The notes below the pieces were generated by a model. It did no database searches. It saw nothing but the letters and a program-made list of their open reading frames with translations, and was not told the origin of the DNA. This document shows, one piece after another, positions 1-64,000 of a DNA stretch of 64,000 nucleotides (positions are counted from its first letter, which is position 1; each line of letters begins with the position of its first letter). Origin of the DNA: Caulobacter segnis ATCC 21756 (GTDB lineage: Bacteria; Pseudomonadota; Alphaproteobacteria; Caulobacterales; Caulobacteraceae); the NCBI RefSeq assembly GCF_000092285.1, contig NC_014100.1, forward strand, positions 2,542,001 to 2,606,000. The letters run 5' to 3'. The position numbers were made by a program, and so were the translations under genes.

Positions 1-328
1 CCTTGGTCTTGTTCTCTTCGATGCGGATGTCGCCCATTTGCAGCAGGGCAAGGGCCTTGTAGCCGCGCGCGCCACCGTCCGCGACGGCCTTGAACTGGCC
101 GAACGCCTTGGCGGGCCCGGCCGTCTGCGCGGTTTCCAGCGCGGCCTGATAAGCTTCGGAAGCCCTGTCGGCCTGGCTGGTCTGGTAGGATTTCCAGCCC
201 CAGTAGCCGCCGACGCCGATCACGGCCGCGGCGACAGCCGCGACGATCCAGGGCAGCGATCTGACGGCGAGCGACTTATAACGCTCCGCCCGGAGTTGTT
301 CTTCGACTTCGTCAAAAACATCGACCAC
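1..328 (-). CDS. YfgM-like tetratricopeptide-like membrane protein (partial, N-terminal part)
   Basis: About 109 N-terminal residues are visible before the gene leaves the left edge. A charged N-terminus (VDVFDEVEEQLRAER) is followed by one hydrophobic segment at about residues 24-41 and then an alanine-rich helical region starting near YKSYQ-type residues. This is the architecture of the TPR_21/YfgM family, inner-membrane proteins whose periplasmic helical repeats assist envelope protein traffic in other bacteria. I chose the GTG at 328 because it places the typical VDVFDEVEEQL opening at residue 2. No ATG is in frame upstream before the sequence becomes implausible. Family assignment is by pattern recognition and the function here is inferred. 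The next gene on this strand is panB, 174 bases upstream; that gap shows no clear feature. Confidence 0.75.
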   Translation of the reverse strand, partial: MVDVFDEVEEQLRAERYKSLAVRSLPWIVAAVAAAVIGVGGYWGWKSYQTSQADRASEAYQAALETAQTAGPAKAFGQFKAVADGGARGYKALALLQMGDIRIEENKTK

Positions 329-502
329 GAAACGAGGCTCCGAAACAGGCGCTAGGACCAAAGGACGTCGCGCTCGAACCCGGCCGACATCGCTGGTGTA
401 AGACAGATTGTGGCGGGCGAAGGGCCGCTCGCCGAGGCGGCGAACCTATAGCGTGCCGCGCCCTGCCGCAACGCCCGCCGCTCGCCGATCGATCCCGAAG
501 GT

Positions 503-1336
503 TCAGGCCTTCTTTGCGTAATAGGTCTCGGCCTCGCCGGGGAAGCTGCGGTCCTGCACGTCGCGGGCGTACTGCGCCGCCGCCCGCTGGATTTCGCCTT
601 TCAAATCAGCGTAGCGACGGACGAACTTCGGGGTCCAGTCGAACAATCCCAGCATGTCGTCCACCACCAGGACCTGGCCGTCGCAGGCGGCCGAGGCGCC
701 GATGCCGATCGTCGGGACGCTGACCGTCTCGGTGACTTCGCGCGCGAGCCCCTCGGCCACGCCCTCGACCACGATCGCGAAGGCGCCGGCCTGCGCGGTC
801 AGACGCGCCTCTTCCAGCACCTTGGCGCGCCCCGCCTCGTCTTTGCCCTTGGCCTTGAAGCCGCCTTCCAGCAGCACGGCCTGGGGACGCAGGCCCACAT
901 GGCCCATCACGGGCACACCGCGCTGGGTCAGATAGGCGATGGTCTCGGGCACGGTGGGTCCGCTTTCGACCTTCACCGCCTGGGCGCCGGTCTCCTTCAT
1001 GATCCGCACGGCGTTGGCGTAGGCTTCCTCGCGGGAGGCCTCGTAGGAGCCGAACGGCATGTCGATGACGACCATGGCCTTGCGCGAGCCCCGCATGACC
1101 GCCTGGCCGTGCAGGATCATCATGTCCAGCGTGACGCCCACGGTGTTGGGCAAGCCATGCACGACCATGCCGACCGAGTCCCCGACCAGCAGGACGTCAC
1201 AGGCCTCATCGAGCGCGGCGGCCACCGGCGCCGTGTAGGCCGTCAGGCAGACAATCGGCTTACCGCCTTTGCGGGCGGCGATATCGGGGGCGGCCAGACG
1301 GCGAACAGACTCTTCACGGTGAGCGGACAGAACCAA
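503..1336 (-). CDS. panB: 3-methyl-2-oxobutanoate hydroxymethyltransferase
   Basis: PanB transfers a hydroxymethyl group from 5,10-methylene-tetrahydrofolate to 2-oxoisovalerate, giving ketopantoate, the first committed step of pantothenate and CoA synthesis. The 277-residue length matches the family. The sequence has the family's TIM-barrel signatures: [12 protein letters not shown] near residue 26, the metal-binding [10 protein letters not shown] near 49, the [10 protein letters not shown] stretch near 92, [10 protein letters not shown] near 141 and the late PTIGIGAS. The start ATG gives a short basic N-terminus before the barrel, and no alternative start is needed. No panC is adjacent, so the pathway is scattered. 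The enzyme is cytoplasmic. Confidence 0.96.
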
Positions 1337-1414
1337 CGCTCCTCAAACAACGCGATTGGGCGCCGTTTGTGGGCCGGATCGCGCCGCGCCGCAACATGAA
1401 CAATGATAAGCCGG

Positions 1415-1795
1415 CTAAAGCTCCTCGACGAGGCGCGTCACCGCGAAGGCCAGCGCCACGACCGCGAGAGCGGCCGCCAGCCAGATCGCCTCGGCGCTGG
1501 CGGGCGTCGTGAGCACCGAATTGATCTTCGCGACACCCGCACTGTACTCGGTCTCAAGGCTGTGACCGCTGTTGCGCGACAGCTGCGCGATCTCGCCGGA
1601 GAAGCGCGTGGACAGGATCTGGAACGCGCCGAACAGCCCGGCCACGGTCCCCGCCCCGCCGATGAACAGGCGACGCATCGCCCATCCGCGATCGAGCTTG
1701 GACGCCACCTCGGCGTTGAACAGAGCCGAGTCCTGGAACGACGGCGGCTCGGCGAACAGACGGGTCAATTGGGTTTCGAAATCGGGTTCAGCCAT
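1415..1795 (-). CDS. Small membrane protein paired with ECF sigma factor (possible anti-sigma)
   Basis: A protein of 126 residues. It has a soluble N-terminus (PDFETQLTRLFAE, then ALFNAEVASKLDRG) and two hydrophobic segments at roughly residues 43-60 and 102-119. I chose the ATG at 1795 because it overlaps the sigma-factor stop by 8 bases, implying translational coupling. The longer open frame to 1867 only adds low-complexity basic sequence. It resembles the product at 2897-3208 (both carry an F-x-x-E-V-x-x-x-hydrophobic-x-R block before the first membrane segment), so the two look like paralogues. Position directly after an ECF sigma gene suggests an anti-sigma or sensing role, but no ZAS or RskA motif is visible. 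That role is inference. Confidence 0.72.
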   Translation of the reverse strand: MAEPDFETQLTRLFAEPPSFQDSALFNAEVASKLDRGWAMRRLFIGGAGTVAGLFGAFQILSTRFSGEIAQLSRNSGHSLETEYSAGVAKINSVLTTPASAEAIWLAAALAVVALAFAVTRLVEEL

Positions 1796-2363
1796 GCGCT
1801 TCCCTCCTCGCCCCCTCCTCGGGCCGGGCGAGCTTCGCCCGGAGTTTATCCAGACCACGTTTGACATGGGATTTGACCGTGCCGATCGGAATGTTCAAGG
1901 CCTCGGCCGCCTCGCCATGGGACCAGTCGGCCCCGTAGCAGAGCGAGACGCAAAGCCGCTCGCCGCGAGACAACGCTTTGAGCGCGTCATCGAGATCGAT
2001 GCGGCTGGCGGCGTCTCCCGAGGCGTCCCGGACGCCGAGCTCCTCGACCGGTTCGACGGTGTCGGAGAAGATCAGACGCGCCTCGCGCTTGACCTTCTTC
2101 AGATAGAGCCGCGCGGCGATCTTCTTGATCCAACCGGCGAAGGTCCCCTCTCCCCGGAATTCAGCCACCTGCTCAAAGCCGGTGATGAAGGCGTCCTGGG
2201 CGAGGTCGTCGGCCGTCGCGGAGTCGGCGCCGAGCCGCCGCAGCAGGCCGCGCACGGCGGAGCCGTGACGCCGGACCAGCTCTCCGTAAGCCTGGCGATC
2301 GCCTCCCGCCGCCCTTGCGGCGAGCTCGACGTCGTGACCGGTTGGCGGGCTTTGAGCGCCCAT
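1788..2363 (-). CDS. ECF-type RNA polymerase sigma factor
   Basis: A 191-residue sigma-70 family protein with only regions 2 and 4. Region 2 spans roughly residues 28-95 (DDLAQDAFITGFEQV, then FRGEGTFAGWIKKIA). Region 4 is near 130-178, with the helix-turn-helix core WSHGEAAEALNIPIGTVKSH. It directs core polymerase to a small regulon, probably including its own operon. A purine-rich ribosome-binding site (GGGAGGGG) lies before the ATG. It is the middle gene of a three-gene module: DUF6249-like membrane protein, sigma factor, small membrane protein. A paralogous module lies immediately upstream. The inducing signal cannot be read from the sequence. Confidence 0.92.
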   Translation of the reverse strand: MGAQSPPTGHDVELAARAAGGDRQAYGELVRRHGSAVRGLLRRLGADSATADDLAQDAFITGFEQVAEFRGEGTFAGWIKKIAARLYLKKVKREARLIFSDTVEPVEELGVRDASGDAASRIDLDDALKALSRGERLCVSLCYGADWSHGEAAEALNIPIGTVKSHVKRGLDKLRAKLARPEEGARREAHG

Positions 2364-2393
2364 GATTTCAAGCCCCTCCCAAGGCTCCGGGCG

Positions 2394-2780
2394 CTAGACC
2401 CGCGGCTCCTTGTTCGGATTGAAGAAGCTCAGGACGATGTAGGCCACCCCGATCACCGCGGGGATGCTGGCGATGCCGAAGCCGTCGAAATCGTCGCCCC
2501 CATGAATGAAGTCGCCGAAGTAGGTGGCCATCGCCACGCCGATGCCGACAGCCAGCCAGATGACGCCAGTGCGCAGGTCGCGCAGGCTGCTGGGCGGCAG
2601 CTTGACGCTCTTGGTCAAGGTTTCGATGACCTCGGGCGGAAGGGGCTGGCCCTTATCGATCGCCGCGCGGATCGTGGTCTGCATTTCGCGCCGCTCTTTG
2701 CTCTTGAAGTAGAACGGCAGAACCACGATCGCGGCGACCATGGCGAAGGCGCCCAGCGGGACAAAGATTTCAGCACCCAT
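2394..2780 (-). CDS. DUF6249-like integral membrane protein
   Basis: A 128-residue protein with an N-terminal membrane segment (about residues 6-25), a short cytoplasmic helix containing KGQPLPPEVIETL, then two hydrophobic segments (about 72-88 and 101-120). This matches the DUF6249 pattern often found beside ECF sigma factors. The start is supported by GGAGG a few bases upstream of the ATG. The G-x-x-x-PPEV/L-x-x-L block also occurs in the proteins at 3717-4127 and 4139-4318, so the three probably share ancestry. Function is unknown. Its place ahead of the sigma gene suggests it belongs to the same signalling unit. Confidence 0.75.
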   Translation of the reverse strand: MGAEIFVPLGAFAMVAAIVVLPFYFKSKERREMQTTIRAAIDKGQPLPPEVIETLTKSVKLPPSSLRDLRTGVIWLAVGIGVAMATYFGDFIHGGDDFDGFGIASIPAVIGVAYIVLSFFNPNKEPRV

Positions 2781-2896
2781 GACTTAATCCTCCAGAATTT
2801 CGTGGAGCGACGCCCCCAGCGCCACCTTCACTTGTAAGAGGCGTTCACGGCTCTGTTTGGAGGCGCCCGCCGGCATGAAACTTTCGTAAGGCGATC

Positions 2897-3208
2897 CTAG
2901 CCGCCGGGGAAGCTTAGGCGACGCCAAACGGAAGGTCCCCCACCCACGAGGATGGCGGCCACAAAGGTCAGCAAGGCCGCGACCGGCGCAAACCCTGGCG
3001 CGATCATCGCGACAGCGACGTCCAGCGCAGGCGCGCAAGCCCATAGGACAAGGCCCAGCATCGCCGCGGCGCCCGCGGCGAACAGTATGCGCTCGAGAAA
3101 GACTTGGCGCTCGACGCGTTTCATCACCTCCAGCGCGAACAGGTTGGCGCGGCCATGCTTGGGAGTCTCCCCCAGGAAGGCCGAGAGTTGATCTTCGGGG
3201 CTCATCAT
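2897..3208 (-). CDS. Small membrane protein following ECF sigma factor (possible anti-sigma)
   Basis: A 103-residue protein starting MMSPEDQLSAFLGETPK. A soluble helix (LFALEVMKRVERQVFLER) precedes two hydrophobic segments at about residues 42-60 and 66-91. The ATGATG start overlaps the sigma-factor stop (ATGA), so it is probably translated by coupling; either ATG could be used. It is the counterpart of the product at 1415-1795. The 116 bases between this gene and the next module hold only the next ribosome-binding site as far as I can see. An anti-sigma role is inferred from position alone. Confidence 0.7.
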   Translation of the reverse strand: MMSPEDQLSAFLGETPKHGRANLFALEVMKRVERQVFLERILFAAGAAAMLGLVLWACAPALDVAVAMIAPGFAPVAALLTFVAAILVGGGPSVWRRLSFPGG

Positions 3209-3717
3209 CCGCCTCCCAGAACCGACAACAACCGCTCGCGGCCGCGGGTAACATGCGATTTGACCGTGCCCAAGGGAAGCCCCAGGGCTTGGGCGACTTC
3301 GACGTGAGACCATCCCTGCCCCAGGCAAAGCGTCACGCAGGCGCGCTGGTCCTCAGGCAAAGTGGCCAGCGCTTTTTCGAGCGCCAGACGATCCTCGGCG
3401 CCAACCTCCGGGGCCGCCTTGAGTTCCTGCTCGCCGCGCCAGGCCTCATCCCGGGCGGCCGCGCGCTGGGCGCCCCGCCGTTGGGTGAGAGCCTTCCTCC
3501 AAGCCACGCCGTACAACCAGGCGCGAAAGCCATTGTCGTCCCGCAACTTGTGGAGTCCCGACCAGGCCACCACGAAAGCTTCCTGGGCGATGTCGTCGGC
3601 GTCGAGCCAGCCGCTCTTGCGCAGGAAACCTCGCAAGGGCTTCTCGTGGATCGCTACGAGCCGGGCGAAGGCGGCCTGGGATCCCGCGCGCGCCTGCCTG
3701 ACGAGCGCGGCGTCCAT
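3205..3717 (-). CDS. ECF-type RNA polymerase sigma factor
   Basis: A 170-residue ECF sigma factor. Region 2 is at about residues 14-80 (DADDIAQEAFVVAWSGL, then GFRAWLYGVAWRKAL). Region 4 is at about 112-160, with WSHVEVAQALGLPLGTVKSH. The ATG at 3717 overlaps the stop of the upstream membrane-protein gene by one base (TGATG), which decides the start; the longer open frame upstream is the shadow of that gene. The region-4 helix-turn-helix is clearly similar to that of the sigma factor at 1788-2363. This supports duplication of the whole module. The regulon is unknown. Confidence 0.92.
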   Translation of the reverse strand: MDAALVRQARAGSQAAFARLVAIHEKPLRGFLRKSGWLDADDIAQEAFVVAWSGLHKLRDDNGFRAWLYGVAWRKALTQRRGAQRAAARDEAWRGEQELKAAPEVGAEDRLALEKALATLPEDQRACVTLCLGQGWSHVEVAQALGLPLGTVKSHVTRGRERLLSVLGGG

Positions 3718-4127
3718 CAGACGGTCGGACCGTTCCGATCCAGCATGACCTGGACCAGCGTGGCCGCGCACACCGCGCCCAGAACAAAGGCCGCGATCGT
3801 GAAGGCTTCTCCGGCGCCGTAAATGTCCGTGATGGCGGCGAAGGCGAAGCCGCAGCTCAGGAGGCCGAACAGCACCACCTGGTACCAAGTGCGTTCGCGA
3901 CGGCGGCGATAGCGGGGCCGATCATCCTCGTCATCGTCATGCCAGCGCCTGCTCAACTTGTTCATCAGCTCGGCGGGCGGTTCGCGCCCGGAGGCGGCGT
4001 AGGTTTTGATGAGGTCCAGCGTCTCCTGGTTGGCCCTATACGACAGCCAGCTCTGCCAGGCGCCGTAAGCGAAGCCGGCCAATGGGAATAACAACCACCA
4101 GAATTGACGGAAAAGGTCTTCGAACAT
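3717..4127 (-). CDS. DUF6249-like membrane protein upstream of ECF sigma factor
   Basis: A 136-residue protein with an aromatic N-terminal membrane segment (FRQFWWLLFPLAGF), a cytoplasmic helix with SGREPPAELMNKL, a highly charged linker (WHDDDEDDRPRYRRRRER, about residues 62-79) and two C-terminal membrane segments. It ends one base into the ATG of the following ECF sigma gene. Its first 60 residues closely match the entire 59-residue product just upstream (4139-4318), so one is a partial copy of the other. It likely belongs to the sigma-linked membrane family seen at 2394-2780. The role is unknown. Confidence 0.78.
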   Translation of the reverse strand: MFEDLFRQFWWLLFPLAGFAYGAWQSWLSYRANQETLDLIKTYAASGREPPAELMNKLSRRWHDDDEDDRPRYRRRRERTWYQVVLFGLLSCGFAFAAITDIYGAGEAFTIAAFVLGAVCAATLVQVMLDRNGPTV

Positions 4128-4138
4128 GATCGTTTCCC

Positions 4139-4318
4139 TTAGCGTCGCAGTTCAGCCAGCAAGGCCGCCGGCGGATCGCGCCCCTCGCTGGCCAGCTGCC
4201 GGAGAGTCTGCATCAGGTCCCGCCGAGCGCGATGTTCCAGCCAGGCGCGGAAGGCGCCCAGCAACATGAAGCTCAGCGGAAAGCTGAGCCACCAGAACTC
4301 ACGAAACAGATCGTCCAT
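4139..4318 (-). CDS. 59-residue membrane protein, half-length paralogue of the next gene
   Basis: Reading the minus strand from ATG 4318 to TAA 4139 gives 59 residues: MDDLFREFWWLSFPLSFMLL, then GAFRAWLEHRARRDLMQTLR, then QLASEGRDPPAALLAELRR. It has one membrane segment and an amphipathic tail. It matches the N-terminal half of the downstream protein position for position (DLFR-FWWL-FPL, then a tail with G-R-PPA-L-L-R), which is strong evidence that it is a real gene despite its size. It lies 11 bases upstream of that gene and 46 bases downstream of the HAD gene, so it is probably the first member of the sigma-module operon. Function is unknown. Confidence 0.75.
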   Translation of the reverse strand: MDDLFREFWWLSFPLSFMLLGAFRAWLEHRARRDLMQTLRQLASEGRDPPAALLAELRR

Positions 4319-4364
4319 CTCTCGATCCTTCGATCAGCAGCGCGATCATCCGCGCTTTCGAAGG

Positions 4365-5042
4365 TTAGTCGCCGCCGCCTCGGGCGTTGGATGCAGCCAC
4401 GTACGAAATAATTTCGGACATCGAGTTGAATGACACCGTCGGGCGATGCTGAGCCAGGATCGAAGGCTTGGCGTAGCCCCAGCCGACCGCCCCGCAATCC
4501 AGTCCCACGGCTCGAGCGGCCTCGATGTCGCGAGTCTCGTCGCCGATGCAGATGACCCTGTCGCGCGAAACGCCGCGCGCGGTGACCTGCTTGAACTTGC
4601 GAGCCTTGCCAAACAGCGATGCGCCGCAGGCGTAGAGGCTGATCAGCTCGGCGAGATCAGGCCCCAGCACCCGGCGGATGACCTCTTCGCTGTTCGAGCT
4701 GACCACCGCGATCTTGACGCCGGCGGCGTGGAGGGCGCGCAGCATCTTGGCCGTCTCGGGGAACAGGGGGATCGTATGGGCGTCGGCCGCCATCAGCTTC
4801 TTGCCGGCCCGAGCGATCAGCGGGAGCTTCCAGGGCGACACGCCGAGATAGCGGATAACTTCCCGCGTGCTGCGCCCGCGCAGCATCTCGATCTCCTCAT
4901 CGGTGACGGTCTTGAAGCCGTAACGGCGCGCCATCGGATTGACGGCGCGCATCATCCACGCGGCGCTGTCGGCCAGCGTGCCGTCGAAGTCGAAGATGAC
5001 CAGTTCGTACCGCGAGACGCCCTTCTCCCTCACCCGTTTCAA
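4365..5042 (-). CDS. HAD-superfamily hydrolase, phosphoglycolate phosphatase-like
   Basis: 225 residues with all four HAD motifs: nucleophile motif I FDFDGTLADS near residue 18, motif II VVSSNS near 112, a motif III lysine in KARKFKQV near 146, and motif IV IGDETRDIEAA near 167. The helical cap between motifs I and II is of the C1 type found in phosphoglycolate phosphatase and related sugar-phosphate phosphatases. It should hydrolyse a small phosphomonoester in the cytoplasm, but the substrate cannot be deduced. The start could be the ATG at 5042 or a later codon nearer YELVIFDFDG; the first ten residues are basic and unconserved-looking. It lies on the same strand as the sigma modules. Confidence 0.88.
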   Translation of the reverse strand: MKRVREKGVSRYELVIFDFDGTLADSAAWMMRAVNPMARRYGFKTVTDEEIEMLRGRSTREVIRYLGVSPWKLPLIARAGKKLMAADAHTIPLFPETAKMLRALHAAGVKIAVVSSNSEEVIRRVLGPDLAELISLYACGASLFGKARKFKQVTARGVSRDRVICIGDETRDIEAARAVGLDCGAVGWGYAKPSILAQHRPTVSFNSMSEIISYVAASNARGGGD

Positions 5043-5151
5043 AGTCCCCCTGAAAGCCGCGACGTCGCGGCTGGTCCCCCCAAGTGATAGACTGATCCTC
5101 GAAAGCTTGTCGTCTTAAACTTGATCAGACCGGCCTCGGCGCGTCGAGGGT

Positions 5152-5499
5152 CTAGCCCAGAGCGGCCTCGTAGAGATCGGGCTTGAAGCCCACCAAGCGT
5201 CGGTCGCCAAGGTCGAGCACGGGCCGCTTGATCATCGAAGGGTTAGCCAGCATCAGCCCGATCGCCTTTTCGCGGTCGATGTTCTGCTTGTCGGCTTCGT
5301 CGAGCTTGCGAAAGGTCGTGCCGGCCCGGTTCAGAAGCGGCTCCCAGCCGAGTTCCTCGACCCAGGCCTCCAGGCGCGGACGGTCGATCCCAGCCGCCTT
5401 GTAGTCATGGAAGCCGTAGGCCAGACCCCGGTCCTCCAGCCACTTGCGCGCCTTGGCGACCGTGTCGCAGTTCTTGATGCCGTACATCGTCAGGGTCAT
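5152..5499 (-). CDS. ArsC/Spx-family protein (YffB-like)
   Basis: A 115-residue thioredoxin-fold protein of the ArsC family. It opens MYGIKNCDTVAKARKWLE and ends with the family's KRPVLDLGDRRLVGF block near residue 92. The single cysteine at position 11 follows the NCDT pattern of the YffB/ArsC-like subgroup; there is no CxxC pair as in Spx. Such proteins are thought to be glutathione-dependent thiol reductases, and members near no ars genes are usually not arsenate reductases. No arsenic genes are present here, so arsenate resistance should not be assumed. It stands alone between the HAD gene and the RNA-ligase-like gene. Confidence 0.88.
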   Translation of the reverse strand: MTLTMYGIKNCDTVAKARKWLEDRGLAYGFHDYKAAGIDRPRLEAWVEELGWEPLLNRAGTTFRKLDEADKQNIDREKAIGLMLANPSMIKRPVLDLGDRRLVGFKPDLYEAALG

Positions 5500-5565
5500 G
5501 GCCGTCGTCCTCGGCGAATCCGTGCTTTGGACTGGCTCTAGATTAGCGGCGACGCCACGCCAACC

Positions 5566-6138
5566 TCAGGCGGCGAGCGCCCAACTCTTGAGCACGATGT
5601 GGCGGGTCTGGCCCAGCTTGCTTTGGACCAGCACGAAACGGTCTACCGTCCAGTCGATCGGCGCGACAGCCTGGGCTGGAACGACCTGGCCGTCGTAGAG
5701 CAGCGTAACGTGCGGAACGAAGGCCTTGTCCGGCTTCAGGCCGACCTTGGCCATCTCCAGCCCCAGCGTCTGCTGGAAGCTCACCAGATCCTGCACGCCC
5801 TCTCCGCCTTGCAGCGTGAAGGGATTGCTCCCCGGCCGGTTGGCGAAGCTCATGGCGCGGTCGAGCGTCACGCCAAACGCCTTGGCGGCCACCGCCTCGC
5901 CCGCCGCCTCGCCTCTGCGGACAACATCGGCCGGCAGGCCGACATAGTCACCCAGATGATGCAGGGTGACGTGGAAACGGTCGGTCTGCAGGATCTGCCC
6001 TCTCAAGCCGAAAGCCTCGCGCAACCGCCGCGCCTCGGAGGCGATCCGTTCGGCCGTCACGGCGTCCGGATACAGCAGGAACATCAGCCGGTCGGTCGGC
6101 GTCGGCGGGTCGAAACCCGGCAAACCCATCTGCGTCAT
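5566..6138 (-). CDS. thpR: 2'-5' RNA ligase / 2H phosphoesterase family protein
   Basis: 190 residues with the two HxT motifs that define the 2H superfamily: HVTLHHLGD near residue 54 and HVTLLYDG near 143. In the ThpR group these histidines act on 2',3'-cyclic phosphate ends of RNA; bacterial members open cyclic phosphodiesters and can ligate tRNA halves in vitro. The length fits the family (about 180-190). The start could be ATG 6138 or the in-frame ATG three codons later; neither has a strong ribosome-binding site. It runs 7 bases after the DUF2147 gene, so the two may be cotranscribed. The cellular role is unclear in all bacteria. Confidence 0.88.
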   Translation of the reverse strand: MTQMGLPGFDPPTPTDRLMFLLYPDAVTAERIASEARRLREAFGLRGQILQTDRFHVTLHHLGDYVGLPADVVRRGEAAGEAVAAKAFGVTLDRAMSFANRPGSNPFTLQGGEGVQDLVSFQQTLGLEMAKVGLKPDKAFVPHVTLLYDGQVVPAQAVAPIDWTVDRFVLVQSKLGQTRHIVLKSWALAA

Positions 6139-6145
6139 AACGGCC

Positions 6146-6592
6146 TTACGAAGCGCGCGCGGCGGCGTCGACGCGGGTCCAGACCTGCGACTTGCAGAGG
6201 AAGTTCGGCAGCAGGCAGCCCTTGGCTCGCAGCGAGGCCTTGTCCAGCAACCGGACCTGGCCGGAGAAGGTCATGTTCAGGTCAGGCACGAAGACCCGTC
6301 CCTTCCAATCCACAGGGCCGGTTGGCGAGAAGTCTCGAAGCAATTGCATGCCGATCAGTTCGCGATTGCTGCCCTTGCGGACATCGGCCTGCGCTTCTGC
6401 GTTAGCCCACACGACATTGCCGCAAGTGTCCTCGCCGCAGGGCTTGATCTCGATGTGAACGCTGCCCTTGGGATTGCGCCAGACGCCGTAGAGATCTCCC
6501 GTGCGCGGCGGCGTCGGATCGGCGGCGCGGGCCGCCTGCACGCTCGACAAGGCCACGCCCACGATCGCAAGCCCCAACAACGCTCGATTCAT
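6146..6592 (-). CDS. DUF2147 secreted protein
   Basis: 148 residues beginning with a clear signal peptide (hydrophobic residues 4-18, likely cleavage near ARAAD at 23). The mature part carries the DUF2147 pattern: GVWRNPKGSVHIEI near residue 40, a CGEDTCGNVVW pair of cysteines near 52, a GQ-type centre and W-x-G-R-V-F-V-P-D-L-N-M-x-F-S-G near 98, then two further cysteines (GCLLPNFLC). These small periplasmic or exported proteins are widespread and uncharacterised. The four cysteines could form two disulfides in the periplasm, which is inference. It is the first gene of a pair with the downstream thpR-like gene. Confidence 0.87.
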   Translation of the reverse strand: MNRALLGLAIVGVALSSVQAARAADPTPPRTGDLYGVWRNPKGSVHIEIKPCGEDTCGNVVWANAEAQADVRKGSNRELIGMQLLRDFSPTGPVDWKGRVFVPDLNMTFSGQVRLLDKASLRAKGCLLPNFLCKSQVWTRVDAAARAS

Positions 6593-6834
6593 ACTGACCC
6601 ATCCTTCCGCCGCTTGGGCAAAACAAAGACGACGCCGACGTACGCAGTCGGCGGGCAGACAACGCCTATATCGCTCATCCGCGATTTACAGCAGCGAATT
6701 GAACGTCCGGGCGTAACGCTTCAGCGGCGATTGGGATCGCCATCGCGCGCAGCCTTCACGATACTGATGAAATTGTCCGTCAGAAGGCCACAGCCCGCTG
6801 TGGTTTGGCGGGGAATCATATCGGGTGGGTGTTC

Positions 6835-8856
6835 ATGGATCGTCTGAAGCTGGCCGCGAGCCTTCTGGCCATGCTGTTCGCCTCGCCAGCGCTCGCCCAG
6901 AGCTCGCCCAGCGTCGGCGTCTTGCGCGCCACCGCCCCCACGGCGCAGGGGGGCGCCAACGGCGTGGCGCTGCTGCGCGACCCCAAGGATCCGGCCAGAA
7001 GCACCATCGCGGCCAGCGGGAAGCTTGGCGGGCTGGAACTCTACGCCTTGAACGGCCAGCGCCTAGACGCTCTGCCCGGCGGCGAAATCTATGCCGTGGA
7101 CACGCGTGACGACGGGGCGCGAGCCTTGATTGCCGCCCTGGACCGCAAGGCTGGTCGCCTGCGCCTCTTCGCTCGCGACTACGCCAGCGGCGCGACCACG
7201 GCCCTCGACGCCCGCCCCTTGTTGCTGGGCTACTCCGGCGAGGGTCTCTGCCTGCATCGCAGCGCCCGCGACAATTCCCTCTACGCCTTCGCGATGGGCC
7301 GAGAAGGCCAACTGGATCAGTGGCTGCTTTTCGAAACCGCCGACGGCAAGCTGGACGGTCGCGTGGTGCGTCGCCTGCACCTCTCTTCCGAGGCCAAGTT
7401 CTGCGTCGCCGATGACGCCAGCGGCGCGCTCTATGTCGCCCAGAAGGCCGTCGGGATCTGGCGTTATGACGCCGATCCGGAGGCCGAACCGGTTCCCGCC
7501 ATCGTCGACATCAATCGCCTGGGCCAAATCGCCGGCGAGGTGGAAGGCCTGGCGGTGATCAACGGCGGCAAGGGCGCCGACTACCTAATCGCCGCCAACC
7601 CTGGGCGGGGCGACTACAACGTCTATGACCGCTCCGCCGACGACCGCTTCGTGGGCGGCTTCCGGATCGAGGCTAACGGCGCGGCGGCGGTGGCCAAGCC
7701 GTCCGGTCTCTTCGGCTTGCGCGCGCCGCTCGGCGACGACCTGTCGGCCGGCGCCTTGCTGGTCGCCGACGATCGCAAGGGCGGCGGCGACAGCAAGATC
7801 GTCTCGTGGGCCGCCGTCGCCGCGGCGTTGAAGCTGCCGACAGGCGTGGACGTGCCGTCCGCCACGCCGAGCCGGCTCGCCTTGGTGCGCCCTGTCATGG
7901 AGACCGAGCCGGTCGATCATGATGGCGACGCCGCCGACGATCCCGCGATCTGGGTCCATCCGACCGATCCGGCCAAGAGCGCCATCATCGCCACCGACAA
8001 GAAGGGCGGCATGCTGGTCTATGACCTGACCGGCAAGCGGCTCCAGTACCTACCCGACGGCAAGATGAACAATGTGGACCTGCGGGGCGGCTTCAAGCTG
8101 GGCGGCAAGACCGTGACGCTGGTCGCCGCCAGCGACCGCACCCACAAGGCGATCGCTCTCTACACGATCGATCCCGAGACCCGCCTGCTGACCAGCGTCG
8201 CCGACGGCGTGCAGGCCACCAACCTTTCGGATCCGTACGGCCTCTGCATGTACCGGGACCGCAAGGGCGCGACCTTCGTGTTCATCAGCGATCCTGATGG
8301 CTTGGTCCGTCAGTGGAGGCTGAGCCCGACCGCTGCAGGCAAGGTCCGCGCCGAGGCCGTGCGCGACATCCGCTTCGACAGTCAGACCGAAGGCTGCGTC
8401 GCCGACGACGAGACCGGCGCGCTCTATGTCGCTGAAGAGGACGTCGCGCTGTGGCGACTGGGCGCCGATCCCAAGGCTGGCGGCGCCCGCAAGGCCATCG
8501 CTCGCGTGGCCGACAGTCCGGCGTTGAAGGACGATCTTGAGGGTGTCGGCCTTTATGCGCAGCCCAAGGGCAAGGGCTATCTGGTCGTCTCCAGCCAGGG
8601 CGACAACAGCTACGCGGTGTTCCGGCGAGACGGCGATAACGCCTATGTCGGCAGCTTCGCCGTGACGGCCAATGGCGACAACGGCGTCGACGGGATTTCC
8701 GAGACCGATGGCCTGGACGTGACGAGCGCCTCGCTAGGCGCTGGCCTGGAGGCCGGAGCCTTCGTCGCCCAGGACGGTCGCAACATCGCCCCGCCGGAAC
8801 ACCAGAACTTCAAGCTCGTGCCGTGGTCCGCCATAGCGGCCAAGCTGAAGCTCTAA
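6835..8856 (+). CDS. Double-domain beta-propeller phytase
   Basis: 673 residues with a signal peptide (MDRLKLAASLLAMLFASPAL, cut after AQ). The protein is two beta-propeller phytase domains in tandem, about residues 25-345 and 350-673. Matching blocks recur in both halves: LNGQRLDALPGGEIYAVD versus LTGKRLQYLPDGKMNNVD, and CVADDASGALYVAQKAVGIW versus CVADDETGALYVAEEDVALW. Only the second domain has the calcium-rich opening DHDGDAADDPAIWVHP and the acidic EED pair; the first looks degenerate. Beta-propeller phytases release phosphate from phytate, and in described dual-domain phytases the weak first domain assists the second. I placed the start at 6835, not the ATG at 6805, because it begins directly with the signal peptide. 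Confidence 0.9.
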   Translation: MDRLKLAASLLAMLFASPALAQSSPSVGVLRATAPTAQGGANGVALLRDPKDPARSTIAASGKLGGLELYALNGQRLDALPGGEIYAVDTRDDGARALIAALDRKAGRLRLFARDYASGATTALDARPLLLGYSGEGLCLHRSARDNSLYAFAMGREGQLDQWLLFETADGKLDGRVVRRLHLSSEAKFCVADDASGALYVAQKAVGIWRYDADPEAEPVPAIVDINRLGQIAGEVEGLAVINGGKGADYLIAANPGRGDYNVYDRSADDRFVGGFRIEANGAAAVAKPSGLFGLRAPLGDDLSAGALLVADDRKGGGDSKIVSWAAVAAALKLPTGVDVPSATPSRLALVRPVMETEPVDHDGDAADDPAIWVHPTDPAKSAIIATDKKGGMLVYDLTGKRLQYLPDGKMNNVDLRGGFKLGGKTVTLVAASDRTHKAIALYTIDPETRLLTSVADGVQATNLSDPYGLCMYRDRKGATFVFISDPDGLVRQWRLSPTAAGKVRAEAVRDIRFDSQTEGCVADDETGALYVAEEDVALWRLGADPKAGGARKAIARVADSPALKDDLEGVGLYAQPKGKGYLVVSSQGDNSYAVFRRDGDNAYVGSFAVTANGDNGVDGISETDGLDVTSASLGAGLEAGAFVAQDGRNIAPPEHQNFKLVPWSAIAAKLKL

Positions 8857-8882
8857 GGCCGGCTGACGCCGTTCGCGCTCGC

Positions 8883-9317
8883 TTAGCGCAGCTTGGCCAG
8901 CAGGAGGCTGAGCTGATCACGCTCGGCGGCCGTCAGCGCGGCGAACGCTTCCTGGTCGTGCACGGCGGTTTCCTGCTCGATGCGCGCGCGCAGGGCCTCG
9001 CCGGCCGCCGTCAGGTGCAATGCGTTGGTTCGCCGATCGCGTCCGGGACGGCGTTCGATGGCGCCGAGGGCCTCCATCTCGTCCACGGCCTTGACCGTGC
9101 TGGCGCGATTCACGCCCAGGGCGCGGCCCAGCGTCGTCTGATCGCAGCCTGGATGCAGGCCGATATAGACGATGGCGGTAGCCCGTGCGGGGGTCACGCC
9201 CAGCGGCGCGAGCCGTGCGCTGAGTCCGGCCATCACGCGTACGTCGGCGTAGTGAAGTTGCAGTCCCAGGCGGTTCCCCAGGACGCCAAAGGCGGCGATC
9301 TCTTCCATATCGGGCAA
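8883..9317 (-). CDS. MarR-family transcriptional regulator
   Basis: 144 residues with the MarR winged-helix layout. The recognition region TTLGRALGVNRASTVKAVDE is near residues 60-80, the wing GAIERRPGRDRRTNALHLTAAG near 84-106, and dimerisation helices lie at both ends. It converges on the phytase gene with 26 bases between stops. The target is unknown; it may be autoregulated. The start could also be the ATG three codons in. MarR proteins usually sense small aromatic or oxidising ligands, but nothing here identifies the ligand. Confidence 0.88.
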   Translation of the reverse strand: MPDMEEIAAFGVLGNRLGLQLHYADVRVMAGLSARLAPLGVTPARATAIVYIGLHPGCDQTTLGRALGVNRASTVKAVDEMEALGAIERRPGRDRRTNALHLTAAGEALRARIEQETAVHDQEAFAALTAAERDQLSLLLAKLR

Positions 9318-9411
9318 GGCTTTAGAGAAATTGGTACGCCAAGGAAACTGTATTCGAACAGGTCTATAGCGCCTCAGCGCGTTAACGCAGGCTCGTCGAG
9401 GCCGGAAACCT

Positions 9412-10146
9412 TCAGTCCGCGCGGATGGTTCGAGCGGCCCCCAGCGGCGTTTCCCCGCTCATCGCCGCTTCGAAAACCTTGGCGTTACGGACCGCGGCCA
9501 GGGCGTGATCGCGCATGATCTGCTCCGCCGCGAGCGCATCGCCGCGTTCGATCGCCTCCAGCACCGCCTTGTGCTGCCGGTGCGCCGCGATGAGATGCTC
9601 GTACTCGGCGGCGAGATCCGTCAGGTCCAGCGCCAGCGCGCCCGCGCCCGCGAAAGGCTCGAAGTTGTTGCGCGCCAAGGCCGTCTCGACCGCGACATTC
9701 CCCGCGGCGGCCACCAGGGTGTCGTGGAACGCCAGATTGTAGGCCGCGTAGCGGTCTAGGTCCTCGGCGCACAGTTGGCCGGAGGCGAACAGGGCCTCGC
9801 CCTCTTCGATCAGGGCCGCGAGGCGCTGACGCGTTTGCTCGCTCGCGCCCCCCTCGGCCAAGCGCCGCGCCGCGAAACCCTCGAGCACGCCCCGCACCTC
9901 GATGGCGTCGCGGATCTGCCCGGTCGAGACGCCCCGCGCCGCGTATCCGCGCGCGCCTAGGCGGACGACCAGCCCCTCCTGCTCCAGGCTTCGCAGCGCC
10001 GTGCGCACCGGCATGCGCGAAACGCCCAGCGCCGCCGCCGTCGGAATTTCGGCGATGCGCTCGCCGCTCTTGATCTCGCCCGAGGCGATCATCTTGCGAA
10101 GGGCCATCAGCACGCGTTGGCCCGGCTTCATCCTCGGCGTCTCCAT
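9412..10146 (-). CDS. vanR: GntR-family repressor of vanillate catabolism
   Basis: 244 residues: an N-terminal GntR winged helix (recognition helix region ALGVSRMPVRTALRSLEQEG, about residues 34-54) and a C-terminal all-helical FCD effector domain with its metal-binding acidic and histidine residues (EVRGVLEGFAARRL near 83, FHDTLVAAAGN near 139). It is divergent from vanAB across 125 bases holding two ATTGGATCCAAT palindromes. Caulobacter VanR is known to bind ATTGGATCCAAT and to be released by vanillate, so the identity is well supported by both protein family and operator sequence. It represses vanAB, and probably itself, from the shared region. Confidence 0.93.
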   Translation of the reverse strand: METPRMKPGQRVLMALRKMIASGEIKSGERIAEIPTAAALGVSRMPVRTALRSLEQEGLVVRLGARGYAARGVSTGQIRDAIEVRGVLEGFAARRLAEGGASEQTRQRLAALIEEGEALFASGQLCAEDLDRYAAYNLAFHDTLVAAAGNVAVETALARNNFEPFAGAGALALDLTDLAAEYEHLIAAHRQHKAVLEAIERGDALAAEQIMRDHALAAVRNAKVFEAAMSGETPLGAARTIRAD

Positions 10147-10186
10147 GGCGCGACCCTAGCCGACCGCCCGAGCGCCTCACAAGCTG

Positions 10187-10204
10187 AAGATTGGATCCAA
10201 TCTT
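10187..10204. promoter_or_regulatory. VanR operator O1
   Basis: An 18-base perfect palindrome, AAGATTGGATCCAATCTT, centred on GGATCC. Its core ATTGGATCCAAT is the known VanR operator of Caulobacter. It ends on the first bases of the vanAB -35 box, so bound VanR would block polymerase. Its centre is 39 bases from that of O2. Confidence 0.9.
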
Positions 10205-10231
10205 GACGCCGCCGCCGGAGGCGTGACAATT
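10203..10231 (+). promoter_or_regulatory. vanAB promoter
   Basis: TTGACG at 10203-10208, a 17-base spacer and ACAATT at 10226-10231 form a plausible housekeeping promoter reading into vanA. The -35 box overlaps O1 and the -10 box overlaps O2. This is the layout expected of the vanillate-inducible promoter. Confidence 0.7.
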
Positions 10232-10242
10232 GGATCCAATTG
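10227..10242. promoter_or_regulatory. VanR operator O2
   Basis: A 16-base perfect palindrome, CAATTGGATCCAATTG, with the same ATTGGATCCAAT core as O1. It covers the -10 box and probable transcription start of vanAB, 30 bases before the vanA start codon. Confidence 0.9.
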
Positions 10243-10271
10243 GCGAAGACCAAAGACCGCGTGAGGAAACG

Positions 10272-11345
10272 ATGATGGGCACCGAACTGGCGACTTCCCT
10301 CCCCCCTTGGCCGCTCGACGCCTGGTACGTTGCCTGCACGCCAGGAGAGATCGCCGACAAGCCGTTGGGCCGGCGCATCTGCGGCCAGGCCATGGTCATT
10401 CACCGCGGCAGAGACGGCCAGGCGGTGGCCTTGGAGGATTTCTGCCCTCACCGCGGCGCGCCTCTCTCCCTGGGCTTCGTACGGGACGGCGAACTCGTCT
10501 GCGGCTACCACGGCCTGGCCATGGGGTGCGATGGTCGAGCGGCCTCCATGCCCGGCCAGCGCGTTATCGGCTTTCCGGCGATCCGCGCCTTTCCGGTGCT
10601 GGAACGCTACGGCTTCATCTGGGTCTGGCCGGGCGATCCCGCCCAGGCCGATCCGGCCAAGCTGCACCCGCTGTTCTGGGCCGAAAGCCCCGATTGGACC
10701 TACGGCGGCGGGCTCTATCACATCGCCTGCGACTATCGGCTGATGGTCGACAACCTGATGGACCTGACCCACGAGACCTACGTCCACGCCACCAGCATCG
10801 GTCAGAAGGAGATCGACGAGGCGCCGGTGACCACCAAGCTCGAGGGCGACGAAGTGGTGACCAGCCGCTTCATGGAGGGAATCCACGCCCCGCCGTTCTG
10901 GCGCATGGCCCTGCGCGGCGCGGGCCTGCCCGAGGACGCCCTGGTCGACCGTTGGCAGATCTGTCGCTTCTCATTGCCCAGCCACGTCATGATCGAGGTC
11001 GGCGTGGCCCTGGCGGGCCATGGCGGCTACCAGGCGCCCGCCGACAAGAAGGTCTCCAGCGTCGTCGTGGACTTCATCACGCCGGAGACCGAGACCTCTC
11101 ACTGGTATTTCTGGGGCATGGCCCGCAGCTTCGCGGTTTCCGACGCGGCCCTGACCGACACCATCCGCGAAGGCCAGGGCAAGATCTTCTCCGAAGACCT
11201 GGAAATGCTGGAACGCCAGCAGAAGAACCTGCTGGCCTGGCCCGACCGCAAGCTGCTCAAGCTGAATATCGACGCCGGCGGCGTGCGCTCGCGCATGGCG
11301 ATCGACAAGGCCATCGCGCAAGAAGTCGCGGCGCGCGCCGGATGA
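10272..11345 (+). CDS. vanA: Vanillate O-demethylase, oxygenase component
   Basis: 357 residues. The Rieske [2Fe-2S] ligands are C58-x-H60 (FCPHRGAPLS) and C77-xx-H80 (CGYHG). The mononuclear iron site is in DNLMDLTHETYVH (H167 and H172). VanA with the VanB reductase converts vanillate to protocatechuate and formaldehyde using NADH and O2. The start at the ATGATG (10272) follows a GAGGAAA ribosome-binding site; the longer open frame starts inside operator O2 and is rejected. It overlaps vanB by 4 bases (ATGA). Regulation is by VanR through the two operators immediately upstream. Related Rieske demethylases act on other methoxybenzoates, but the vanR and operator context makes vanillate the likely substrate. 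Confidence 0.95.
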   Translation: MMGTELATSLPPWPLDAWYVACTPGEIADKPLGRRICGQAMVIHRGRDGQAVALEDFCPHRGAPLSLGFVRDGELVCGYHGLAMGCDGRAASMPGQRVIGFPAIRAFPVLERYGFIWVWPGDPAQADPAKLHPLFWAESPDWTYGGGLYHIACDYRLMVDNLMDLTHETYVHATSIGQKEIDEAPVTTKLEGDEVVTSRFMEGIHAPPFWRMALRGAGLPEDALVDRWQICRFSLPSHVMIEVGVALAGHGGYQAPADKKVSSVVVDFITPETETSHWYFWGMARSFAVSDAALTDTIREGQGKIFSEDLEMLERQQKNLLAWPDRKLLKLNIDAGGVRSRMAIDKAIAQEVAARAG

Positions 11346-12293
11346 TCAAGGTTCGCGTCGCGTCCCGCGTCCCCGTCGCTGAAGACATCATCGGCCTGGA
11401 CCTTGTTCACGCCGACGGCGAGGCGCTGCCCCCTTTCAGCGCCGGGGCGCATGTCGATCTGTTCCTCGGCAACGGCATGACGCGGCAATACTCGCTGTGC
11501 AACGATCCGGCCGATCAGAGCCGATACCGGATCGCCGTCTTGCGCGAGCCGTCTTCCCGCGGCGGCTCGGCCTTCGTGCACGACGCCCTGCTCAAGGGCG
11601 CGGTTCTGACGATCAGCCCGCCCCGGAACCTCTTCGCCCTGGACGAGGACGGACATGAGCACCGGCTGTTCGCGGGCGGTGTCGGAGTGACGCCGATCCT
11701 GGCCATGGCCTACCGGCTCCATGCTTTGGGCGCGCGCTTCATCCTGCACTACTGCGCGCGATCGCGGTCGCGCGCGGCGTTCCTGGAGGAGCTGGCGGCC
11801 GCGCCGTTCGCCGCGTCGGTGCGTCTGAGCTTCGACGACGAGCCAGACACCCGCCTTGATCTCGATGCGGTGCTGGCCGCGCCCTCGCCTGACCGCCGCA
11901 TCTATGTATGCGGTCCGGGCGGCTTCATGGCCTTCGTCACCGAAGGCGCCGCCGCCCGCGGCTGGACCTCCGGTCAGATCCGCAGGGAGCATTTCGCCGC
12001 CGAGGTTGCGCCGACGGACCAGAACCGCCCATTCGACCTGGTGATCGCCAGCAGTGGCCAGGTCGTGGGGGTGGCCGCGGACCAGACGGCGGCGCAAGCC
12101 TTGGAGGCGGCCGGGGTGTTCGTGCCGCTCTCTTGCGAACAAGGCGTCTGCGGGACCTGCCTGACTCCCGTGATCGAGGGCGAAGTGGAGCACCGCGACG
12201 CCTTTCAGACCGACGCCGAAAAGGCGGCGGGCCTGGCCTTCACCCCTTGCTGTTCACGCGCCCCGGGGCCAGCGGCTGGTGATCGACCTCTAA
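11342..12293 (+). CDS. vanB: Vanillate O-demethylase, reductase component (C-terminal frameshift)
   Basis: VanB passes electrons from NADH to VanA. Domains in order: flavin-binding barrel (RQYSLCND near residue 47), NAD-binding domain (GGVGVTPILAMAY near 113) and C-terminal plant-type [2Fe-2S] domain (CEQGVCGTCLTPVIEG, with a fourth cysteine in TPCCSR). The frame as given continues to a stop at 12427, adding an abnormal proline/arginine-rich tail antisense to the next gene. Dropping one base in the CCCCGGGG run at 12261-12268 restores the usual ending PGQRLVIDL and a stop at 12291-12293, giving 316 residues. The cluster ligands all precede the shift, so activity might survive even if the shift is real. 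The start overlaps vanA by four bases. Confidence 0.9.
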
Positions 12294-12316
12294 ATCCGAG
12301 GCCAGGCTACGGGCCG

Positions 12317-13672
12317 CTACCGAGGCGCCGCCGGCGCCGCCGCGGTGTCGTGGCGAAGCTGCAGCCCAAGCGCCCAGCGGTTCTGGAAGCCCGGCCAATA
12401 GCCCGCGCTGGCCGTGTCCGATGGTGAGGCGTAGGCGCCCGCCGAGCCCGCGTCCGACCCGGGCCGCCAGACCCCGTCGACGGCCTTGACCGTGGGCACG
12501 GCCAGATAGGCGCCGTGCGCCTGGTCGCCCTTCAGTCGCGCGTCCAGGAAGGCGGTGATGAAGTGGCGGTTGATGGCCAGGATGCGGTCGCGACGCCACA
12601 CGGGCTCCTCGAAGCGCACGACGGATTGGAAATCGCCGACAAGGCTGGGCGGCGTGCCGTCGCGCGCGATGTTGTGACGGGCGTTCTCATAGACCAGCAG
12701 GTTCCGATCGGCGCCCGTCATCGCGCCATAGACCCAGGCGACGCCGTCGCCATAGCCGCTCACGTCGTCTTGGTCGCCGACGATGAGCAGACTGGGAACG
12801 GTGATCTTGGCGAGGCTTTCGGCGGTCCAAGCGCGCAGCGGCGGCGCGCCGCCCCAGGGTGCGAAAGCCACCATCGCCTTGACGTTCTGGGGCGCGCCCG
12901 CCGCGAACGTTGGATTGTCGGTCGTGAATGGCCGCAGCAGGCCGGCGGGCGCCGACTTCGAGAGAGGTCCATTGGGATCCAGCCCCGCGCCCATAGTCGC
13001 CAGCGCGCCGAATCCGCCCATCGAATAGCCTATCAAGGCCACGTTTTCGGCGTCGTAGACATCCCGCAAGGGACCTTGCCCACCTTTGCGGGTCAGAGCG
13101 TCGATGACGAACCGCTGGTCGGCGACCCGGGTGATCACCGTGGTGGCGAAGGACAGCTGAGGCGCGGCCAGGGTGACCGGCTCCAGATCGTGGTGATCGA
13201 TCGCCGCCACCACATAGCCCTTGGACGCCAGGTTCTCGGCCAGGTCGCTAAAGCTGGTCGCCCAATTGCGATAGCCGTGTGAGATCACCACCAGCGGAAA
13301 GGCTTGGCCACGCACAGGCTTGGCGTCCGGATAGGCGCCGCCGGTCTTGTATGGGACCTCCGCGGGCGGCTTTCCGGCCGCCGGCTTGTCCGGCATCGTG
13401 TAGCGCGCCCTCGGCGCGTCGGCCGCCGGCTTGACCGCCGGATGCCAGAACGTCAGCGGCAGCGAGCGGTCGCCGCGGGCCAGCTTGCCGGCCGCCAGGT
13501 CGCTGGCGACTAGATCTGGCTGGTCCTTCTGGATCAGGGTCTGGGTGAGCACGCCGACGGGATAGGCCCCCGGCGCGGCCAAAGCCGGCGCGTCGGAGAG
13601 AGCTTCCTGAGCCAGACTCGCGCTTGGCGAGGCCAACAGCAAACAAAGCAGCCATCCGATCGGGAATTTCAT
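12317..13672 (-). CDS. Exported alpha/beta hydrolase (dienelactone hydrolase / PAF-acetylhydrolase-like)
   Basis: 451 residues with a signal peptide (residues 1-21, cut after SLAQ). The alpha/beta-hydrolase core includes the oxyanion block VVISHGYRNW near 128, the nucleophile elbow GYSMGG (S217), an aspartate in LLIVGDQDDVSGYG near 300 and a histidine in NARHNIARDG near 330. It should cleave esters in the periplasm. The substrate is not determined. It converges on vanB and is divergent from the TonB receptor at 13940, so it may act on material imported by that receptor, such as esterified aromatic compounds. That link is inference. The 267 bases to the receptor gene show no clear operator. 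Confidence 0.85.
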   Translation of the reverse strand: MKFPIGWLLCLLLASPSASLAQEALSDAPALAAPGAYPVGVLTQTLIQKDQPDLVASDLAAGKLARGDRSLPLTFWHPAVKPAADAPRARYTMPDKPAAGKPPAEVPYKTGGAYPDAKPVRGQAFPLVVISHGYRNWATSFSDLAENLASKGYVVAAIDHHDLEPVTLAAPQLSFATTVITRVADQRFVIDALTRKGGQGPLRDVYDAENVALIGYSMGGFGALATMGAGLDPNGPLSKSAPAGLLRPFTTDNPTFAAGAPQNVKAMVAFAPWGGAPPLRAWTAESLAKITVPSLLIVGDQDDVSGYGDGVAWVYGAMTGADRNLLVYENARHNIARDGTPPSLVGDFQSVVRFEEPVWRRDRILAINRHFITAFLDARLKGDQAHGAYLAVPTVKAVDGVWRPGSDAGSAGAYASPSDTASAGYWPGFQNRWALGLQLRHDTAAAPAAPR

Positions 13673-13939
13673 CGCGGAACCCTTTTTACGCCCAGAAGCG
13701 CGGGAGCCCGCCCGACGACAAGACGGGGCGACTCGTGCGCGCTGGGTCAGCGACTTAGCCGAGGCTCAAGACAGGTTTGTCACAAGCGCCCGACACTCCG
13801 TGCAAGGACACCAAGCCAAACCGTAGTTAAAAGCAACGCTTTCACGGAGCGGTCACATACCCGTCGCGAATTCGCAGTCGAGCCACCTTAAGCGCACGCC
13901 CCAAGGGCTCTCGCCCGCCGAATCCAAGGGGATCAGTGC

Positions 13940-16299
13940 ATGCGTTATCTTCATACGAGAAACTTGATGGTCGCGGTCAGCGGCCTGGCCCTGATGACCG
14001 GCGCGGCCCACGCCGCCGAACCCGCCGCTGCTCCCGCCGACACCTCGGCGTCTCAAGTGGAAGAACTTCTGGTCACGGCGCAAAAGCGTGAGCAGAAGAC
14101 GGTGGATGTCCCTCTGGCCCTGACGGCCTATTCGGGCGCGTTCCTCGACAAACTTGGCGTGCAGGAGTTCGAGGAACTGGGCCAGTTCGTGCCCGGCTTC
14201 GACGTTCAAAACCAGTCGCCGAACAACCCCGGCTTCGTGATGCGCGGCATCACCTCGGATTCCGGCGAGGCCACGAACGAGCCGCGCGTCTCGGTCTATC
14301 AGGACGGCGTTTCGGTCTCGAAATCACGCGGCTCCTATACCGAACTGTTCGATCTGGAGCGGGTCGAGGTGGCCAAGGGCCCGCAGTCGACCCTCTACGG
14401 TCGCGGCGCCCTGATCGGCGCGGTCAACGTCATTCAGGCCAAGGCCAAGCACACTCAGGACTGGAGCGCCAAGGTCGAGGGCGGCAACTACGGCTACTGG
14501 CTCGCCGAGGGCATGATCAACATGCCGATCACCGACAGCCTGGCGATCCGCCTGTCGGGCCGCGCCAAGCAACGCGACGGCTATGTGAAGAACCTGCTCG
14601 GCGGCGAAGACTTCAACTCGACCGACACCAAGGCCGTGCGCCTGGCGATCAACTACGCCCCGGGCGACCGTTTCAAGCTGGACGTCCTCTACAATTACGA
14701 GATCGACAAGCCCTCGGGCACCTCGTTCAAGTCGCTCAGCTACGCGCCCACTAACCCGACCACGGGCGCTGTGATCGGTGACCTTGGCCGCAACTCCGGC
14801 GCGGCCCTGACCACGGTGGATGGCTTCGAAAACGGCCAGAAGCTGGGCCTGAACCGTCGCCTGTGGAGCCTCACCAGCCTGGCCAGCTACAAGATCAGCG
14901 ACAGCCTGACCCTGAACTCGACCTCGGCCTATCGCTACTTCAGCGGCGAGGAAGTGTTCGATCCGGACGGCTTCTCGCTGCCGATGTTCACCTTCGCCGA
15001 GGATGCTGAAGGCAAGTCGGCCAGCCAGGAATTCCGCCTGAACTACGATAACGGCGGCAAGATCACCGCCTTTGGCGGCCTCAGCTATTTCTGGGAAGAC
15101 GGCTCGCAGCGCGTGCCGCTGCTGATCAACGAGAAGGTGACCTATCTCTTCCTGACCGGCCAACTCGCGCGCCCCAACGGTCTGTCGATGACGACGATCA
15201 ACGCGCTGCCTGGCCTGTCTGTGTTCCCGTCCAACCACTTGGAAGAATACACCAACTACGGCAAGACGAACTCCTACGACGCCTTCGCCGACGTCACCGT
15301 CCACGCCACCGACAAGCTCGAGCTGGCCGCGGGGGCCTGCGCTACACCTATGACGACAAGCAGAGCGGCTACAAGGCGGTGCTGAACGGCCCGTCGATCG
15401 TCGGCGGCAGCTCGGCCACGGCCGGCGTGCGCGGCCTGTTGGTCCAGTCGACCTTGAACAACGCGGCGCAGTACAAGAGCTTCACCGACTCCGGCGTGAC
15501 CTATCGCGCTGTGGCCCGCTACGCCGTGACCGACAACGCCAACGTCTACGCCTCGGTTTCGACCGGCCGCCGTCCCAAGGTGCTGTCGGGCTCGAACAGC
15601 AAGCCGGGCGCCGCCGCCACCTTCAGGGAAATCCCGGCCGAGAAGGTCACGTCCTACGAAGCCGGCGCCAAGGGCGAGTTCCTGGAGCGCCGTCTGGTCC
15701 TGGAAGGCTCGGTCTACCACTACGAATACACCAACTTCCAAACCAGCGTCCGCGACGCCAACGGCCTGGTCACCTCGACCAACGCCGGTTCGGCCAAGTC
15801 GACGGGATTCGAGGGCCAGGCCACCTATCAGCCCACCGCGGACGTCAGCCTGTTCGCCACCTACGGCTACAGCCACGCGCGCTTCGCGGTCGGCCTGTTC
15901 GACGGCAACCACTTCCGCCTGTCGCCCGACCATTCGGTTTCTGTGGGCGCCAATCTGTCCACGACTATCGCCGGCGGCCGCCTGACCTTCCTGCCGACGT
16001 ACACCTGGCAGTCGGAGCAATTCTTCGACAACAACAACGACATCGCGTCGCTGCAGAGCACCACGGGCACGATCAAGGACACCGTCCAAGACGAACGTCA
16101 GAAGGCCTTCGGCCTGGCAAACCTGCGCCTGACCTACCAACCGGAGGGCCGGAACGTGACCTTCGGAGCCTTCGTCAACAACGTGTTCGACGAGAAGTAC
16201 ATCAAGGACGCCGGCAACACCGGCGACGCCTTCGGCATCGCGACCTTCATCGCCGGCGAACCTCGCTTCTACGGCCTGTCGGTGTCGATCCGCCACTAG
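13940..16299 (+). pseudogene. TonB-dependent receptor with a mid-gene frameshift
   Basis: Signal peptide (cut near AHA-AE), TonB box region VEELLVTAQKREQKTVDVPL near residue 38, plug domain (VFVPGFDVQ, VEVAKGPQSTLYGRGALIGAVN) and a long beta-barrel ending in an aromatic strand (FYGLSVSIRH). The frame breaks near residue 464: the first part runs to 15385 and the second continues in another frame from about 15340 to 16299. Adding one G to the GGGGG run at 15331-15335 restores AAGGLRYTYDDKQSGY, a normal strand of such receptors, and one 786-residue protein. It is either a recent pseudogene or a sequencing error. Placed between vanAB and the ferulate genes, it may import lignin-derived aromatics; the substrate is inferred only from position. 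Confidence 0.88.
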
Positions 16300-16309
16300 A
16301 CCAAGGCAA

Positions 16310-16338
16310 GGGATCGGTCGCCACGGGCGGCCGATCCC
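16310..16338. terminator. Hairpin between convergent receptor and fcs genes
   Basis: GGGATCGG and CCGATCCC pair perfectly, and the stem continues inward through a G-T wobble to a three-base loop, about 13 pairs. It lies between two converging stops (16299 and 16372). There is no strong T tract, so it may act as a weak or bidirectional terminator. Confidence 0.5.
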
Positions 16339-16371
16339 GCTGCCGACGACGCTGGCGCGCAGCTCCTGGGC

Positions 16372-17856
16372 TCAGGTCCTTGGCGCCAGCAGCTGCTCCC
16401 GCAGCACTGTCTTTTGGATCTTGCCGGACGCGGTGCGCGGCAAGGCGGCGACGAGGGTCAAGCCCTTGGGCAGCTTGTAGCGGGCCAAACGCCGCTCGAG
16501 ATGGGCCAGAACGCCGGCCAACTCCAACGCCGTCCCCTCGCGGCAGGTCGCCACGAGATGGCCGACCTCACCCCACTGGGGATCTGGCAGACCCACCACC
16601 GCGCATTCGACGATCGCCGGGTGATCGGCCAAGGCCGCCTCGATCTCGGCCGGATAGACGTTCTCGCCGCCCGAAATGAACATGTCCTTCTTGCGGTCGA
16701 CCAGCCAGTGATAGCCCTCGGCGTCCGCCAGCGCGATGTCGCCGGTGCGGAACCAGCCATCCTCGGTGAACGCTCGCGCGGTGTCCTCGGGGCGTCGCCA
16801 ATAGCCGAGGAAGACGTTGTCGCCCTTCAGCAGCAACTCGCCAGGAACGCCAGCCGGGCAGTCACGGTCCTGGTCGTCGACGATGCGGGTGAACACCGCC
16901 GGCATGGGCAGTCCGGCCGAGCCCGCGCGGGCGTCGATCAAGGCCGCATCGGCCGGCATGCCGAACACCGTCCCCGCCTCGCTCATGCCGTAGCCGTCGA
17001 CCACGGGGATGCCTTGGGCCAGCCAGGCGCGGATGTCGGAGGCCAGATGCGGGGCTCCGCCGGTGAAGACCGCGGTCAGGCGCCGCAAGGCCGAGGCGTC
17101 GAATGTCGGCTGCGCGCGCAACATGGCGGCCATCTGCGGTACACAGAAATAATGCGTCACCCCCAACGCCGGGTCGCCGAGCCGCTTCAGGGTTCGGGTC
17201 GGCTCGAATCCGTCTGACACTAGGATCGTCCCGCCGTGCATCAGCACGGGGCGGATAGAGGTGATCAGGCCGATGATGTGGAACATCGGCGCGTCGACCA
17301 GGAAGACGCTCTCGTGCGTGACCTTGCCCAGGCGTCCGAAATTGATCGCCGTTTGGTCGAGATTGCGCTCCGAGAGCATCGCGCCCTTGGGACGGCCCGA
17401 GGTGCCGGAGGTGTAGAGGATCAGCGAGGGCCGCTCGCGATCGGCCGATGCCGTCAGGTCCGGCTCGGCCGCGTCGACCTCGGCCTGCAGCGCGTCGAGA
17501 TCGAGCCCCTCGAGCCCCGCCGCCGCCAGATGAGCGTCGCCGACGATCAGGGTCGGCGCGCTGTCCTCCACCAAGGCCTCGATCTCGGCGGGGGACAGAC
17601 GCCAGTTCAGCGGCACGAACATCGCGCCCAGGCGAGCGCAGGCCAGGTGCAGGACCGCCAGCAGCACGCGGTTGCGGGCCAGGGTGGCGAGGCGATCGCC
17701 CTGCCCCACGCCGCGCCGGCGCAACACCGTCACGGCGCGGGCCACCGCGCCGTCCAGCTCGGCGTAGGTCCAGGAACGCCCGCCCGCCAGATCAACGGCC
17801 GCCGGCCGGTCGGGCTGCAGGCGCGCTTGGAGAGCGACGTGGTCCGTCGGCGTCAT
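16372..17856 (-). CDS. fcs: Feruloyl-CoA synthetase (hydroxycinnamate-CoA ligase)
   Basis: 494 residues of the AMP-forming acyl-CoA synthetase family. Visible motifs: the P-loop LILYTSGTSGRPKGAM near 145, GYGMSEAGT near 285, the ATP-binding GWFRTGDIA near 366, DRKKDMFISGGENVYPAEIE near 383 and the catalytic lysine in RTASGKIQK near 480. Fcs activates ferulate, and usually coumarate and caffeate, with ATP and CoA. The assignment rests on family plus operon context: it is the third gene of vdh-ech-fcs, 45 bases after ech, in a locus that feeds vanillate to vanAB. Without that context it would only be called an acyl-CoA ligase. Confidence 0.85.
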   Translation of the reverse strand: MTPTDHVALQARLQPDRPAAVDLAGGRSWTYAELDGAVARAVTVLRRRGVGQGDRLATLARNRVLLAVLHLACARLGAMFVPLNWRLSPAEIEALVEDSAPTLIVGDAHLAAAGLEGLDLDALQAEVDAAEPDLTASADRERPSLILYTSGTSGRPKGAMLSERNLDQTAINFGRLGKVTHESVFLVDAPMFHIIGLITSIRPVLMHGGTILVSDGFEPTRTLKRLGDPALGVTHYFCVPQMAAMLRAQPTFDASALRRLTAVFTGGAPHLASDIRAWLAQGIPVVDGYGMSEAGTVFGMPADAALIDARAGSAGLPMPAVFTRIVDDQDRDCPAGVPGELLLKGDNVFLGYWRRPEDTARAFTEDGWFRTGDIALADAEGYHWLVDRKKDMFISGGENVYPAEIEAALADHPAIVECAVVGLPDPQWGEVGHLVATCREGTALELAGVLAHLERRLARYKLPKGLTLVAALPRTASGKIQKTVLREQLLAPRT

Positions 17857-17900
17857 CGGCTCTCGCCTTCCTCGTTGTTTCCCCCTGGCCGCCTCTCGCT

Positions 17901-18722
17901 CTACTTGGCGAGATTGTAGGCCCCAAGCCCTGGCTTGTAGGTCTTGTCGTCGATGAACTGCTTGATGCCTTCCTTACGACCCTCGTTGTCGAACGAGTTG
18001 GCCGCCTCCTGGGCCCGGACCAGATAGTCCTCGGCGTTGTCGTAGGTCATCTCCTTGACCCGCCGGATCGCATCCTTGGTCGCCTTCAGGGCCACCGGGT
18101 TCTTCTTCAGCAGCACCTCGGCCAGTTCGAGGACGCGCGCCTCGAGCTTGTCGAGGGGCACGCTCTCATTGACGAGACGCCACTCGGCGGCCTTCTTGCC
18201 GTCGATCAGCTCGCCGGTCATGGCGTGGTACATGGCGTCGCGCAGCGGCATCAGGTCGACCACGACCTTGGTGGCGCCGCCGCCCGGCAGGATGCCCCAG
18301 TTGATCTCGGACAGGGCGAACTGCGCCTCGTCGGCGGCGATCGCCAGGTCGCAGGAATAGAGCGGGCCATAGCCGCCGCCAAAGCACCAGCCGTTGACCA
18401 TGGCGATCGTCGGCTTCTGGTACCAGCGCAGGCGCCGCCACCAGCCGTAGGACTCACGCTGGGCCTGGCGGGTCGCGCCCAGGCCTTTGGCCTCGGTCTC
18501 GCGGAAGTATTCCTTCAGGTCCATGCCAGCGGACCAGGCCGAGCCCTCGCCGGTCAGAACCAGCACGCCGACGTCGTCGCGGAACTCCAGCTCGTCCAGC
18601 ACCTGCATCATCCGTCGGTTCAGGGTCGGGCTCATGCAGTTGCGCTTGTCCGGGCGATTGAACTTCACCCAGGCGATGCGGTTCTCGACCCGGAAGGTGA
18701 CGGTGTCGTCGGCGTTCGTCAT
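17901..18722 (-). CDS. ech: Feruloyl-CoA hydratase/lyase (HCHL)
   Basis: 273 residues of the crotonase fold, very close in pattern to known p-hydroxycinnamoyl-CoA hydratase/lyases. It has the opening VENRIAWVKFNRPDKRNCMS, the oxyanion-hole segment SAWSAGMDLKEYFRETEAKG near 63-85, WYQKPTIAMVNGWCFGGGYG near 105, and the acidic catalytic region SEINWGILPGGG near 142. It hydrates feruloyl-CoA and cleaves the adduct to vanillin and acetyl-CoA. It lies 40 bases after vdh and before fcs, the classical non-beta-oxidative ferulate operon. Confidence is high because the MDLKEYFRE and WYQKPTIAMVNGWCFGG signatures are characteristic of this subgroup. Confidence 0.93.
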   Translation of the reverse strand: MTNADDTVTFRVENRIAWVKFNRPDKRNCMSPTLNRRMMQVLDELEFRDDVGVLVLTGEGSAWSAGMDLKEYFRETEAKGLGATRQAQRESYGWWRRLRWYQKPTIAMVNGWCFGGGYGPLYSCDLAIAADEAQFALSEINWGILPGGGATKVVVDLMPLRDAMYHAMTGELIDGKKAAEWRLVNESVPLDKLEARVLELAEVLLKKNPVALKATKDAIRRVKEMTYDNAEDYLVRAQEAANSFDNEGRKEGIKQFIDDKTYKPGLGAYNLAK

Positions 18723-18762
18723 GTCTGGTCCTTGGATAGGGATGGAAGAGACGCGCGGCGCG

Positions 18763-20175
18763 TCAGATCGGGAAATGGCCGGGCTGGGTCTCGACCGTGA
18801 TCCAGCGCAGCTCGGTGAAGGCGTCGATCCCGGCCTTGCCGCCGAAGCGGCCGTAGCCCGAGGCCTTGACCCCGCCGAAGGGCATCTGGGCCTCGTCGTG
18901 CACGGTCGGGCCGTTGACGTGGCAAATGCCGGACTGGATCCGGCGCGCGACCTTCAGGCCCCGCGCGATGTCGCGGGTGAAGACCGAGGCCGACAGGCCG
19001 TACTCGGTGTCGTTGGCCAGGGCTATGGCGTGTTCCTCGTCGCGGGCGCGGATCACGCCGACCACGGGGCCGAAGCTCTCCTCGCGGAAGAGGCGCATGT
19101 CGGGCGTGACCTTGTCGACGACGGTGGCCGGCATCAGCACGCCCTTGGCCTCGCCGCCCGCCACCTGGACCGCGCCGGCGGCGACCGCGTCGGCGACCAG
19201 GCCTTGCACGTGAGAGACGGTCTTCAGGTCGACCACCGCGCCAAGCGGCGTCTTGCCCTCGCGCGGATCGCCGACCGCCAGGCTGGCGGCCTTGGCGGCG
19301 AACTTCTGGACGAAGGCGTCGGCGACGGCCTCGACGACGATGATCCGTTCGGTCGACATGCAGATCTGGCCCTGGTTCATGAAGGCGCCGAACGCGGCGG
19401 CCTTGACCGCCTCGTCGAGGTCGGCGTCCTCTAGGACGATCAGCGGCGCCTTGCCGCCCAGCTCCAGCAGGACGGGCTTCAGATGCTCGGCCGCGCGCTT
19501 GGCGATGATCTTGCCGACCGCCGTCGAGCCGGTGAAGTTGATGCGGCGCACCGCCGGGTGATCGATCAGGGCGCCGACCACTTCGGCCGCGTCCTTGGGC
19601 GCGTTGGTGACGATCGACAGCGCGCCCTTCGGCAGCCCCGCCGCCTCGAAGGCCTCGGCGATCAGACCGTGGGTGCGCGGGCAGCTCTCGGAGGCCTTCA
19701 GAACGACGGTGTTGCCGCAGGCCAGGGGCGTGGCGACCGCGCGGACGCCCAGGATGATCGGCGCATTCCAAGGGGCGACGCCCAGGATCACGCCGACCGG
19801 CTCGCGCACCGCCATGGCCAGGCAGCCGGGCTTGTCCGACGGAATGACTTCGCCGTTGATCTGGGTGGTCAGGGAGGCGGCCTCGCGCACCATCGAGGCG
19901 GCCAGCATCAGATTGAAGCGGGCCCAGCCTTCGGTCGCGCCGATCTCGCCCATCATCGCCTGCACGAAGGCGTCGGCGCGGGCTTCCAGCGCTTCGGCGG
20001 CCTTGTAGAGCAGCGCGCGGCGGGCATTGGGGCCAAGAGCGCTCCAGGCCGGCAGCGCCGCCTGGGCGGCGTCGGCCGCGGCGCGCGCTTGGTAGGGCGT
20101 CATCGCGACGGAAGTGGTCGCGACCGCGCCGGTGATCGGGTCGAGGCGCTCAAAGACGGCTTGGGTCGAGCTCAT
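18763..20175 (-). CDS. vdh: Vanillin dehydrogenase (aldehyde dehydrogenase family)
   Basis: 470 residues with the NAD(P)-dependent aldehyde dehydrogenase core: the dinucleotide-binding FTGSTAVGKIIAKRA near 214, catalytic glutamate E238 in LLELGGKAPLIV and catalytic cysteine C272 in NQGQICMSTERI. Vdh oxidises vanillin, and usually 4-hydroxybenzaldehyde and protocatechualdehyde, to the acids. It is first in the vdh-ech-fcs operon, so its product vanillate feeds vanAB. GGAAGGA lies before the ATG. The promoter upstream contains a GTATG-N5-CAAAC operator, suggesting control by a MarR-type repressor, although no regulator gene is immediately adjacent. The aldehyde specificity is inferred from the operon. 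Confidence 0.9.
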   Translation of the reverse strand: MSSTQAVFERLDPITGAVATTSVAMTPYQARAAADAAQAALPAWSALGPNARRALLYKAAEALEARADAFVQAMMGEIGATEGWARFNLMLAASMVREAASLTTQINGEVIPSDKPGCLAMAVREPVGVILGVAPWNAPIILGVRAVATPLACGNTVVLKASESCPRTHGLIAEAFEAAGLPKGALSIVTNAPKDAAEVVGALIDHPAVRRINFTGSTAVGKIIAKRAAEHLKPVLLELGGKAPLIVLEDADLDEAVKAAAFGAFMNQGQICMSTERIIVVEAVADAFVQKFAAKAASLAVGDPREGKTPLGAVVDLKTVSHVQGLVADAVAAGAVQVAGGEAKGVLMPATVVDKVTPDMRLFREESFGPVVGVIRARDEEHAIALANDTEYGLSASVFTRDIARGLKVARRIQSGICHVNGPTVHDEAQMPFGGVKASGYGRFGGKAGIDAFTELRWITVETQPGHFPI

Positions 20176-20239
20176 GTTTGTTCCTTCCCTTGGACGGCGC
20201 GGCGCGTTGTTTCGCGCGAATTATTCGTATGCTTCTCGC

Positions 20240-20268
20240 TTTGTATGCCAGGCAAACAATGCTGACAA
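20240..20268 (-). promoter_or_regulatory. vdh-ech-fcs promoter with embedded operator (site A)
   Basis: On the minus strand, TTGTCA (20268-20263), a 17-base spacer and TACAAA (20245-20240) form a good promoter reading into vdh. The spacer and -10 box hold an inverted repeat at 20241-20259, TTGTATGCCAGGCAAACAA on the plus strand, with 8 of 9 arm bases matching. The same GTWTG-N5-CAAAC motif occurs at 33467, 33597 (as a variant) and 41408. A repressor bound here would block polymerase; hydroxycinnamoyl-CoA-responsive MarR repressors are known for ferulate operons in other bacteria. The regulator here is not identified. Confidence 0.6.
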
Positions 20269-20299
20269 GTCACAATTCCAGCTCGAGTTCAAACGATTG

Positions 20300-21193
20300 T
20301 CAGGCCGCCAAGGCGGCCGAACGCGCCGCCCGATCCAGCCTGTACCGCTTGGGGGACAGTCCCTCCGCCTTGGCGAAGAACCGCGAGAAATAGGCGGGAT
20401 CCTCGAAGCCAAGGTGATAACCGACCTCGGCGATCGTCATATTCGAATACAGCAGCGCGCGCTTGGCCTCGAGCATCAGGCGGTCCTGCACCAGGCGCAG
20501 CGGCGAAGCGCCGGCGGCGCGCATGCAAGCGGCCCTCAGGCGCGGCAACGCAACCCCCAGCTTGCGGGCGTAGGCCTCCATCGGAAGGCCCTCCCGATAG
20601 TGCGCCTCCACCAGTTCGCGGAAGCGCGCGACCAGGGCGATGTGGCCGCCTCGCAAGGCTGGACCAACGGCTTCGTCCTGCACCTGGCGACGCAGCGCCT
20701 CCACCAGGATGGTCAGCAGGTGAGCCTCGGCCGCGGCCCCGCCGCCGGGCGCGGTCCAGACCAGCTCGCGCGACAGCTCGGCCAGCGAGGCGGCGACGCG
20801 CGAACGCGCGTCCAGAGGCGTCTGCCGCGGCGCGCGGAACAGGCTGGCGAAGGCCGGCTCCCGCGCCGTCAGGTCGCGCAGATAGCTGTCGGCGATGGTC
20901 AGGACCGAGCCGGCCGTCTCGACCTCGTAGGCGAAGCCGTGCACCCGGCCGGAGGGAACCAACAGCAGGCACGGCGCGGCGAAGGCGATGGCCTCGTCAT
21001 CGACATGCATCACCCCCCCGCCGGCCGAGATGTGGAAGACGTGGTTGAGGTCCGTATGCGCGTGCGCGCGTATGTTCCAATTATTGGGCCTTGTTCGATC
21101 GTCCAATTCCTCGAGATGGATGAACTTGCCCTGCACCGTCTTCAGGGGCTCGCCGAACAAAAAGAAGCTAGGAATTGTTGAACTATCGGGCAC
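20300..21193 (-). CDS. pobR: AraC-family activator, probable PobR
   Basis: About 297 residues: an N-terminal cupin-like effector domain (HAHTDLNHVFHISAGGG near 45) and two C-terminal helix-turn-helix units (YARKLGVALPRLRAACMRAA near 215 and MTIAEVGYHLGFEDPAYFSRFFA near 252). It is divergent from pobA with 150 bases between starts, the usual arrangement for PobR, which activates pobA in response to 4-hydroxybenzoate. I prefer the GTG at 21193 because AGGAG lies 8 bases upstream; the TTG at 21199 is only two bases from it. A six-base inverted repeat (AACGCT-N7-AGCGTT, 21198-21216) overlaps the gene start and could be a binding site. Confidence 0.85.
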   Translation of the reverse strand: MPDSSTIPSFFLFGEPLKTVQGKFIHLEELDDRTRPNNWNIRAHAHTDLNHVFHISAGGGVMHVDDEAIAFAAPCLLLVPSGRVHGFAYEVETAGSVLTIADSYLRDLTAREPAFASLFRAPRQTPLDARSRVAASLAELSRELVWTAPGGGAAAEAHLLTILVEALRRQVQDEAVGPALRGGHIALVARFRELVEAHYREGLPMEAYARKLGVALPRLRAACMRAAGASPLRLVQDRLMLEAKRALLYSNMTIAEVGYHLGFEDPAYFSRFFAKAEGLSPKRYRLDRAARSAALAA

Positions 21194-21226
21194 CTGCAAC
21201 GCTCCTGACTAGCGTTCGCGCGCTGA

Positions 21227-22519
<1,293 letters not shown>

Positions 22520-22536
22520 GAGGCTTCGGAGACCCC

Positions 22537-23247
22537 ATGAAGAGCAAGATTTACGAGAGCGCCGCCGCGGCCCTGGAGGGCGTCGTCTTCGACGGCATGA
22601 CCCTGATGTCCGGAGGCTTTGGCCTGTCGGGCAATCCCGAGACCTTGATCCCGGCCCTGAAGGACACCGGCGTCAAGGGCCTGACGGTGATCAGCAACAA
22701 TTGCGGCGCGGACGGCTTCGGCCTCTGGATGCTGCTGAACAACGGCCAAATCCGGAAGATGATCTCGTCCTACGTGGGCGAGAACAAGCTGTTCGAGCAG
22801 CTCTACCTGTCGGGCGAGCTGGAGCTGGAGCTGAACCCGCAGGGCACCCTGGCCGAGCGCATCCGCGCCGGCGGCGCCGGCATCCCGGCCTTCTACACCA
22901 AGACCGGAGTCGGCACGGTCGTGGCCGAAGGCAAGCCGGTCGAGACCTTCGAGGGCGAACCGTACGTCCGCGAGACCTGGCTGCGCGCCGACCTCGCCAT
23001 CGTCAAGGCGTGGAAGGCCGATCCGGAAGGCAACCTGATGTTCCGGATGACGGCCCGCAACTTCAATCCGGTCATGGCCACGGCCGGCAAGGTGACGATC
23101 GTCGAGGTCGAAGAGATCGTCGAGGCCGGCGAACTCGACGCCAATGCGATCCACACGCCCGGCATCTATGTCGACCGCATCATCCGCTCGACGATCAACG
23201 AAAAGCGGATCGAGAAGCTCACCACCCGTCCTCGGGAGACCGTGTAA
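22537..23247 (+). CDS. pcaI: 3-oxoadipate (3-oxoacid) CoA-transferase subunit A
   Basis: 236 residues, starting [20 protein letters not shown], with the CoA-transferase alpha signature [10 protein letters not shown] near 28 and [11 protein letters not shown] near 52. With subunit B it moves CoA from succinyl-CoA to 3-oxoadipate. By sequence the pair resembles the SCOT/ScoAB type as much as classical PcaIJ; its position beside pcaF and pcaHG argues for 3-oxoadipate as substrate. The ATG at 22537 lies 17 bases after pobA and follows AGGAGG. The stop overlaps the next start by one base (TAATG). Confidence 0.9.
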
Positions 23248-23894
23248 TGGCCTGGACCCGCGACGAGATGGCGGCCCGCGCCGCCCGCGAACTGAAGGAC
23301 GGCTTCTACGTCAACCTCGGCATCGGCATCCCGACCCTGGTGGCCAACCATATCCCCGAAGGCGTCCACGTCACCCTGCAGAGCGAGAACGGCATGCTGG
23401 GCATGGGGCCCTTCCCCTATGAGGGCGAGGCCGATCCGGACCTGATCAACGCTGGCAAGCAGACCATCACCAAGCTGCCGACCTCCAGCTTCTTCGACAG
23501 CGCCCAGAGCTTCGCCATGATCCGCGGTGGGCACATCGACCTGACGGTGCTGGGCGCGATGGAGGTGGCCCAGAACGGCGACATCGCCAACTGGACGATC
23601 CCGGGCAAGATGGTGAAGGGCATGGGCGGGGCCATGGACCTGGTGGCCGGCGTCAAGCGCGTCATCGTGGTCATGGATCACGCCAACAAGGCCGGCCAGA
23701 GCAAGGTCCTCAAGCGCTGCGCCCTCCCCCTGACCGGCGCGGCCTGCGTCGACATGGTCATCACCGATCTCTGTGTCTTCGACCTCGACCGCAAAGGCGG
23801 CGGCCTGACGTTGATCGAGCTCGCTCCCGGGGTCACCCTCGACGAGATCAAGGCCAAGACCGAGGCCGATTTCGACGCGGGAGCTTTCGCATGA
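23247..23894 (+). CDS. pcaJ: 3-oxoadipate (3-oxoacid) CoA-transferase subunit B
   Basis: 215 residues. It contains [21 protein letters not shown] near 20 and the catalytic glutamate in [14 protein letters not shown] near 50, which carries the glutamyl-CoA intermediate in this family. The C-terminal part [20 protein letters not shown] is typical of beta subunits. It is overlapped by pcaI (one base) and overlaps pcaF (ATGA), so the subunits are translationally coupled. The product 3-oxoadipyl-CoA is the substrate of PcaF. Confidence 0.92.
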
Positions 23895-25091
23895 CCACCG
23901 CCTATCTCTGTGACGGGATCCGCACGCCGATCGGCCGCTACGGCGGCGCCCTGGCCAAGGTGCGGGCCGATGACCTGGCGGCGATCCCGCTGAAGGCGCT
24001 GGCCGCGCGCAATCCCAGCCTCGACCTCTCGGCCCTCGACGAGGTTGTGATGGGCTGCGCCAACCAGGCCGGCGAGGACAATCGCAACGTCGCCCGCATG
24101 GCCCTGCTGCTGGCCGGCTATCCGGTCGAGGTCCCCGGCGTCACCGTCAACCGCCTGTGCGCCTCGGGCCTGGAGGCCGTCGGCTACGCCGGCGCGCGCC
24201 ATCCTGTCGGGCCAGAACGACCTCGTCATCGCCGGCGGCGTCGAGAGCATGAGCCGCGCGCCGTTCGTGATGGGCAAGGCCGACAGCGCCTTCTCGCGCA
24301 ACGCCGAGATCTACGACACCACCATCGGCTGGCGCTTCGTGAACCCAGCCATGCGCAAGGCCTATGGCGTCGACTCCATGCCCGAGACCGCCGAGAACGT
24401 CGCCACCGACTACCAGGTCAGCCGCGAGGACCAGGACGCCTTCGCCCTGCGCAGCCAGCAGCGCGCCGCCGCGGCCCAGGCCAACGGTTTCCTGGCCGGT
24501 GAGATCACGCCGGTCGAGATCCTTGGCAAGGCTGGCCCGACGATCGTCGACCGCGACGAGCACCCGCGCGAGACCACGCTGGAGGCGTTGGCCAAGCTGA
24601 AGCCCGTCGTCCGCGAAGGCGGCACGGTCACGGCCGGCAACGCCTCGGGCGTCAATGACGGCGCGGTGGCCCTGATCGTCGCCTCGGAAGATGCCGTGAA
24701 GCGTCACGGCCTGACGCCGCGCGCTCGGATCACCGGCTACGCCACGGCCGGCGTGCCACCGCGCGTCATGGGCGTCGGCCCGGTCCCGGCGGTTCGCAAG
24801 CTGCTGGCCAAGACTGGCCTGTCGATCGGCGACTTCGACGCCGTCGAACTGAACGAGGCCTTCGCCGCCCAGGGCCTAGCGGTCCTGCGCCAACTGGGTC
24901 TGCCCGACGACGGCGAGCACGTGAACGCCAACGGCGGCGCCATCGCGCTGGGCCACCCCCTGGGCGCGTCCGGCGCGCGGCTGGTGCTCACCGCCCTGCG
25001 GCAGCTCGAGGCGACCGGCGGCAAGCGCGGCCTCGCCACCCTTTGCATCGGCGTCGGCCAGGGCGCCGCCCTCGCCTTCGAGCGCGTCTAG
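23891..25091 (+). pseudogene. pcaF: 3-oxoadipyl-CoA thiolase, frameshifted
   Basis: The thiolase cleaves 3-oxoadipyl-CoA to succinyl-CoA and acetyl-CoA, the last step of the pathway. The first frame encodes the acyl-binding cysteine C90 in [12 protein letters not shown] and then breaks at residue 100. The second frame, from about 24196, carries [10 protein letters not shown], the catalytic [10 protein letters not shown] and CIGVGQG. Removing one base from the CCGGCGCGCG run at 24189-24198 restores [20 protein letters not shown] and a 399-residue protein. Taken literally, the gene is dead and the pathway would stop at 3-oxoadipyl-CoA unless another thiolase replaced it; the gene at 45932 is a candidate. 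A sequencing error is at least as likely. Confidence 0.9.
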
Positions 25092-25100
25092 GAGACCCTC

Positions 25101-25814
25101 ATGAGCCTGATCCTGCCTGGTTCCTATCGGCGCGAAGACGCGGGCCAGCCGCCCTCGCTCTATCCGGACTACGGGTCGACCGTCTCGCGCTCGCCCCGCG
25201 AACCTCTGGTCAGGATCCCCCACACCCTGACCGAGACCACCGGCCCGGCGAACGCCTGGTCGCGGCTGATGGGCGAGTCGATGGCCGACCTGACGACCCA
25301 GCACAAGGGCGAGCCCCTGGGCCAGCGGATCGTCGTCTCGGGCCGCGTCGTCGACGAGGACGGTCGGCCCGTTCCCCACACTGTGGTCGAGGTCTGGCAG
25401 GCCAACGCCGCCGGCCGCTACATCCACAAGAAGGACCAGTGGGACGCGCCGCTGGACCCCAACTTCACCGGCGCCGGGCGGGTGATCACCGACGCCGAGG
25501 GTCGCTACCGCTTCATCTCGGTGCGGCCGGGCGCCTATCCCTGGCGGAACCACAAGAACGCGTGGCGTCCGTCGCACATCCACCTGTCGCTGCTGGGCCC
25601 GGCGTTCGCCACCCGACTGGTGACCCAGATGTACTTCCCGGACGATCCGCTGATCGAGATCGATCCGATCGCCAACGCCGTGCCCATGCCCTTCCGCCAG
25701 CGGATGGTCTCGCGCTTCGACCTCGAGACGACCGAACCCAACTGGGCCCTGGGCTACGTCTTCGACATCGTCCTGCGCGGCCGTGACGCCACGCCTTTCG
25801 AGAACGGCCAATGA
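25101..25814 (+). CDS. pcaH: Protocatechuate 3,4-dioxygenase beta subunit
   Basis: 237 residues of the intradiol dioxygenase family. PcaH carries the non-haem Fe(III) ligands (two Tyr, two His); the region GRYRFISVRPGAYPW followed by WRPSHIHLSLLG near 140-165 holds the ligand tyrosine and histidines. The N-terminal RIPHTLTETTGP is typical of beta subunits. The enzyme opens protocatechuate to 3-carboxy-cis,cis-muconate. The ATG lies 9 bases after pcaF behind AGGAGA. The stop overlaps pcaG by four bases. Confidence 0.95.
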   Translation: MSLILPGSYRREDAGQPPSLYPDYGSTVSRSPREPLVRIPHTLTETTGPANAWSRLMGESMADLTTQHKGEPLGQRIVVSGRVVDEDGRPVPHTVVEVWQANAAGRYIHKKDQWDAPLDPNFTGAGRVITDAEGRYRFISVRPGAYPWRNHKNAWRPSHIHLSLLGPAFATRLVTQMYFPDDPLIEIDPIANAVPMPFRQRMVSRFDLETTEPNWALGYVFDIVLRGRDATPFENGQ

Positions 25815-26473
25815 CCCCCGAACAAGCCCGCCCCGCCCCGCGCCAGGACAACCAAGATCCGGCGATCTTCGGCCAGACACCCTGGCAGACGGTCGGCCCC
25901 TTCTTCCACTACGGCCTGCCCTGGAAGGGCGGCGCCGACCTGGTCGGGACCAGCGAGATCGGCGCGCGCCCGGAGCTTATGCCGCCCGAACACTACGTTC
26001 TGGCCTCGCCCAGCCCCAAGGGCGAGATCGCGGGCGAGACGATCATCCTTGAAGGCGCGGTGATCGACGCCGACGGCCAGGTGATCCCGGACGCCATGGT
26101 CGAGATCTGGCAGGCCGACGCGGCCGGCCGCTACGCCGAAGGCAACACCGGCTTCATCGGCTTTGGCCGATCCTCGACCAGCGAGGACGGGATCTACCGC
26201 TTCCGCACCCTTCGTCCCGGCGCGATCGGCGACGGCCACGCCCCGCACATCGCCATCGGCGTCTTCGGCCGGGGCCTGCTCAAGCGCCTGGTCACCCGGG
26301 CCTATTTCGAGGGCGACGACGCCAACGCCAGCGACGCGATCCTCGACCTCGTTCCGGCCCAGCGCCGCGACACGCTGATCGCCCGCCGCGTGGGGGAAGA
26401 GGACGGGGCCGCCGTCTGGCGCTTCGACATCATCTTGCAAGGCGAAGGCGAAACGGTCTTCTTCGACATCTGA
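25811..26473 (+). CDS. pcaG: Protocatechuate 3,4-dioxygenase alpha subunit
   Basis: 220 residues, homologous to PcaH but lacking the iron ligands. It has QTVGPFFHYGLPW near 33, the shared VEIWQADAAGRYAE near 94 and a late HIAIGVFGRGLLKRLVTRAYF. The first 20 residues are proline/alanine-rich. The alpha subunit completes the substrate pocket of the alpha-beta protomer. Start overlaps pcaH (ATGA). The next gene begins 22 bases downstream. Confidence 0.95.
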   Translation: MTPEQARPAPRQDNQDPAIFGQTPWQTVGPFFHYGLPWKGGADLVGTSEIGARPELMPPEHYVLASPSPKGEIAGETIILEGAVIDADGQVIPDAMVEIWQADAAGRYAEGNTGFIGFGRSSTSEDGIYRFRTLRPGAIGDGHAPHIAIGVFGRGLLKRLVTRAYFEGDDANASDAILDLVPAQRRDTLIARRVGEEDGAAVWRFDIILQGEGETVFFDI

Positions 26474-26495
26474 CGCTGAACGGAGTCGTCCGCCC

Positions 26496-27641
26496 TTGCC
26501 TTCCCTGCTGCGCGACCGACCGGCCTCGACGCCGGAGATGCTGGCCGTGTTCGGCGACGAGGCGCTGCTGAAGGCGGCCCTGGCGTTCGAAGCCGAGCTC
26601 GCCCTGGCCCAGGCCGAGCTGGGCCTGATCCCGCGAGGCGACGCCGAGGCGATCGCAGCCGCCTGCGCGTCCCCGTTCGACATCGCCGAACTGGCCGAAG
26701 CCACCGCCCACGCGGGCACCCTGGCCATTCCGCTGGTCGAGCGCCTCCGGGCCCGCGTGTCGCCGCCGGAGGCCGCCGGGCGCGTCCACAAGGGCGCGAC
26801 CAGCCAGGACCTCGCGGACACCGCGCTGATGCTGCAGGCGCGGGATGGCGCGGCGCTGATCCGACGCGACGCGGCGCGGCTGGCCGACGCCCTCGCGGTT
26901 CTGGCGCGCGCACATCACTCCACCCCGATGCTGGGCCGCACCCTGCTCCAGGCCGCCCTGCCGATCACCTTTGGCCTGAAGGTCTCGACCTGGCTGTCGG
27001 GCGTGACCGGCGCGCTGACGCGGTTCGACCGCGAGATCGGCGCGATCCGCCTGCAGTTCGGCGGAGCCACCGGCTCGCGCGCCGGCCTCGACGGACAGGG
27101 CGCGGCGCTGGCGGAACGGCTGGCCGTGCGGCTCAACCTTCCACCCGCCCTCCCCTGGCACGCCGAGCGCCAAGGGGTGGCGGGTCTGGCCTCCGCGCTG
27201 GCCATCCTGACCGGCGCGATCGGCAAGATCGCCGGCGACGTCGCGCTGATGGCCCAGGTCGAGGTCGGCGAGGCCTTCGAGCCGCGCCAGGCCGGACGGG
27301 GCGGCTCCTCGGCCATGGCTCACAAGCGCAATCCGACCGGATGCCAGGTCGCCCTGTCGGCGGCGATCCGCGCGCCGCATCTGGCGGCCACCCTCGTCTC
27401 GGCCCTGCCCCAGCAGCATGAGCGCGGCCTGGGCGGCTGGCAGGCCGAGGGGCCCGTCCTGGCCGAACTGTTCCAACTGACCCACGGCGCCCTCGCCGCC
27501 ATGGTCACGGTCATCGAAGGCCTGGAGGTCGACGAGGGCCGCATGGCCGCCAACCTCGCCGCCGCCCAGGTCGGGACCGACACGGGCGAGAGCGCGGCGC
27601 TGGTCGCCCAGGCGCTGGCCGCTTACGAAAAGGACCGCTGA
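26496..27641 (+). CDS. pcaB: 3-carboxy-cis,cis-muconate cycloisomerase
   Basis: 381 residues of the fumarase/aspartase superfamily. It carries the superfamily signature GSSAMAHKRNPTGCQ near 270 and the upstream HKGATSQDLADTALML near 96. PcaB lactonises carboxymuconate to 4-carboxymuconolactone. Length is slightly short of the 450 residues of some members but matches alphaproteobacterial forms. The start is a TTG at 26496 preceded by CGGAG; no ATG is usable. The stop overlaps the next start (TGATG). Confidence 0.93.
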   Translation: MPSLLRDRPASTPEMLAVFGDEALLKAALAFEAELALAQAELGLIPRGDAEAIAAACASPFDIAELAEATAHAGTLAIPLVERLRARVSPPEAAGRVHKGATSQDLADTALMLQARDGAALIRRDAARLADALAVLARAHHSTPMLGRTLLQAALPITFGLKVSTWLSGVTGALTRFDREIGAIRLQFGGATGSRAGLDGQGAALAERLAVRLNLPPALPWHAERQGVAGLASALAILTGAIGKIAGDVALMAQVEVGEAFEPRQAGRGGSSAMAHKRNPTGCQVALSAAIRAPHLAATLVSALPQQHERGLGGWQAEGPVLAELFQLTHGALAAMVTVIEGLEVDEGRMAANLAAAQVGTDTGESAALVAQALAAYEKDR

Positions 27642-28822
27642 TGCCCTTCGCGATCTCGCACGGCGCCCGCCTCTACTGGCGTCAGGACGGCGCGGCCGAC
27701 AAACCGGCCCTGGTGCTGCTGACCTCGATCGGCACGGATCTGTCGCTCTACGATCCGGTCGTGCCGCTGCTGACCCCGGACTTCCTCGTCATCCGCCTGG
27801 ACACACGGGGGCACGGGGCGTCGGACGCGCCGGCCGGCGACTACAGCCTGGACCTGCTGGCCGACGACGTGCTGGCGGTGATGGACGCCGCCGGCGTCGA
27901 CAAGGCCAGCCTGTGCGGGACCTCGCTGGGCGGCATGATCGCCATGACCCTGGCCGCCAAGGCGCCCGAGCGGGTCGAGGCTTTGATCCTGGCCTGCACA
28001 TCGCCGGCCATGGATCCTTCCACCTGGGACCAGCGTCTGGCTCTGATCCGCGCCGAAGGCATGGGCGCGATCGTCGAGGCGGTGATGGGGCGCTTCTTCT
28101 CCGACGCCTTCCGGGCCCAGCATCCTGAGGTCGTCGAGACCGTGCGCGTCGGCATGCGGGCCCAGAGCGTCGACGGCTACGCCGGCTGCGGCGCGGCCAT
28201 CCGTGACATGGCCCTGCTGGAGCGCCTGCCGGCCATCGTCGCTCCGGCCCTGGTGGTGACCGGAGCCAAGGACCTCGCCACCCCTTACGATGGCCATGGC
28301 GAGCGCATCGTCGCCGCCGTCACGGGCGCGCGCCATGTCGAGATCGGCGGCGCCCACCTGCCCAGCCTGGAAGCGCCCACGGCCCTGGCCGGCGCGGTGC
28401 GGGACTTCCTGCGCGAGGTCCGGCGCGGGACCGCCGTGCGCGAAGCCAAGGACACGTTGTTTGAGGCGGGCCTGGAAATCCGCCGCAAGGTGCTGGGCGA
28501 CGCCTGGGTCGACAAGTCCCTGGCCAAGCGCACCGCCTTCACCGCCGACTACCAGGCGATGATCACCCGCTACGCCTGGAACGAGATCTGGGGCCGGCCG
28601 GGCCTCGATCACCGCACCCGCCGCCTGCTGGTGCTGGCCATCTGCGCCAGCCTGGCGCGGTGGGAGGAGTTCCGTCTCCACGTCCGCGCCGGCTTGGAGC
28701 AAGGCGGCTTCACCCAGGAGGAGCTGAAGGAGGTGCTGATGCAGACGGCGATCTACGCCGGCGTGCCCGCCGCCAACACCGCCTTCACCGAGGCCGCCGA
28801 GGTCATCGCCGAATTGGGCTGA
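27641..28822 (+). CDS. pcaL: Fused 3-oxoadipate enol-lactonase / 4-carboxymuconolactone decarboxylase
   Basis: 393 residues joining two enzymes. Residues 1-260 are an alpha/beta hydrolase (PcaD) with nucleophile elbow GTSLGG (S95), an acid in VTGAKDLATP and a histidine in GAHLPSLEAP. Residues about 270-393 are the AhpD-like decarboxylase (PcaC), with RYAWNEIWGRPGLDHRTRRL and EEFRLHVRAGLEQGG. The fusion, known as PcaL in several bacteria, makes 3-oxoadipate from 4-carboxymuconolactone in two steps. Gene order pcaHGB-L is thus complete down to 3-oxoadipate. It is the last gene of the operon and converges on the esterase gene with 15 bases between stops. Confidence 0.95.
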   Translation: MPFAISHGARLYWRQDGAADKPALVLLTSIGTDLSLYDPVVPLLTPDFLVIRLDTRGHGASDAPAGDYSLDLLADDVLAVMDAAGVDKASLCGTSLGGMIAMTLAAKAPERVEALILACTSPAMDPSTWDQRLALIRAEGMGAIVEAVMGRFFSDAFRAQHPEVVETVRVGMRAQSVDGYAGCGAAIRDMALLERLPAIVAPALVVTGAKDLATPYDGHGERIVAAVTGARHVEIGGAHLPSLEAPTALAGAVRDFLREVRRGTAVREAKDTLFEAGLEIRRKVLGDAWVDKSLAKRTAFTADYQAMITRYAWNEIWGRPGLDHRTRRLLVLAICASLARWEEFRLHVRAGLEQGGFTQEELKEVLMQTAIYAGVPAANTAFTEAAEVIAELG

Positions 28823-28837
28823 GGCCTCTCGGCGCGC

Positions 28838-29731
28838 CTATTTCAGGCCCTTGCGTTCGACGTGCCAACCCGGTCGCGCGCAGAGGCGGCAGTCTGGACC
28901 GACGAACATGGCCCGCCCGGCCTTATCGCCCTTCAGCTGCCAGTTCAGCCATGCGACAGCCACCTCGCCGAACGCGCCGCCGCGCGGCTGGCCATAGGTC
29001 CCGCCGTGGCCGACGCCATCCTCGTAGGCCCGAACGACCGGGATGTGGTCGATCCGCGCGAAGTCGTCATTGGCGTTGCCGAAGGCGATGTCGCTGGCGT
29101 CGCCGCTGACATAGATCGCCGGACCGTGGAGGGCCTTCAGGCTCGCCTTGGTCACGTTGGCGCCCGGCAAGCCGCCCGTTCCCGTCCCCAGAACGCCGCT
29201 GTTCCACACGCCCGTGGTGGTGACGCGCGGGTCGGCCGACGCCTCGATGGCCTGGAGGCCGCCGCAGGACATGCCCATCACCGCGATCTTCTTGACGTCA
29301 AGACGCCCCTTGTAACGGCTGTCCGACCGCGCGTTCTCGGCGACCGCCCAATCGATGGCGTCGATCAGTTGCGATGAGGTGGTCTTGGGCGGCGCGTTCA
29401 TGTCAGGGCGCTGCGGCGGCCCCGCGGTCGGCGGCTTGGGCCCGACGATCGGACCGATGGCCACGACCAGATAACCGTGCCCGGCGATCTCGGTCAGGAA
29501 CTTGGCGAAGGCGTCGCCCTCGTTGGCGCAGGCGCCGTTGGCCCAGGCCAGGATCGGCAGCTTTGTCGCGCCCACGGCGGCCAGGTCCGCCGGTCGGTAG
29601 ACCGTATGGGTCGGCAAGCTCGGGTCGCTTTCCATCACGGCCTGATAAAGCGGGGGCGCTGGCTCACGGGCGACGACCGCGCTGGGGAGGACCAGGGCCG
29701 CCAGCGTCGCGGCCAAAATCGGAAGCTTCAT
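28838..29731 (-). CDS. Exported alpha/beta hydrolase (chlorophyllase/cutinase-like fold)
   Basis: 297 residues with a signal peptide (residues 1-21). The core has PILAWANGACANEGD near 60, the nucleophile elbow GMSCGG (S155), an acidic residue in IYVSGDASDIAFGN and a histidine in DGVGHGGTYGQP near 256. Several cysteines are present, including a late CRLCARPG pair. It is an esterase-type enzyme of unknown substrate. The ATG at 29731 starts the signal peptide and follows TGGAGAG; the longer frame overlaps the upstream gene. It lies 44 bases after the dehydratase-like gene and is probably the third gene of its operon. Confidence 0.82.
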   Translation of the reverse strand: MKLPILAATLAALVLPSAVVAREPAPPLYQAVMESDPSLPTHTVYRPADLAAVGATKLPILAWANGACANEGDAFAKFLTEIAGHGYLVVAIGPIVGPKPPTAGPPQRPDMNAPPKTTSSQLIDAIDWAVAENARSDSRYKGRLDVKKIAVMGMSCGGLQAIEASADPRVTTTGVWNSGVLGTGTGGLPGANVTKASLKALHGPAIYVSGDASDIAFGNANDDFARIDHIPVVRAYEDGVGHGGTYGQPRGGAFGEVAVAWLNWQLKGDKAGRAMFVGPDCRLCARPGWHVERKGLK

Positions 29732-29775
29732 CGGAACTCTCCAGACGGGGGAATGGGACGGGTCGCGATAGATGG

Positions 29776-32103
29776 TCAAAGGCTCTCGATGAAGGCCGTG
29801 ACGGCCGCCTCCAGAGCGTCGCCCTCAAGGCTCATATTGCTCATCGGCAGGCGCAGCACCGGCACGCCGGCGCGCTCCAGGGCGGCCAGGACGAAGGGGT
29901 CGGCGTCGTCGATCGCCACCGCCCCGTGCACGCCGTGGGTCTGAGCTTCCTTGACGTGCCAGGCGCCCGCCCAGGTCGGCATGCGCAGCTCGTCGCCCAT
30001 GGTCACGAAGCGCGCGGCCAGGGCGCGCATGGCGTCCTTCTCGCCCTCGAACGATCGCAGATAGCCGTCGGCGGCTAGGCCCAGATACATCGACCAGACG
30101 AACACCGCGCCGTGGCTCTCCTCCCAGCGCTGGTAGAAGCCCATGTCGCTCCAGAGCCCGCGTCCGACCCACATCAGGCGAATCTTCTCGCCCGGGCACG
30201 CGGCCTCTCCGGCCTCGACACGCGCGGCGACCTCTTCGTAGAAACGCCTGGCCGCGTCGCGGCCCCAGACCGAGCCGCGATGCCACTGCGGCACCATAGT
30301 GGCCGGCATGGTGTCGACGATGCCCGCCGGGGCCGGATGGGTGGCGGCGATCAGGTCGCGCGTGCGGCGGTAGTAGTCCTCCTGCTCGTTGACGAGGTTC
30401 ATCACCTCGACGAAGCGGGCCGGCTCGAACTTGCGACCGGTGATCGCCTCCAGGCGCGGGATGCTGGCCTCCAGCTGGGCGGTCAGCAGGTCCAGTCGCT
30501 CGGCCTCGAGGGTCTCTTCCCACCGCTCGGGCAGATCGGACCACCATTCCAGGGGCAGGTCCCAGCGTCCCTCGATCGAGCGCGCGTAGGCGAAAAGCTC
30601 CGCGCCCGTCTCGCGGGCCCAGGCCTCGAACAGCTTGGGTCCGGCGTCAGAGCCCGCCGTCAGGGCCAGGATGTCGGGCTTGGGCAGACCGCCCCACGGC
30701 GCGGCCTCGACGTCCGTGTCGAGGGCCGCCGCCAGGCCCTGGGCGCTGTAGGACTCGACGTCGGACGGATAGTCGGCCGCCCGCAGCAGGGCGGCGTAGT
30801 CGCGGCCACGCTGCTTGGCCGCCACGATCGAGGCCCACCACTGGTTCACCACATAGGGGATGTCCATGGCCCGCAGGATTTCCTGCGGGGCGTCGGCGTT
30901 GACCACCGCGAACGGCCCCTCCGCCGCCTTGCGCCGGACCTCGGCGAACCAGTCGCGTTGCCAGGTCGCGAAATCGGCGGTCGAGGTCAGCGCCTTCTGG
31001 CTGCGCCGCCCGACATTGGCGGCGGCGCCGGGACGCTTCGCCCCGTCGGTGACAGGCTTCGGAGCGCGCGGCGCGGGGGCGATCGGGCCGGAGGGATCGG
31101 CGAAGAAAGCCGACAGCTTGGCGGCGAGGTCGGCCGTGTCCGGGACCGGATCCAGTCGTAGCGTCGCCAGCGGCTTGCCGACGGCGGCCAGCGCCTTTCG
31201 CGTCTCGGCCACGTCCCACGGCGAGGCCTCGTCGCCCGGCAGTCGGACATGGAGAACCGCATCGACGTCCAGCCCCGAGGCTTGGGCCGCGAGAGCCTGG
31301 GCGCGGACTTTGCTGGAGCCCGTGGGCGCGGACGACGGCGGCGCCTCCCACCGCGCCGCGAGCGCGTCGAACGGATCCAGGCTTTCGTCCAGCAGGACGA
31401 CTGCCGACGGCTCGCCCCAGTCATGATCCTCGCCGACGATCACGTAGCCGGCCGCTTCGATCGCGGCGTAGACTGCGGTTGTCTCATGCGGCGAGCCGGT
31501 GACCAGCACGCGACGGCCCGAGAGCGGCCGCGCCTGCGCGCGCGCGGCCTCGATGGCGCGGTCGCCGTCCTCGCGCGGGGCCTGGCTGACGTGGCGGATC
31601 AGGTCTAGCGCCTGGACGCCGCTCAACTTCGGCGTCTTCTCGGCGCGCAGGGCCAGGACCTCGGCGAGGCTGCGGCGCTGGGCGTTGCTCGCGGCGATCT
31701 CGGCGCGCAGGGCGTCGGCGGTGACAGCCCGCCCGCCGAGCGTCTCCAGCCAAGCCTTGAAGCTGGCCAGCCGCGCGCGATTGTAGGCGCGGACCGCCGG
31801 CTCAGCGCCGTGCAGGATATCGAGGTGAACGACCGGGGGCGCCGGGAAGCCTCCCACCCGCGACAGCTCGCGCAACACAGAGAACAGCTGCGCGTCCTCA
31901 ACGCATCCATGGGCGATGGCGACGCCAGCGAAGTCTCTGTTCCTGACCTGAGCCACCAGCCCACTCGTGCGCGGCGTCTGGCCGGCGAGGCCGTCGGTCG
32001 TCTGGGCGGTAGCGGCCGACAGGCGCACCGGCGTGAAGCCCGCCGCGGCGACCAGTTCACGCGGAATGTCCGCCCCGACGCAGGCCAAAATCGGCGCGGA
32101 CAT
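29776..32103 (-). CDS. Fused 2-hydroxyacyl-CoA dehydratase-like protein lacking cluster cysteines
   Basis: 775 residues that read as two HgdB/FldBC/BcrBC-type domains in one chain: about 1-335 (PRELVAAAGFTPVRL at 14-28, FAGVAIAHGCVEDAQLF at 58-74, then the ALRAEIAASNAQRR helix) and about 375-775 (PYVVNQWWASIVAAK at 416-430, LPKPDILALTAGSD at 473-486, MPTWAGAWHVKEAQ at 708-721). Known family members are two-subunit radical dehydratases or reductases with a [4Fe-4S] cluster per subunit bound by cysteines. Here there are only three cysteines (C8, C67, C636). Where relatives have a cysteine before SYAR there is E450, and the C-terminal NxC-type position reads AGSD. No activator ATPase gene is in the window. 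The start overlaps the CoA-transferase stop (TGATG). The chemistry is therefore unknown; the fold assignment is good. Confidence 0.75.
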   Translation of the reverse strand: MSAPILACVGADIPRELVAAAGFTPVRLSAATAQTTDGLAGQTPRTSGLVAQVRNRDFAGVAIAHGCVEDAQLFSVLRELSRVGGFPAPPVVHLDILHGAEPAVRAYNRARLASFKAWLETLGGRAVTADALRAEIAASNAQRRSLAEVLALRAEKTPKLSGVQALDLIRHVSQAPREDGDRAIEAARAQARPLSGRRVLVTGSPHETTAVYAAIEAAGYVIVGEDHDWGEPSAVVLLDESLDPFDALAARWEAPPSSAPTGSSKVRAQALAAQASGLDVDAVLHVRLPGDEASPWDVAETRKALAAVGKPLATLRLDPVPDTADLAAKLSAFFADPSGPIAPAPRAPKPVTDGAKRPGAAANVGRRSQKALTSTADFATWQRDWFAEVRRKAAEGPFAVVNADAPQEILRAMDIPYVVNQWWASIVAAKQRGRDYAALLRAADYPSDVESYSAQGLAAALDTDVEAAPWGGLPKPDILALTAGSDAGPKLFEAWARETGAELFAYARSIEGRWDLPLEWWSDLPERWEETLEAERLDLLTAQLEASIPRLEAITGRKFEPARFVEVMNLVNEQEDYYRRTRDLIAATHPAPAGIVDTMPATMVPQWHRGSVWGRDAARRFYEEVAARVEAGEAACPGEKIRLMWVGRGLWSDMGFYQRWEESHGAVFVWSMYLGLAADGYLRSFEGEKDAMRALAARFVTMGDELRMPTWAGAWHVKEAQTHGVHGAVAIDDADPFVLAALERAGVPVLRLPMSNMSLEGDALEAAVTAFIESL

Positions 32104-33360
32104 CAGATCGCGCCCGCCTGCGCCAGCGCCTCGACCTGCTCGTCCGAATAGCCCAGCAGTTCGCGATAGATCGTCGCGTTGTGCTGGCCGACCGCCACCG
32201 GCAACACCTGATCAAAGCCCGTGCGCCCTTCGGAGAACTGGATCGCGCACGCCGCTGGTCAGCAAGCCGTCGTCGCGCGTGTAGGCGGGATGGGTGATCG
32301 GCATGGTCTCGCCCCGCGCCAGGACGCGAGGATCGTGCAGCCCCTCGGCGGGATGGCGGACCGGCGCGGCCGGAACGCCCTGCGCTTCCAGTCGTCGCAC
32401 GACCTCGTCGGTCGGCAGTTGGCTGGACCAGGCCTCGATCAGGGCTTCCAGGACCTTGGCGTTGGCGACGCGGCGGTCACGCGTGGCGAAGCGCGGATCC
32501 TCGCCCAGCGCCTCGTTTTCCATGGCCTTGAACAGGCCGCGCGCCAAGCCCTCATGCACGGCGACGATCGAGACATAGCCGTCCGCGCAGCGGAAGACGC
32601 CGAACGGTGACAGGCGCTGCACCGTCAGCCCGGTGCGCGCCTCCATCCCTGCCAGCGCCATAGCCTGCCAGTTCTCGATCGCCACGAACGAGGTCAGGGC
32701 GCCCAGCATCGAGACGTCGACCTGCTGCCCTTGCCCCGTGCGGCGACGCTGCTCCAGCGCGGCGAGCACGCCGATGACCCCGAACACCGGGGCCAGCATG
32801 TCGGCCATCGGAACGCCGATCCGGACCGGCGGATCGTCCGGCCCGCCGCTGGTGTACATGGCGCCGCTGAGCGCCTGGATCAGCACGTCCATGGCCTTGC
32901 TGCCTTCGGACACGCCCGCGCCGAAGCCGCTCAGTGAGCAGTAGATGATCCCCGGATTGGCCGCCTTGGCCGCCGCGTAGCCCACGCCCAGGCGGTCGGC
33001 CGTGCCGCTCGTGAAATTCTCGACGACGATGTCGGCGTCGCGCGCCAGGTCCGCGAACACCTCTCTGGCCTTTGGATGCTTGAGGTTCAGGCTGACGCCG
33101 TACTTGCCGCGCGCCCGGGTCAGGTGCGAGATCGAAAGATCGTCCTCATGGCGGCGCTCTACACTGACCCCGTCGCGACCGACATAGGGGCTGTTCTCCC
33201 GCGCCAGATCACCGCCACGCGGATCTTCCACCTTGATCACCGTCGCGCCCAGGCCCGCCAGCAACAGCGTGGCGTAGGGCCCCGCGAGCGCCCGGGTCAG
33301 GTCGATGACCTTCAGGCCCTCGAGCGGGCGAGGACGGGTATCGGCGGGGGCGTCAGTCAC
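32103..33360 (-). CDS. Class III (CaiB/FldA-type) CoA-transferase, C-terminal frameshift
   Basis: Family III CoA-transferase. It has the opening LEGLKVIDLTRALAGPYAT near 13, VIKVEDPRGGD near 41 and the catalytic aspartate D158 in GSKAMDVLIQALSG. The frame as given stops at 32212 after an abnormal tail. Removing one base near 32243-32249 (GCGCG) restores IQFSEGRTGFDQ and LLGYSDEQVEALAQ, with a stop at 32105-32103 coupled to the dehydratase start, giving 418 residues. I prefer the GTG at 33360 (AGGA seven bases upstream) over the ATG at 33435, which has no ribosome-binding site. It probably loads CoA on the acid that the next protein uses, by analogy to FldA-FldBC; this is inference. Confidence 0.85.
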
Positions 33361-33466
33361 GGCGTTGTCCTGGAGAAAGTCGACTTGGAATGCGGAAAGA
33401 CGCACCGGAATCCAGACGCCCTCCCTTTCGTCCATTCAGGGAGGGTGAGTGCGTCATGTCAATAAA

Positions 33467-33485
33467 TAGTTTGGATTACAAACTA
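33467..33485. promoter_or_regulatory. Operator-like inverted repeat (site C) upstream of the CoA-transferase
   Basis: TAGTTTGGATTACAAACTA, within a perfect repeat ATAGTTTG-N5-CAAACTAT (33466-33486). It shares GTTTG-N5-CAAAC with sites at 20241 and 41408. On the minus strand TTGGGA, a 17-base spacer and AACTAT flank it as a possible promoter. It lies in an AT-richer 337-base region (33361-33697) between divergent genes. Confidence 0.6.
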
Positions 33486-33596
33486 TATTCCCAACAGACA
33501 GTCTCGGGCTTGAGGCGCCAACCTCCCCGTAGCGAAAGGCGCACAGCCTTCCGTAACGCCGTTCTCGATTTTTCGCAGGCCCACTTGAAATTCAAA

Positions 33597-33615
33597 TTGT
33601 TTGTGCAACATACTA
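33597..33615. promoter_or_regulatory. Operator-like inverted repeat (site D) upstream of the TonB receptor
   Basis: TTGTTTGTGCAACATACTA contains GTTTG-N5-CATAC, the mirror of site A (GTATG-N5-CAAAC). A possible -10 box, TACTAT, overlaps its right arm and reads into the receptor at 33698; no good -35 is seen. With site C it would let one regulator control both divergent units. Confidence 0.45.
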
Positions 33616-33697
33616 TTTGACGTCGAACGATTTTTCGCTCGGCCGAAAACAGAACAGCCGACGGCGGGCGCGCCGGACGGCGCACGGGAGGGCCGCC

Positions 33698-36406
33698 ATG
33701 AAGACCACCAATTCACGCCACGCCTGCGTCTCGCACCTTGCGATGATCGTCGCCGCCTGGTCGGCCGCGTCGGCCGTGCAGGCGCAGACCGCGCCACAAC
33801 CCTCGACCATAGAAGATACGGCGGTCTCAGAGATCGTGGTCACGGGGACCAGCATTCGTGGGGTGGCGGCCGCCGGCTCGCCCACGGTCGGCGTAAGCCT
33901 TCAGGACCTGAAGGCCTCCGGGGCCGGCACACCCAGCGACGCGCTGCGCATGCTGCCCCAGGTGTTGAACCTGGGCGCCGATGAAAGCCGCAGCAGCTTC
34001 AACGGCGGGGCGCAGGACGCCGCGGCCAACTCCACCGCCGTTCGCACCGCCAACCTCCGCGGCGTCGGTCCCGAGGCCACTCTGCTGCTGCTGAACGGCC
34101 GCCGGCTGGCGCCAAACGGCATCATCAAGGCGCTGGGCGACCTCGACCAGATCCCGACCTCCGCCGTCGCGCGCATCGAGGTCGTCACGGACGGCGCCTC
34201 GGCCATCTACGGTTCGGACGCCGTGGCCGGTGTCGTGAACCTGATTACGCGCCGCTCGCTCGACGGCGGCGAGACCACCTTCCGCTACGGTTTCGCCGAC
34301 AACGTCTCGCAGAAGCAGTTCAGCCAAACGTTTGGCAAGACCTGGGACACCGGCGAGCTGTTCTTCTCGTTCGAACACAACGAGCGCGGCAATCTGTCGG
34401 GCGTGGATCGCGACTTCGCCAGCCAGAACCGCACCACGCGGGGCGGCACGGACGCCCGTCCCTTCACCGCCGCGCCGGGCAACATCGTCATCGGCGGCGT
34501 GCGCTACGCCCTGCCCGCCGGCAACGGCGTCGGGATCAATCCGTCGGCCCTGGTGGCTGGCACGGCCAATCGCTACGACGAGGGGGCGGCCGCCGACCTG
34601 CTGCCCAAACAGAACCGCAACACGATCCTGTTCAACGTCCACCAGCACATCGGCGACAAGGCCGAGGTCTGGTACGAGGGCTTCTACACCCGCCGCAAAT
34701 ATAACCTCGCCGCGCCGCCCGCCCTCTTCAGCCTGACGGTGCGCAACACCAATCCCTGGTTCGTCTCGCCCGCCGGCCAGACCTCCGAGACGGTCGAATA
34801 CCGCCTGACCGACGACGCCGATCCGAACTCGACGGGCTTCGAGAACGCCCAGCAGAACGCGATCGGGTTCAACTACGATCTGGGCAAGCAATGGCGGATC
34901 GCCGCCTATGCCGACCACAGCATCAGCCGGGGCTTCCAGGACCGCAAGAACGTCCTGAACAACGCCGCCCTCACCGCGGCTCTCGCCAGCAGCAGTCAGG
35001 CGACCGCGTTCAATCCGTTCGGCGACGGGACGTTCAACCGCACCAACAACTCCGCCCTGCTCGACATCATCGACGCCAACCGCGCGACGTGGGGCACCAA
35101 CATCGCCAAGGACTATTCGATCAAGGCCGACGGTCCGATCTTCGACCTGCCCGCGGGCTCGGTCCGCGTCGCGGTGGGCGCCGAGTACCACGACAACAGC
35201 TTCAAGCAGACGCTTGAGGCGACCAACGTCCTGGCCAGCGGCGCGGCGACCTACAAGATCGTGCGCAACAGCCGCGACATCAAAACCCTGTACGGCGAGC
35301 TGTTCGTGCCGATCGTCGGGCCGTCGAACGCCCTGCCGGGCGTGCAGCGCCTGGAGCTGTCACTGGCCGGCCGGCGCGAGGACTATTCCGACTTCGGCAA
35401 CACCACCAACCCGAAGATCGGGGTCATCTACGCGCCGATCTCCGACCTGACGCTGCGCGCCACCTATGGCACCTCGTTCCGCGCCCCGTCGCTGATCGAC
35501 AGCGCCGACCAGATCAAGAACATCTTCATCCAGAACCTGACCGACCCGACGTCTTCCACCGGCGTCACCCGCGGCATCTTCACCAACGGCGGCAACGGCC
35601 AGCTGGGTCCGGAGACGGCCAAGACTTGGTCGGCGGGCCTGGACTGGAAGCCGAAGGCGATCAGCGGCCTCAGCGTCTCGGCCACCTGGTACAAGATCCT
35701 CTACAACAACCGCATCGACGTGACACCGAACACGGCCCTGGCCAACGGTTCGGTCTATGCGGCCTTCGTCACGCGCCGCCCGGCGGCGTCGGACACGGCG
35801 GGGACGGCAGCCTTCAACGCCCTGGTCGCCGCCGCCCTGGCCAGCCCCGACCTGCAGAACCCGGTCGAGCCGGTCGCCAACATCAACGTGCTGATCGACG
35901 GCCGCCGCCAGAACCTGGGCCAGCTGGACCAGCGCGGCCTGGACGTCTCGGTCCGCTACGCCTTCAGCACGCCCGTCGGCGACTGGACGGTGTCGACCGA
36001 GGTCGCCAAGATCCTGAAACTGGAACGCAAGACCGCCGCGAGCGCGCCTTGGCAGGATGTGCTGGACACCTTCGGCAACCCGATCGACCTGCGCGTGCGC
36101 GGCGCAGTCGGCTGGCGCTCGGACGGCTGGTCGGCGAACCTCTTCGCCAACTACACCGACAGCTACCTGAACACCGCCGTCACGCCGAACGTGAAGGTCA
36201 AGAGCCAGACGATCTTCGACGCGACGGCGTCCTACGCCTTCGAGCGCGAGGCCGGCTGGGCCAAGGACCTGAGAATCTCGGCCAACGTCATGAACCTGTT
36301 CGACAAGGATCCGCCGGTCGTTCTGAACGGCACCCTGTCGTGGGACAGCCAGGCCGCTTCGCCGCTGGGTCGCTTCGTCTCCGTGGAGATCAGCAAGGCC
36401 TGGTGA
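33698..36406 (+). CDS. TonB-dependent receptor
   Basis: 902 residues. Signal peptide cut near AVQA-QT (residues 1-29), TonB-box region VSEIVVTGTSIRGVAAAGSP near 42, plug with LLLLNGRRLAPNG, VEVVTDGASAIYGSDAVAGV, and a large barrel ending GRFVSVEISKAW. The GTSIRG opening and LLNGRR plug place it with the large oligosaccharide- or polymer-type receptors of Caulobacter and sphingomonads. The start at 33698 follows GGGAGG; the longer frame adds unrelated basic residues. It is divergent from the CoA-transferase/dehydratase operon and 77 bases ahead of a CocE-type hydrolase gene. The imported ligand is unknown. Confidence 0.92.
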   Translation: MKTTNSRHACVSHLAMIVAAWSAASAVQAQTAPQPSTIEDTAVSEIVVTGTSIRGVAAAGSPTVGVSLQDLKASGAGTPSDALRMLPQVLNLGADESRSSFNGGAQDAAANSTAVRTANLRGVGPEATLLLLNGRRLAPNGIIKALGDLDQIPTSAVARIEVVTDGASAIYGSDAVAGVVNLITRRSLDGGETTFRYGFADNVSQKQFSQTFGKTWDTGELFFSFEHNERGNLSGVDRDFASQNRTTRGGTDARPFTAAPGNIVIGGVRYALPAGNGVGINPSALVAGTANRYDEGAAADLLPKQNRNTILFNVHQHIGDKAEVWYEGFYTRRKYNLAAPPALFSLTVRNTNPWFVSPAGQTSETVEYRLTDDADPNSTGFENAQQNAIGFNYDLGKQWRIAAYADHSISRGFQDRKNVLNNAALTAALASSSQATAFNPFGDGTFNRTNNSALLDIIDANRATWGTNIAKDYSIKADGPIFDLPAGSVRVAVGAEYHDNSFKQTLEATNVLASGAATYKIVRNSRDIKTLYGELFVPIVGPSNALPGVQRLELSLAGRREDYSDFGNTTNPKIGVIYAPISDLTLRATYGTSFRAPSLIDSADQIKNIFIQNLTDPTSSTGVTRGIFTNGGNGQLGPETAKTWSAGLDWKPKAISGLSVSATWYKILYNNRIDVTPNTALANGSVYAAFVTRRPAASDTAGTAAFNALVAAALASPDLQNPVEPVANINVLIDGRRQNLGQLDQRGLDVSVRYAFSTPVGDWTVSTEVAKILKLERKTAASAPWQDVLDTFGNPIDLRVRGAVGWRSDGWSANLFANYTDSYLNTAVTPNVKVKSQTIFDATASYAFEREAGWAKDLRISANVMNLFDKDPPVVLNGTLSWDSQAASPLGRFVSVEISKAW

Positions 36407-36435
36407 TCGACGACTTTCCCCCCGGGAACACCTTT

Positions 36436-36470
36436 GGCGGGTGAGCCTGGCTCGCCCGCCGCTTCTTTTT
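36436..36470 (+). terminator. Rho-independent terminator after the TonB receptor
   Basis: GGCGGGTGAGC pairs with GCTCGCCCGCC (one G-T wobble) around a CTG loop, followed by GCTTCTTTTT. It lies 30 bases after the receptor stop and just before the hydrolase gene, so receptor and hydrolase may be partly uncoupled. Confidence 0.8.
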
Positions 36471-36483
36471 CAGTGAGCCTCGT

Positions 36484-38217
36484 ATGAAGTCCTCAGCGAT
36501 CGCCCTCGCCGCCGCGCTTTCCGCCGCCGCCACCGCCCTGCCCGCGCTCGCCGCGCCGCCGTCCAACTTCGGCGCCTATGCGCCCAAGGCGCTCTATTCG
36601 CAGCAGGTGGCGACCTCGTTCTATCTGCCGATGCGCGACGGCACGAAGATCGCGATCTCGCTGCATCGCCCGGCGGTGAACGGCAAGCCAGTGGACACGC
36701 GCCTGCCGGTCATCTGGCACCACACGCTGGACATCGAGAAGACGGGCGTGCGCGAAACGGGCGCGGCCCAGTCGCTGACCGACCTTACCCGCGCGGGCTA
36801 TGTGGTGGCGATCGTGGCGCGACGCGGCAACGGCGCCTCGTTCGGCGTCAGGCGCGGCTATGAAGACTTCACCGAAGGCTTCGACGCCTACGAGATCACC
36901 GAGTGGCTGGCCGCCCAGCCCTGGTCTGACGGCAAGATCGGGATGTACGGCTGCTCGAACACCGGCGAGGCGGTGATGCACGCCATGATCGCCCGCCCGC
37001 CGCACCTGAAGGCCGCCTTCGCCGGCTGCTTCGCCTGGGAGCGCTACGACGGCCACACGCGCGGCGGGATCATCTCGCAGTACGGCACCGGCCCGACCCG
37101 CACGCTCGAGGACGACCTGAAGGCCACGCCCGTGCAGGGCGATGAGGACCGGACGCTGCTACGCCAAGCGGCCGAGGAGCATCAAAAGTCGACCAACCTG
37201 CTCGAGCTGATGAAGTCCATGCCCTACCGCGACAGCTGGTCGCCGCTGGTCATGGCCAAGTTCTGGGGCGAGGTCAGCATCGGCGCCTATCTCAGCCAGC
37301 TGAAGGCCTCGAACGTTCCGCTCTACATCCAGGGCGGCTGGTACGACGACTTCCGCACCGAGGGCCTGATCGCCCAGGCCAACCTGCCAGACCAGGCGCG
37401 CATCGTGATCGGCCCCTGGCGGCACTGCCTGAACAACGGCTTCGACCTGCGCGCCGAGCAGCTGCGCTTCTTCGACCACTATTTGAAGGGAGAGGCGACG
37501 GGGATCGAGACCGACGCGCCCATCCACTATTTCACGATCGGCGCGCCGAAGGGCCAGGAGTGGCGCTCGACCGACCGCTGGCCGCGCCCCGACGCGCGCA
37601 ACGCCCTGTTCCTCGACGCGGGCGCGCTGAAGCCCAAGCCCGCGACCAAGACGGCGGCCACCAGCGTCACGGTCGACTACGCACCGGCCTGCCCGCCCGA
37701 TCCGGTGCAGCCCAACTGGGGCCCCTTCGCCCAGCCGTGCCATCCGGCCAAGGCCAGCTTCGTCTATAGCGGCCCGGTCCTGAAGGCCGACACCGAGATG
37801 ACCGGCTCGCCGCTGGCCGACCTCTGGATCTCCTCGACCGCGCCCGAGCAGCCGGTGTTCGCCTATCTGGAGGACGTCGCGCCCGACGGCTCGGTCACGG
37901 TGGTCAGCGAGGGCCGCCAGCGCGCCTCGCTGCGCAAGGTCGTGACCGCCCCTTGGGACACGATCGGCACGCCCTGGCGTCGCGCCTGGACCGAGGACCA
38001 CCACCCCCTGAAGGCCGGCGAGCCCGTGCGGGTGTCGTTCGACATGCTGGCGGTGTCCTATGTCTTCAAGGCCGGGCACCGGGTGCGGATCGCCGTCAGC
38101 GGGGCCGAGCCCCGCGAGCGCGCGCGGGTCGAGACCTCGCCGCCGCCGACCCTGACCCTGCACACCGGCGGCGACACGCCGTCCAGCGTCATCCTTCCGG
38201 TGCGGAGCGCGCCGTGA
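36484..38217 (+). CDS. CocE/NonD-family exported hydrolase (X-Pro peptidase-like)
   Basis: 577 residues with a signal peptide (cut after ALAA, residue 24). The N-terminal alpha/beta-hydrolase domain opens VATSFYLPMRDGTKIAISLHRP. The nucleophile elbow is GMYGCSNTGEA (S158), where relatives usually have GxSYGG. The acid is in QGGWYDDF near 288 and the histidine in IGPWRH (H314). The C-terminal jelly-roll (PLADLWISSTAPEQ onward) is the CocE/DPP-15 lid. The family cleaves esters or amides such as cocaine, glutaryl-cephalosporins and X-Pro peptides. Its stop overlaps the CapA-like start (TGATG). Substrate is unknown. Confidence 0.87.
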   Translation: MKSSAIALAAALSAAATALPALAAPPSNFGAYAPKALYSQQVATSFYLPMRDGTKIAISLHRPAVNGKPVDTRLPVIWHHTLDIEKTGVRETGAAQSLTDLTRAGYVVAIVARRGNGASFGVRRGYEDFTEGFDAYEITEWLAAQPWSDGKIGMYGCSNTGEAVMHAMIARPPHLKAAFAGCFAWERYDGHTRGGIISQYGTGPTRTLEDDLKATPVQGDEDRTLLRQAAEEHQKSTNLLELMKSMPYRDSWSPLVMAKFWGEVSIGAYLSQLKASNVPLYIQGGWYDDFRTEGLIAQANLPDQARIVIGPWRHCLNNGFDLRAEQLRFFDHYLKGEATGIETDAPIHYFTIGAPKGQEWRSTDRWPRPDARNALFLDAGALKPKPATKTAATSVTVDYAPACPPDPVQPNWGPFAQPCHPAKASFVYSGPVLKADTEMTGSPLADLWISSTAPEQPVFAYLEDVAPDGSVTVVSEGRQRASLRKVVTAPWDTIGTPWRRAWTEDHHPLKAGEPVRVSFDMLAVSYVFKAGHRVRIAVSGAEPRERARVETSPPPTLTLHTGGDTPSSVILPVRSAP

Positions 38218-39347
38218 TGACCGCGCCGTTCAAGCTCTACATGACCGGCGACCTCGTGCTGGACGAGCCGAACGCCGACTTCTTCTTCGACAAGGCGCGG
38301 CTTCTGCTGGCGGAGGCCGATCTGCTGATCGGCCACGTCGAGGTGCCGCACACCACGCGAGGCCGGGAGTCGGTCGGCGACATCCCCGCCCCCGCCAGCG
38401 ATCCGGAGAACTTGAAAGCGGTCGGCCGCGCCGGCTTCCACATGGTCAGCCTGGCGGGCAATCACATCCACGATCGCGGCGGCGAGGGCATCGACGACAC
38501 GATCGCCAATCTCGCCGGCCAGGGCCTCGTCAGCGCCGGCGCCGGCCTCGACCTGGACCAGGCGCGTCGGCCGGCCGTGGCGGCGCGAGGCGGCGTCCGC
38601 GTCGGGCTGCTCAGCTACAATTGCGTGGGCCCCAAGGAAGGCTGGGCGGGACCCAAGCGCGCCGGCTGCGCCTATCTGAAGATCATCACCCATTACGAGC
38701 TCGAGAACGCCAATCCGGGCGGGCCACCCAAGGTCTACACCTTCGCCGATCCCGACACGGTCGAGGCCATGCAGGCCGATATCGCGGCCATCCGCGGCCA
38801 GGTCGACGTGCTGGTCGTGGCCTTCCACAAGGGCGTGGTCCACACCCCTGCCCACATCGCCATGTACGAGAAGGCCGTAGCGCGCGAAGCGATCGAGGCC
38901 GGGGCCGACATCGTGATCGGCCATCACGCCCACATCCTGCGCGGGGTCGAGGTCTGGCGCGGCAAGCCGATCTTCCATGGCCTGGGCAACTTCGTGAGCG
39001 TCACCCGCGCCCTGACGGCCGAGGGCAACGAAAATCCGGTTCGCCGCGCCTGGGCCGAGAAGCGCAAGGTGCTGTTCGGCTTCGAGCCCGATCCCGCCTA
39101 TCCGCTGTACCCTTTCCACCCCGAGGCTAAGAACGGCATGGTCGCGGCCTGCCATATCGGCGCCGACGGCGTGATCAGCCCCGGCTTCCGGCCGATCTGG
39201 ATGACGCCGACGGGACAGCCCGAGCCGCTGGTCGACGACGCGCGCGGCCGGGCGGTGGCCGACTATGTCGCCGAGATCAGCCGCAAGGCGGGCCTCAAGA
39301 CCGACTTCGCCTGGGACGGCCAGCGAGTCGCCTTCTCGGCTTCGTAA
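38217..39347 (+). CDS. CapA-family (PGA_cap) metallophosphatase-like protein
   Basis: 376 residues with CapA-family metallophosphoesterase blocks: LYMTGDLVLDEPN near 5, LLIGHVEVPH near 36, SLAGNHIHDRG near 78, VVAFHKGVVH near 201, and GADIVIGHHAHILRGVEVWRGKPIFHGLGNF near 230-260. CapA is best known from poly-gamma-glutamate export, but many homologues have no known role. No capB, capC or pgs genes are nearby and no signal peptide or membrane anchor is present, so a capsule role is unlikely. It is translationally coupled to the CocE-type hydrolase (TGATG), which suggests a joint catabolic role, perhaps hydrolysis of an imported amide, ester or phosphate. That is inference. Confidence 0.83.
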   Translation: MTAPFKLYMTGDLVLDEPNADFFFDKARLLLAEADLLIGHVEVPHTTRGRESVGDIPAPASDPENLKAVGRAGFHMVSLAGNHIHDRGGEGIDDTIANLAGQGLVSAGAGLDLDQARRPAVAARGGVRVGLLSYNCVGPKEGWAGPKRAGCAYLKIITHYELENANPGGPPKVYTFADPDTVEAMQADIAAIRGQVDVLVVAFHKGVVHTPAHIAMYEKAVAREAIEAGADIVIGHHAHILRGVEVWRGKPIFHGLGNFVSVTRALTAEGNENPVRRAWAEKRKVLFGFEPDPAYPLYPFHPEAKNGMVAACHIGADGVISPGFRPIWMTPTGQPEPLVDDARGRAVADYVAEISRKAGLKTDFAWDGQRVAFSAS

Positions 39348-39418
39348 CCCGTCGCCATTGACCGCGACGGTGGAAATCGACGAGGAAGTTGTTCAGCCGC
39401 CGGAGAACAAGACAGCCG

Positions 39419-39919
39419 ATGATCGCCAAGGCCGAGTCCATCGCTTCCGTTGAAGACGACGAGCCCCGCGGGGAGATTTCCCTCGGCGTGCTCGACGACC
39501 TGGTCGGCTTCCGCATCCGCCGGATCCAGAACCACTTGTCGCGGGCGTTCAACGCCTTGCTGGACCGCGAAGAGATCCGGCCGGGCGCCTTCTCGGCGCT
39601 CGCCCTGATCGCCGCCAATCCGGGCCTGTCGCAGAAGACGCTGGCGCGTGAGGTTGGGTTCGACAAGGCCACGATCGTCGCCATTCTCGACAACATGGAG
39701 CGTTTGGGCTGGACGATGCGCCAGCGGTCCAAGACCGACCGGCGCCGCCACCTGCTGTTCGTCACGCCCGTCGGCCTCAAGGCCCTGGAGGAGATGCGGG
39801 CCCTGGCTCACGTCAACGAAGCGGCGATCAAGACGGCGCTGAGCGACGAGGAGCATCAGATCCTGCACACCCTGCTCGACAAGCTCTACAAGCGCTGTTT
39901 CGCCGACAGCGAGCAATAG
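39419..39919 (+). CDS. MarR-family transcriptional regulator
   Basis: 166 residues in the preferred frame. Winged helix: LSQKTLAREVGFDKATIVAILDNMERLGW near 70-98, wing RQRSKTDRRRHLLFVTPVG near 102-120, with dimerisation helices at the ends. The start is uncertain: ATG 39419 follows CGGAG by 13 bases, while a TTG at 39389 follows GAGGAAG closely. It is convergent with the MFS gene (3 bases between stops) and is on the same strand as the receptor/hydrolase/CapA string. With the MarR at 41477 it is a candidate reader of the GTTTG-N5-CAAAC sites. Confidence 0.87.
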   Translation: MIAKAESIASVEDDEPRGEISLGVLDDLVGFRIRRIQNHLSRAFNALLDREEIRPGAFSALALIAANPGLSQKTLAREVGFDKATIVAILDNMERLGWTMRQRSKTDRRRHLLFVTPVGLKALEEMRALAHVNEAAIKTALSDEEHQILHTLLDKLYKRCFADSEQ

Positions 39920-39922
39920 GGT

Positions 39923-41338
39923 CTAGGCGGCCGCTGGCTCGTTGGCCTTCAGCCAACGGGCGCCAAGCACCAGGAAGCCCGCGGCGAGCAGGAAGCCCAT
40001 CGAGACCACCACCAGGGCGGTCTGCAGCCCCGCCGCCGAGGCCTGGGCGCAGGCTTGCGCGACCTCGGTCGCCGCGCCCTTGGCCGCGCGCCCGCCCGGA
40101 CACGCCGCGTGAAAGGCGCCCAAAGCAGCGGGGAAGGCGCGGCCCGCGACGCTGTCGCTCACGCCGCCCGCGATCAGAGGACCGGTCATGCCGCCGATCA
40201 CCGTCGCCCCGAACATGAACACCGCCGCCCCCGTAGCGCGCATGGTGCCCGGCACTATGTTCTGGACCGCCGCGTACATCGGGCCGTTCTTGAGATTGTA
40301 GGCCACCGAGGCGGCCAGCAGCAGCGGAAGGCCCAACGCCCAGTTCTGTTGGGCGAAGGCTAGGCCGTAGAAGAGGCACGTCAGCACTCCGCCTACCGCC
40401 GGCACCAGAACGTAGGAGCGCCCGCGCGCGTCGGCCAGCTTGTCGGCCGCCACGCCGCCCAGGAAGGTGCCGGCCAGGCCGAGCATGCCGCCCAGCCCAA
40501 CGACGCCGCCCGCCTCGCCCAGGGTCAGTCCATGGGTGCGCATCATGAACGAGACGGTGAACACCGTGACGCCGTTATAGGCCAGGCCGATGAAGGCGCC
40601 GCCGATCACCAGCATGACAAAGGCGGGGTTGCGCAGCAGCACGCCCAAGTCGGCTAGGAAGGTCGAATTGGACTTTGCTTCGACCTTGGCCGGCGCGTCC
40701 GCCTCGATGCGCTCACGCGGTTCGCGCAGCGTCAGCCAAGCCAGCAGCGCCAGCAACAGTCCTGGCAGGCCCACCACGATGAAGGCCGCGCGCCAACCCC
40801 AGTGCTGGGCGATCAGCCCGCCGACGATCGGCGCCAGGATGGTGGCGAAGGACGGCGCGGTGCTGACGATCGACATGACCATGCCGCGCTGGCGCATGCT
40901 GAAGTTGTCGGCCAGCAGCGAGTGGCTGACCGGCAGGCAGCCGCCCTCCCCCATGCCCACGCCCACGCGGAAAAGCAGCAACTGGACAAAGCCCTGGGCG
41001 ACACCGCACAGCGCCGTCATGGTCGACCAGACCGCGACCACCGCCGCCATCAGCCGGGCGCGGTTGGTCCGCTCGGCCAGTCGCGCGACGGGAATGCCGG
41101 CCACCGAATAGAACAGCGCGAACGCCGGCCCGCTGAGCAGGCCCAACTGCCAGTCGCTGAGCCCCAGCTCGCGCTTGATGGGCTCCTGCAGCACATTGAG
41201 GACAATCCGGTCGAGGTAGTTGCAGATCGTGATCAGCAACAGAAGCCCGACGATATAGACATGGTAGGGTCGCCAGACGATCTTGGTCGTCGCGCCAGCC
41301 TCGGCCTTGTCGGCGCCCCCGCGCACGGCGTCAGACAT
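39923..41338 (-). CDS. MFS transporter (Spinster/ACS-like)
   Basis: 471 residues with about 12 membrane segments. Typical motifs: ICNYLDRIVLNVLQEPIKRELG near 41-62, the loop 2-3 motif variant ARLAERTNRARLMAA near 94, and VGMGEGGCLPVSHSLLADNF near 134. The NYLDR opening and GEGG motif recall Spinster/hexuronate-type carriers that move organic acids with protons. The ATG at 41338 follows GGAGGA; the longer frame to 41458 reads through promoter sequence. A TATAAT box with an operator (site B) lies upstream. The substrate is probably an acid processed by the neighbouring hydrolases or CoA enzymes, which is inference. Confidence 0.9.
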   Translation of the reverse strand: MSDAVRGGADKAEAGATTKIVWRPYHVYIVGLLLLITICNYLDRIVLNVLQEPIKRELGLSDWQLGLLSGPAFALFYSVAGIPVARLAERTNRARLMAAVVAVWSTMTALCGVAQGFVQLLLFRVGVGMGEGGCLPVSHSLLADNFSMRQRGMVMSIVSTAPSFATILAPIVGGLIAQHWGWRAAFIVVGLPGLLLALLAWLTLREPRERIEADAPAKVEAKSNSTFLADLGVLLRNPAFVMLVIGGAFIGLAYNGVTVFTVSFMMRTHGLTLGEAGGVVGLGGMLGLAGTFLGGVAADKLADARGRSYVLVPAVGGVLTCLFYGLAFAQQNWALGLPLLLAASVAYNLKNGPMYAAVQNIVPGTMRATGAAVFMFGATVIGGMTGPLIAGGVSDSVAGRAFPAALGAFHAACPGGRAAKGAATEVAQACAQASAAGLQTALVVVSMGFLLAAGFLVLGARWLKANEPAAA

Positions 41339-41401
41339 ATGGTTTCCTCCAAGGGCCGGCGGCCAGACGCGCCTTTGAATGGCGCTTTTATTTGTTTCTA
41401 T

Positions 41402-41431
41402 ATTATATTGTTTGCCTTGCAAACCATTTGA
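41402..41431 (-). promoter_or_regulatory. MFS promoter with operator (site B)
   Basis: On the minus strand TCAAAT (41431-41426), an 18-base spacer and a perfect TATAAT (41407-41402) read toward the MFS gene. The spacer is filled by TTGTTTGCCTTGCAAACCA (41408-41426), an inverted repeat GTTTGC-N3-GCAAAC with one mismatch in the outer arms. It is the closest match to site A at 20241. Confidence 0.65.
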
Positions 41432-41476
41432 GCGCGGCGCGATTATGGCGGCCGGCAAGCCTCCGGATCGCTCCGA

Positions 41477-41941
41477 CTAGATGGCGGCGATCCGCTCAAG
41501 GACCGTCAGCATCCGCTCTTTCTCAAGATCCCCCAGGGCCTCCAGAACCTTGCGGTCGTGGGCGGCGTGGGCCGCCTTGGCGCCCCGCAGCAGCGCGGCT
41601 CCTTCGGGGGTAATGGACAGGGCGTAGGAGCGTCGATCGCCCGGGACCGGATCGCGGCGCACCAGGCCCCGCGCCTGAAGCTGATCGAGGATGATCACGA
41701 GGTTCGGACGCTGAATCCTCAGCATGTCGCCGATCGCGCGCTGCTGAAGTCCTGGCGTGGCTTCGATAACCAGCAGTACGGACAGGTCGGTGACCCGTAG
41801 GTCGAAGGGCTTGAGCGCGGCCAGCAGGTCCTTGAACACCGCGACCTGAGCCAGGCGGAGGACAAACCCCACTGTCGTCTCGAGACCGCCCAGCGAGGGG
41901 GTGGGCTCTGTCTCCGCCTTACGTTTCGCAGCGCTCGTCAT
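41477..41941 (-). CDS. MarR-family transcriptional regulator
   Basis: 154 residues. The winged helix includes LQQRAIGDMLRIQRPNLVIILDQLQARGL near 65-93 and wing RRDPVPGDRRSYALSITPEG near 94-113. I place the start at ATG 41941 because the upstream extension reads through the divergent promoter region. It lies between two transporter genes: on the same strand it is upstream of the MFS gene (139 bases, containing site B), and it diverges from the AAHS-type transporter. It is therefore the best candidate regulator of both, possibly through the GTTTG-N5-CAAAC motif. Confidence 0.87.
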   Translation of the reverse strand: MTSAAKRKAETEPTPSLGGLETTVGFVLRLAQVAVFKDLLAALKPFDLRVTDLSVLLVIEATPGLQQRAIGDMLRIQRPNLVIILDQLQARGLVRRDPVPGDRRSYALSITPEGAALLRGAKAAHAAHDRKVLEALGDLEKERMLTVLERIAAI

Positions 41942-42022
41942 CGACGCGTCTTTCTCGTGTGCGGTGTTGTCTAGCACGGCGACCGGATTCGCGCCGACGG
42001 GCCGCGAATAGGGGCGACACTC

Positions 42023-42035
42023 CATAATAGTTATG
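42023..42035. promoter_or_regulatory. Possible regulator site between marR and AAHS transporter
   Basis: CATAATAGTTATG is an inverted repeat CATAA-N3-TTATG in an AT-richer patch midway between divergent starts (41941 and 42091). It could bind the adjacent MarR protein, but it differs from the GTTTG-N5-CAAAC sites and five-base arms are weak evidence. Confidence 0.3.
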
Positions 42036-42090
42036 ACACATATCAAAAATCGCGCCGGAGAGCGCGGCCACAAAACTAGGGGGAAAGTTC

Positions 42091-43308
42091 ATGAAGGATG
42101 GGAACGACCCGGCGCGCGCGCGTAACAATCTGGTCGCCGTCGCCATCTGTTGCCTTTTGGCGATCTTCGAAGGCTTCGACCTGCAGTCCGCCGGCGTCGC
42201 CGCGCCTCGACTGGCGCCCGATCTGGGCCTGGGCCCCGACGCCCTCGGATGGTTCTTCAGCGTCAGCACGTTCGGGCTGATGCTCGGCGCGGCCATCGGC
42301 GGGCGATTGTCAGACCAGCTTGGCCGCAAGACGACCCTGCTCTTTTCCGTCGCTGTGTTCGGCCTGCTGTCGATCGCGACCGGCCTCGCCACCGACCTCA
42401 ATGGACTGCTGTGGGCCCGTTTCCTGACCGGCGTCGGCCTGGGCGGCGCCCTGCCCAACCTGATCGCCATCGTGGCTGAAAGCGTCGAGCCCCGGCTCCG
42501 CGGCCGGGCCGTCGGCTTTCTCTACGCCGGCCTGCCCTGCGGCGGCGCGGTCGCCAGCCTGGTCAGCCTCGCCGGCGCGGATCCGTCCGACTGGCGCGTC
42601 ATCTTTTATGTCGGGGGCGCGGGCCCCTTGCTGGCCTTGGCGCTGGCCATCCCGCTGCTGCCGAACTCGCCCAGGGCCGCTCCCGTCGCCGCCTCCGACG
42701 AGAAATCCGGCTTCGTCGAAGCCGTCGTCGGCGGAGGTCGGGGCCTGACGACCATGCTGTTGTGGCTGGCCTTCTTCCTGGCCCTGCTGATCATGTACCT
42801 GCTGCTCAGCTGGCTGCCCTCGCTCCTGATCGGCCAGGGCCTGAGCCGGCCCGACGCCGGGCTGGTGCAAATGGCCTTCAATCTCGCCGGCGCCGTTGGA
42901 AGCGTGGTCACGGGATGGCTGATGGACCATCCCAAGGGGCGGCCCGTGACGATCCTGGCGGTCTTCGGCGCCTCCGCCGCCTCGTTGATCGCCGCCGCCA
43001 TGGCGCCCCCGTCGTTGGTGGTCTTCCTCTTCGTTGGGGCAGCGCTGGGGGCCACGATCTCGGGCGTGCAGTCCACGGTCTACGGCATGGCGCCCAGCTT
43101 CTACCCGGCCCGCCTGCGCGGCACCGGCGTGGGGGCGGCGGTGGTGATGGGCCGACTCGGTTCGGCGGCGGGTCCGCTGTTGGCCGCCTCCCTGATTGGA
43201 GCCGGTCGCGCCCCCAGCCAGGTGCTGCTGGCGCTGCTGCCCATCCTCGCCGCCGGCGGCGCGGTCTGCCTCTGGCTCAGCGCCCGATCGACCGCGACCG
43301 ACAACTAG
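42091..43308 (+). CDS. MFS transporter, aromatic acid:H+ symporter (AAHS) type
   Basis: 405 residues, 12 membrane segments. The first helix has LLAIFEGFDLQSAGVAAPRLA, matching the DGFD motif of the AAHS family (PcaK, BenK, VanK), with E in place of the usual D. The loop 2-3 motif is GGRLSDQLGRKTTLLFSV near 70, with GVGLGGALPNLIAIVAE near 113. AAHS carriers import 4-hydroxybenzoate, protocatechuate, vanillate or related acids. The neighbourhood supports an aromatic or aryl-alkanoic acid as substrate, but which one is not determinable. It is divergent from the MarR gene. Confidence 0.88.
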   Translation: MKDGNDPARARNNLVAVAICCLLAIFEGFDLQSAGVAAPRLAPDLGLGPDALGWFFSVSTFGLMLGAAIGGRLSDQLGRKTTLLFSVAVFGLLSIATGLATDLNGLLWARFLTGVGLGGALPNLIAIVAESVEPRLRGRAVGFLYAGLPCGGAVASLVSLAGADPSDWRVIFYVGGAGPLLALALAIPLLPNSPRAAPVAASDEKSGFVEAVVGGGRGLTTMLLWLAFFLALLIMYLLLSWLPSLLIGQGLSRPDAGLVQMAFNLAGAVGSVVTGWLMDHPKGRPVTILAVFGASAASLIAAAMAPPSLVVFLFVGAALGATISGVQSTVYGMAPSFYPARLRGTGVGAAVVMGRLGSAAGPLLAASLIGAGRAPSQVLLALLPILAAGGAVCLWLSARSTATDN

Positions 43309-43333
43309 ACTCTCGCCTTAGACGGCTTTTAAG

Positions 43334-43363
43334 ACGCGCTTCGGTCCAGCGACCGAGGCGCGT
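43334..43363. terminator. Hairpin after the AAHS transporter
   Basis: ACGCGC-T-TCGGT pairs with ACCGA-G-GCGCGT around a six-base loop, 12 pairs including one wobble. It lies 25 bases after the transporter stop. No T tract follows, so termination strength is uncertain. Confidence 0.5.
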
Positions 43364-43549
43364 TCGCGCGCGTCCATGGATAAGGCGCGGCCCTTTCGCA
43401 ACACATCGTTCTTCGAATGCGCGGGCCGTCCGAGACGCTGTTGCACATGGCATACAATCATGCTCTGAAATAGTTAGTACGCATAACAATCAGAACGGCT
43501 GGGGGCGCTCGCGCTCGATGGTCATCGACGTACTCAGGGAGGAAAAGAA

Positions 43550-45844
43550 ATGCCCAGGATTGGGAACGTCTCAGGCCGCCTGCGCGCCGGCGGCCTGCTG
43601 GTCTGCGCGGTCGCGGGGGTCCAGGCGACCGCGACGCCGGCCTTAGCTCAGGCCACAAGCACGGGCGATATGGCTCAGATCGAGGAAGTCGTCGTCACCG
43701 CTCGTCGGCGCGAAGAGCGCCTGCAGGACACGCCTGTCGCCGTCACGGCGCTGGGCGGCGAGGCCTTGCAGAGCCGCGGCGTCGAAAGCGTCGACCAGAT
43801 CGCCAAGTTCGCGCCCAGCATCCGCTTCGACGGGGCCGCGGCGCTCAGCGGCGGCAACTACAACGCCACGGTCTTCATCCGCGGCGTCGGCCAAAACGAC
43901 TTCGCCATCTTCAGCGACCCCGGCGTCGGCGTCTATGTCGACGGCGTCTACTACGCCCGCTCCATCGGCGGCACGCTGGACGCGTTCGATGTCAGCCGCA
44001 TCGAAGTGCTGCGCGGCCCTCAGGGTACGCTGTTCGGCAAGAACACCATCGGCGGCGCGGTGATCATCACCACCGACCAGCCGAAGGACGCGTTCGGCGG
44101 CAAGATCGAGGGCGTGATCGGCAGTCTCGACCGCCGCGACATCAAGGGCCATGTCGACATCCCCTTGAGCGACAAGGTCTCCGCCCGCCTCTCGGCCGCG
44201 CGCCTCACGCGCGACGGTTACGGCAAGCGCCTGCTGACCGGCGATGACCTGGGCGATCGCAACGCCACCGCGGCCAGGGCGCAACTGCGCTGGGAAGCCT
44301 CGGACGCGGTCACGGTCAACCTCTCGGCGGACTACACCCGCGCCCGCGAGCACTCCGCGCCGCAGAAACTTCTGGTGATCGGGTCCGTTCCGGGTTTCGT
44401 CGCCGGCCCGTTCATCGCCAACTTCAACACCTATGTCGCGCCGGGCCTGGGCATCACCGCGCCGAACGGCTCGAAGACGCTGAACACCTCGTTCCTGACC
44501 GACGATCCCTATACGACCTATGGCACGGGCCCAAACATCAACGACCTGGACCTGTGGGGAACCTCGGCCACGGTGGATTGGGATCTGGGCGCGGTTTCGT
44601 TCAAGAGCATCAGCGCGGTCCGGGGCCTGAAGGCGACATTCGCCCGCGACGGCGACAACACGCCCTTCACGTTCCGCGAGACCTTCAACCACGACGTTCA
44701 GGCGCAATACAGCCAGGAATTCCAGCTCAGCGGCGAGTCCTTCGACAACCGCCTGACCTGGGTGACCGGCGTCTACGCCTTCCGCGAGCGCGGCACCGAC
44801 TCCGGCTTCGCCAAGCTGGCGCTGGGCCTGGCGCCGGGCGCGTCGCCCCCGCCCTACAGCCCGTCGGCGGCCGTCTACACCAAGGTCACCAGCACGACCT
44901 ACGCCGCCTTCGCCCAGGGCAGCCTCACCCTGACCGATCGACTGAGCGCCACGCTCGGGGCGCGCTACAACCGCGATGAGAAGGACTACGTGCTCGACCA
45001 CCGCCGCATTCGCGACGGCGTCGTCATCGCGCTGCTGTCGCGCAGCGGCTCTTGGAACTCGTTCACGCCGAAGGTCGGGCTGGAGTTCAAGGCGACGCCC
45101 GACATCCTGCTCTACGGCTCGATCGGCAAGGGCTTCAAGAGCGGCGGCTTCAACGCCCGCCCGCTCAACGACGCCTCCGAGGTCACCGAGTATCAGCCTG
45201 AAACGCTGGTGACCTATGAGGCCGGCGCCAAGACCGCCTGGCTCGACCGCCGGCTGATCCTGAACGTCGCCGGCTATTTCAGCGACTACCAGGACATCCA
45301 GGTCACCGTGAACCAGACGCCGCGCAACTTCGTCGCCAACGCGGCGGCGGGCGAGGTCAAGGGCGTCGAGGTCGAGTTGCAGGCCAGGCCGACGACGAAC
45401 TGGAGCTTTAACTTCGGCGGCGGCTACATGGACGCCAAGTACACCGAGGTCGGCAATGGGCTTGCGGCCGGCCAGGTGCTGCCGATCACCCTGGCGACCC
45501 ACTTCGTCAAGGCGCCCAAGTGGACGCTGAACGGCGGCGTCGAGTACGGGCGGGACCTGCCGAACGGCGGACGGGTGACCGCGCGGGCCGACTGGACCCA
45601 CTACAGCACCGTCTACAACGACGTCGCCAACGACCCAGACCTGACCCAGCCCGCCTACGACCTGTTCGGCGCGCGCCTGGCCTACGCCTCCCCGGACCAG
45701 CTCTGGCAGGTGGCGCTGTTCGGCTCCAACCTGTCGGACGAGCGCTACAAGGTCTCCGGCAACGCCTCCAGCGGCTTTGGACTGAAGGAAGCCAGCTACG
45801 GCCGCCCACGCGAGTGGGGATTGAGCCTCAGCCGGAAATTCTAA
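43550..45844 (+). CDS. TonB-dependent receptor
   Basis: 764 residues. Signal peptide cut near PALA-QA (residue 34), TonB box region IEEVVVTARRREERLQDTPV near 45, plug with FIRGVGQNDFAIFSDPGVGV and VLRGPQGTLFGKNTIGGAV, and a barrel ending in an aromatic strand (REWGLSLSRKF). GGGAGG precedes the ATG. It is of the EEVVVTA/RRREE subgroup common in sphingomonads and Caulobacter and often linked to aromatic or terpenoid uptake. The 241 bases upstream hold the hairpin at 43334 and an AT-richer stretch with half-sites (GGCATACAA at 43449) but no full operator I trust. It converges on the thiolase gene. Confidence 0.92.
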   Translation: MPRIGNVSGRLRAGGLLVCAVAGVQATATPALAQATSTGDMAQIEEVVVTARRREERLQDTPVAVTALGGEALQSRGVESVDQIAKFAPSIRFDGAAALSGGNYNATVFIRGVGQNDFAIFSDPGVGVYVDGVYYARSIGGTLDAFDVSRIEVLRGPQGTLFGKNTIGGAVIITTDQPKDAFGGKIEGVIGSLDRRDIKGHVDIPLSDKVSARLSAARLTRDGYGKRLLTGDDLGDRNATAARAQLRWEASDAVTVNLSADYTRAREHSAPQKLLVIGSVPGFVAGPFIANFNTYVAPGLGITAPNGSKTLNTSFLTDDPYTTYGTGPNINDLDLWGTSATVDWDLGAVSFKSISAVRGLKATFARDGDNTPFTFRETFNHDVQAQYSQEFQLSGESFDNRLTWVTGVYAFRERGTDSGFAKLALGLAPGASPPPYSPSAAVYTKVTSTTYAAFAQGSLTLTDRLSATLGARYNRDEKDYVLDHRRIRDGVVIALLSRSGSWNSFTPKVGLEFKATPDILLYGSIGKGFKSGGFNARPLNDASEVTEYQPETLVTYEAGAKTAWLDRRLILNVAGYFSDYQDIQVTVNQTPRNFVANAAAGEVKGVEVELQARPTTNWSFNFGGGYMDAKYTEVGNGLAAGQVLPITLATHFVKAPKWTLNGGVEYGRDLPNGGRVTARADWTHYSTVYNDVANDPDLTQPAYDLFGARLAYASPDQLWQVALFGSNLSDERYKVSGNASSGFGLKEASYGRPREWGLSLSRKF

Positions 45845-45856
45845 CCTCGCCTCTGC

Positions 45857-45893
45857 GGCCTTGCCTGGCGCGAACCTCGCGCCAGGCAAGGCC
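45857..45893. terminator. Strong bidirectional hairpin between receptor and thiolase genes
   Basis: A 16-pair perfect stem (GGCCTTGCCTGGCGCG with its complement) around AACCT. It sits between convergent stops at 45844 and 45932, so it likely ends transcription from both sides despite lacking a long T run. Confidence 0.7.
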
Positions 45894-45931
45894 AAAGGCC
45901 TGTCAGCCTCGACGCCCTAAGGCCTCTGGCC

Positions 45932-47104
45932 TCAAAGCACTTCGAACAGGCCCGCGGCCCCCATGCCGCCGCCGACGCACATCGTCACCACGACGTATTT
46001 CACGCCGCGTCGCTTCCCCTCGATCAAGGCGTGTCCCACCATGCGCGCGCCCGACATGCCGTAGGGGTGACCCATGGCGATCGCGCCGCCGTTGACGTTC
46101 AGAAGCTCGTCCGGAATGCTGAGCGCGTCGCGGCAGTAGAGCACCTGACAGGCGAAGGCCTCGTTGAGCTCCCAGAGACCGATGTCGTCCATCGACAGAT
46201 CGAACCGCTTCAACAGCTTGGGAATCGCGAAGACGGGACCGATCCCCATCTCGTCCGGCTTCGTCCCGGCCACGGCCATGCCGACATAGCGACCCAGCGG
46301 CGCCAGGCCGCGCTTCTCGGCGAGGCTGGCTTCCATCACCACGCAGGCCGATGCGCCGTCCGACAGCTGGCTGGCGTTGCCCGCCGTGACCACTCCGCCG
46401 GGTCGCACGGCCTTCAGGGCCGAGAGACCCTCGAAGGTGGTGTCCGGCCGCACGCCTTCGTCGCGATCCAGGACCACCTCCCGGGCGCCGACCTCGCCGG
46501 TCGCCTTATCGGTGACCTTCATGGTCGCGGTGATCGGAACCAGTTCGGCGTCGAAGCGGCCTGCGGTCTGCGCCGCGGCCGCGCGGAACTGCGAGGAGAG
46601 GCCGTAAAGGTCGCAAGCCTCCCGCGTCACGCCATAGCGGGCGGCGACCGTTTCGGCGGTGTCCAGCATCGGCATGTAGGCGTCCGGATGCATCGCCACG
46701 AGGCCGGGATCCTGATCGACACGCATCTCTGGGGTCTGAACCAGGGAGATCGACTCCACCCCGCCCGCGACGATGACGTCCATGCGGTCGACGATGATCT
46801 GCTTGGCGGCCGTGGCGATGGTCATCAGGCCCGAAGAGCACTGACGATCCAGCGTCATGCCCGGAACCTCGACCGGAAGGCCGGCGCGCAGGGCCGCCAT
46901 CCGGCCGATCGACGCTTGCGCGCCCTGCGGCAGGGAGCAGCCCAGGATGCAGTCCTCGACCTCGTCCGGCGCCGCTTCGGCGCGCGAAACGGCGTGGCGC
47001 AGGGCGTGGGCGGCCAGAACGGTCGGCAGGGTGTCATTGAACGCGCCGCGATAGGCGCGCCCGATCGGCGTACGCGCCGTGGAGACGATGACAGCGCTAC
47101 GCAT
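45932..47104 (-). CDS. Thiolase (acetyl-CoA acyltransferase)
   Basis: 390 residues with the full thiolase catalytic set: C89 in LDRQCSSGL, the histidine in [14 protein letters not shown] near 345 and the second cysteine in TMCVGGGMG near 378. Length and motifs are those of degradative thiolases that cleave 3-ketoacyl-CoA. It begins directly after the SDR stop (no gap), so the pair probably perform consecutive steps: oxidation of a 3-hydroxyacyl-CoA and its thiolysis. It is not part of the pca operon but could in principle replace a broken PcaF. Confidence 0.92.
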
Positions 47105-47998
47105 TTACGCACGCTCCGCGGCGACGCCGGCCATCAAGCCAGCGCTGGCCGTCTCGCGCTCGGCCTGGGTGAAGCCGTAGGCGGGGACGATCTCGTCGGT
47201 CCGATCGGTGACGGCGCCCCAATGGCGGATCAGTTGCTCGCCGGCGTCGGCGACAGCGCCGATGCAGCGGCCTTCCGTCAGGGTGATGTTGGCGGTGGCG
47301 AAGTGACCGGCGCCGGCGCAAAGGATCGCGCGCGTCGGAGCGTCGTCGCTGACCAAGGCCAGCAGGCCGGGGCTCACGAGGCCCGGATCGAGCAGCCGCA
47401 AACTCTCCTCGGACAGCACGCCCTCGGTCATTCCGGTCGCCGCCGTCGGCGCCAGGCAGTTGACCCGGACCCCGTACTTCTCGCCCTCGATCGCCAGGGT
47501 CTGCATCAGGCCGACCAGCGCCATCTTCGCCGCGCCGTAGTTGGCCTGGCCGAAGTTGCCGTAGAGCCCGGAGGACGAGGTCGTCATCACGATGCGGCCA
47601 TAGCCCTGCTCGCGCATCAGGCCCCAGACCGCCTTGGCGCAGACCGCCGCGCCCATCAGGTGGACCTCGACCACGAGCCGGAAGTCGTCGAGGCTCATCT
47701 TGGCGAACGTCTTGTCGCGAAGAATGCCGGCGTTGCTGATCAGGATGTCGACCCGGCCCCAGCGGGCGACGACCTGCTCGACCATGGCCGTAACCGCCGT
47801 CTCATCGGTGACCGAGGCCGCCACGCCGATCGCCGCGCCGCCGCGCGCCGCGATCTCGGCGGCGACGCGATCGGCGGCCTCCTGCGTCAGGTCATTGACG
47901 ACCACCTTGGCGCCCTGACTGGCCAAGTAAAGCGCGTGCGCGCGTCCAAGACCGCCGCCCGCCCCGGTGACGATCGCGACCCGTCCATCCAACAACAT
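47105..47998 (-). CDS. Short-chain dehydrogenase, multifunctional beta-oxidation type
   Basis: 297 residues. Classic SDR fold: cofactor motif VTGAGGGLGRAHAL near 10, LISNAGILRD near 88, active-site S and YxxxK in SSSGLYGNFGQANYGAAKMAL near 145-165. The extra RDKTFAKMSLDDF block and C-terminal extension resemble the (3R)-hydroxyacyl-CoA dehydrogenase part of peroxisomal multifunctional enzyme 2. It would oxidise a 3-hydroxyacyl-CoA with NAD+. I chose ATG 47998 (preceded by AAAGGGG) over the frame start at 48037. A TTCAC-N10-GTGAA operator lies 43 bases upstream. Confidence 0.9.
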   Translation of the reverse strand: MLLDGRVAIVTGAGGGLGRAHALYLASQGAKVVVNDLTQEAADRVAAEIAARGGAAIGVAASVTDETAVTAMVEQVVARWGRVDILISNAGILRDKTFAKMSLDDFRLVVEVHLMGAAVCAKAVWGLMREQGYGRIVMTTSSSGLYGNFGQANYGAAKMALVGLMQTLAIEGEKYGVRVNCLAPTAATGMTEGVLSEESLRLLDPGLVSPGLLALVSDDAPTRAILCAGAGHFATANITLTEGRCIGAVADAGEQLIRHWGAVTDRTDEIVPAYGFTQAERETASAGLMAGVAAERA

Positions 47999-48040
47999 CG
48001 ATAATCCCCTTTCGTTCGCGAACCTGGGCTCGCACATTGG

Positions 48041-48060
48041 TTCACTAACATTCTAGTGAA
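48041..48060. promoter_or_regulatory. TetR-type operator upstream of SDR-thiolase
   Basis: TTCACTAACATTCTAGTGAA: perfect seven-base arms TTCACTA-N6-TAGTGAA, equivalently TTCAC-N10-GTGAA. The same outer motif and spacing occur at 54387-54406. It lies between the TetR gene at 48099 and the SDR start. The TetR product is the likely binder. Confidence 0.65.
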
Positions 48061-48098
48061 TATCTTTGACAAGGCTACGCCCTGGCTGGAGCTGGCTT

Positions 48099-48788
48099 CT
48101 AGGTCGCCTGCTCCTTGCGCGCGCACACAGACAGGAAGCCGGCGGCCATGAAGCTGGCCATCCGATCCTTCACGGCGCCGAAGTCGTCCGACCGGCACAC
48201 GCCGCCCGACAGCTTGTCGATCCGTCCCGTCCTCGCCAGGGTCAGCATCAGCGCCCCGGTGACGAAGTGGTAGCCCCAGAAGATGTCGGCCTCGGCGCAA
48301 CCCGGCAGGGCCCGCTTCAGAAGATCGATCAGCCGCAGTACGACGGGATCGAAATGCTCGTCCATCAGGGCGGCGCCCCACTCGGGGGTGTTGGCCACCT
48401 GGGCGCCGAGAGCGGCGTAGTTCTTCCACCCCTCCCCGCCCTCGATGTAGAGGTCGAGGTCCGTATCGAGAAAGGCCCGCAAGGCCCCCTCCACGGTCGG
48501 CCTGCCCTGACATTCGGTGTCGTACGCCTCCAGCACCCGCATGCGCCGTTGGCTGGTGACCACCGCGCGCCGAGCGAAGACCGCGTCGAACAGGGCCTTC
48601 TTGTCCTCGAAATAGTAGTTCAGCAGCGTGTGATGCGCCCCAACGCGCTGCGCGACATCCTTCAGCGTGACGCCATGGAGCCCATGCTTGGAGAACAGCT
48701 CCTCCGCCGCGTCGAGGATCTGCTCCATCTTCTCGGCGCGCTGTTCGGCCTTGGTGACGCGACGGCGGGGGGCGGCAGGTTCGGACAC
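48099..48788 (-). CDS. TetR-family transcriptional regulator
   Basis: 229 residues. N-terminal helix-turn-helix: ILDAAEELFSKHGLHGVTLKDVAQRVGAHHTLLNYYFEDK near 24-63. The C-terminal ligand domain shares long stretches (GALRAFLDTDLDLYIEGGE, LMDEHFDPVVLRL, FWGYHFVTGALM) with the TetR product at 55802, so the two are clear paralogues. It lies between the ligase gene upstream and the SDR operon downstream on the same strand, and probably represses the latter through the repeat at 48041. The ligand could be an acyl-CoA or the free substrate; it is not determinable. Confidence 0.9.
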   Translation of the reverse strand: MSEPAAPRRRVTKAEQRAEKMEQILDAAEELFSKHGLHGVTLKDVAQRVGAHHTLLNYYFEDKKALFDAVFARRAVVTSQRRMRVLEAYDTECQGRPTVEGALRAFLDTDLDLYIEGGEGWKNYAALGAQVANTPEWGAALMDEHFDPVVLRLIDLLKRALPGCAEADIFWGYHFVTGALMLTLARTGRIDKLSGGVCRSDDFGAVKDRMASFMAAGFLSVCARKEQAT

Positions 48789-48819
48789 TGGACCTTCCTT
48801 GGATATCGGACGGCGCGCC

Positions 48820-50376
48820 TCAGCCCGCGCCGTATTCCGACCGCAGCCGAATCTTGTCGATCTTCCCGGTCGGAGCGAGAGGCATGCGCGGCAGGCGATA
48901 GACGGCGTCGGGGATCCACCAGCTGGCCACGCGGCCGCGCAGCGAAGCCAACAAGACCTCGTCGCTGACCTCCTCTATCGTCTCCACCAGCAGGATGGGC
49001 CGCTCGCCCCACTTGGGGTCGGACCGTCCGATCACGGCGGCCATCGACACCTGCGGGAGCGCGCCGACCACCGCCTCGATCTCGGCCGGATTGATCCACT
49101 CGCCGCCGGACTTGATCAGGTCCTTGGCGCGTCCCGTGATCAGGAGATTGCCCGCCTCGTCGATGCGCGCCAGATCGCCGGTGGCGAACCACCCGTCGGC
49201 GTCGGTGGCCGGCTCGTCCTGGCCAAAGTAGCGGGCGATGACCGACGCGCCGCGCACGCGCAGATGGCCTTCGACCTCCCTCTGGCGCGGGAGGGCCACG
49301 CCGTCGGCGTCCGTCAGCAGCAGGTCGACGCCGACCGCAGGGCGGCCCGAAACCGCCGCCTCACCGGGGGCCGACAAGGGCGCCAGCACGCCGCAAGGCG
49401 ACAGCTCGGTCATGCCCCAGCTGGTCTGGACGCGCGCGCCCAGGCGTTCCTCGATGCGCGCCATCAAGCCGGGCGGCATCGGGGCGCCGCCGACGATGAT
49501 CCGCTTCAGCGACGGCAGGGCCTGGCCGGTGGCTTCGACATGCTCGATCAGGCCAGCCCAGACCGTGGGCACGCCGACGCCGATCGTGACGCCCTCGGCC
49601 GCGATCAGGCGGGCCAAGCTGACGCCGTCGGTGTTTCGCCCCGGCAGGACCAGCTTGGCGCCGACCGCCGGGGCCGCAAACGGCAGCCCCCAGGCGTTGG
49701 CGTGGAACATCGGCACGACCGCCAAGACGGCGTCGGCGCCCGAGATCGCCATGCCGTCGGCCTGCAGGATCCTCAAGGTGTGCAGATAGCTGGAGCGATG
49801 CGTGTAGGTGACTCCCTTTGGCGCGCCGGTCGTGCCCGAGGTGAAGCAGAGCCCGCACGGCGCGTTTTCGTCGAACCGTCCCCAGGTCCCGCGACGCGTT
49901 TCGGCCTCCACCATGGCCGCCAGCGTCTCGCCCTCGCCGGTGTAGCCGTCGATGATCAGCAGCCGCGCCAGAGCTGGCGCTCGGTCCATGATTTGCCGCG
50001 CCAGGGAAGCCAGGTCGGCCGAAGCGATCAGGACACGAGCCTCGGATTGGGCCACCATCGCCGCCAATTGCTCGGCGGTCAGGCGCGGATTCAGGGTATG
50101 GCAAACCGCTCCCATGCCCATCACCGCGAACCACGCCTCGACATGGTCCTGGGTGTTCCAGGCCAGGGTCGCGACGCGGTCGCCGGCTTGGACGCCGAGC
50201 CCGTCGAGCACGGCTGAGACCCGCAACGCCCGGTCGCGCAAAGCGCCGTATCCGATGCGATCGATCCGCCCCTCCTCGCGCGCGGTCACGACCTCCGCTC
50301 CGGGCGTCCACTTGGCGGCGTGGTCCAGGAACTTGTCGAGCGTCAGGGAGAACGCCTGCATCTCGCCGTCAATCAT
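48820..50376 (-). CDS. AMP-dependent acyl-CoA synthetase
   Basis: 518 residues. Motifs: LCFTSGTTGAPKGVTYTHRS near 155, TSWGMTELSPCG near 298, GWFATGDLARID near 385, GRAKDLIKSGGEWINPAEIE near 400 and LAPTGKIDK near 500. The subgroup is that of medium/long-chain fatty acyl-CoA ligases. The start at 50376 is fixed by a four-base overlap (ATGA) with the carboxylesterase stop and by AQ-type N-terminal residues of the family. The coupling suggests that the esterase releases an acid which this enzyme activates for oxidation by the SDR and thiolase encoded next door. Confidence 0.9.
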   Translation of the reverse strand: MIDGEMQAFSLTLDKFLDHAAKWTPGAEVVTAREEGRIDRIGYGALRDRALRVSAVLDGLGVQAGDRVATLAWNTQDHVEAWFAVMGMGAVCHTLNPRLTAEQLAAMVAQSEARVLIASADLASLARQIMDRAPALARLLIIDGYTGEGETLAAMVEAETRRGTWGRFDENAPCGLCFTSGTTGAPKGVTYTHRSSYLHTLRILQADGMAISGADAVLAVVPMFHANAWGLPFAAPAVGAKLVLPGRNTDGVSLARLIAAEGVTIGVGVPTVWAGLIEHVEATGQALPSLKRIIVGGAPMPPGLMARIEERLGARVQTSWGMTELSPCGVLAPLSAPGEAAVSGRPAVGVDLLLTDADGVALPRQREVEGHLRVRGASVIARYFGQDEPATDADGWFATGDLARIDEAGNLLITGRAKDLIKSGGEWINPAEIEAVVGALPQVSMAAVIGRSDPKWGERPILLVETIEEVSDEVLLASLRGRVASWWIPDAVYRLPRMPLAPTGKIDKIRLRSEYGAG

Positions 50377-52019
50377 CGGCACTTGGGAACTCCAGGGGGT
50401 AGCGGGGGCGAGACGACGCCGACATTCCAGTTCCAGGACGTGTCGCCCTGGGCGCGGCGGCGGCACACCACCGCCTCATTCAGTTCGTACATGCCGGGTC
50501 GCAGATGAGTTCCGGGCCGCGCGTCCTCCGCGAACGCCAGATAGCCGCGGTCGGTCCCGTAGGGCGTCCACGCCGGCGCGTCGGCCGCGGTCGGGACGCC
50601 GTCGCGGGCGAAGCCTGTCCAGTAGCCGATCATCGCCGCCGACAGTTTCGCCTCGACCGGCGTGTCGGGGACCTTGGGCCAGGCCGGCGGCGTGGTCTTC
50701 GCCGTGCCGAACACATACGGCAGCTCGGAAGCATGGAAGCCGTGCAGACCCGCGGCGTCGGCGGCGGGATAGCTGTGGTCGAAATAGTAGAGATAGCCGG
50801 GCGCGCCGAGCTTGGTCTGCTTGGCGACGAGCCGTTCGGCGGTCCAGCCATAGAGCGCGTCGCGCGGCGCCAGCAGCACGCTCTCGGCGAGGTCGTCGGA
50901 CGGATAGAGCTTGAGGAAATCGTCGGCGAGATCGCCGTAGCGAGTGCGGATCTCTTTCTCGTAGGTCGCGGCGTCGGCTGGCGGCGGCGGCGCGAGGATC
51001 CGCAGCGAGCGGATTTCGCCGCTGTTGAACCCCGCCAGGATCGGGACCCGCGCCTGCTCTCCCGCGTCGAAGGTGTCGACCAGCTGCTTGAGCAGAACCT
51101 TGCCGTCGACCGCCGCGAAGGTTTGAAAGCCCGCCATCAGAGCCGATGTCGTGATCGTCTCGGCGTCCATGGCGCGCAGATCGGCCAAGGTCTTGGCGCC
51201 CAGCTTGGCGGCCGTCGCCGAGCCGATCGCCTCGGCCGAGGGGTGGCCATGCCTGGGCTCGCTCAGGTGCGGCGTGGAGATCATGTAGGCGCTCTGGGCG
51301 ATCGCCTTGCTGAACAGCCCCCGGCCCCTGGGCGAGGCCATCAGGTACATCACGCTGAGCGCGCCGGCGGATTCACCGGCGATGGTGACGTTGGCCGGAT
51401 CCCCGCCGAACGCCGTGATATTGTCCCTCATCCATTCGAGGGCCGCGACCTGGTCCAGCAGACCGTAGTTGCCGGAGACGTGGTCGGGAGACTCGGCGCT
51501 GAGCTTCGGATGGGCCAGATAGCCCAGCACGCCTAGACGATAGTTGATCGAGACAACCACGATCCCTTGCCGAGCCAGGGCCGCGCCGTCGTACAGGCCT
51601 TCGCTGCTGGAGCCGCCGATCAGCGAGCCGCCATGGATCCAGACCAGCACCGGAGCCTTGCTGGCCGTGGCCGGCGTCCAGATGTTCAACGACAGGCAAT
51701 CCTCGCTGAACGCCTTCAGCGGCGAGGCGTAGATGCTGCCCGTCCGGGGCTTAGGCTGCCAGCATGCCGGGCCGAAGTCCTGGGCGTCGCGCACGCCGCT
51801 CCAGCCGGGCGCCCGCGCCGGCGGTTTCCAGCGCAGCGCGCCCATGGGCGCGGCCGCGTAGGGGATGCCCTTGAACACCCGCAGCCCCTCCGCCTCGACG
51901 CCGCGCACAGCGCCGACCGGCGCGTGGACGACGGGCTGGTCGGCCAGCGCGACGGCCGGCGCCCCCGCCAGGGCCGCGAGCGCCAAGGCGAAGACCGATG
52001 GAAGGACGCGTCTGCGCAT
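50373..52019 (-). CDS. Type B carboxylesterase, exported
   Basis: 548 residues. Signal peptide (cut near ALA-DQ, residue 27). Family motifs: FKGIPYAAAP near 49, EDCLSLNIW (second type B signature) near 106, oxyanion VWIHGGSLIGG near 126, nucleophile elbow AGESAGALSV (S217), and a late histidine in LHGFHASELPYVFG near 416. It hydrolyses esters in the periplasm. Coupled to the acyl-CoA ligase and next to a TonB receptor (gap 9 bases), it fits an import, hydrolyse and activate pathway. The substrate is unknown. Confidence 0.93.
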   Translation of the reverse strand: MRRRVLPSVFALALAALAGAPAVALADQPVVHAPVGAVRGVEAEGLRVFKGIPYAAAPMGALRWKPPARAPGWSGVRDAQDFGPACWQPKPRTGSIYASPLKAFSEDCLSLNIWTPATASKAPVLVWIHGGSLIGGSSSEGLYDGAALARQGIVVVSINYRLGVLGYLAHPKLSAESPDHVSGNYGLLDQVAALEWMRDNITAFGGDPANVTIAGESAGALSVMYLMASPRGRGLFSKAIAQSAYMISTPHLSEPRHGHPSAEAIGSATAAKLGAKTLADLRAMDAETITTSALMAGFQTFAAVDGKVLLKQLVDTFDAGEQARVPILAGFNSGEIRSLRILAPPPPADAATYEKEIRTRYGDLADDFLKLYPSDDLAESVLLAPRDALYGWTAERLVAKQTKLGAPGYLYYFDHSYPAADAAGLHGFHASELPYVFGTAKTTPPAWPKVPDTPVEAKLSAAMIGYWTGFARDGVPTAADAPAWTPYGTDRGYLAFAEDARPGTHLRPGMYELNEAVVCRRRAQGDTSWNWNVGVVSPPLPPGVPKCR

Positions 52020-52028
52020 CGCCCCCTC

Positions 52029-54305
52029 CTAGAACGCGTAGCCCAGGCGCACGCCGGCCGTACGCGGCCGCATGGTCGCGAACCGGCTGGCGAGGAACGC
52101 CTCAGGGTGGACATAGGTGATCGAGTGATCGTCGAAGAGGTTCTCGACATAGGCCCCGATCGTGGTCTGGCCCATGGCCACGGCGAAGGTGGCGTTGACG
52201 TTCTGGTAGGAGTCCGTGAACCCGTAGGTCGCACTGGTCACGGTCGGCTGCCCCGGCACGCGCGGGAACGACCCCGGGTACGAGCCGACATGCTGCAGCA
52301 CGACCGACAGATTGGCCTTGGCGCCAGGCGTCAGGTCCCAGCCGTAGTTGACGAATAGCGAGCCCTGGACCTTCGGCGAGGCCAGTCGCGCGCCCACCAC
52401 CGCACCGGAGATCGCCGCCTCGGCCGGGCTCAGCTCCGTGACCTTGGCTTCGTTCAGCGAACCGTTCAGCCCCACGGTCAGCCCCTTGGCAGGATAGGCC
52501 AGGAGCTCCAGCTCGATCCCCTTGCTGCGCGCGGCGCCGATGTTGGTGGCGAACTGGACGCTGTCGGAGACCCGGTTCGCCTGGACCTGGATGTTGCTCC
52601 AGTCGATCAGATAGACGGCGACGTTGGCCGCGAGACGCCCGTTCAGGAAGCGTCCCTTGGCGCCGAACTCGTAGTTGACCAGATCGTCCGACGAAGCGCC
52701 GTTCGGGATGATCAGGTCGTTGGGGTTGACCAGGCTCGGCCGCCCCGCGAAGCCGTTGACGACCGGCGTGCGGAAGCCCGTCGAGACCGTGGCGTAGGTC
52801 GTCAGGGCCGACGACGGCTTGTACGACAGGCTGACCTTGAAAGAGGGCTTGCTGCCCGTCGCCTTGACGCCCGTCGCCGCCGCGATCGGGACCAGGGTCA
52901 GCGGTCCTCGGATCCCCAGTAGGGCGTTGGTCAGATAGGCGCTGTTGTAGCCCCCCGCCTCGGTGAAGCCTTGCGAGTCGACCTTGCCGTAACGGATGCC
53001 GCCGGTCGCCCAGACCTTGTCGGTGAAGCGGTAGGTCAGCTGCCCGAACGCCGCCTTCTCGTGCGAGAGGAAGTGGGTGTACTGGCGCTGATAATACTCG
53101 TCCGGCAGGCCGGTGATGCCTCGCGCCGCCAGGAAGGCCGGGTTGGAGCGATAGAAGTAGTCCACGTCCAGGCGGCGATCGAGATAGAAGCCGCCGATCA
53201 CCCAATCGACCTTGCCGCCAGGGTCGGAGGCCAGGCGCGCTTCCTCGACGAAGGTTTGCTGGTTGGCGTTCGCGTCGAGGGCGAAGGCGATCGCGCCTCC
53301 AAAGGTGCCGGCCAGGTCGACGTAGAACTTCTGGTCGAACTTCGAATAGGTCGACGAGCTAGTCAGGCGCGCCCCGTCGAACTGGTAGTCGACCGTGACG
53401 TTGTGGGTGCGCAGCTTGCCGACGAAGAGGTCCGGGCGATCCGAGATCCGCTTCTCGCGGCCGAGGAACGGACTGATCATCGACGAGTCCTTCGGATTGC
53501 TGTCCTCGTAGGAGAACAGCGCCTTCACCGACAGACGCTCGTTCGGCTTCCACAGCAGGTTCGCGCGGCCGCCCCAGTTCACCAGGGTGTTGGAGTTGTG
53601 GACCTTGGTGCCGACGTTATCGAGATAGCCTTCCTCGTGCCGGTAGAAGCCGACGACGCGCAGCGCCAGCTTGTCCTCGATGATCGGCATGTTGAGCATG
53701 CCGTTGTAGCGTTGACGCAACGAGTCCGAGCCCGTCAGGCCGTAGTCGACGAGGGCCGCGCCCTCCCGGCTCGAGAGGTTCGGGGCCTTGGTGAGAATGC
53801 GCAGCGCGCCCGACAGCGAGCCCGAGCCAAATAGCGTGCCCTGAGGCCCACGGAGGAACTCGACCCGCTCGACGTCGAACAGGTTGGGATCCAGCACGGT
53901 GGTGTTGCCGATGGTCGAGATTGGCAGTTCGTCGATATAGACCGCGACCGTGCTCTGCAGGTTGGCTCCGTAGCCGTTGGTGGCGATGCCGCGCGCTGTG
54001 AAGTTGTTGAAGTTGGCGGTGGCGCGGTTCAGCACGACGCCCGGAGTCTGGCGCGCCAGACCCTCGTAGCCGACGATGCCCTTGGCGGTCAGCTCCTTCT
54101 GGTCGAAGGCCGTGACGCTGAGCGGCACGTCCTGGAGCTTTTCCGGGCGACGGGTGGCGGTGACGACGACTTCTCCCACCATTTCGGCGTCCCTGCGGTC
54201 GCCCCTTCCCTGCTCCGCGGAACTGGCTTCCTGAGCCAGCACCGGCGTTGTCGAAAACGCGACGAGCGCGACGGCGCAAGTCGATGCAAGCAGCCCAACC
54301 TTCAT
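52029..54305 (-). CDS. TonB-dependent receptor
   Basis: 758 residues. Signal peptide (MKVGLLASTCAVALVAF onward, cut near VLA-QE), TonB box region VGEVVVTATRRPEKLQDVPL near 44, plug with FTARGIATNGYGANLQ and FLRGPQGTLFGSGSLSGAL, barrel with terminal aromatic (RLGYAF). The start ATG at 54305 follows GGGGAG; the frame's earlier ATG is unsupported. It is the first gene of a likely receptor-esterase-ligase operon and is divergent from an MFS gene across a region with a TetR-type operator. Ligand unknown. Confidence 0.92.
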   Translation of the reverse strand: MKVGLLASTCAVALVAFSTTPVLAQEASSAEQGRGDRRDAEMVGEVVVTATRRPEKLQDVPLSVTAFDQKELTAKGIVGYEGLARQTPGVVLNRATANFNNFTARGIATNGYGANLQSTVAVYIDELPISTIGNTTVLDPNLFDVERVEFLRGPQGTLFGSGSLSGALRILTKAPNLSSREGAALVDYGLTGSDSLRQRYNGMLNMPIIEDKLALRVVGFYRHEEGYLDNVGTKVHNSNTLVNWGGRANLLWKPNERLSVKALFSYEDSNPKDSSMISPFLGREKRISDRPDLFVGKLRTHNVTVDYQFDGARLTSSSTYSKFDQKFYVDLAGTFGGAIAFALDANANQQTFVEEARLASDPGGKVDWVIGGFYLDRRLDVDYFYRSNPAFLAARGITGLPDEYYQRQYTHFLSHEKAAFGQLTYRFTDKVWATGGIRYGKVDSQGFTEAGGYNSAYLTNALLGIRGPLTLVPIAAATGVKATGSKPSFKVSLSYKPSSALTTYATVSTGFRTPVVNGFAGRPSLVNPNDLIIPNGASSDDLVNYEFGAKGRFLNGRLAANVAVYLIDWSNIQVQANRVSDSVQFATNIGAARSKGIELELLAYPAKGLTVGLNGSLNEAKVTELSPAEAAISGAVVGARLASPKVQGSLFVNYGWDLTPGAKANLSVVLQHVGSYPGSFPRVPGQPTVTSATYGFTDSYQNVNATFAVAMGQTTIGAYVENLFDDHSITYVHPEAFLASRFATMRPRTAGVRLGYAF

Positions 54306-54379
54306 GGCTTCACTCCCCAAATAGCGCCGATCGTTCGCCGTCGACGTTGGGGGCCACGGTGGCGACGATCCAAGCCAAT

Positions 54380-54413
54380 GTCAACATTCACTCTCACGAG
54401 CGTGAATGTTGAC
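54380..54413. promoter_or_regulatory. TetR-type operator between TonB receptor and MFS genes
   Basis: A perfect 12-base inverted repeat, GTCAACATTCAC-N10-GTGAATGTTGAC. The core TTCAC-N10-GTGAA (54387-54406) matches the site at 48041. The inner CTCACGAG also resembles the site at 56606. Position between divergent starts (54305, 54481) suits control of both. The paralogous TetR regulators nearby are the likely binders. Confidence 0.7.
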
Positions 54414-54480
54414 GGGGCGAGACGATTGACGTCATGCTCAGGGCAAGCCAAGCCCATGAAAGGGCGTCCGGGAGGAAACC

Positions 54481-55791
54481 TTGAACGATCTCGCGCGCAC
54501 CAGCGACGCGGCCCTGCCCGCGCGCTCAGACCTTCCTCACGCCGCTCCAGGCCCGCAGGCCTGGATTGTCCTGGCGATGCTTTGGTTCGTCTACGTTCTG
54601 AACTTCCTGGACCGCCAGCTGATGTCGATCCTGGCCAAGCCGATCCAGGACACCCTGCACATCACCGACGGACAGCTTGGCCTGATCGGAGGCCTCTACT
54701 TCGCGATGTTCTACTGCTTCATCGCCATCCCGGTCGGCTGGCTGGCCGACCGCACCAACAGGGTCGCGGTGCTCAGCATAGCCTGCGGGATCTGGAGCGC
54801 GGCGACCGTGGCGTGCGGTCTGTCGCGCACCTATGGCGAGTTCGCCTTCGCGCGGATGACGGTCGGTTTCGGCGAGGCCGGCGGCGTGCCGCCCTCCTAC
54901 GCCATCATTACCGACTACTTTCCGCCGGGCCGGCGTGGCACGGCGCTGGGGATTTACAATCTTGGCCCACCGGTCGGCGCGGCGCTCGGCATCGCCTTTG
55001 GCGGCGCGATCGCGGCGGCCTTCAACTGGCGCTACGCCTTCATCGTGCTCGGCGTCGTCGGCGTGGTCGCCGCCGCGGTGCTGCCGCTGATCGTGAAGGA
55101 GCCCCCGCGGGGCGGCCTCGACGGCGCGGGGACAAAGCCCGAGAAGGCCGCCTTCTGGCCCACCTTGCGAATGTTCTTCTCGCGACCGACCCTCATGCTG
55201 GCCGCGCTGGGCAGCGGCGCGACCCAGTTCGTGACCTATGGCCTGGGCAACTTCACCACGCTGTTCCTGATGCGCGAGAAGGGCATGAGCCTTAGAGAAG
55301 TCGCCGTCTGGTATGCCCTGGTCGTCGGCGTCGGCATGAGCGCGGGCATCTACGCCTCTGGGCGCGTGATCGATCACTTCACTCGCAAGTCGAAGGTCGT
55401 CTACGCCATGGCTCCGGTGATCTCCCTGACCTTGGCGATTCCGTTCTACATCGGCTTCGTTTGGGCGCCGAGCTGGCCCCTGGCCCTCACCTTCCTGATC
55501 GGTCCGACCTTCCTCAACTACTTCTACCTGTCGTCGGCGGTAGCGCTGGTGCAGGAGGAGGTTCGTCCCGAGCAGCGCGTAATGTCCGGCGCTCTCCTGC
55601 TGCTGGTGATGAACTTCATCGGCCTGGGCCTTGGCCCCACATACGTTGGCGCGGCCAGCGACTTCTTCCGCGCCAGCCATCCGCACAACTCGCTGCAGAT
55701 GGCGCTCTTCACGCTGGTGCCGTTCTACGTCCTGGCGATCGGCCTCTTTCTGTGGCTGGCCCGGATCTTCCGCCGGGCGGAGGCGGGCTAG
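54481..55791 (+). CDS. MFS transporter (Spinster/ACS-like)
   Basis: 436 residues, 12 membrane segments. Motifs: YVLNFLDRQLMSILAKPIQD near 39, the loop 2-3 motif GWLADRTNRVAVL near 84 and VGFGEAGGVPPSYAIITDYF near 127. It resembles the transporter at 39923 (same NxLDR, GEAGG/GEGG and ADRTNR features). The start is a TTG preceded by GGGAGGAAACC, a strong ribosome-binding site, and no ATG fits. It is probably induced with the divergent TonB receptor to carry the same compound across the inner membrane. Confidence 0.9.
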   Translation: MNDLARTSDAALPARSDLPHAAPGPQAWIVLAMLWFVYVLNFLDRQLMSILAKPIQDTLHITDGQLGLIGGLYFAMFYCFIAIPVGWLADRTNRVAVLSIACGIWSAATVACGLSRTYGEFAFARMTVGFGEAGGVPPSYAIITDYFPPGRRGTALGIYNLGPPVGAALGIAFGGAIAAAFNWRYAFIVLGVVGVVAAAVLPLIVKEPPRGGLDGAGTKPEKAAFWPTLRMFFSRPTLMLAALGSGATQFVTYGLGNFTTLFLMREKGMSLREVAVWYALVVGVGMSAGIYASGRVIDHFTRKSKVVYAMAPVISLTLAIPFYIGFVWAPSWPLALTFLIGPTFLNYFYLSSAVALVQEEVRPEQRVMSGALLLLVMNFIGLGLGPTYVGAASDFFRASHPHNSLQMALFTLVPFYVLAIGLFLWLARIFRRAEAG

Positions 55792-55801
55792 AGCCCCTCC
55801 T

Positions 55802-56464
55802 TCAGTCCTTGAGCGCGATGAAACCCGCCGCCATGAAGCGGGCGATCCGCTTCTTGATGGCCGGAAAGTCGTCGGAGTGGCAAAGGCCGCCGGACAGCCG
55901 GTCGATCCGGCCCGTGCGCGCCAGGGTGTTCATCAGCGCGCCCGACACGAAGTGGTAGCCCCAGAAGATCTCCTCGTCGGCGTAGTCCGGCAGCGCGCGC
56001 TTCAGGATGCCGACCAGTTTCAGCACGACGGGATCGAAGTGCTCGTCCATCAGGGCCGCGCCCTCGGGCGTGTTGCTGACCCGGGCGCAGAAGGCGGCAT
56101 AGTTCATCCAGTGCTCGCCGCCCTCGTAGTAGAGATCGAGGTCGGTATCGAGAAACGCGTGAAGCGCGCCCTCCACGGTGGGCTTGTCGCCGACGGCCTG
56201 CTCGTACTGCTCCAGAGCAATCATCCTGCGCCCCGAGGTCACGCCGGCGCGCCGGGCGAACACCGCCTCGAACAGGTTGGTCTTGTCCTTGAAGTAATAG
56301 TTCAGCAGCGTCGTGTGGATGCCGACCCGCAAGGCGACGTCGCGCAGGGTCACGCCGTACAGACCGTTCTGGGAGAACAGGTACTCGGCCGCGTCCAGGA
56401 TCTGCTCCAGGCTCTGGGCGCGCTGCTCGGCCTTGGTCCGCCGCGCCTTGGTGTCTCCCGACAA
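55802..56464 (-). CDS. TetR-family transcriptional regulator
   Basis: About 220 residues from the TTG at 56464, chosen because GAGGAGG lies five bases upstream; an ATG at 56530 would add a basic, unconserved-looking extension. DNA-binding domain ILDAAEYLFSQNGLYGVTLRDVALRVGIHTTLLNYYF. The ligand domain is strongly similar to that of the regulator at 48099 (HAFLDTDLDLYYEGGE, LMDEHFDPVVLKL, FWGYHFVSGALMNTLARTGR). It is convergent with the MFS gene and divergent from the TonB receptor at 56660, whose upstream repeat it may bind. Confidence 0.88.
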   Translation of the reverse strand: MSGDTKARRTKAEQRAQSLEQILDAAEYLFSQNGLYGVTLRDVALRVGIHTTLLNYYFKDKTNLFEAVFARRAGVTSGRRMIALEQYEQAVGDKPTVEGALHAFLDTDLDLYYEGGEHWMNYAAFCARVSNTPEGAALMDEHFDPVVLKLVGILKRALPDYADEEIFWGYHFVSGALMNTLARTGRIDRLSGGLCHSDDFPAIKKRIARFMAAGFIALKD

Positions 56465-56605
56465 GCCGTCCTCCTCGTCGCTCCGTACCCGGGTAGTAGG
56501 GCGCGGCGCGCGCCTGTCAATCGTTCGCATGCCGCCGTCGCTCGCGAGGCTACGACCACGTGACCGAACAATGGTCATTGACGAGACGGTGACGATGCCA
56601 CAACA

Positions 56606-56625
56606 CTCACTCTTGTGAGAATGAG
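56606..56625. promoter_or_regulatory. TetR-type operator upstream of last TonB receptor
   Basis: CTCACTCTTGTGAGAATGAG: a CTCAY-N10-RTGAG repeat with an inner CTCAC-TCTT-GTGAG palindrome. Its reverse complement shares about 17 of 22 bases with the repeat at 54380-54413. It lies 35-54 bases before the receptor start at 56660. Confidence 0.6.
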
Positions 56626-56659
56626 CGTTATAGACTCGTTCAACGGGAGGGATCGCACC

Positions 56660-59600
56660 ATGAAGATCGGGCTAATGGGCGCGTCGGGTGTCGCGCTGCT
56701 GATGGGAATCGCGGGCTTGGGCGCAACAGCCCACGGCCAGGAGCGGGCCGCTCAGGACCAATCCACCCAGGTCGAGGAAATTGTCGTCACCGGCTCGAAC
56801 ATCCGGGGCTCGGCGCTCGACGCCGCCCTCCCCGTCGAGGTCTATTCGCAGGCTGACCTCGAGAAGCAGGGCTCGCCCACGGCGCTGGAATTCGCCAAGA
56901 GCCTGACGATCTCGGGTCCCACGACCGGCGAGTCCTATTATTTCGGCGGCCCAGCCTTGGTCGGCTCGGTGAACTACAATCTTCGCGGCCTGGGGGCCGA
57001 CAAGACGCTGGTCCTTCTGAACGGCCGGCGGATGAACCAGAACACCGCCAATGTCCCGTCTATCGCCCTGGCCCGCACCGAGGTGCTGAAGGACGGCGCG
57101 GCGGTGATCTACGGCGCCGACGCCACGGGCGGCGTCGTCAACTTCATCACCCTGGACCGCTTCGTCGGCCTGCAGGCCCAGGCGCAGTACAAACAGATCA
57201 AAGGCTCGAAAGGCGACTACTCGGTCGGCGTCATGGGCGGGATTGGCGAGGACCGCGTCAACCTGTTGGTCTCGGCCGAATATGAGCACCGCTCGCGCCT
57301 GAACACCATGGAGCGGGACTTCACCAAGGCCTCGCTGACCCCGGGGACGGGCTACAATCCGGCCCCCTGGTCGACCCTGACCAACCTGACCGGCTGGATC
57401 CCGCGCGGCGCCCTGCCCGCCACGCCCAGCGCCACGGACGTCGGCGAATGGGGCCCGGCCGTAGGTGGGATCGTCTCGGACTTCACGCCCGCCAGCTGCG
57501 CGGCGGTGGGCGGCCGCTACGATAACAATTTCACCTGCGCCTACAATTACATCCCCTACTACCGGCTGGTGGAGAAGCAGGACATCTATCGGCTCTACGC
57601 CCAGTTGAAGGCGCAGATCACCGATACGATGAAGTTCCACATGGACGCCTCGTATGGCCGCGTGACCCTGCCGCAGGTGATGGGCTCGCCGGCCCAGCCC
57701 GTCTCGCGTGGCCCGGCCCTGGCCACCGGCGCGGTCAATCAGTTCTACGTGCCGATCACCAACCCGTTCGCGGCCGAGTTCGCCGCCAAGAACGGCATTG
57801 TCGGCGCCCAGGGCTTCACGCCCATCACCTACCGACTGTTCGGTCACGGCGGCAATCCGTACTACTCGGGCGGCGACGGCTTCGGCGTGGCCGACCGGAT
57901 CGACAACAAGGTCTGGCGCGTGTCGGCGGGCCTCACGGGCGATCTCGGCGACCTTGCGCCGTTCGCCAAGCAGGTCGGTTACGACTTCGCCCTGACCTAT
58001 AACGACGCCTACAACTACAACACCCACGCCGATACGATCGGCTATCGCCTGCAGGAAGCGCTGAACGGCTTCGGTGGCCCCAACTGCCGCGCCACGGACC
58101 TGGATCCCAGCCGCTTCGGCACGCAGAACGCCGCGGCGGCCGGCAAGAACGGCTGCCAGTACTGGAACCCCTTCTCCAGTTCGTTCAAGGGCCAGCCTGT
58201 TCGCGGCCTGGCCAATCCGAACTACGTCGCCGGCAAGGAGAATCCCGAGGACCTGGCGCTGTGGATGTTCGACCCGCGCGCGGTCGAGACCCTAAGCCAC
58301 AACTTCACGGCCGATCTGGTGTTCAATGGCCGCTCAGGGATCCAGCTTCCCGGCGGCGACATCGGCTGGGCGATCGGCGCCCAGTACCGGTCCCTGGCCA
58401 GCCGCGTGAACGTGCCCAGCGCGTTCAACAATGGCTCGATCCAGTGCGAATGGCCCAGCAACACCACCAGCGCCAACGGCGCGGGCTCGGGTAATCTCAG
58501 CCCCACGCCGCTGCCCACGACGGATCCGAACTTCCGGGGCTGCACCCCCGATGCGCCGGGGCCCTTCGTCCTGTTCGCGCCGACCCTGCCCAGCCAGGCC
58601 GAACAGAGCCAGTACTCGCTGTTCGGCGAGTTGCAGGTTCCGCTGTTCTCGAACGTCGACCTCCAACTGGCGGCGCGGCGCGAGCGCTTCTCGAACGATC
58701 TGGGCGCCACGGTCTACAAGGTTTCGGGCAAGTGGAACGTCTGGGGGCCGCTGACCCTGCGCGCCTCGTACGGCACCAACTACCAGACCCCGCCGCTGGG
58801 CGTGACGCCGGGCGCGATCACGGTGGCCGCGCGCACCTATACGGTGGCGGCCAGCAACTGGCTGGCGGCGCAGTTCATCACCGACACCGACCTCAAGCCG
58901 GAAACCGCCAAGACGGGCAATGTCGGCGCCATCTGGCAGAGCCGCGGCGTCGCCGACGACCACCGATTCCGTCTGATCGTCGACTACTTCGACATCCGCA
59001 CCAAGGACCAGATCGGCCAGGTCGCGGACCCCAACCAGATCGCCAGCCTGGTCTTCAATGGCGCGGGCGGCACGATCACCACCTGCGACGTCGCCAAGCA
59101 GCCGCTATTGGCGCGCATCACCTTCAACAACGGCTGCGCCGTGGGCATGAGCGGCGTCGGCAGCTTCTCGGCCGTCTCGACCCGCTACGGCAACGGCCCG
59201 GGCCAGACGACCAAGGGCTTCGATATCCAGGCCAGCTATGGCCTGCCGCTTGGCGAGGGAGACCTGGACATCAGCGTGACCGCCACGCGCGTCACCACGC
59301 TGAGGACCGGTCCCACCACGCTGGATGGGGTGACCATTTCGACCGGTGATGATCGGCTGGGAACACTGAACTTCGCCACCTTCGCCCAGGCCGCGCCCAA
59401 GCTCAGGGCCAACCTCGGCGTCAACTATGGGCTGGGTCGACAGAACTTCCGCCTGGGCGTCAATTTCGTCTCGGCGGTCCAGGACGAGCGAGCCGGCGTG
59501 CAGTATGGCGAGACCGGCGAGGACTGGGTGACGGCCGACTTCACCTATCGTTTGCAGCTGGGCGAGGACATGGCCCTGTCGGCGACCGTGGCCAACATGT

Positions 59601-59704
59601 TCGACCGCGATCCGCCGCCAGCCCAGGAAGAGTTCGGCTACGACCCATGGACCGGCAACCCGCTGGGCCGGACCTTCGAGATCGGCTTCAAGAAGGCCTT
59701 CTGA
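56660..59704 (+). CDS. TonB-dependent receptor, large
   Basis: 1014 residues. Signal peptide (cut near AHG-QE), TonB box VEEIVVTGSNIRGSALDAAL near 40, plug with LVLLNGRRMNQNTANVPSIA and VLKDGAAVIYGADATGGVVN, barrel ending in an aromatic residue (RTFEIGFKKAF). The GSNIRG and LLNGRR motifs group it with the receptor at 33698 rather than with the RGPQGTLFG type. Four or more extracellular-loop cysteines are present (for example GCQYWNPF, QCEWPS). The start follows GGGAGG. Followed by a strong terminator, it is probably monocistronic and controlled by the divergent TetR. Ligand unknown. Confidence 0.92.
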   Translation: MKIGLMGASGVALLMGIAGLGATAHGQERAAQDQSTQVEEIVVTGSNIRGSALDAALPVEVYSQADLEKQGSPTALEFAKSLTISGPTTGESYYFGGPALVGSVNYNLRGLGADKTLVLLNGRRMNQNTANVPSIALARTEVLKDGAAVIYGADATGGVVNFITLDRFVGLQAQAQYKQIKGSKGDYSVGVMGGIGEDRVNLLVSAEYEHRSRLNTMERDFTKASLTPGTGYNPAPWSTLTNLTGWIPRGALPATPSATDVGEWGPAVGGIVSDFTPASCAAVGGRYDNNFTCAYNYIPYYRLVEKQDIYRLYAQLKAQITDTMKFHMDASYGRVTLPQVMGSPAQPVSRGPALATGAVNQFYVPITNPFAAEFAAKNGIVGAQGFTPITYRLFGHGGNPYYSGGDGFGVADRIDNKVWRVSAGLTGDLGDLAPFAKQVGYDFALTYNDAYNYNTHADTIGYRLQEALNGFGGPNCRATDLDPSRFGTQNAAAAGKNGCQYWNPFSSSFKGQPVRGLANPNYVAGKENPEDLALWMFDPRAVETLSHNFTADLVFNGRSGIQLPGGDIGWAIGAQYRSLASRVNVPSAFNNGSIQCEWPSNTTSANGAGSGNLSPTPLPTTDPNFRGCTPDAPGPFVLFAPTLPSQAEQSQYSLFGELQVPLFSNVDLQLAARRERFSNDLGATVYKVSGKWNVWGPLTLRASYGTNYQTPPLGVTPGAITVAARTYTVAASNWLAAQFITDTDLKPETAKTGNVGAIWQSRGVADDHRFRLIVDYFDIRTKDQIGQVADPNQIASLVFNGAGGTITTCDVAKQPLLARITFNNGCAVGMSGVGSFSAVSTRYGNGPGQTTKGFDIQASYGLPLGEGDLDISVTATRVTTLRTGPTTLDGVTISTGDDRLGTLNFATFAQAAPKLRANLGVNYGLGRQNFRLGVNFVSAVQDERAGVQYGETGEDWVTADFTYRLQLGEDMALSATVANMFDRDPPPAQEEFGYDPWTGNPLGRTFEIGFKKAF

Positions 59705-59717
59705 TCCCACCTCGCGC

Positions 59718-59751
59718 CTGGCGGGCGATCTCGTCGCCCGCCAGCCTTTTT
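59718..59751 (+). terminator. Rho-independent terminator after TonB receptor
   Basis: CTGGCGGGCGA and TCGCCCGCCAG form an 11-pair perfect stem around TCTCG, followed by CCTTTTT. It lies 13 bases after the receptor stop. Confidence 0.9.
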
Positions 59752-60254
59752 GAAGGCGGCTCCCCCAGGATCAAAGCCCATCATCGTCACTTTGGGAGGC
59801 CAACGCCTTGAGCCGTGAGGTTCACGTTAACCTTACAGGGCCGTTGATCTCGTCCATTTACCACGCAACCGCGTCGTTCCGAGAGCAGAACTGGCGCGCC
59901 GGCTGCCGGCCGCCGGCTGAGAATAGTCATGTGTTGATTTCGCCCATTCAGAAGGACGTCGTTCGCTATAGACGTCAAACTTCCGCACGGCTCACACTCG
60001 ACGCGTTCTTACGAATATACCTCGTCCTCTCATGTCGATTGACTGGAACAGGCCGCATAACTTTCAAAAGACTTGAAAAGTCCGATTCACATCTCTCGCC
60101 TGCGTCAAAAGACCACAGCACACGCCCAAATTCACCCCGGAAATCCTCCCTTAACGGACCGGGCTCACCTTAACACCCACTGCGGAATGGACAGGTCTGG
60201 CGCGCACGAGCGTACCGGTCTTCGCCGCGAGGAAAGATCGGTGGAGCGGATTTG
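59752..60254. other. Intergenic region before the chemoreceptor gene
   Basis: About 500 bases without a convincing gene; the open frames here have no ribosome-binding site and no recognisable sequence. It is less GC-rich than its surroundings, especially 59940-60140. An AGGTT-N6-AACCT repeat lies at 59818-59833. The promoter of the chemoreceptor operon should be here, but I cannot place it with confidence. Confidence 0.5.
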
Positions 60255-62042
60255 ATGCTGAAGAGATTTGCGAAAGCCGGAAACGCCATCGACCGGGCTC
60301 AAGTCCTGGAGGCGCTGCGGGCCAATGTCATGGTCGCCGACGCCAAGCTGAACATCACCTATATGAACAGCGCCGTGCGCGCCCTCCTGGAGGAGAGCGA
60401 AGCGGACATTCGCAAGGAACTACCGAACTTCAGTGTCGCCAAGCTGGTCGGCAGCAATATCGACGTGTTCCACAAGAACCCCTCCCACCAGCGCGACATG
60501 CTGGCCAAGCTCACCAAGCCTCACAGCGCCACGATCCGCGTGGGCAAGCTGGCCTTCGATCTGCTGGTCACGCCCCTGCGCGAGAGCGGTAAGACGACGG
60601 GCTTCGTTGTCGAGTGGGCCAACGCCAAGGAACGCCTGCTCAACATGGACTACACGGCGCAAATCGCCGCGATCAGCCGATCTCAGGCGATGATCGAGTT
60701 CACTGTGGACGGCACCATCGTCAACGCCAACGAGAACTTCCTCGAGACCATGGGCTATACCCTGGGGGAAGTCGTGGGGCGCAAGCACAGCATGTTCACA
60801 CAGCCTGACTATCGCGACAGTCAGGACTACGCCGACTTTTGGGCCAGACTGGTGCGCGGCGAGTATCAAGCCGCCGAGTTCACCCGTGTCGGCAAGGGCG
60901 GCCATGTCGTTACGATCCAAGGCTCTTACAATCCGATCCTCGATGACAGCGGGAAGGTCGTGAAGGTCGTCAAGTTCGCCACGGACGTCACCAAACGGGT
61001 CGAGGCGGTCAACGAAATCGGTGCGGCTCTGACGGCCTTGGCGCAGGGCGATCTCGAACAACGAATCGAGCGGGCCTTCATCCCGGAACTCGATAAACTG
61101 CGCTTGGACTTCAATCGGGCGTTGGAGACCCTTCAGGGCACAATGCAATTGGTCGGGCGCACGGCCGCGACCATCCGCGCCGGAACAGACGAGATCAGAA
61201 GCTCTTCGGATGATCTGTCCAAGCGCACCGAACAGCAGGCCGCCAGCCTGGAAGAGACGGCCGCCGCGCTCGACGAGATCACCGCCACCGTCAAGCGCGC
61301 GGCCGACAACGCCACGCAAGCCTCGTCGGCGGCGTCCAGCACGCGAACCGAAGTCGAACAGTCCGGCGCCGTGATGCGCGAAGCGGTTTCGGCGATGGGC
61401 GAGATCGAGCAGAGCTCTGGGCAGATCACCCAGATCATCGGGGTGATCGACGAAATCGCTTTCCAGACCAACCTGCTGGCGCTGAACGCCGGCGTCGAGG
61501 CCGCGCGGGCCGGCGAGGCAGGCCGCGGTTTCGCGGTCGTGGCCCAGGAAGTGCGCGCGTTGGCGCAACGCAGCGCTGACGCCGCCAAGGAAATCAAGGC
61601 GCTGATCGCCAGCAGCACCGCCCAGGTCGGCCGCGGCGTGAAGCTGGTGGGCGATACGGGTCAAGCCTTGGGCCAGATCGTCGAAAAGGTCGCCCAGATC
61701 GACAGCCTTATCTCGGAAATCGCCACTTCGTCGCGCGAGCAGGCCACCGGGCTCAACGAAGTCAACGCGGCGGTGAACCAGATGGATCAGGTCACCCAGC
61801 AGAACGCGGCGATGGTCGAACAGGCCACCGCCGCAGCTCACTCGCTGCGGGAGGAGACTCAGTCGCTGACCGAGTTGATCGGGAAGTTCCAATACGGCGA
61901 TAGCGCTGCGGCGGCTCCGTCGGCCGCACCGCCCAGGTCGCCCGTCCACGCGGCTCAGCAAAAGATCAAGGCCTTCGCCGGCGCCCGCCCAGGCGCTGCG
62001 GCCAACGCCGCCCTCAAAACCGAAAACTGGGAAGAGTTCTAA
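60255..62042 (+). CDS. Soluble methyl-accepting chemotaxis protein with two PAS domains
   Basis: 595 residues and no membrane segment. Order: PAS1 about 10-125 ([22 protein letters not shown]), PAS2 about 145-255 ([33 protein letters not shown]), a HAMP-like stretch about 258-310 and a long coiled-coil signalling domain with the conserved hairpin tip [20 protein letters not shown] near 400. The C-terminus NWEEF is a variant of the NWETF pentapeptide that tethers CheR or CheB, so it is probably an adaptation-competent cytoplasmic receptor. It may sense redox, light or an internal ligand; the PAS cofactor is not evident. It overlaps cheW by one base (TAATG). Confidence 0.93.
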
Positions 62043-62497
62043 TGACCGAGCCCGCAACCGCCGGCCAGCTAGAGTTGATTTCCTTTGAGATCGGCGGCCA
62101 AGAGTTTTGCATCGACATCAGTGTCGTGCGGGAAATTCGCGGGTGGACCCCCGCCATGCCGATGCCCCAGATGCCGGAGTACATCCGCGGCGTCATCAAT
62201 CTGCGTGGGGTGGTGATGGCGGTGCTCGATCTGCGAAACCGCCTGGGCCTTGGCCGTACGGAACCTTCGTCGCGAAACGTCATCGTCGTCGTCCAACTCC
62301 ACGACCAGATGGTCGGCCTGCTGGTCGACGCGGTTCAGGAGACCTTCATGGTCGACGCCGAGCGTCTGCAATCCCCACCGGCCATGGACGCGACCGTCGA
62401 TATGTTCATCGACGCGATCATCCCGCTTGAGGGGCGGATGCTCAGCCGCCTGGTGGTGAGCGCGTTGATGCCTGGCGGCGTGGCGCTGGCGGCTTAG
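62042..62497 (+). CDS. cheW: CheW-type chemotaxis adaptor
   Basis: 151 residues. CheW fold signatures: ISFEIGGQEFCIDISVVREI near 14, MPQMPEYIRGVINLRGVVMAVLDLR near 40-64 and a late VGLLVDAVQETFMVD near 96. It links receptors to CheA. Its gene is coupled to the PAS receptor gene, so the pair likely joins an existing array or a minor chemosensory cluster; cheA is not in the window. The region to the next convergent stop holds a nine-base repeat TAGCAGGCC/GGCCTGCTA that may be a weak terminator. Confidence 0.93.
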   Translation: MTEPATAGQLELISFEIGGQEFCIDISVVREIRGWTPAMPMPQMPEYIRGVINLRGVVMAVLDLRNRLGLGRTEPSSRNVIVVVQLHDQMVGLLVDAVQETFMVDAERLQSPPAMDATVDMFIDAIIPLEGRMLSRLVVSALMPGGVALAA

Positions 62498-62546
62498 CAG
62501 GCCTGTGTTGCGGCCAGCCGAGACAACAAGGGCCTGCTAGGCGCGC

Positions 62547-63599
62547 CTAGCGGGCGATTAAAACAACGATCCGCCGCGGCTCCTCCGCGGCGAAGTTGTC
62601 GTCGGCGAAGAGCGCCAGCGTTCGCTTGCCGCCGATGAACGGTCCCCAGGCCATCGCCTCGAAATTCGCCGCGCCGCCGGGCAGCCGGTCGAAGTTGACG
62701 ATCAGCCGCTTGGCCAAGACCCGAACCGGTTCCTCGACCAGATCGCGACGCCCGACGACATTCTCCCCCGTGGCGACGTCGACCAGATAGAGCCTGCAGT
62801 GATAGGCGAAGCGTCCTTCGGCGACCTCGACGCCAGAGCGCTCGAGCACCAGAAGCCGGCGCGCATCGAGCGCCAGGATATCGCTGACGCCATTGTCGCC
62901 TCGCCGGGCGGGCGCGGCCTGGATCGGGTCGAGGCGGTAAGCGTACTGAGCCTGGAGGCGTCCGGCGCGATCCAAGCGGGAGATCCGAGTGACGCCGCCG
63001 CGCGCGACCGTGCTGACCGCGCCGTCCTCGATCAACGGCGCCTCCATGGCCAGCCACATCCACCGGCCGCCTGGGGAAAAGCTCACGCCCTCGAAGGTCA
63101 GGTTCGGCCGCGCGCCCGAGGCCTTGGTCGGATCGAAGCGGAAGGCCGACGGCGCGCTCAGGTCGCCGGCCCAGCGGCCATCGCGATTCATGCGACGCAG
63201 AGACGGGTCAAATCCCCTCGCCTCGTCCCCCTCGCTGCTCCAGACGAGCTCTCCGGTCCTAGGATCGATGCGCAGCGCCTCGGCGTCCGCGCGCTCGCCG
63301 GATGCGCTCTGCGTGGCGGGAAAGGTCGAGCCATCGGGTCGGCGCAGAGGAACCTGTCGCGTCAGCCGCAAGCCCCTCACCGCGCGCGCGTCATAGTCGA
63401 GACGGCCGACGAAGAACCGCGCCGGCGCCTTGTCCGACCGATCGTCGGAGATCATCAGCCAATCGCCGGTTCGCGGGTCGTAGTCGGCGCCCGAAACGCC
63501 GCCGAACGGCGCGCCGTCGACGTTCAGGCCATTGGGAAGATCAATCGTTCCGATCAGCTTGAGCGCCAGCGCGAGGCCAAGGACGGCGCCAAGGTTCAT
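62547..63599 (-). CDS. Esterase-like activity of phytase domain protein
   Basis: 350 residues with a hydrophobic N-terminus (signal-like, MNLGAVLGLALALKLIG). The body is a beta-propeller-like sequence with GVSGADYDPRTGDWLMISDD near 33, DAEALRIDPRTGELVWSSEGD near 105, NLTFEGVSFSPGGRWMWLAMEAPL near 166, and GRRDLVEEPVRVLAKRLIVN followed by NFEAMAWGPFIGGKRTLALFADDNF at the end. This is the pattern of the phytase-related esterase-like family (PF13449). The substrate is unknown; a phosphate-ester role is suggested only by the family name. The ATG at 63599 overlaps the stop of the LacI gene (ATGA), which decides the start. Confidence 0.85.
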   Translation of the reverse strand: MNLGAVLGLALALKLIGTIDLPNGLNVDGAPFGGVSGADYDPRTGDWLMISDDRSDKAPARFFVGRLDYDARAVRGLRLTRQVPLRRPDGSTFPATQSASGERADAEALRIDPRTGELVWSSEGDEARGFDPSLRRMNRDGRWAGDLSAPSAFRFDPTKASGARPNLTFEGVSFSPGGRWMWLAMEAPLIEDGAVSTVARGGVTRISRLDRAGRLQAQYAYRLDPIQAAPARRGDNGVSDILALDARRLLVLERSGVEVAEGRFAYHCRLYLVDVATGENVVGRRDLVEEPVRVLAKRLIVNFDRLPGGAANFEAMAWGPFIGGKRTLALFADDNFAAEEPRRIVVLIAR

Positions 63600-64000
63600 T
63601 TCAGGACGCGGACCGAAGCGCGCTCGATCAACTCGACATTGAACACGATCCGGCGACGCGGCTCGCCTGGCGCGCCCATGCGACGGACCAGGGTCTCGAC
63701 GGCGGCGGACGCCATGTCCTCGACCGGCATGTCGATCGTGGTCAAGGGCGGCGTATGCAGTTGGGCCCAAGGGATGTCGTCGAAGCCGATCACCGAGACA
63801 TCGCCGGGGACGGAAAGACCCAGGGCGCCGATATGGCGCATGGCGCCGATGGTGATCAGGTCCGCGCCCGCGATCACCGCCGTCGCCTCGCGGCTTTCCA
63901 AGGCTCTGGCGACCGAGGGTTCAAGATCCAGCGAGAAGGCGTTGTGGACATGCCAGACGAGGTTGGCGCGCTCCCGGACGACGGCGATCGCGCCCTCGGC
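63596..64000 (-). CDS. LacI-family transcriptional regulator (partial, C-terminal part)
   Basis: About 134 residues of the C-terminal effector-binding domain are visible; the DNA-binding part lies beyond the right edge. Signatures: RALESREATAVIAGADLITIGAMRHIGALGLSVPGDVSVIGFDDIPWAQLHTPPLTTIDMP, typical of LacI/PurR regulators that bind sugars or nucleosides. Its stop overlaps the start of the phytase-esterase-like gene, so the pair is one operon. The ligand cannot be told. Confidence 0.88.
   Translation of the reverse strand, partial: AEGAIAVVRERANLVWHVHNAFSLDLEPSVARALESREATAVIAGADLITIGAMRHIGALGLSVPGDVSVIGFDDIPWAQLHTPPLTTIDMPVEDMASAAVETLVRRMGAPGEPRRRIVFNVELIERASVRVLK

Follow-up and report, generated by a model that had tools for sequence, protein, structure and literature searches.

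A widespread branch of the 2-hydroxyacyl-CoA dehydratase superfamily lacking intact cluster-ligand sets, represented by a single-chain protein of Caulobacter segnis

In the window analysed here, a stretch of 64,000 nucleotides from Caulobacter segnis ATCC 21756, a single frame encodes a 775-residue protein that, judging from its sequence, is by descent a member of the 2-hydroxyacyl-CoA dehydratase (HGD-D) superfamily, and in which neither of the two cysteine sets that bind the iron-sulfur clusters of the solved enzymes is intact. By the features tested (ligands, activator and equivalog cut-offs), it is not a radical dehydratase, a benzoyl-CoA reductase or a double-cubane protein. We put at roughly one half the probability that it is a cluster-free, activator-independent enzyme which arose from the two-cluster radical dehydratases, is fed by a CoA-transferase and operates in a pathway for plant phenolic esters; probably, it does a related job via different, oxygen-proof chemistry. 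Literature searches found no paper on such a cluster-free HGD-D branch.

The protein and its cluster-ligand positions

The gene and the positions discussed below are as follows.

29776..32103, minus strand: single-chain HGD-D/HGD-D protein, 775 aa (Pfam, genome scan, fold match)
31084..32103, minus strand: N-terminal domain, aa 1-340, beta-subunit-like (BzdN/HadC/DCCP), by fold match
29779..31008, minus strand: C-terminal domain, aa 366-775, alpha-subunit-like (HadB/BzdO/MbdO), by fold match
31903..31905, minus strand: codon of C67, which aligns with a canonical beta-cluster ligand; Cys in 30 of 119 relatives
30754..30756, minus strand: codon of E450, replacing alpha-cluster Cys ligand 1; E in 107 and D in 12 of 119
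30649..30651, minus strand: codon of S485, replacing alpha-cluster Cys ligand 2; S or T in 117 of 119
29899..29901, minus strand: codon of D735, which takes the position of alpha-cluster Cys ligand 3 or one next to it; all 119 relatives have D

The frame opens with an ATG at 32103 and runs on the minus strand to 29776. A preliminary description, made from the DNA alone, had seen in it two domains laid out like the two subunits of the HgdB, FldBC and BcrBC enzymes and had proposed a PF06050 search; both points were borne out, with two PF06050 stretches (229 bits, Pfam cut-off 28.4) and matches of both halves to the dehydratase fold, alpha and beta subunit type. The cysteine count given there, C8, C67 and C636 only, is exact. 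The whole-genome scan scores the halves individually, with HGD-D matches of 118.2 and 114 bits inside one open frame, and the 4.66-Mb single-contig genome contains no HGD-D match beyond these two.

The codon-position GC content (0.74/0.53/0.89), the pN/pS ratios (0.34 for the N-terminal and 0.09 for the C-terminal domain against L104, 0.66 and 0.28, respectively, against L105, which is more distant) and at least 346 homologues with an E-value of 0.001 or lower, of which the best 120 were listed, indicate a real gene and, together with the Pfam score, rule out chance or artefact as its source. Among the matches listed, its nearest named relatives are from Caulobacter; 7 of 75 genomes of the genus, C. 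segnis included, carry the gene, which is therefore accessory there. None of the equivalog models is passed: HadB and HadC reach 63.9 and 13 bits (cut-offs 750 and 700), bzdN, bzdO and bcrC 37.8-47.1 bits (cut-offs 421-454), and the double-cubane model NF040772, still the top NCBIfam score, 79.3 bits (cut-off 350).

In the solved enzymes, as described in two reports, three cysteines hold one [4Fe-4S] cluster in each subunit, the electron from the activator enters the beta cluster, and dehydration takes place at the alpha cluster (PMC11574389; PMC8473912). We aligned 119 of 121 close relatives (690-860 aa; two proteins of 511 and 515 aa were left out), with conservation and ligand-column counts omitting domains below 90 bits and the duplicate L002. 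At the positions that we take to be the ligand cysteines of HadB, MbdO and related solved enzymes, all three alpha-cluster cysteines are absent from the 775-residue protein, with E450, S485 and D735 instead, and of the three beta-cluster positions only that of C67 holds a cysteine. The earlier claim that the cluster ligands are lost thus stands for the alpha trio and for two beta partners, but not for the third beta position, where, by its alignment, C67 is probably a vestigial ligand. None of the outcomes that the preliminary description had listed as refuting it was observed, although the aligned C67 touches on one of them. No cysteine column is invariant among the 119 relatives. Conservation is low in their N-terminal domain, where 24 of 340 columns reach at least 95%, and high in their C-terminal domain (166 of 410), including invariant acids, His and Trp. 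An intact but misaligned ligand set is excluded, because homologues from anaerobes bridge the alignment to the solved structures and, further, because all six ligand cysteines are kept and visible in the control pairs L088, L089 and L092.

Homologues, activators and phylogeny

The scan of named genomes yielded 80 loci, the best 80 of 230 relatives. Of these, 50 are from Proteobacteria, 19 from Actinobacteria and 11 from organisms that seem to be anaerobes (rumen Bacillota, Coriobacteriales, Dethiobacter and the like). The labels “anaerobe” and “aerobic” come from record titles and known habits, and we assume that the hosts of the cluster-free homologues are aerobes. The two halves lie in separate frames in 16 of the 19 actinobacterial and 8 of the 11 anaerobic homologues; the fused chain stressed in the preliminary description is therefore real here but not universal, and a minor point.

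The actinobacterial proteins have E (19/19), G or T (15 and 4) and D (19/19) at alpha ligand places 1, 2 and 3. In all 11 anaerobic homologues, the C-terminal domain carries cysteines at three columns, which in L054 align by HMMER with cysteines of MbdO and HadB, and none of the 11 has a cysteine at the three beta-ligand columns. These proteins have about eight additional residues at ligand 3, so that the equivalence of this position may be one residue off. They also share extra invariant cysteines at columns 139, 427 and 453 (11/11 each), which are no known ligands and speak against a simple story.

For the ATP-dependent activator (archerase), PF01869 (the BcrAD_BadFG activator family) has no match in the whole C. 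segnis genome, which rules out an activator elsewhere in it by this search, and tblastn with one activator query found none in the flanks of the 80 homologous loci, in line with the absence of an activator gene that the preliminary description had proposed to check. TIGR00241, run against the genomes that contain 49 of the 80 loci, scored above its cut-off in 14, namely all 11 anaerobes and 3 of the 38 others. The latter three are actinobacteria, whose activators adjoin a second HGD pair on a contig other than that of the cluster-free homologue; one such region was inspected. In two anaerobes (G030 and G032), the sole HGD pair is of the new type, and the sole above-cut-off activator match belongs to an open frame almost 1000 aa long.

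A C-domain tree of 54 of 95 sequences, built with the ligand columns excluded, placed the 11 anaerobic sequences in one clade (support 86), along with two further rows that carry cluster ligands, and the aerobic Proteobacteria and Actinobacteria in another (support 99, starred). Both are nested in a starred clade of support 98, within which the tree does not resolve the branching order of anaerobes, aerobes and L086_15231, a Cys-bearing sequence from a sphingomonad. The ligand state must have changed at least four times on this tree, in which some variant rows are long-branched and unsurely placed. Plasmid versions from Novosphingobium and Croceicoccus retain two of the three alpha cysteines; those of Rhizobium and S. 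guangdongensis and two further versions in L086, all outside the support-98 clade, have no ligand cysteines. Rooting on the canonical enzymes would give the direction two clusters, then one, then none. The earlier suggestion of an undescribed system had not foreseen the cluster-bearing anaerobic branch, which lies within the same family and points to stepwise loss rather than an isolated oddity.

Several variant loci have arrangements of their own. The two plasmids (L083:12093-16344 and L085:12015-16296) encode a degenerate HGD N-half, an apparently double CoA-transferase with two or three PF02515 stretches, and then the C-half. Rhizobium sp. SSA_523 and Sphingomonas guangdongensis (L084:11875-14339 and L087:5760-8344) represent a separate ligand-free subfamily outside the main aerobic clade. 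The sphingomonad G019 (L086:4977-17713) has three further HGD-D pairs, one of which retains all three alpha ligands; next to the pairs lie two CoA-transferases, a gene of the carotenoid-oxygenase family and one resembling a TonB receptor, and the genome has no TIGR00241 match.

Gene partners and linkage to hydroxycinnamate catabolism

The cassette spans 28838 to about 42073 in the window and is preceded by genes of aromatic catabolism.

16372..17856, minus strand: acyl-CoA synthetase beside the hydratase/lyase (PRK09088, 885 bits, cut-off 696)
17901..18722, minus strand: p-hydroxycinnamoyl-CoA hydratase/lyase, ECH (equivalog, 482 bits, cut-off 276)
18763..20175, minus strand: aldehyde dehydrogenase of presumed substrate; no specific model passed
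21344..22519, plus strand: 4-hydroxybenzoate 3-monooxygenase PobA (686 bits, cut-off 539)
22701..28822, plus strand: pca genes (PcaJ-type, PcaF in a split frame, PcaH, PcaG, PcaB, PcaDC)
28838..29779, minus strand: alpha/beta-hydrolase-like protein, directly downstream (weak PETase match, 22.8 bits, under the 28-bit cut-off)
32212..33435, minus strand: class III (CaiB/BaiF) CoA-transferase, directly upstream by 108 bp (PF02515, 341 bits)
33617..36406, plus strand: TonB-dependent receptor, divergent
36484..38217, plus strand: CocE/NonD-type esterase
38217..39347, plus strand: CapA-like protein, about 376 aa (PF09587 PGA_cap)
39389..39919, plus strand: MarR regulator, best solved relative CouR, then PcaV
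39923..41458, minus strand: MFS transporter
41477..42073, minus strand: second MarR regulator; its NCBIfam relative is that of the first, and both score far under the model's cut-off

The neighbouring class III CoA-transferase and the aromatic-degradation setting had been recognised in the preliminary description, and both stand. Neighbours were tallied by tblastn anywhere in the 80 loci, some of which are cut short. A CaiB-family CoA-transferase is present in 77 (47/50 Proteobacteria, 19/19 Actinobacteria, 11/11 anaerobes) and, in the same order, the CapA-like protein in 27/50, 15/19 and 5/11 and the CocE/NonD esterase in 27/50, 4/19 and 0/11. The TRAP transporter (DctM, 40/50), the TonB receptor (34/50) and MarR (39/50) are confined to proteobacterial loci (0/19 and 0/11 for each), and PaaX (16/19) and a family-3 solute-binding protein (18/19) to actinobacterial ones (0/50 and 0/11 for each). 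CouR presumably senses p-coumaroyl-CoA, and the best solved relative of the PaaX-type regulator is an aryl-CoA-responsive phenylacetate repressor. The hydrolase-like protein has, by eye, a signal-peptide-like start at about 29731; with the PETase model, related proteins from L083 and L067 reach 29.3 and 35.7 bits.

The hydratase/lyase lies 11 kb from the HGD-D gene in the window. Among 39 genomes with a known cassette position, it was found within 35 kb of the cassette in 15, against 0.47 expected (14/26 Proteobacteria and 1/13 Actinobacteria), an excess whose Poisson significance is overstated because the genomes are partly related. The 15 belong to Caulobacterales, Sphingomonadales, Niveispirillum, Gammaproteobacteria and Amycolatopsis, with varying distances; of the other 24, 14 lack the gene, nine have it on a different contig and one has it at a great distance. 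This search covered Proteobacteria and Actinobacteria, not the 11 anaerobe genomes, and six actinobacterial genomes (L073, L074, L077, L079, L081, L082) were dropped because the place of the cassette was not given, although L081 has the hydratase/lyase inside its own locus. PcaH is within 35 kb in 6 of the 39 genomes (0.24 expected), and the recA control in none (0.56 expected). Homogentisate dioxygenase (hmgA) is above cut-off in 19 genomes (18 of 44 plus C. segnis, G000) and, by eye, within 35 kb of the cassette in none of the 18 with a known cassette place. A general tendency towards aromatic islands is therefore rejected. This linkage, like the anaerobic branch, goes beyond the preliminary description; it indicates the pathway, not the step.

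Further observations concern the surroundings of these loci. The pcaF gene (3-oxoadipyl-CoA thiolase; window 23891-25091, plus strand) is split between two reading frames into a thiolase N-part (23891-24502) and the remainder (24249-25091), where L104 has one 399-aa frame; this is a frameshift or a sequencing error. A second catabolic block (45932-54320) includes, by model, a thiolase, an acyl-CoA ligase and a carboxylesterase and, by eye, short-chain-dehydrogenase-like, TetR-like and receptor-like frames, and a large phytase-domain protein (460 bits) is encoded at 6805-8856. The CapA-like genes (window 38217-39347, L049:13628-14773, L080:7477-8619) recur with the system in three bacterial groups; for the L049 protein, a lasso-peptide epimerase model gives a weak match (93 bits, cut-off 700), so that “capsule synthesis” is probably the wrong name here. 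Glycyl radical enzyme genes lie near 3 of the 11 anaerobic homologues (L049:1624-6564, L054:460-5352, L057:4482-6869), as tandem pairs in L049 and L054, and the two in L054 pass no specific model.

Possible function and relation to known systems

The proposed ancestor is a two-cluster radical 2-hydroxyacyl-CoA dehydratase, whose alpha/beta pair would here be carried on one chain, with the adjacent CoA-transferase supplying the CoA thioester substrate, in a pathway that would import and hydrolyse plant phenolic esters and lead into hydroxycinnamoyl-CoA and protocatechuate catabolism. Without the beta cluster, the activator electron cannot be accepted, which suggests redox-neutral chemistry, and without the alpha cluster, a ketyl could not be formed in the known way. 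Instead, the C-terminal domain might polarise the thioester carbonyl by the carboxylates in the ligand places, E450 and D735, perhaps assisted by D486, D733 and a divalent metal; these new carboxylates would act as acid/base groups or metal ligands, although carboxylates that replace cysteines need not bind metal. Water would then be eliminated or added, or a bond cleaved, next to the thioester. Two points run counter to the phenolic-ester reading: the hydratase/lyase is not near the cassette in 24 of the 39 genomes, 12 of the 13 Actinobacteria among them, and esterases, TonB receptors and TRAP transporters occur in 0 of the 11 anaerobic loci.

As a concrete reaction, we would guess, with the odds clearly against it, the conversion of aryllactyl-CoA (2-hydroxy-3-arylpropionyl-CoA) to hydroxycinnamoyl-CoA, a step that FldABC performs anaerobically; rosmarinate-type esters are an example of a source of aryllactate. 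This reaction is suggested by the hydroxycinnamate linkage and by the layout of the anaerobic locus L060, where an acyl-CoA dehydrogenase-type gene, a neighbour found in three closely related loci, comes after the pair and the CoA-transferase, and a 2-hydroxyacid dehydrogenase-type gene, near in no other anaerobic locus, lies 7 kb further on. Taken at face value, this layout suggests a route from 2-oxoacid to 2-hydroxyacid, enoyl and acyl compounds, but the last gene scores best, below cut-off, with a phosphoglycerate dehydrogenase model and may thus be biosynthetic. An oxygen-tolerant aryllactyl-CoA dehydratase without cluster, radical or ATP, with a carboxylate (perhaps metal) site at the ligand positions and the one-cluster-ligand anaerobic enzymes as living intermediates, would be the full form of this guess and is equally improbable. 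Radical-free dehydration of unactivated 2-hydroxyacyl-CoA is presented as chemically hard (PMC11574389), so that the concrete reaction may be wrong.

Several other readings bear on the same evidence. The enzyme could act on the non-aromatic half of the esters (quinate, tartrate, malate or another hydroxylated acid) while its neighbours handle the aromatic half. The recurrence of esterases and of a carboxylate-type TRAP transporter (CocE in 27/50 and DctM in 40/50 proteobacterial loci), tannase/feruloyl-esterase-like genes in 7 of the 80 loci and in L105, and MmgE/PrpD genes near 3 of the 80 and also in L085 would fit such a role, as would the best CoA-transferase models, for dicarboxylates or oxalate, were it not that all score far below cut-off and that class III models overlap too strongly for their names to be decisive. 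Given that the regulators resemble the coumarate-type CouR and an aryl-CoA sensor, we regard this role as doubtful, if worth keeping in mind. The poorly conserved N-terminal domain and the lost ligands could also mean that the protein has ceased to be an enzyme and serves to bind CoA esters, perhaps as a sensor or scaffold that works with the CoA-transferase; this is quite unlikely, because the conservation, the low pN/pS ratios and the invariant acids, His and Trp of the C-terminal domain look like the mark of a working active site.

Continued binding of a cluster through Glu, Ser and Asp, with the old radical mechanism, seems very improbable to us. The substitutes at the ligand places are residues able to bind iron, and non-cysteine cluster ligands exist (PMC11574389), but the beta-cluster ligands are gone too, and Gly is at ligand 2 in 15 of the 19 actinobacterial proteins. 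Furthermore, 35 of the 38 non-anaerobe carriers have no above-cut-off activator and C. segnis no PF01869 match, and the hosts are known as aerobes.

The cluster-free, CoA-transferase-fed enzyme that we favour would matter because, in the same two reports, 2-hydroxyacyl-CoA dehydration is said to require radicals, a cluster of low potential and an activator driven by ATP (PMC11574389; PMC8473912). With both ligand sets dropped but the scaffold and the CoA-transferase partner retained, this widespread branch makes a direct test possible: either Fe-S-free chemistry achieves the same dehydration, or evolution has given the scaffold another reaction. For studying how an Fe-S active site is lost, the anaerobic branch, with its single ligand set, offers an intermediate; the database names “2-hydroxyacyl-CoA dehydratase” and “benzoyl-CoA reductase” may misstate function among the matches listed, and one step of plant phenolic breakdown may lack an assignment.

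Among known systems, the plasmalogen synthase PlsA-PlsR is another dehydratase-family branch with a non-standard job (PMC12838417); its lipid chemistry has no context in common that we could see with the HGD-D cassette. DCCP/YjiM gives the highest NCBIfam score (79 bits) and, level with HadC, one of the top fold matches for the N-terminal half, but the score is far below the cut-off of 350 and the DCCP cluster ligands are absent here. BzdN is the best PDB profile match of the N-terminal half, and for the C-terminal half, BzdNO and MbdON share with HadB a place among the best fold matches. These benzoyl-CoA reductases share the aromatic-acid setting, but they are cluster-bearing enzymes with an ATP-using electron donor, and neither clusters nor donor are found here. 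Ferulate/coumarate catabolism (acyl-CoA synthetase, hydratase/lyase, aldehyde dehydrogenase) is encoded within 35 kb in 15 genomes, that of the window included; to our knowledge, none of its textbook steps requires a CoA-transferase or an HGD-D protein. The (R)-2-hydroxyisocaproyl-CoA dehydratase HadBC (3o3m) and FldBC have the fold of both subunits in common with the 775-residue protein, which differs in lacking the cluster ligands and the activator and in being one chain with the beta-like part first, and FldA, which we take to be the class III CoA-transferase partner of the phenyllactyl-CoA dehydratase FldBC, is of the same class as the adjacent gene here.
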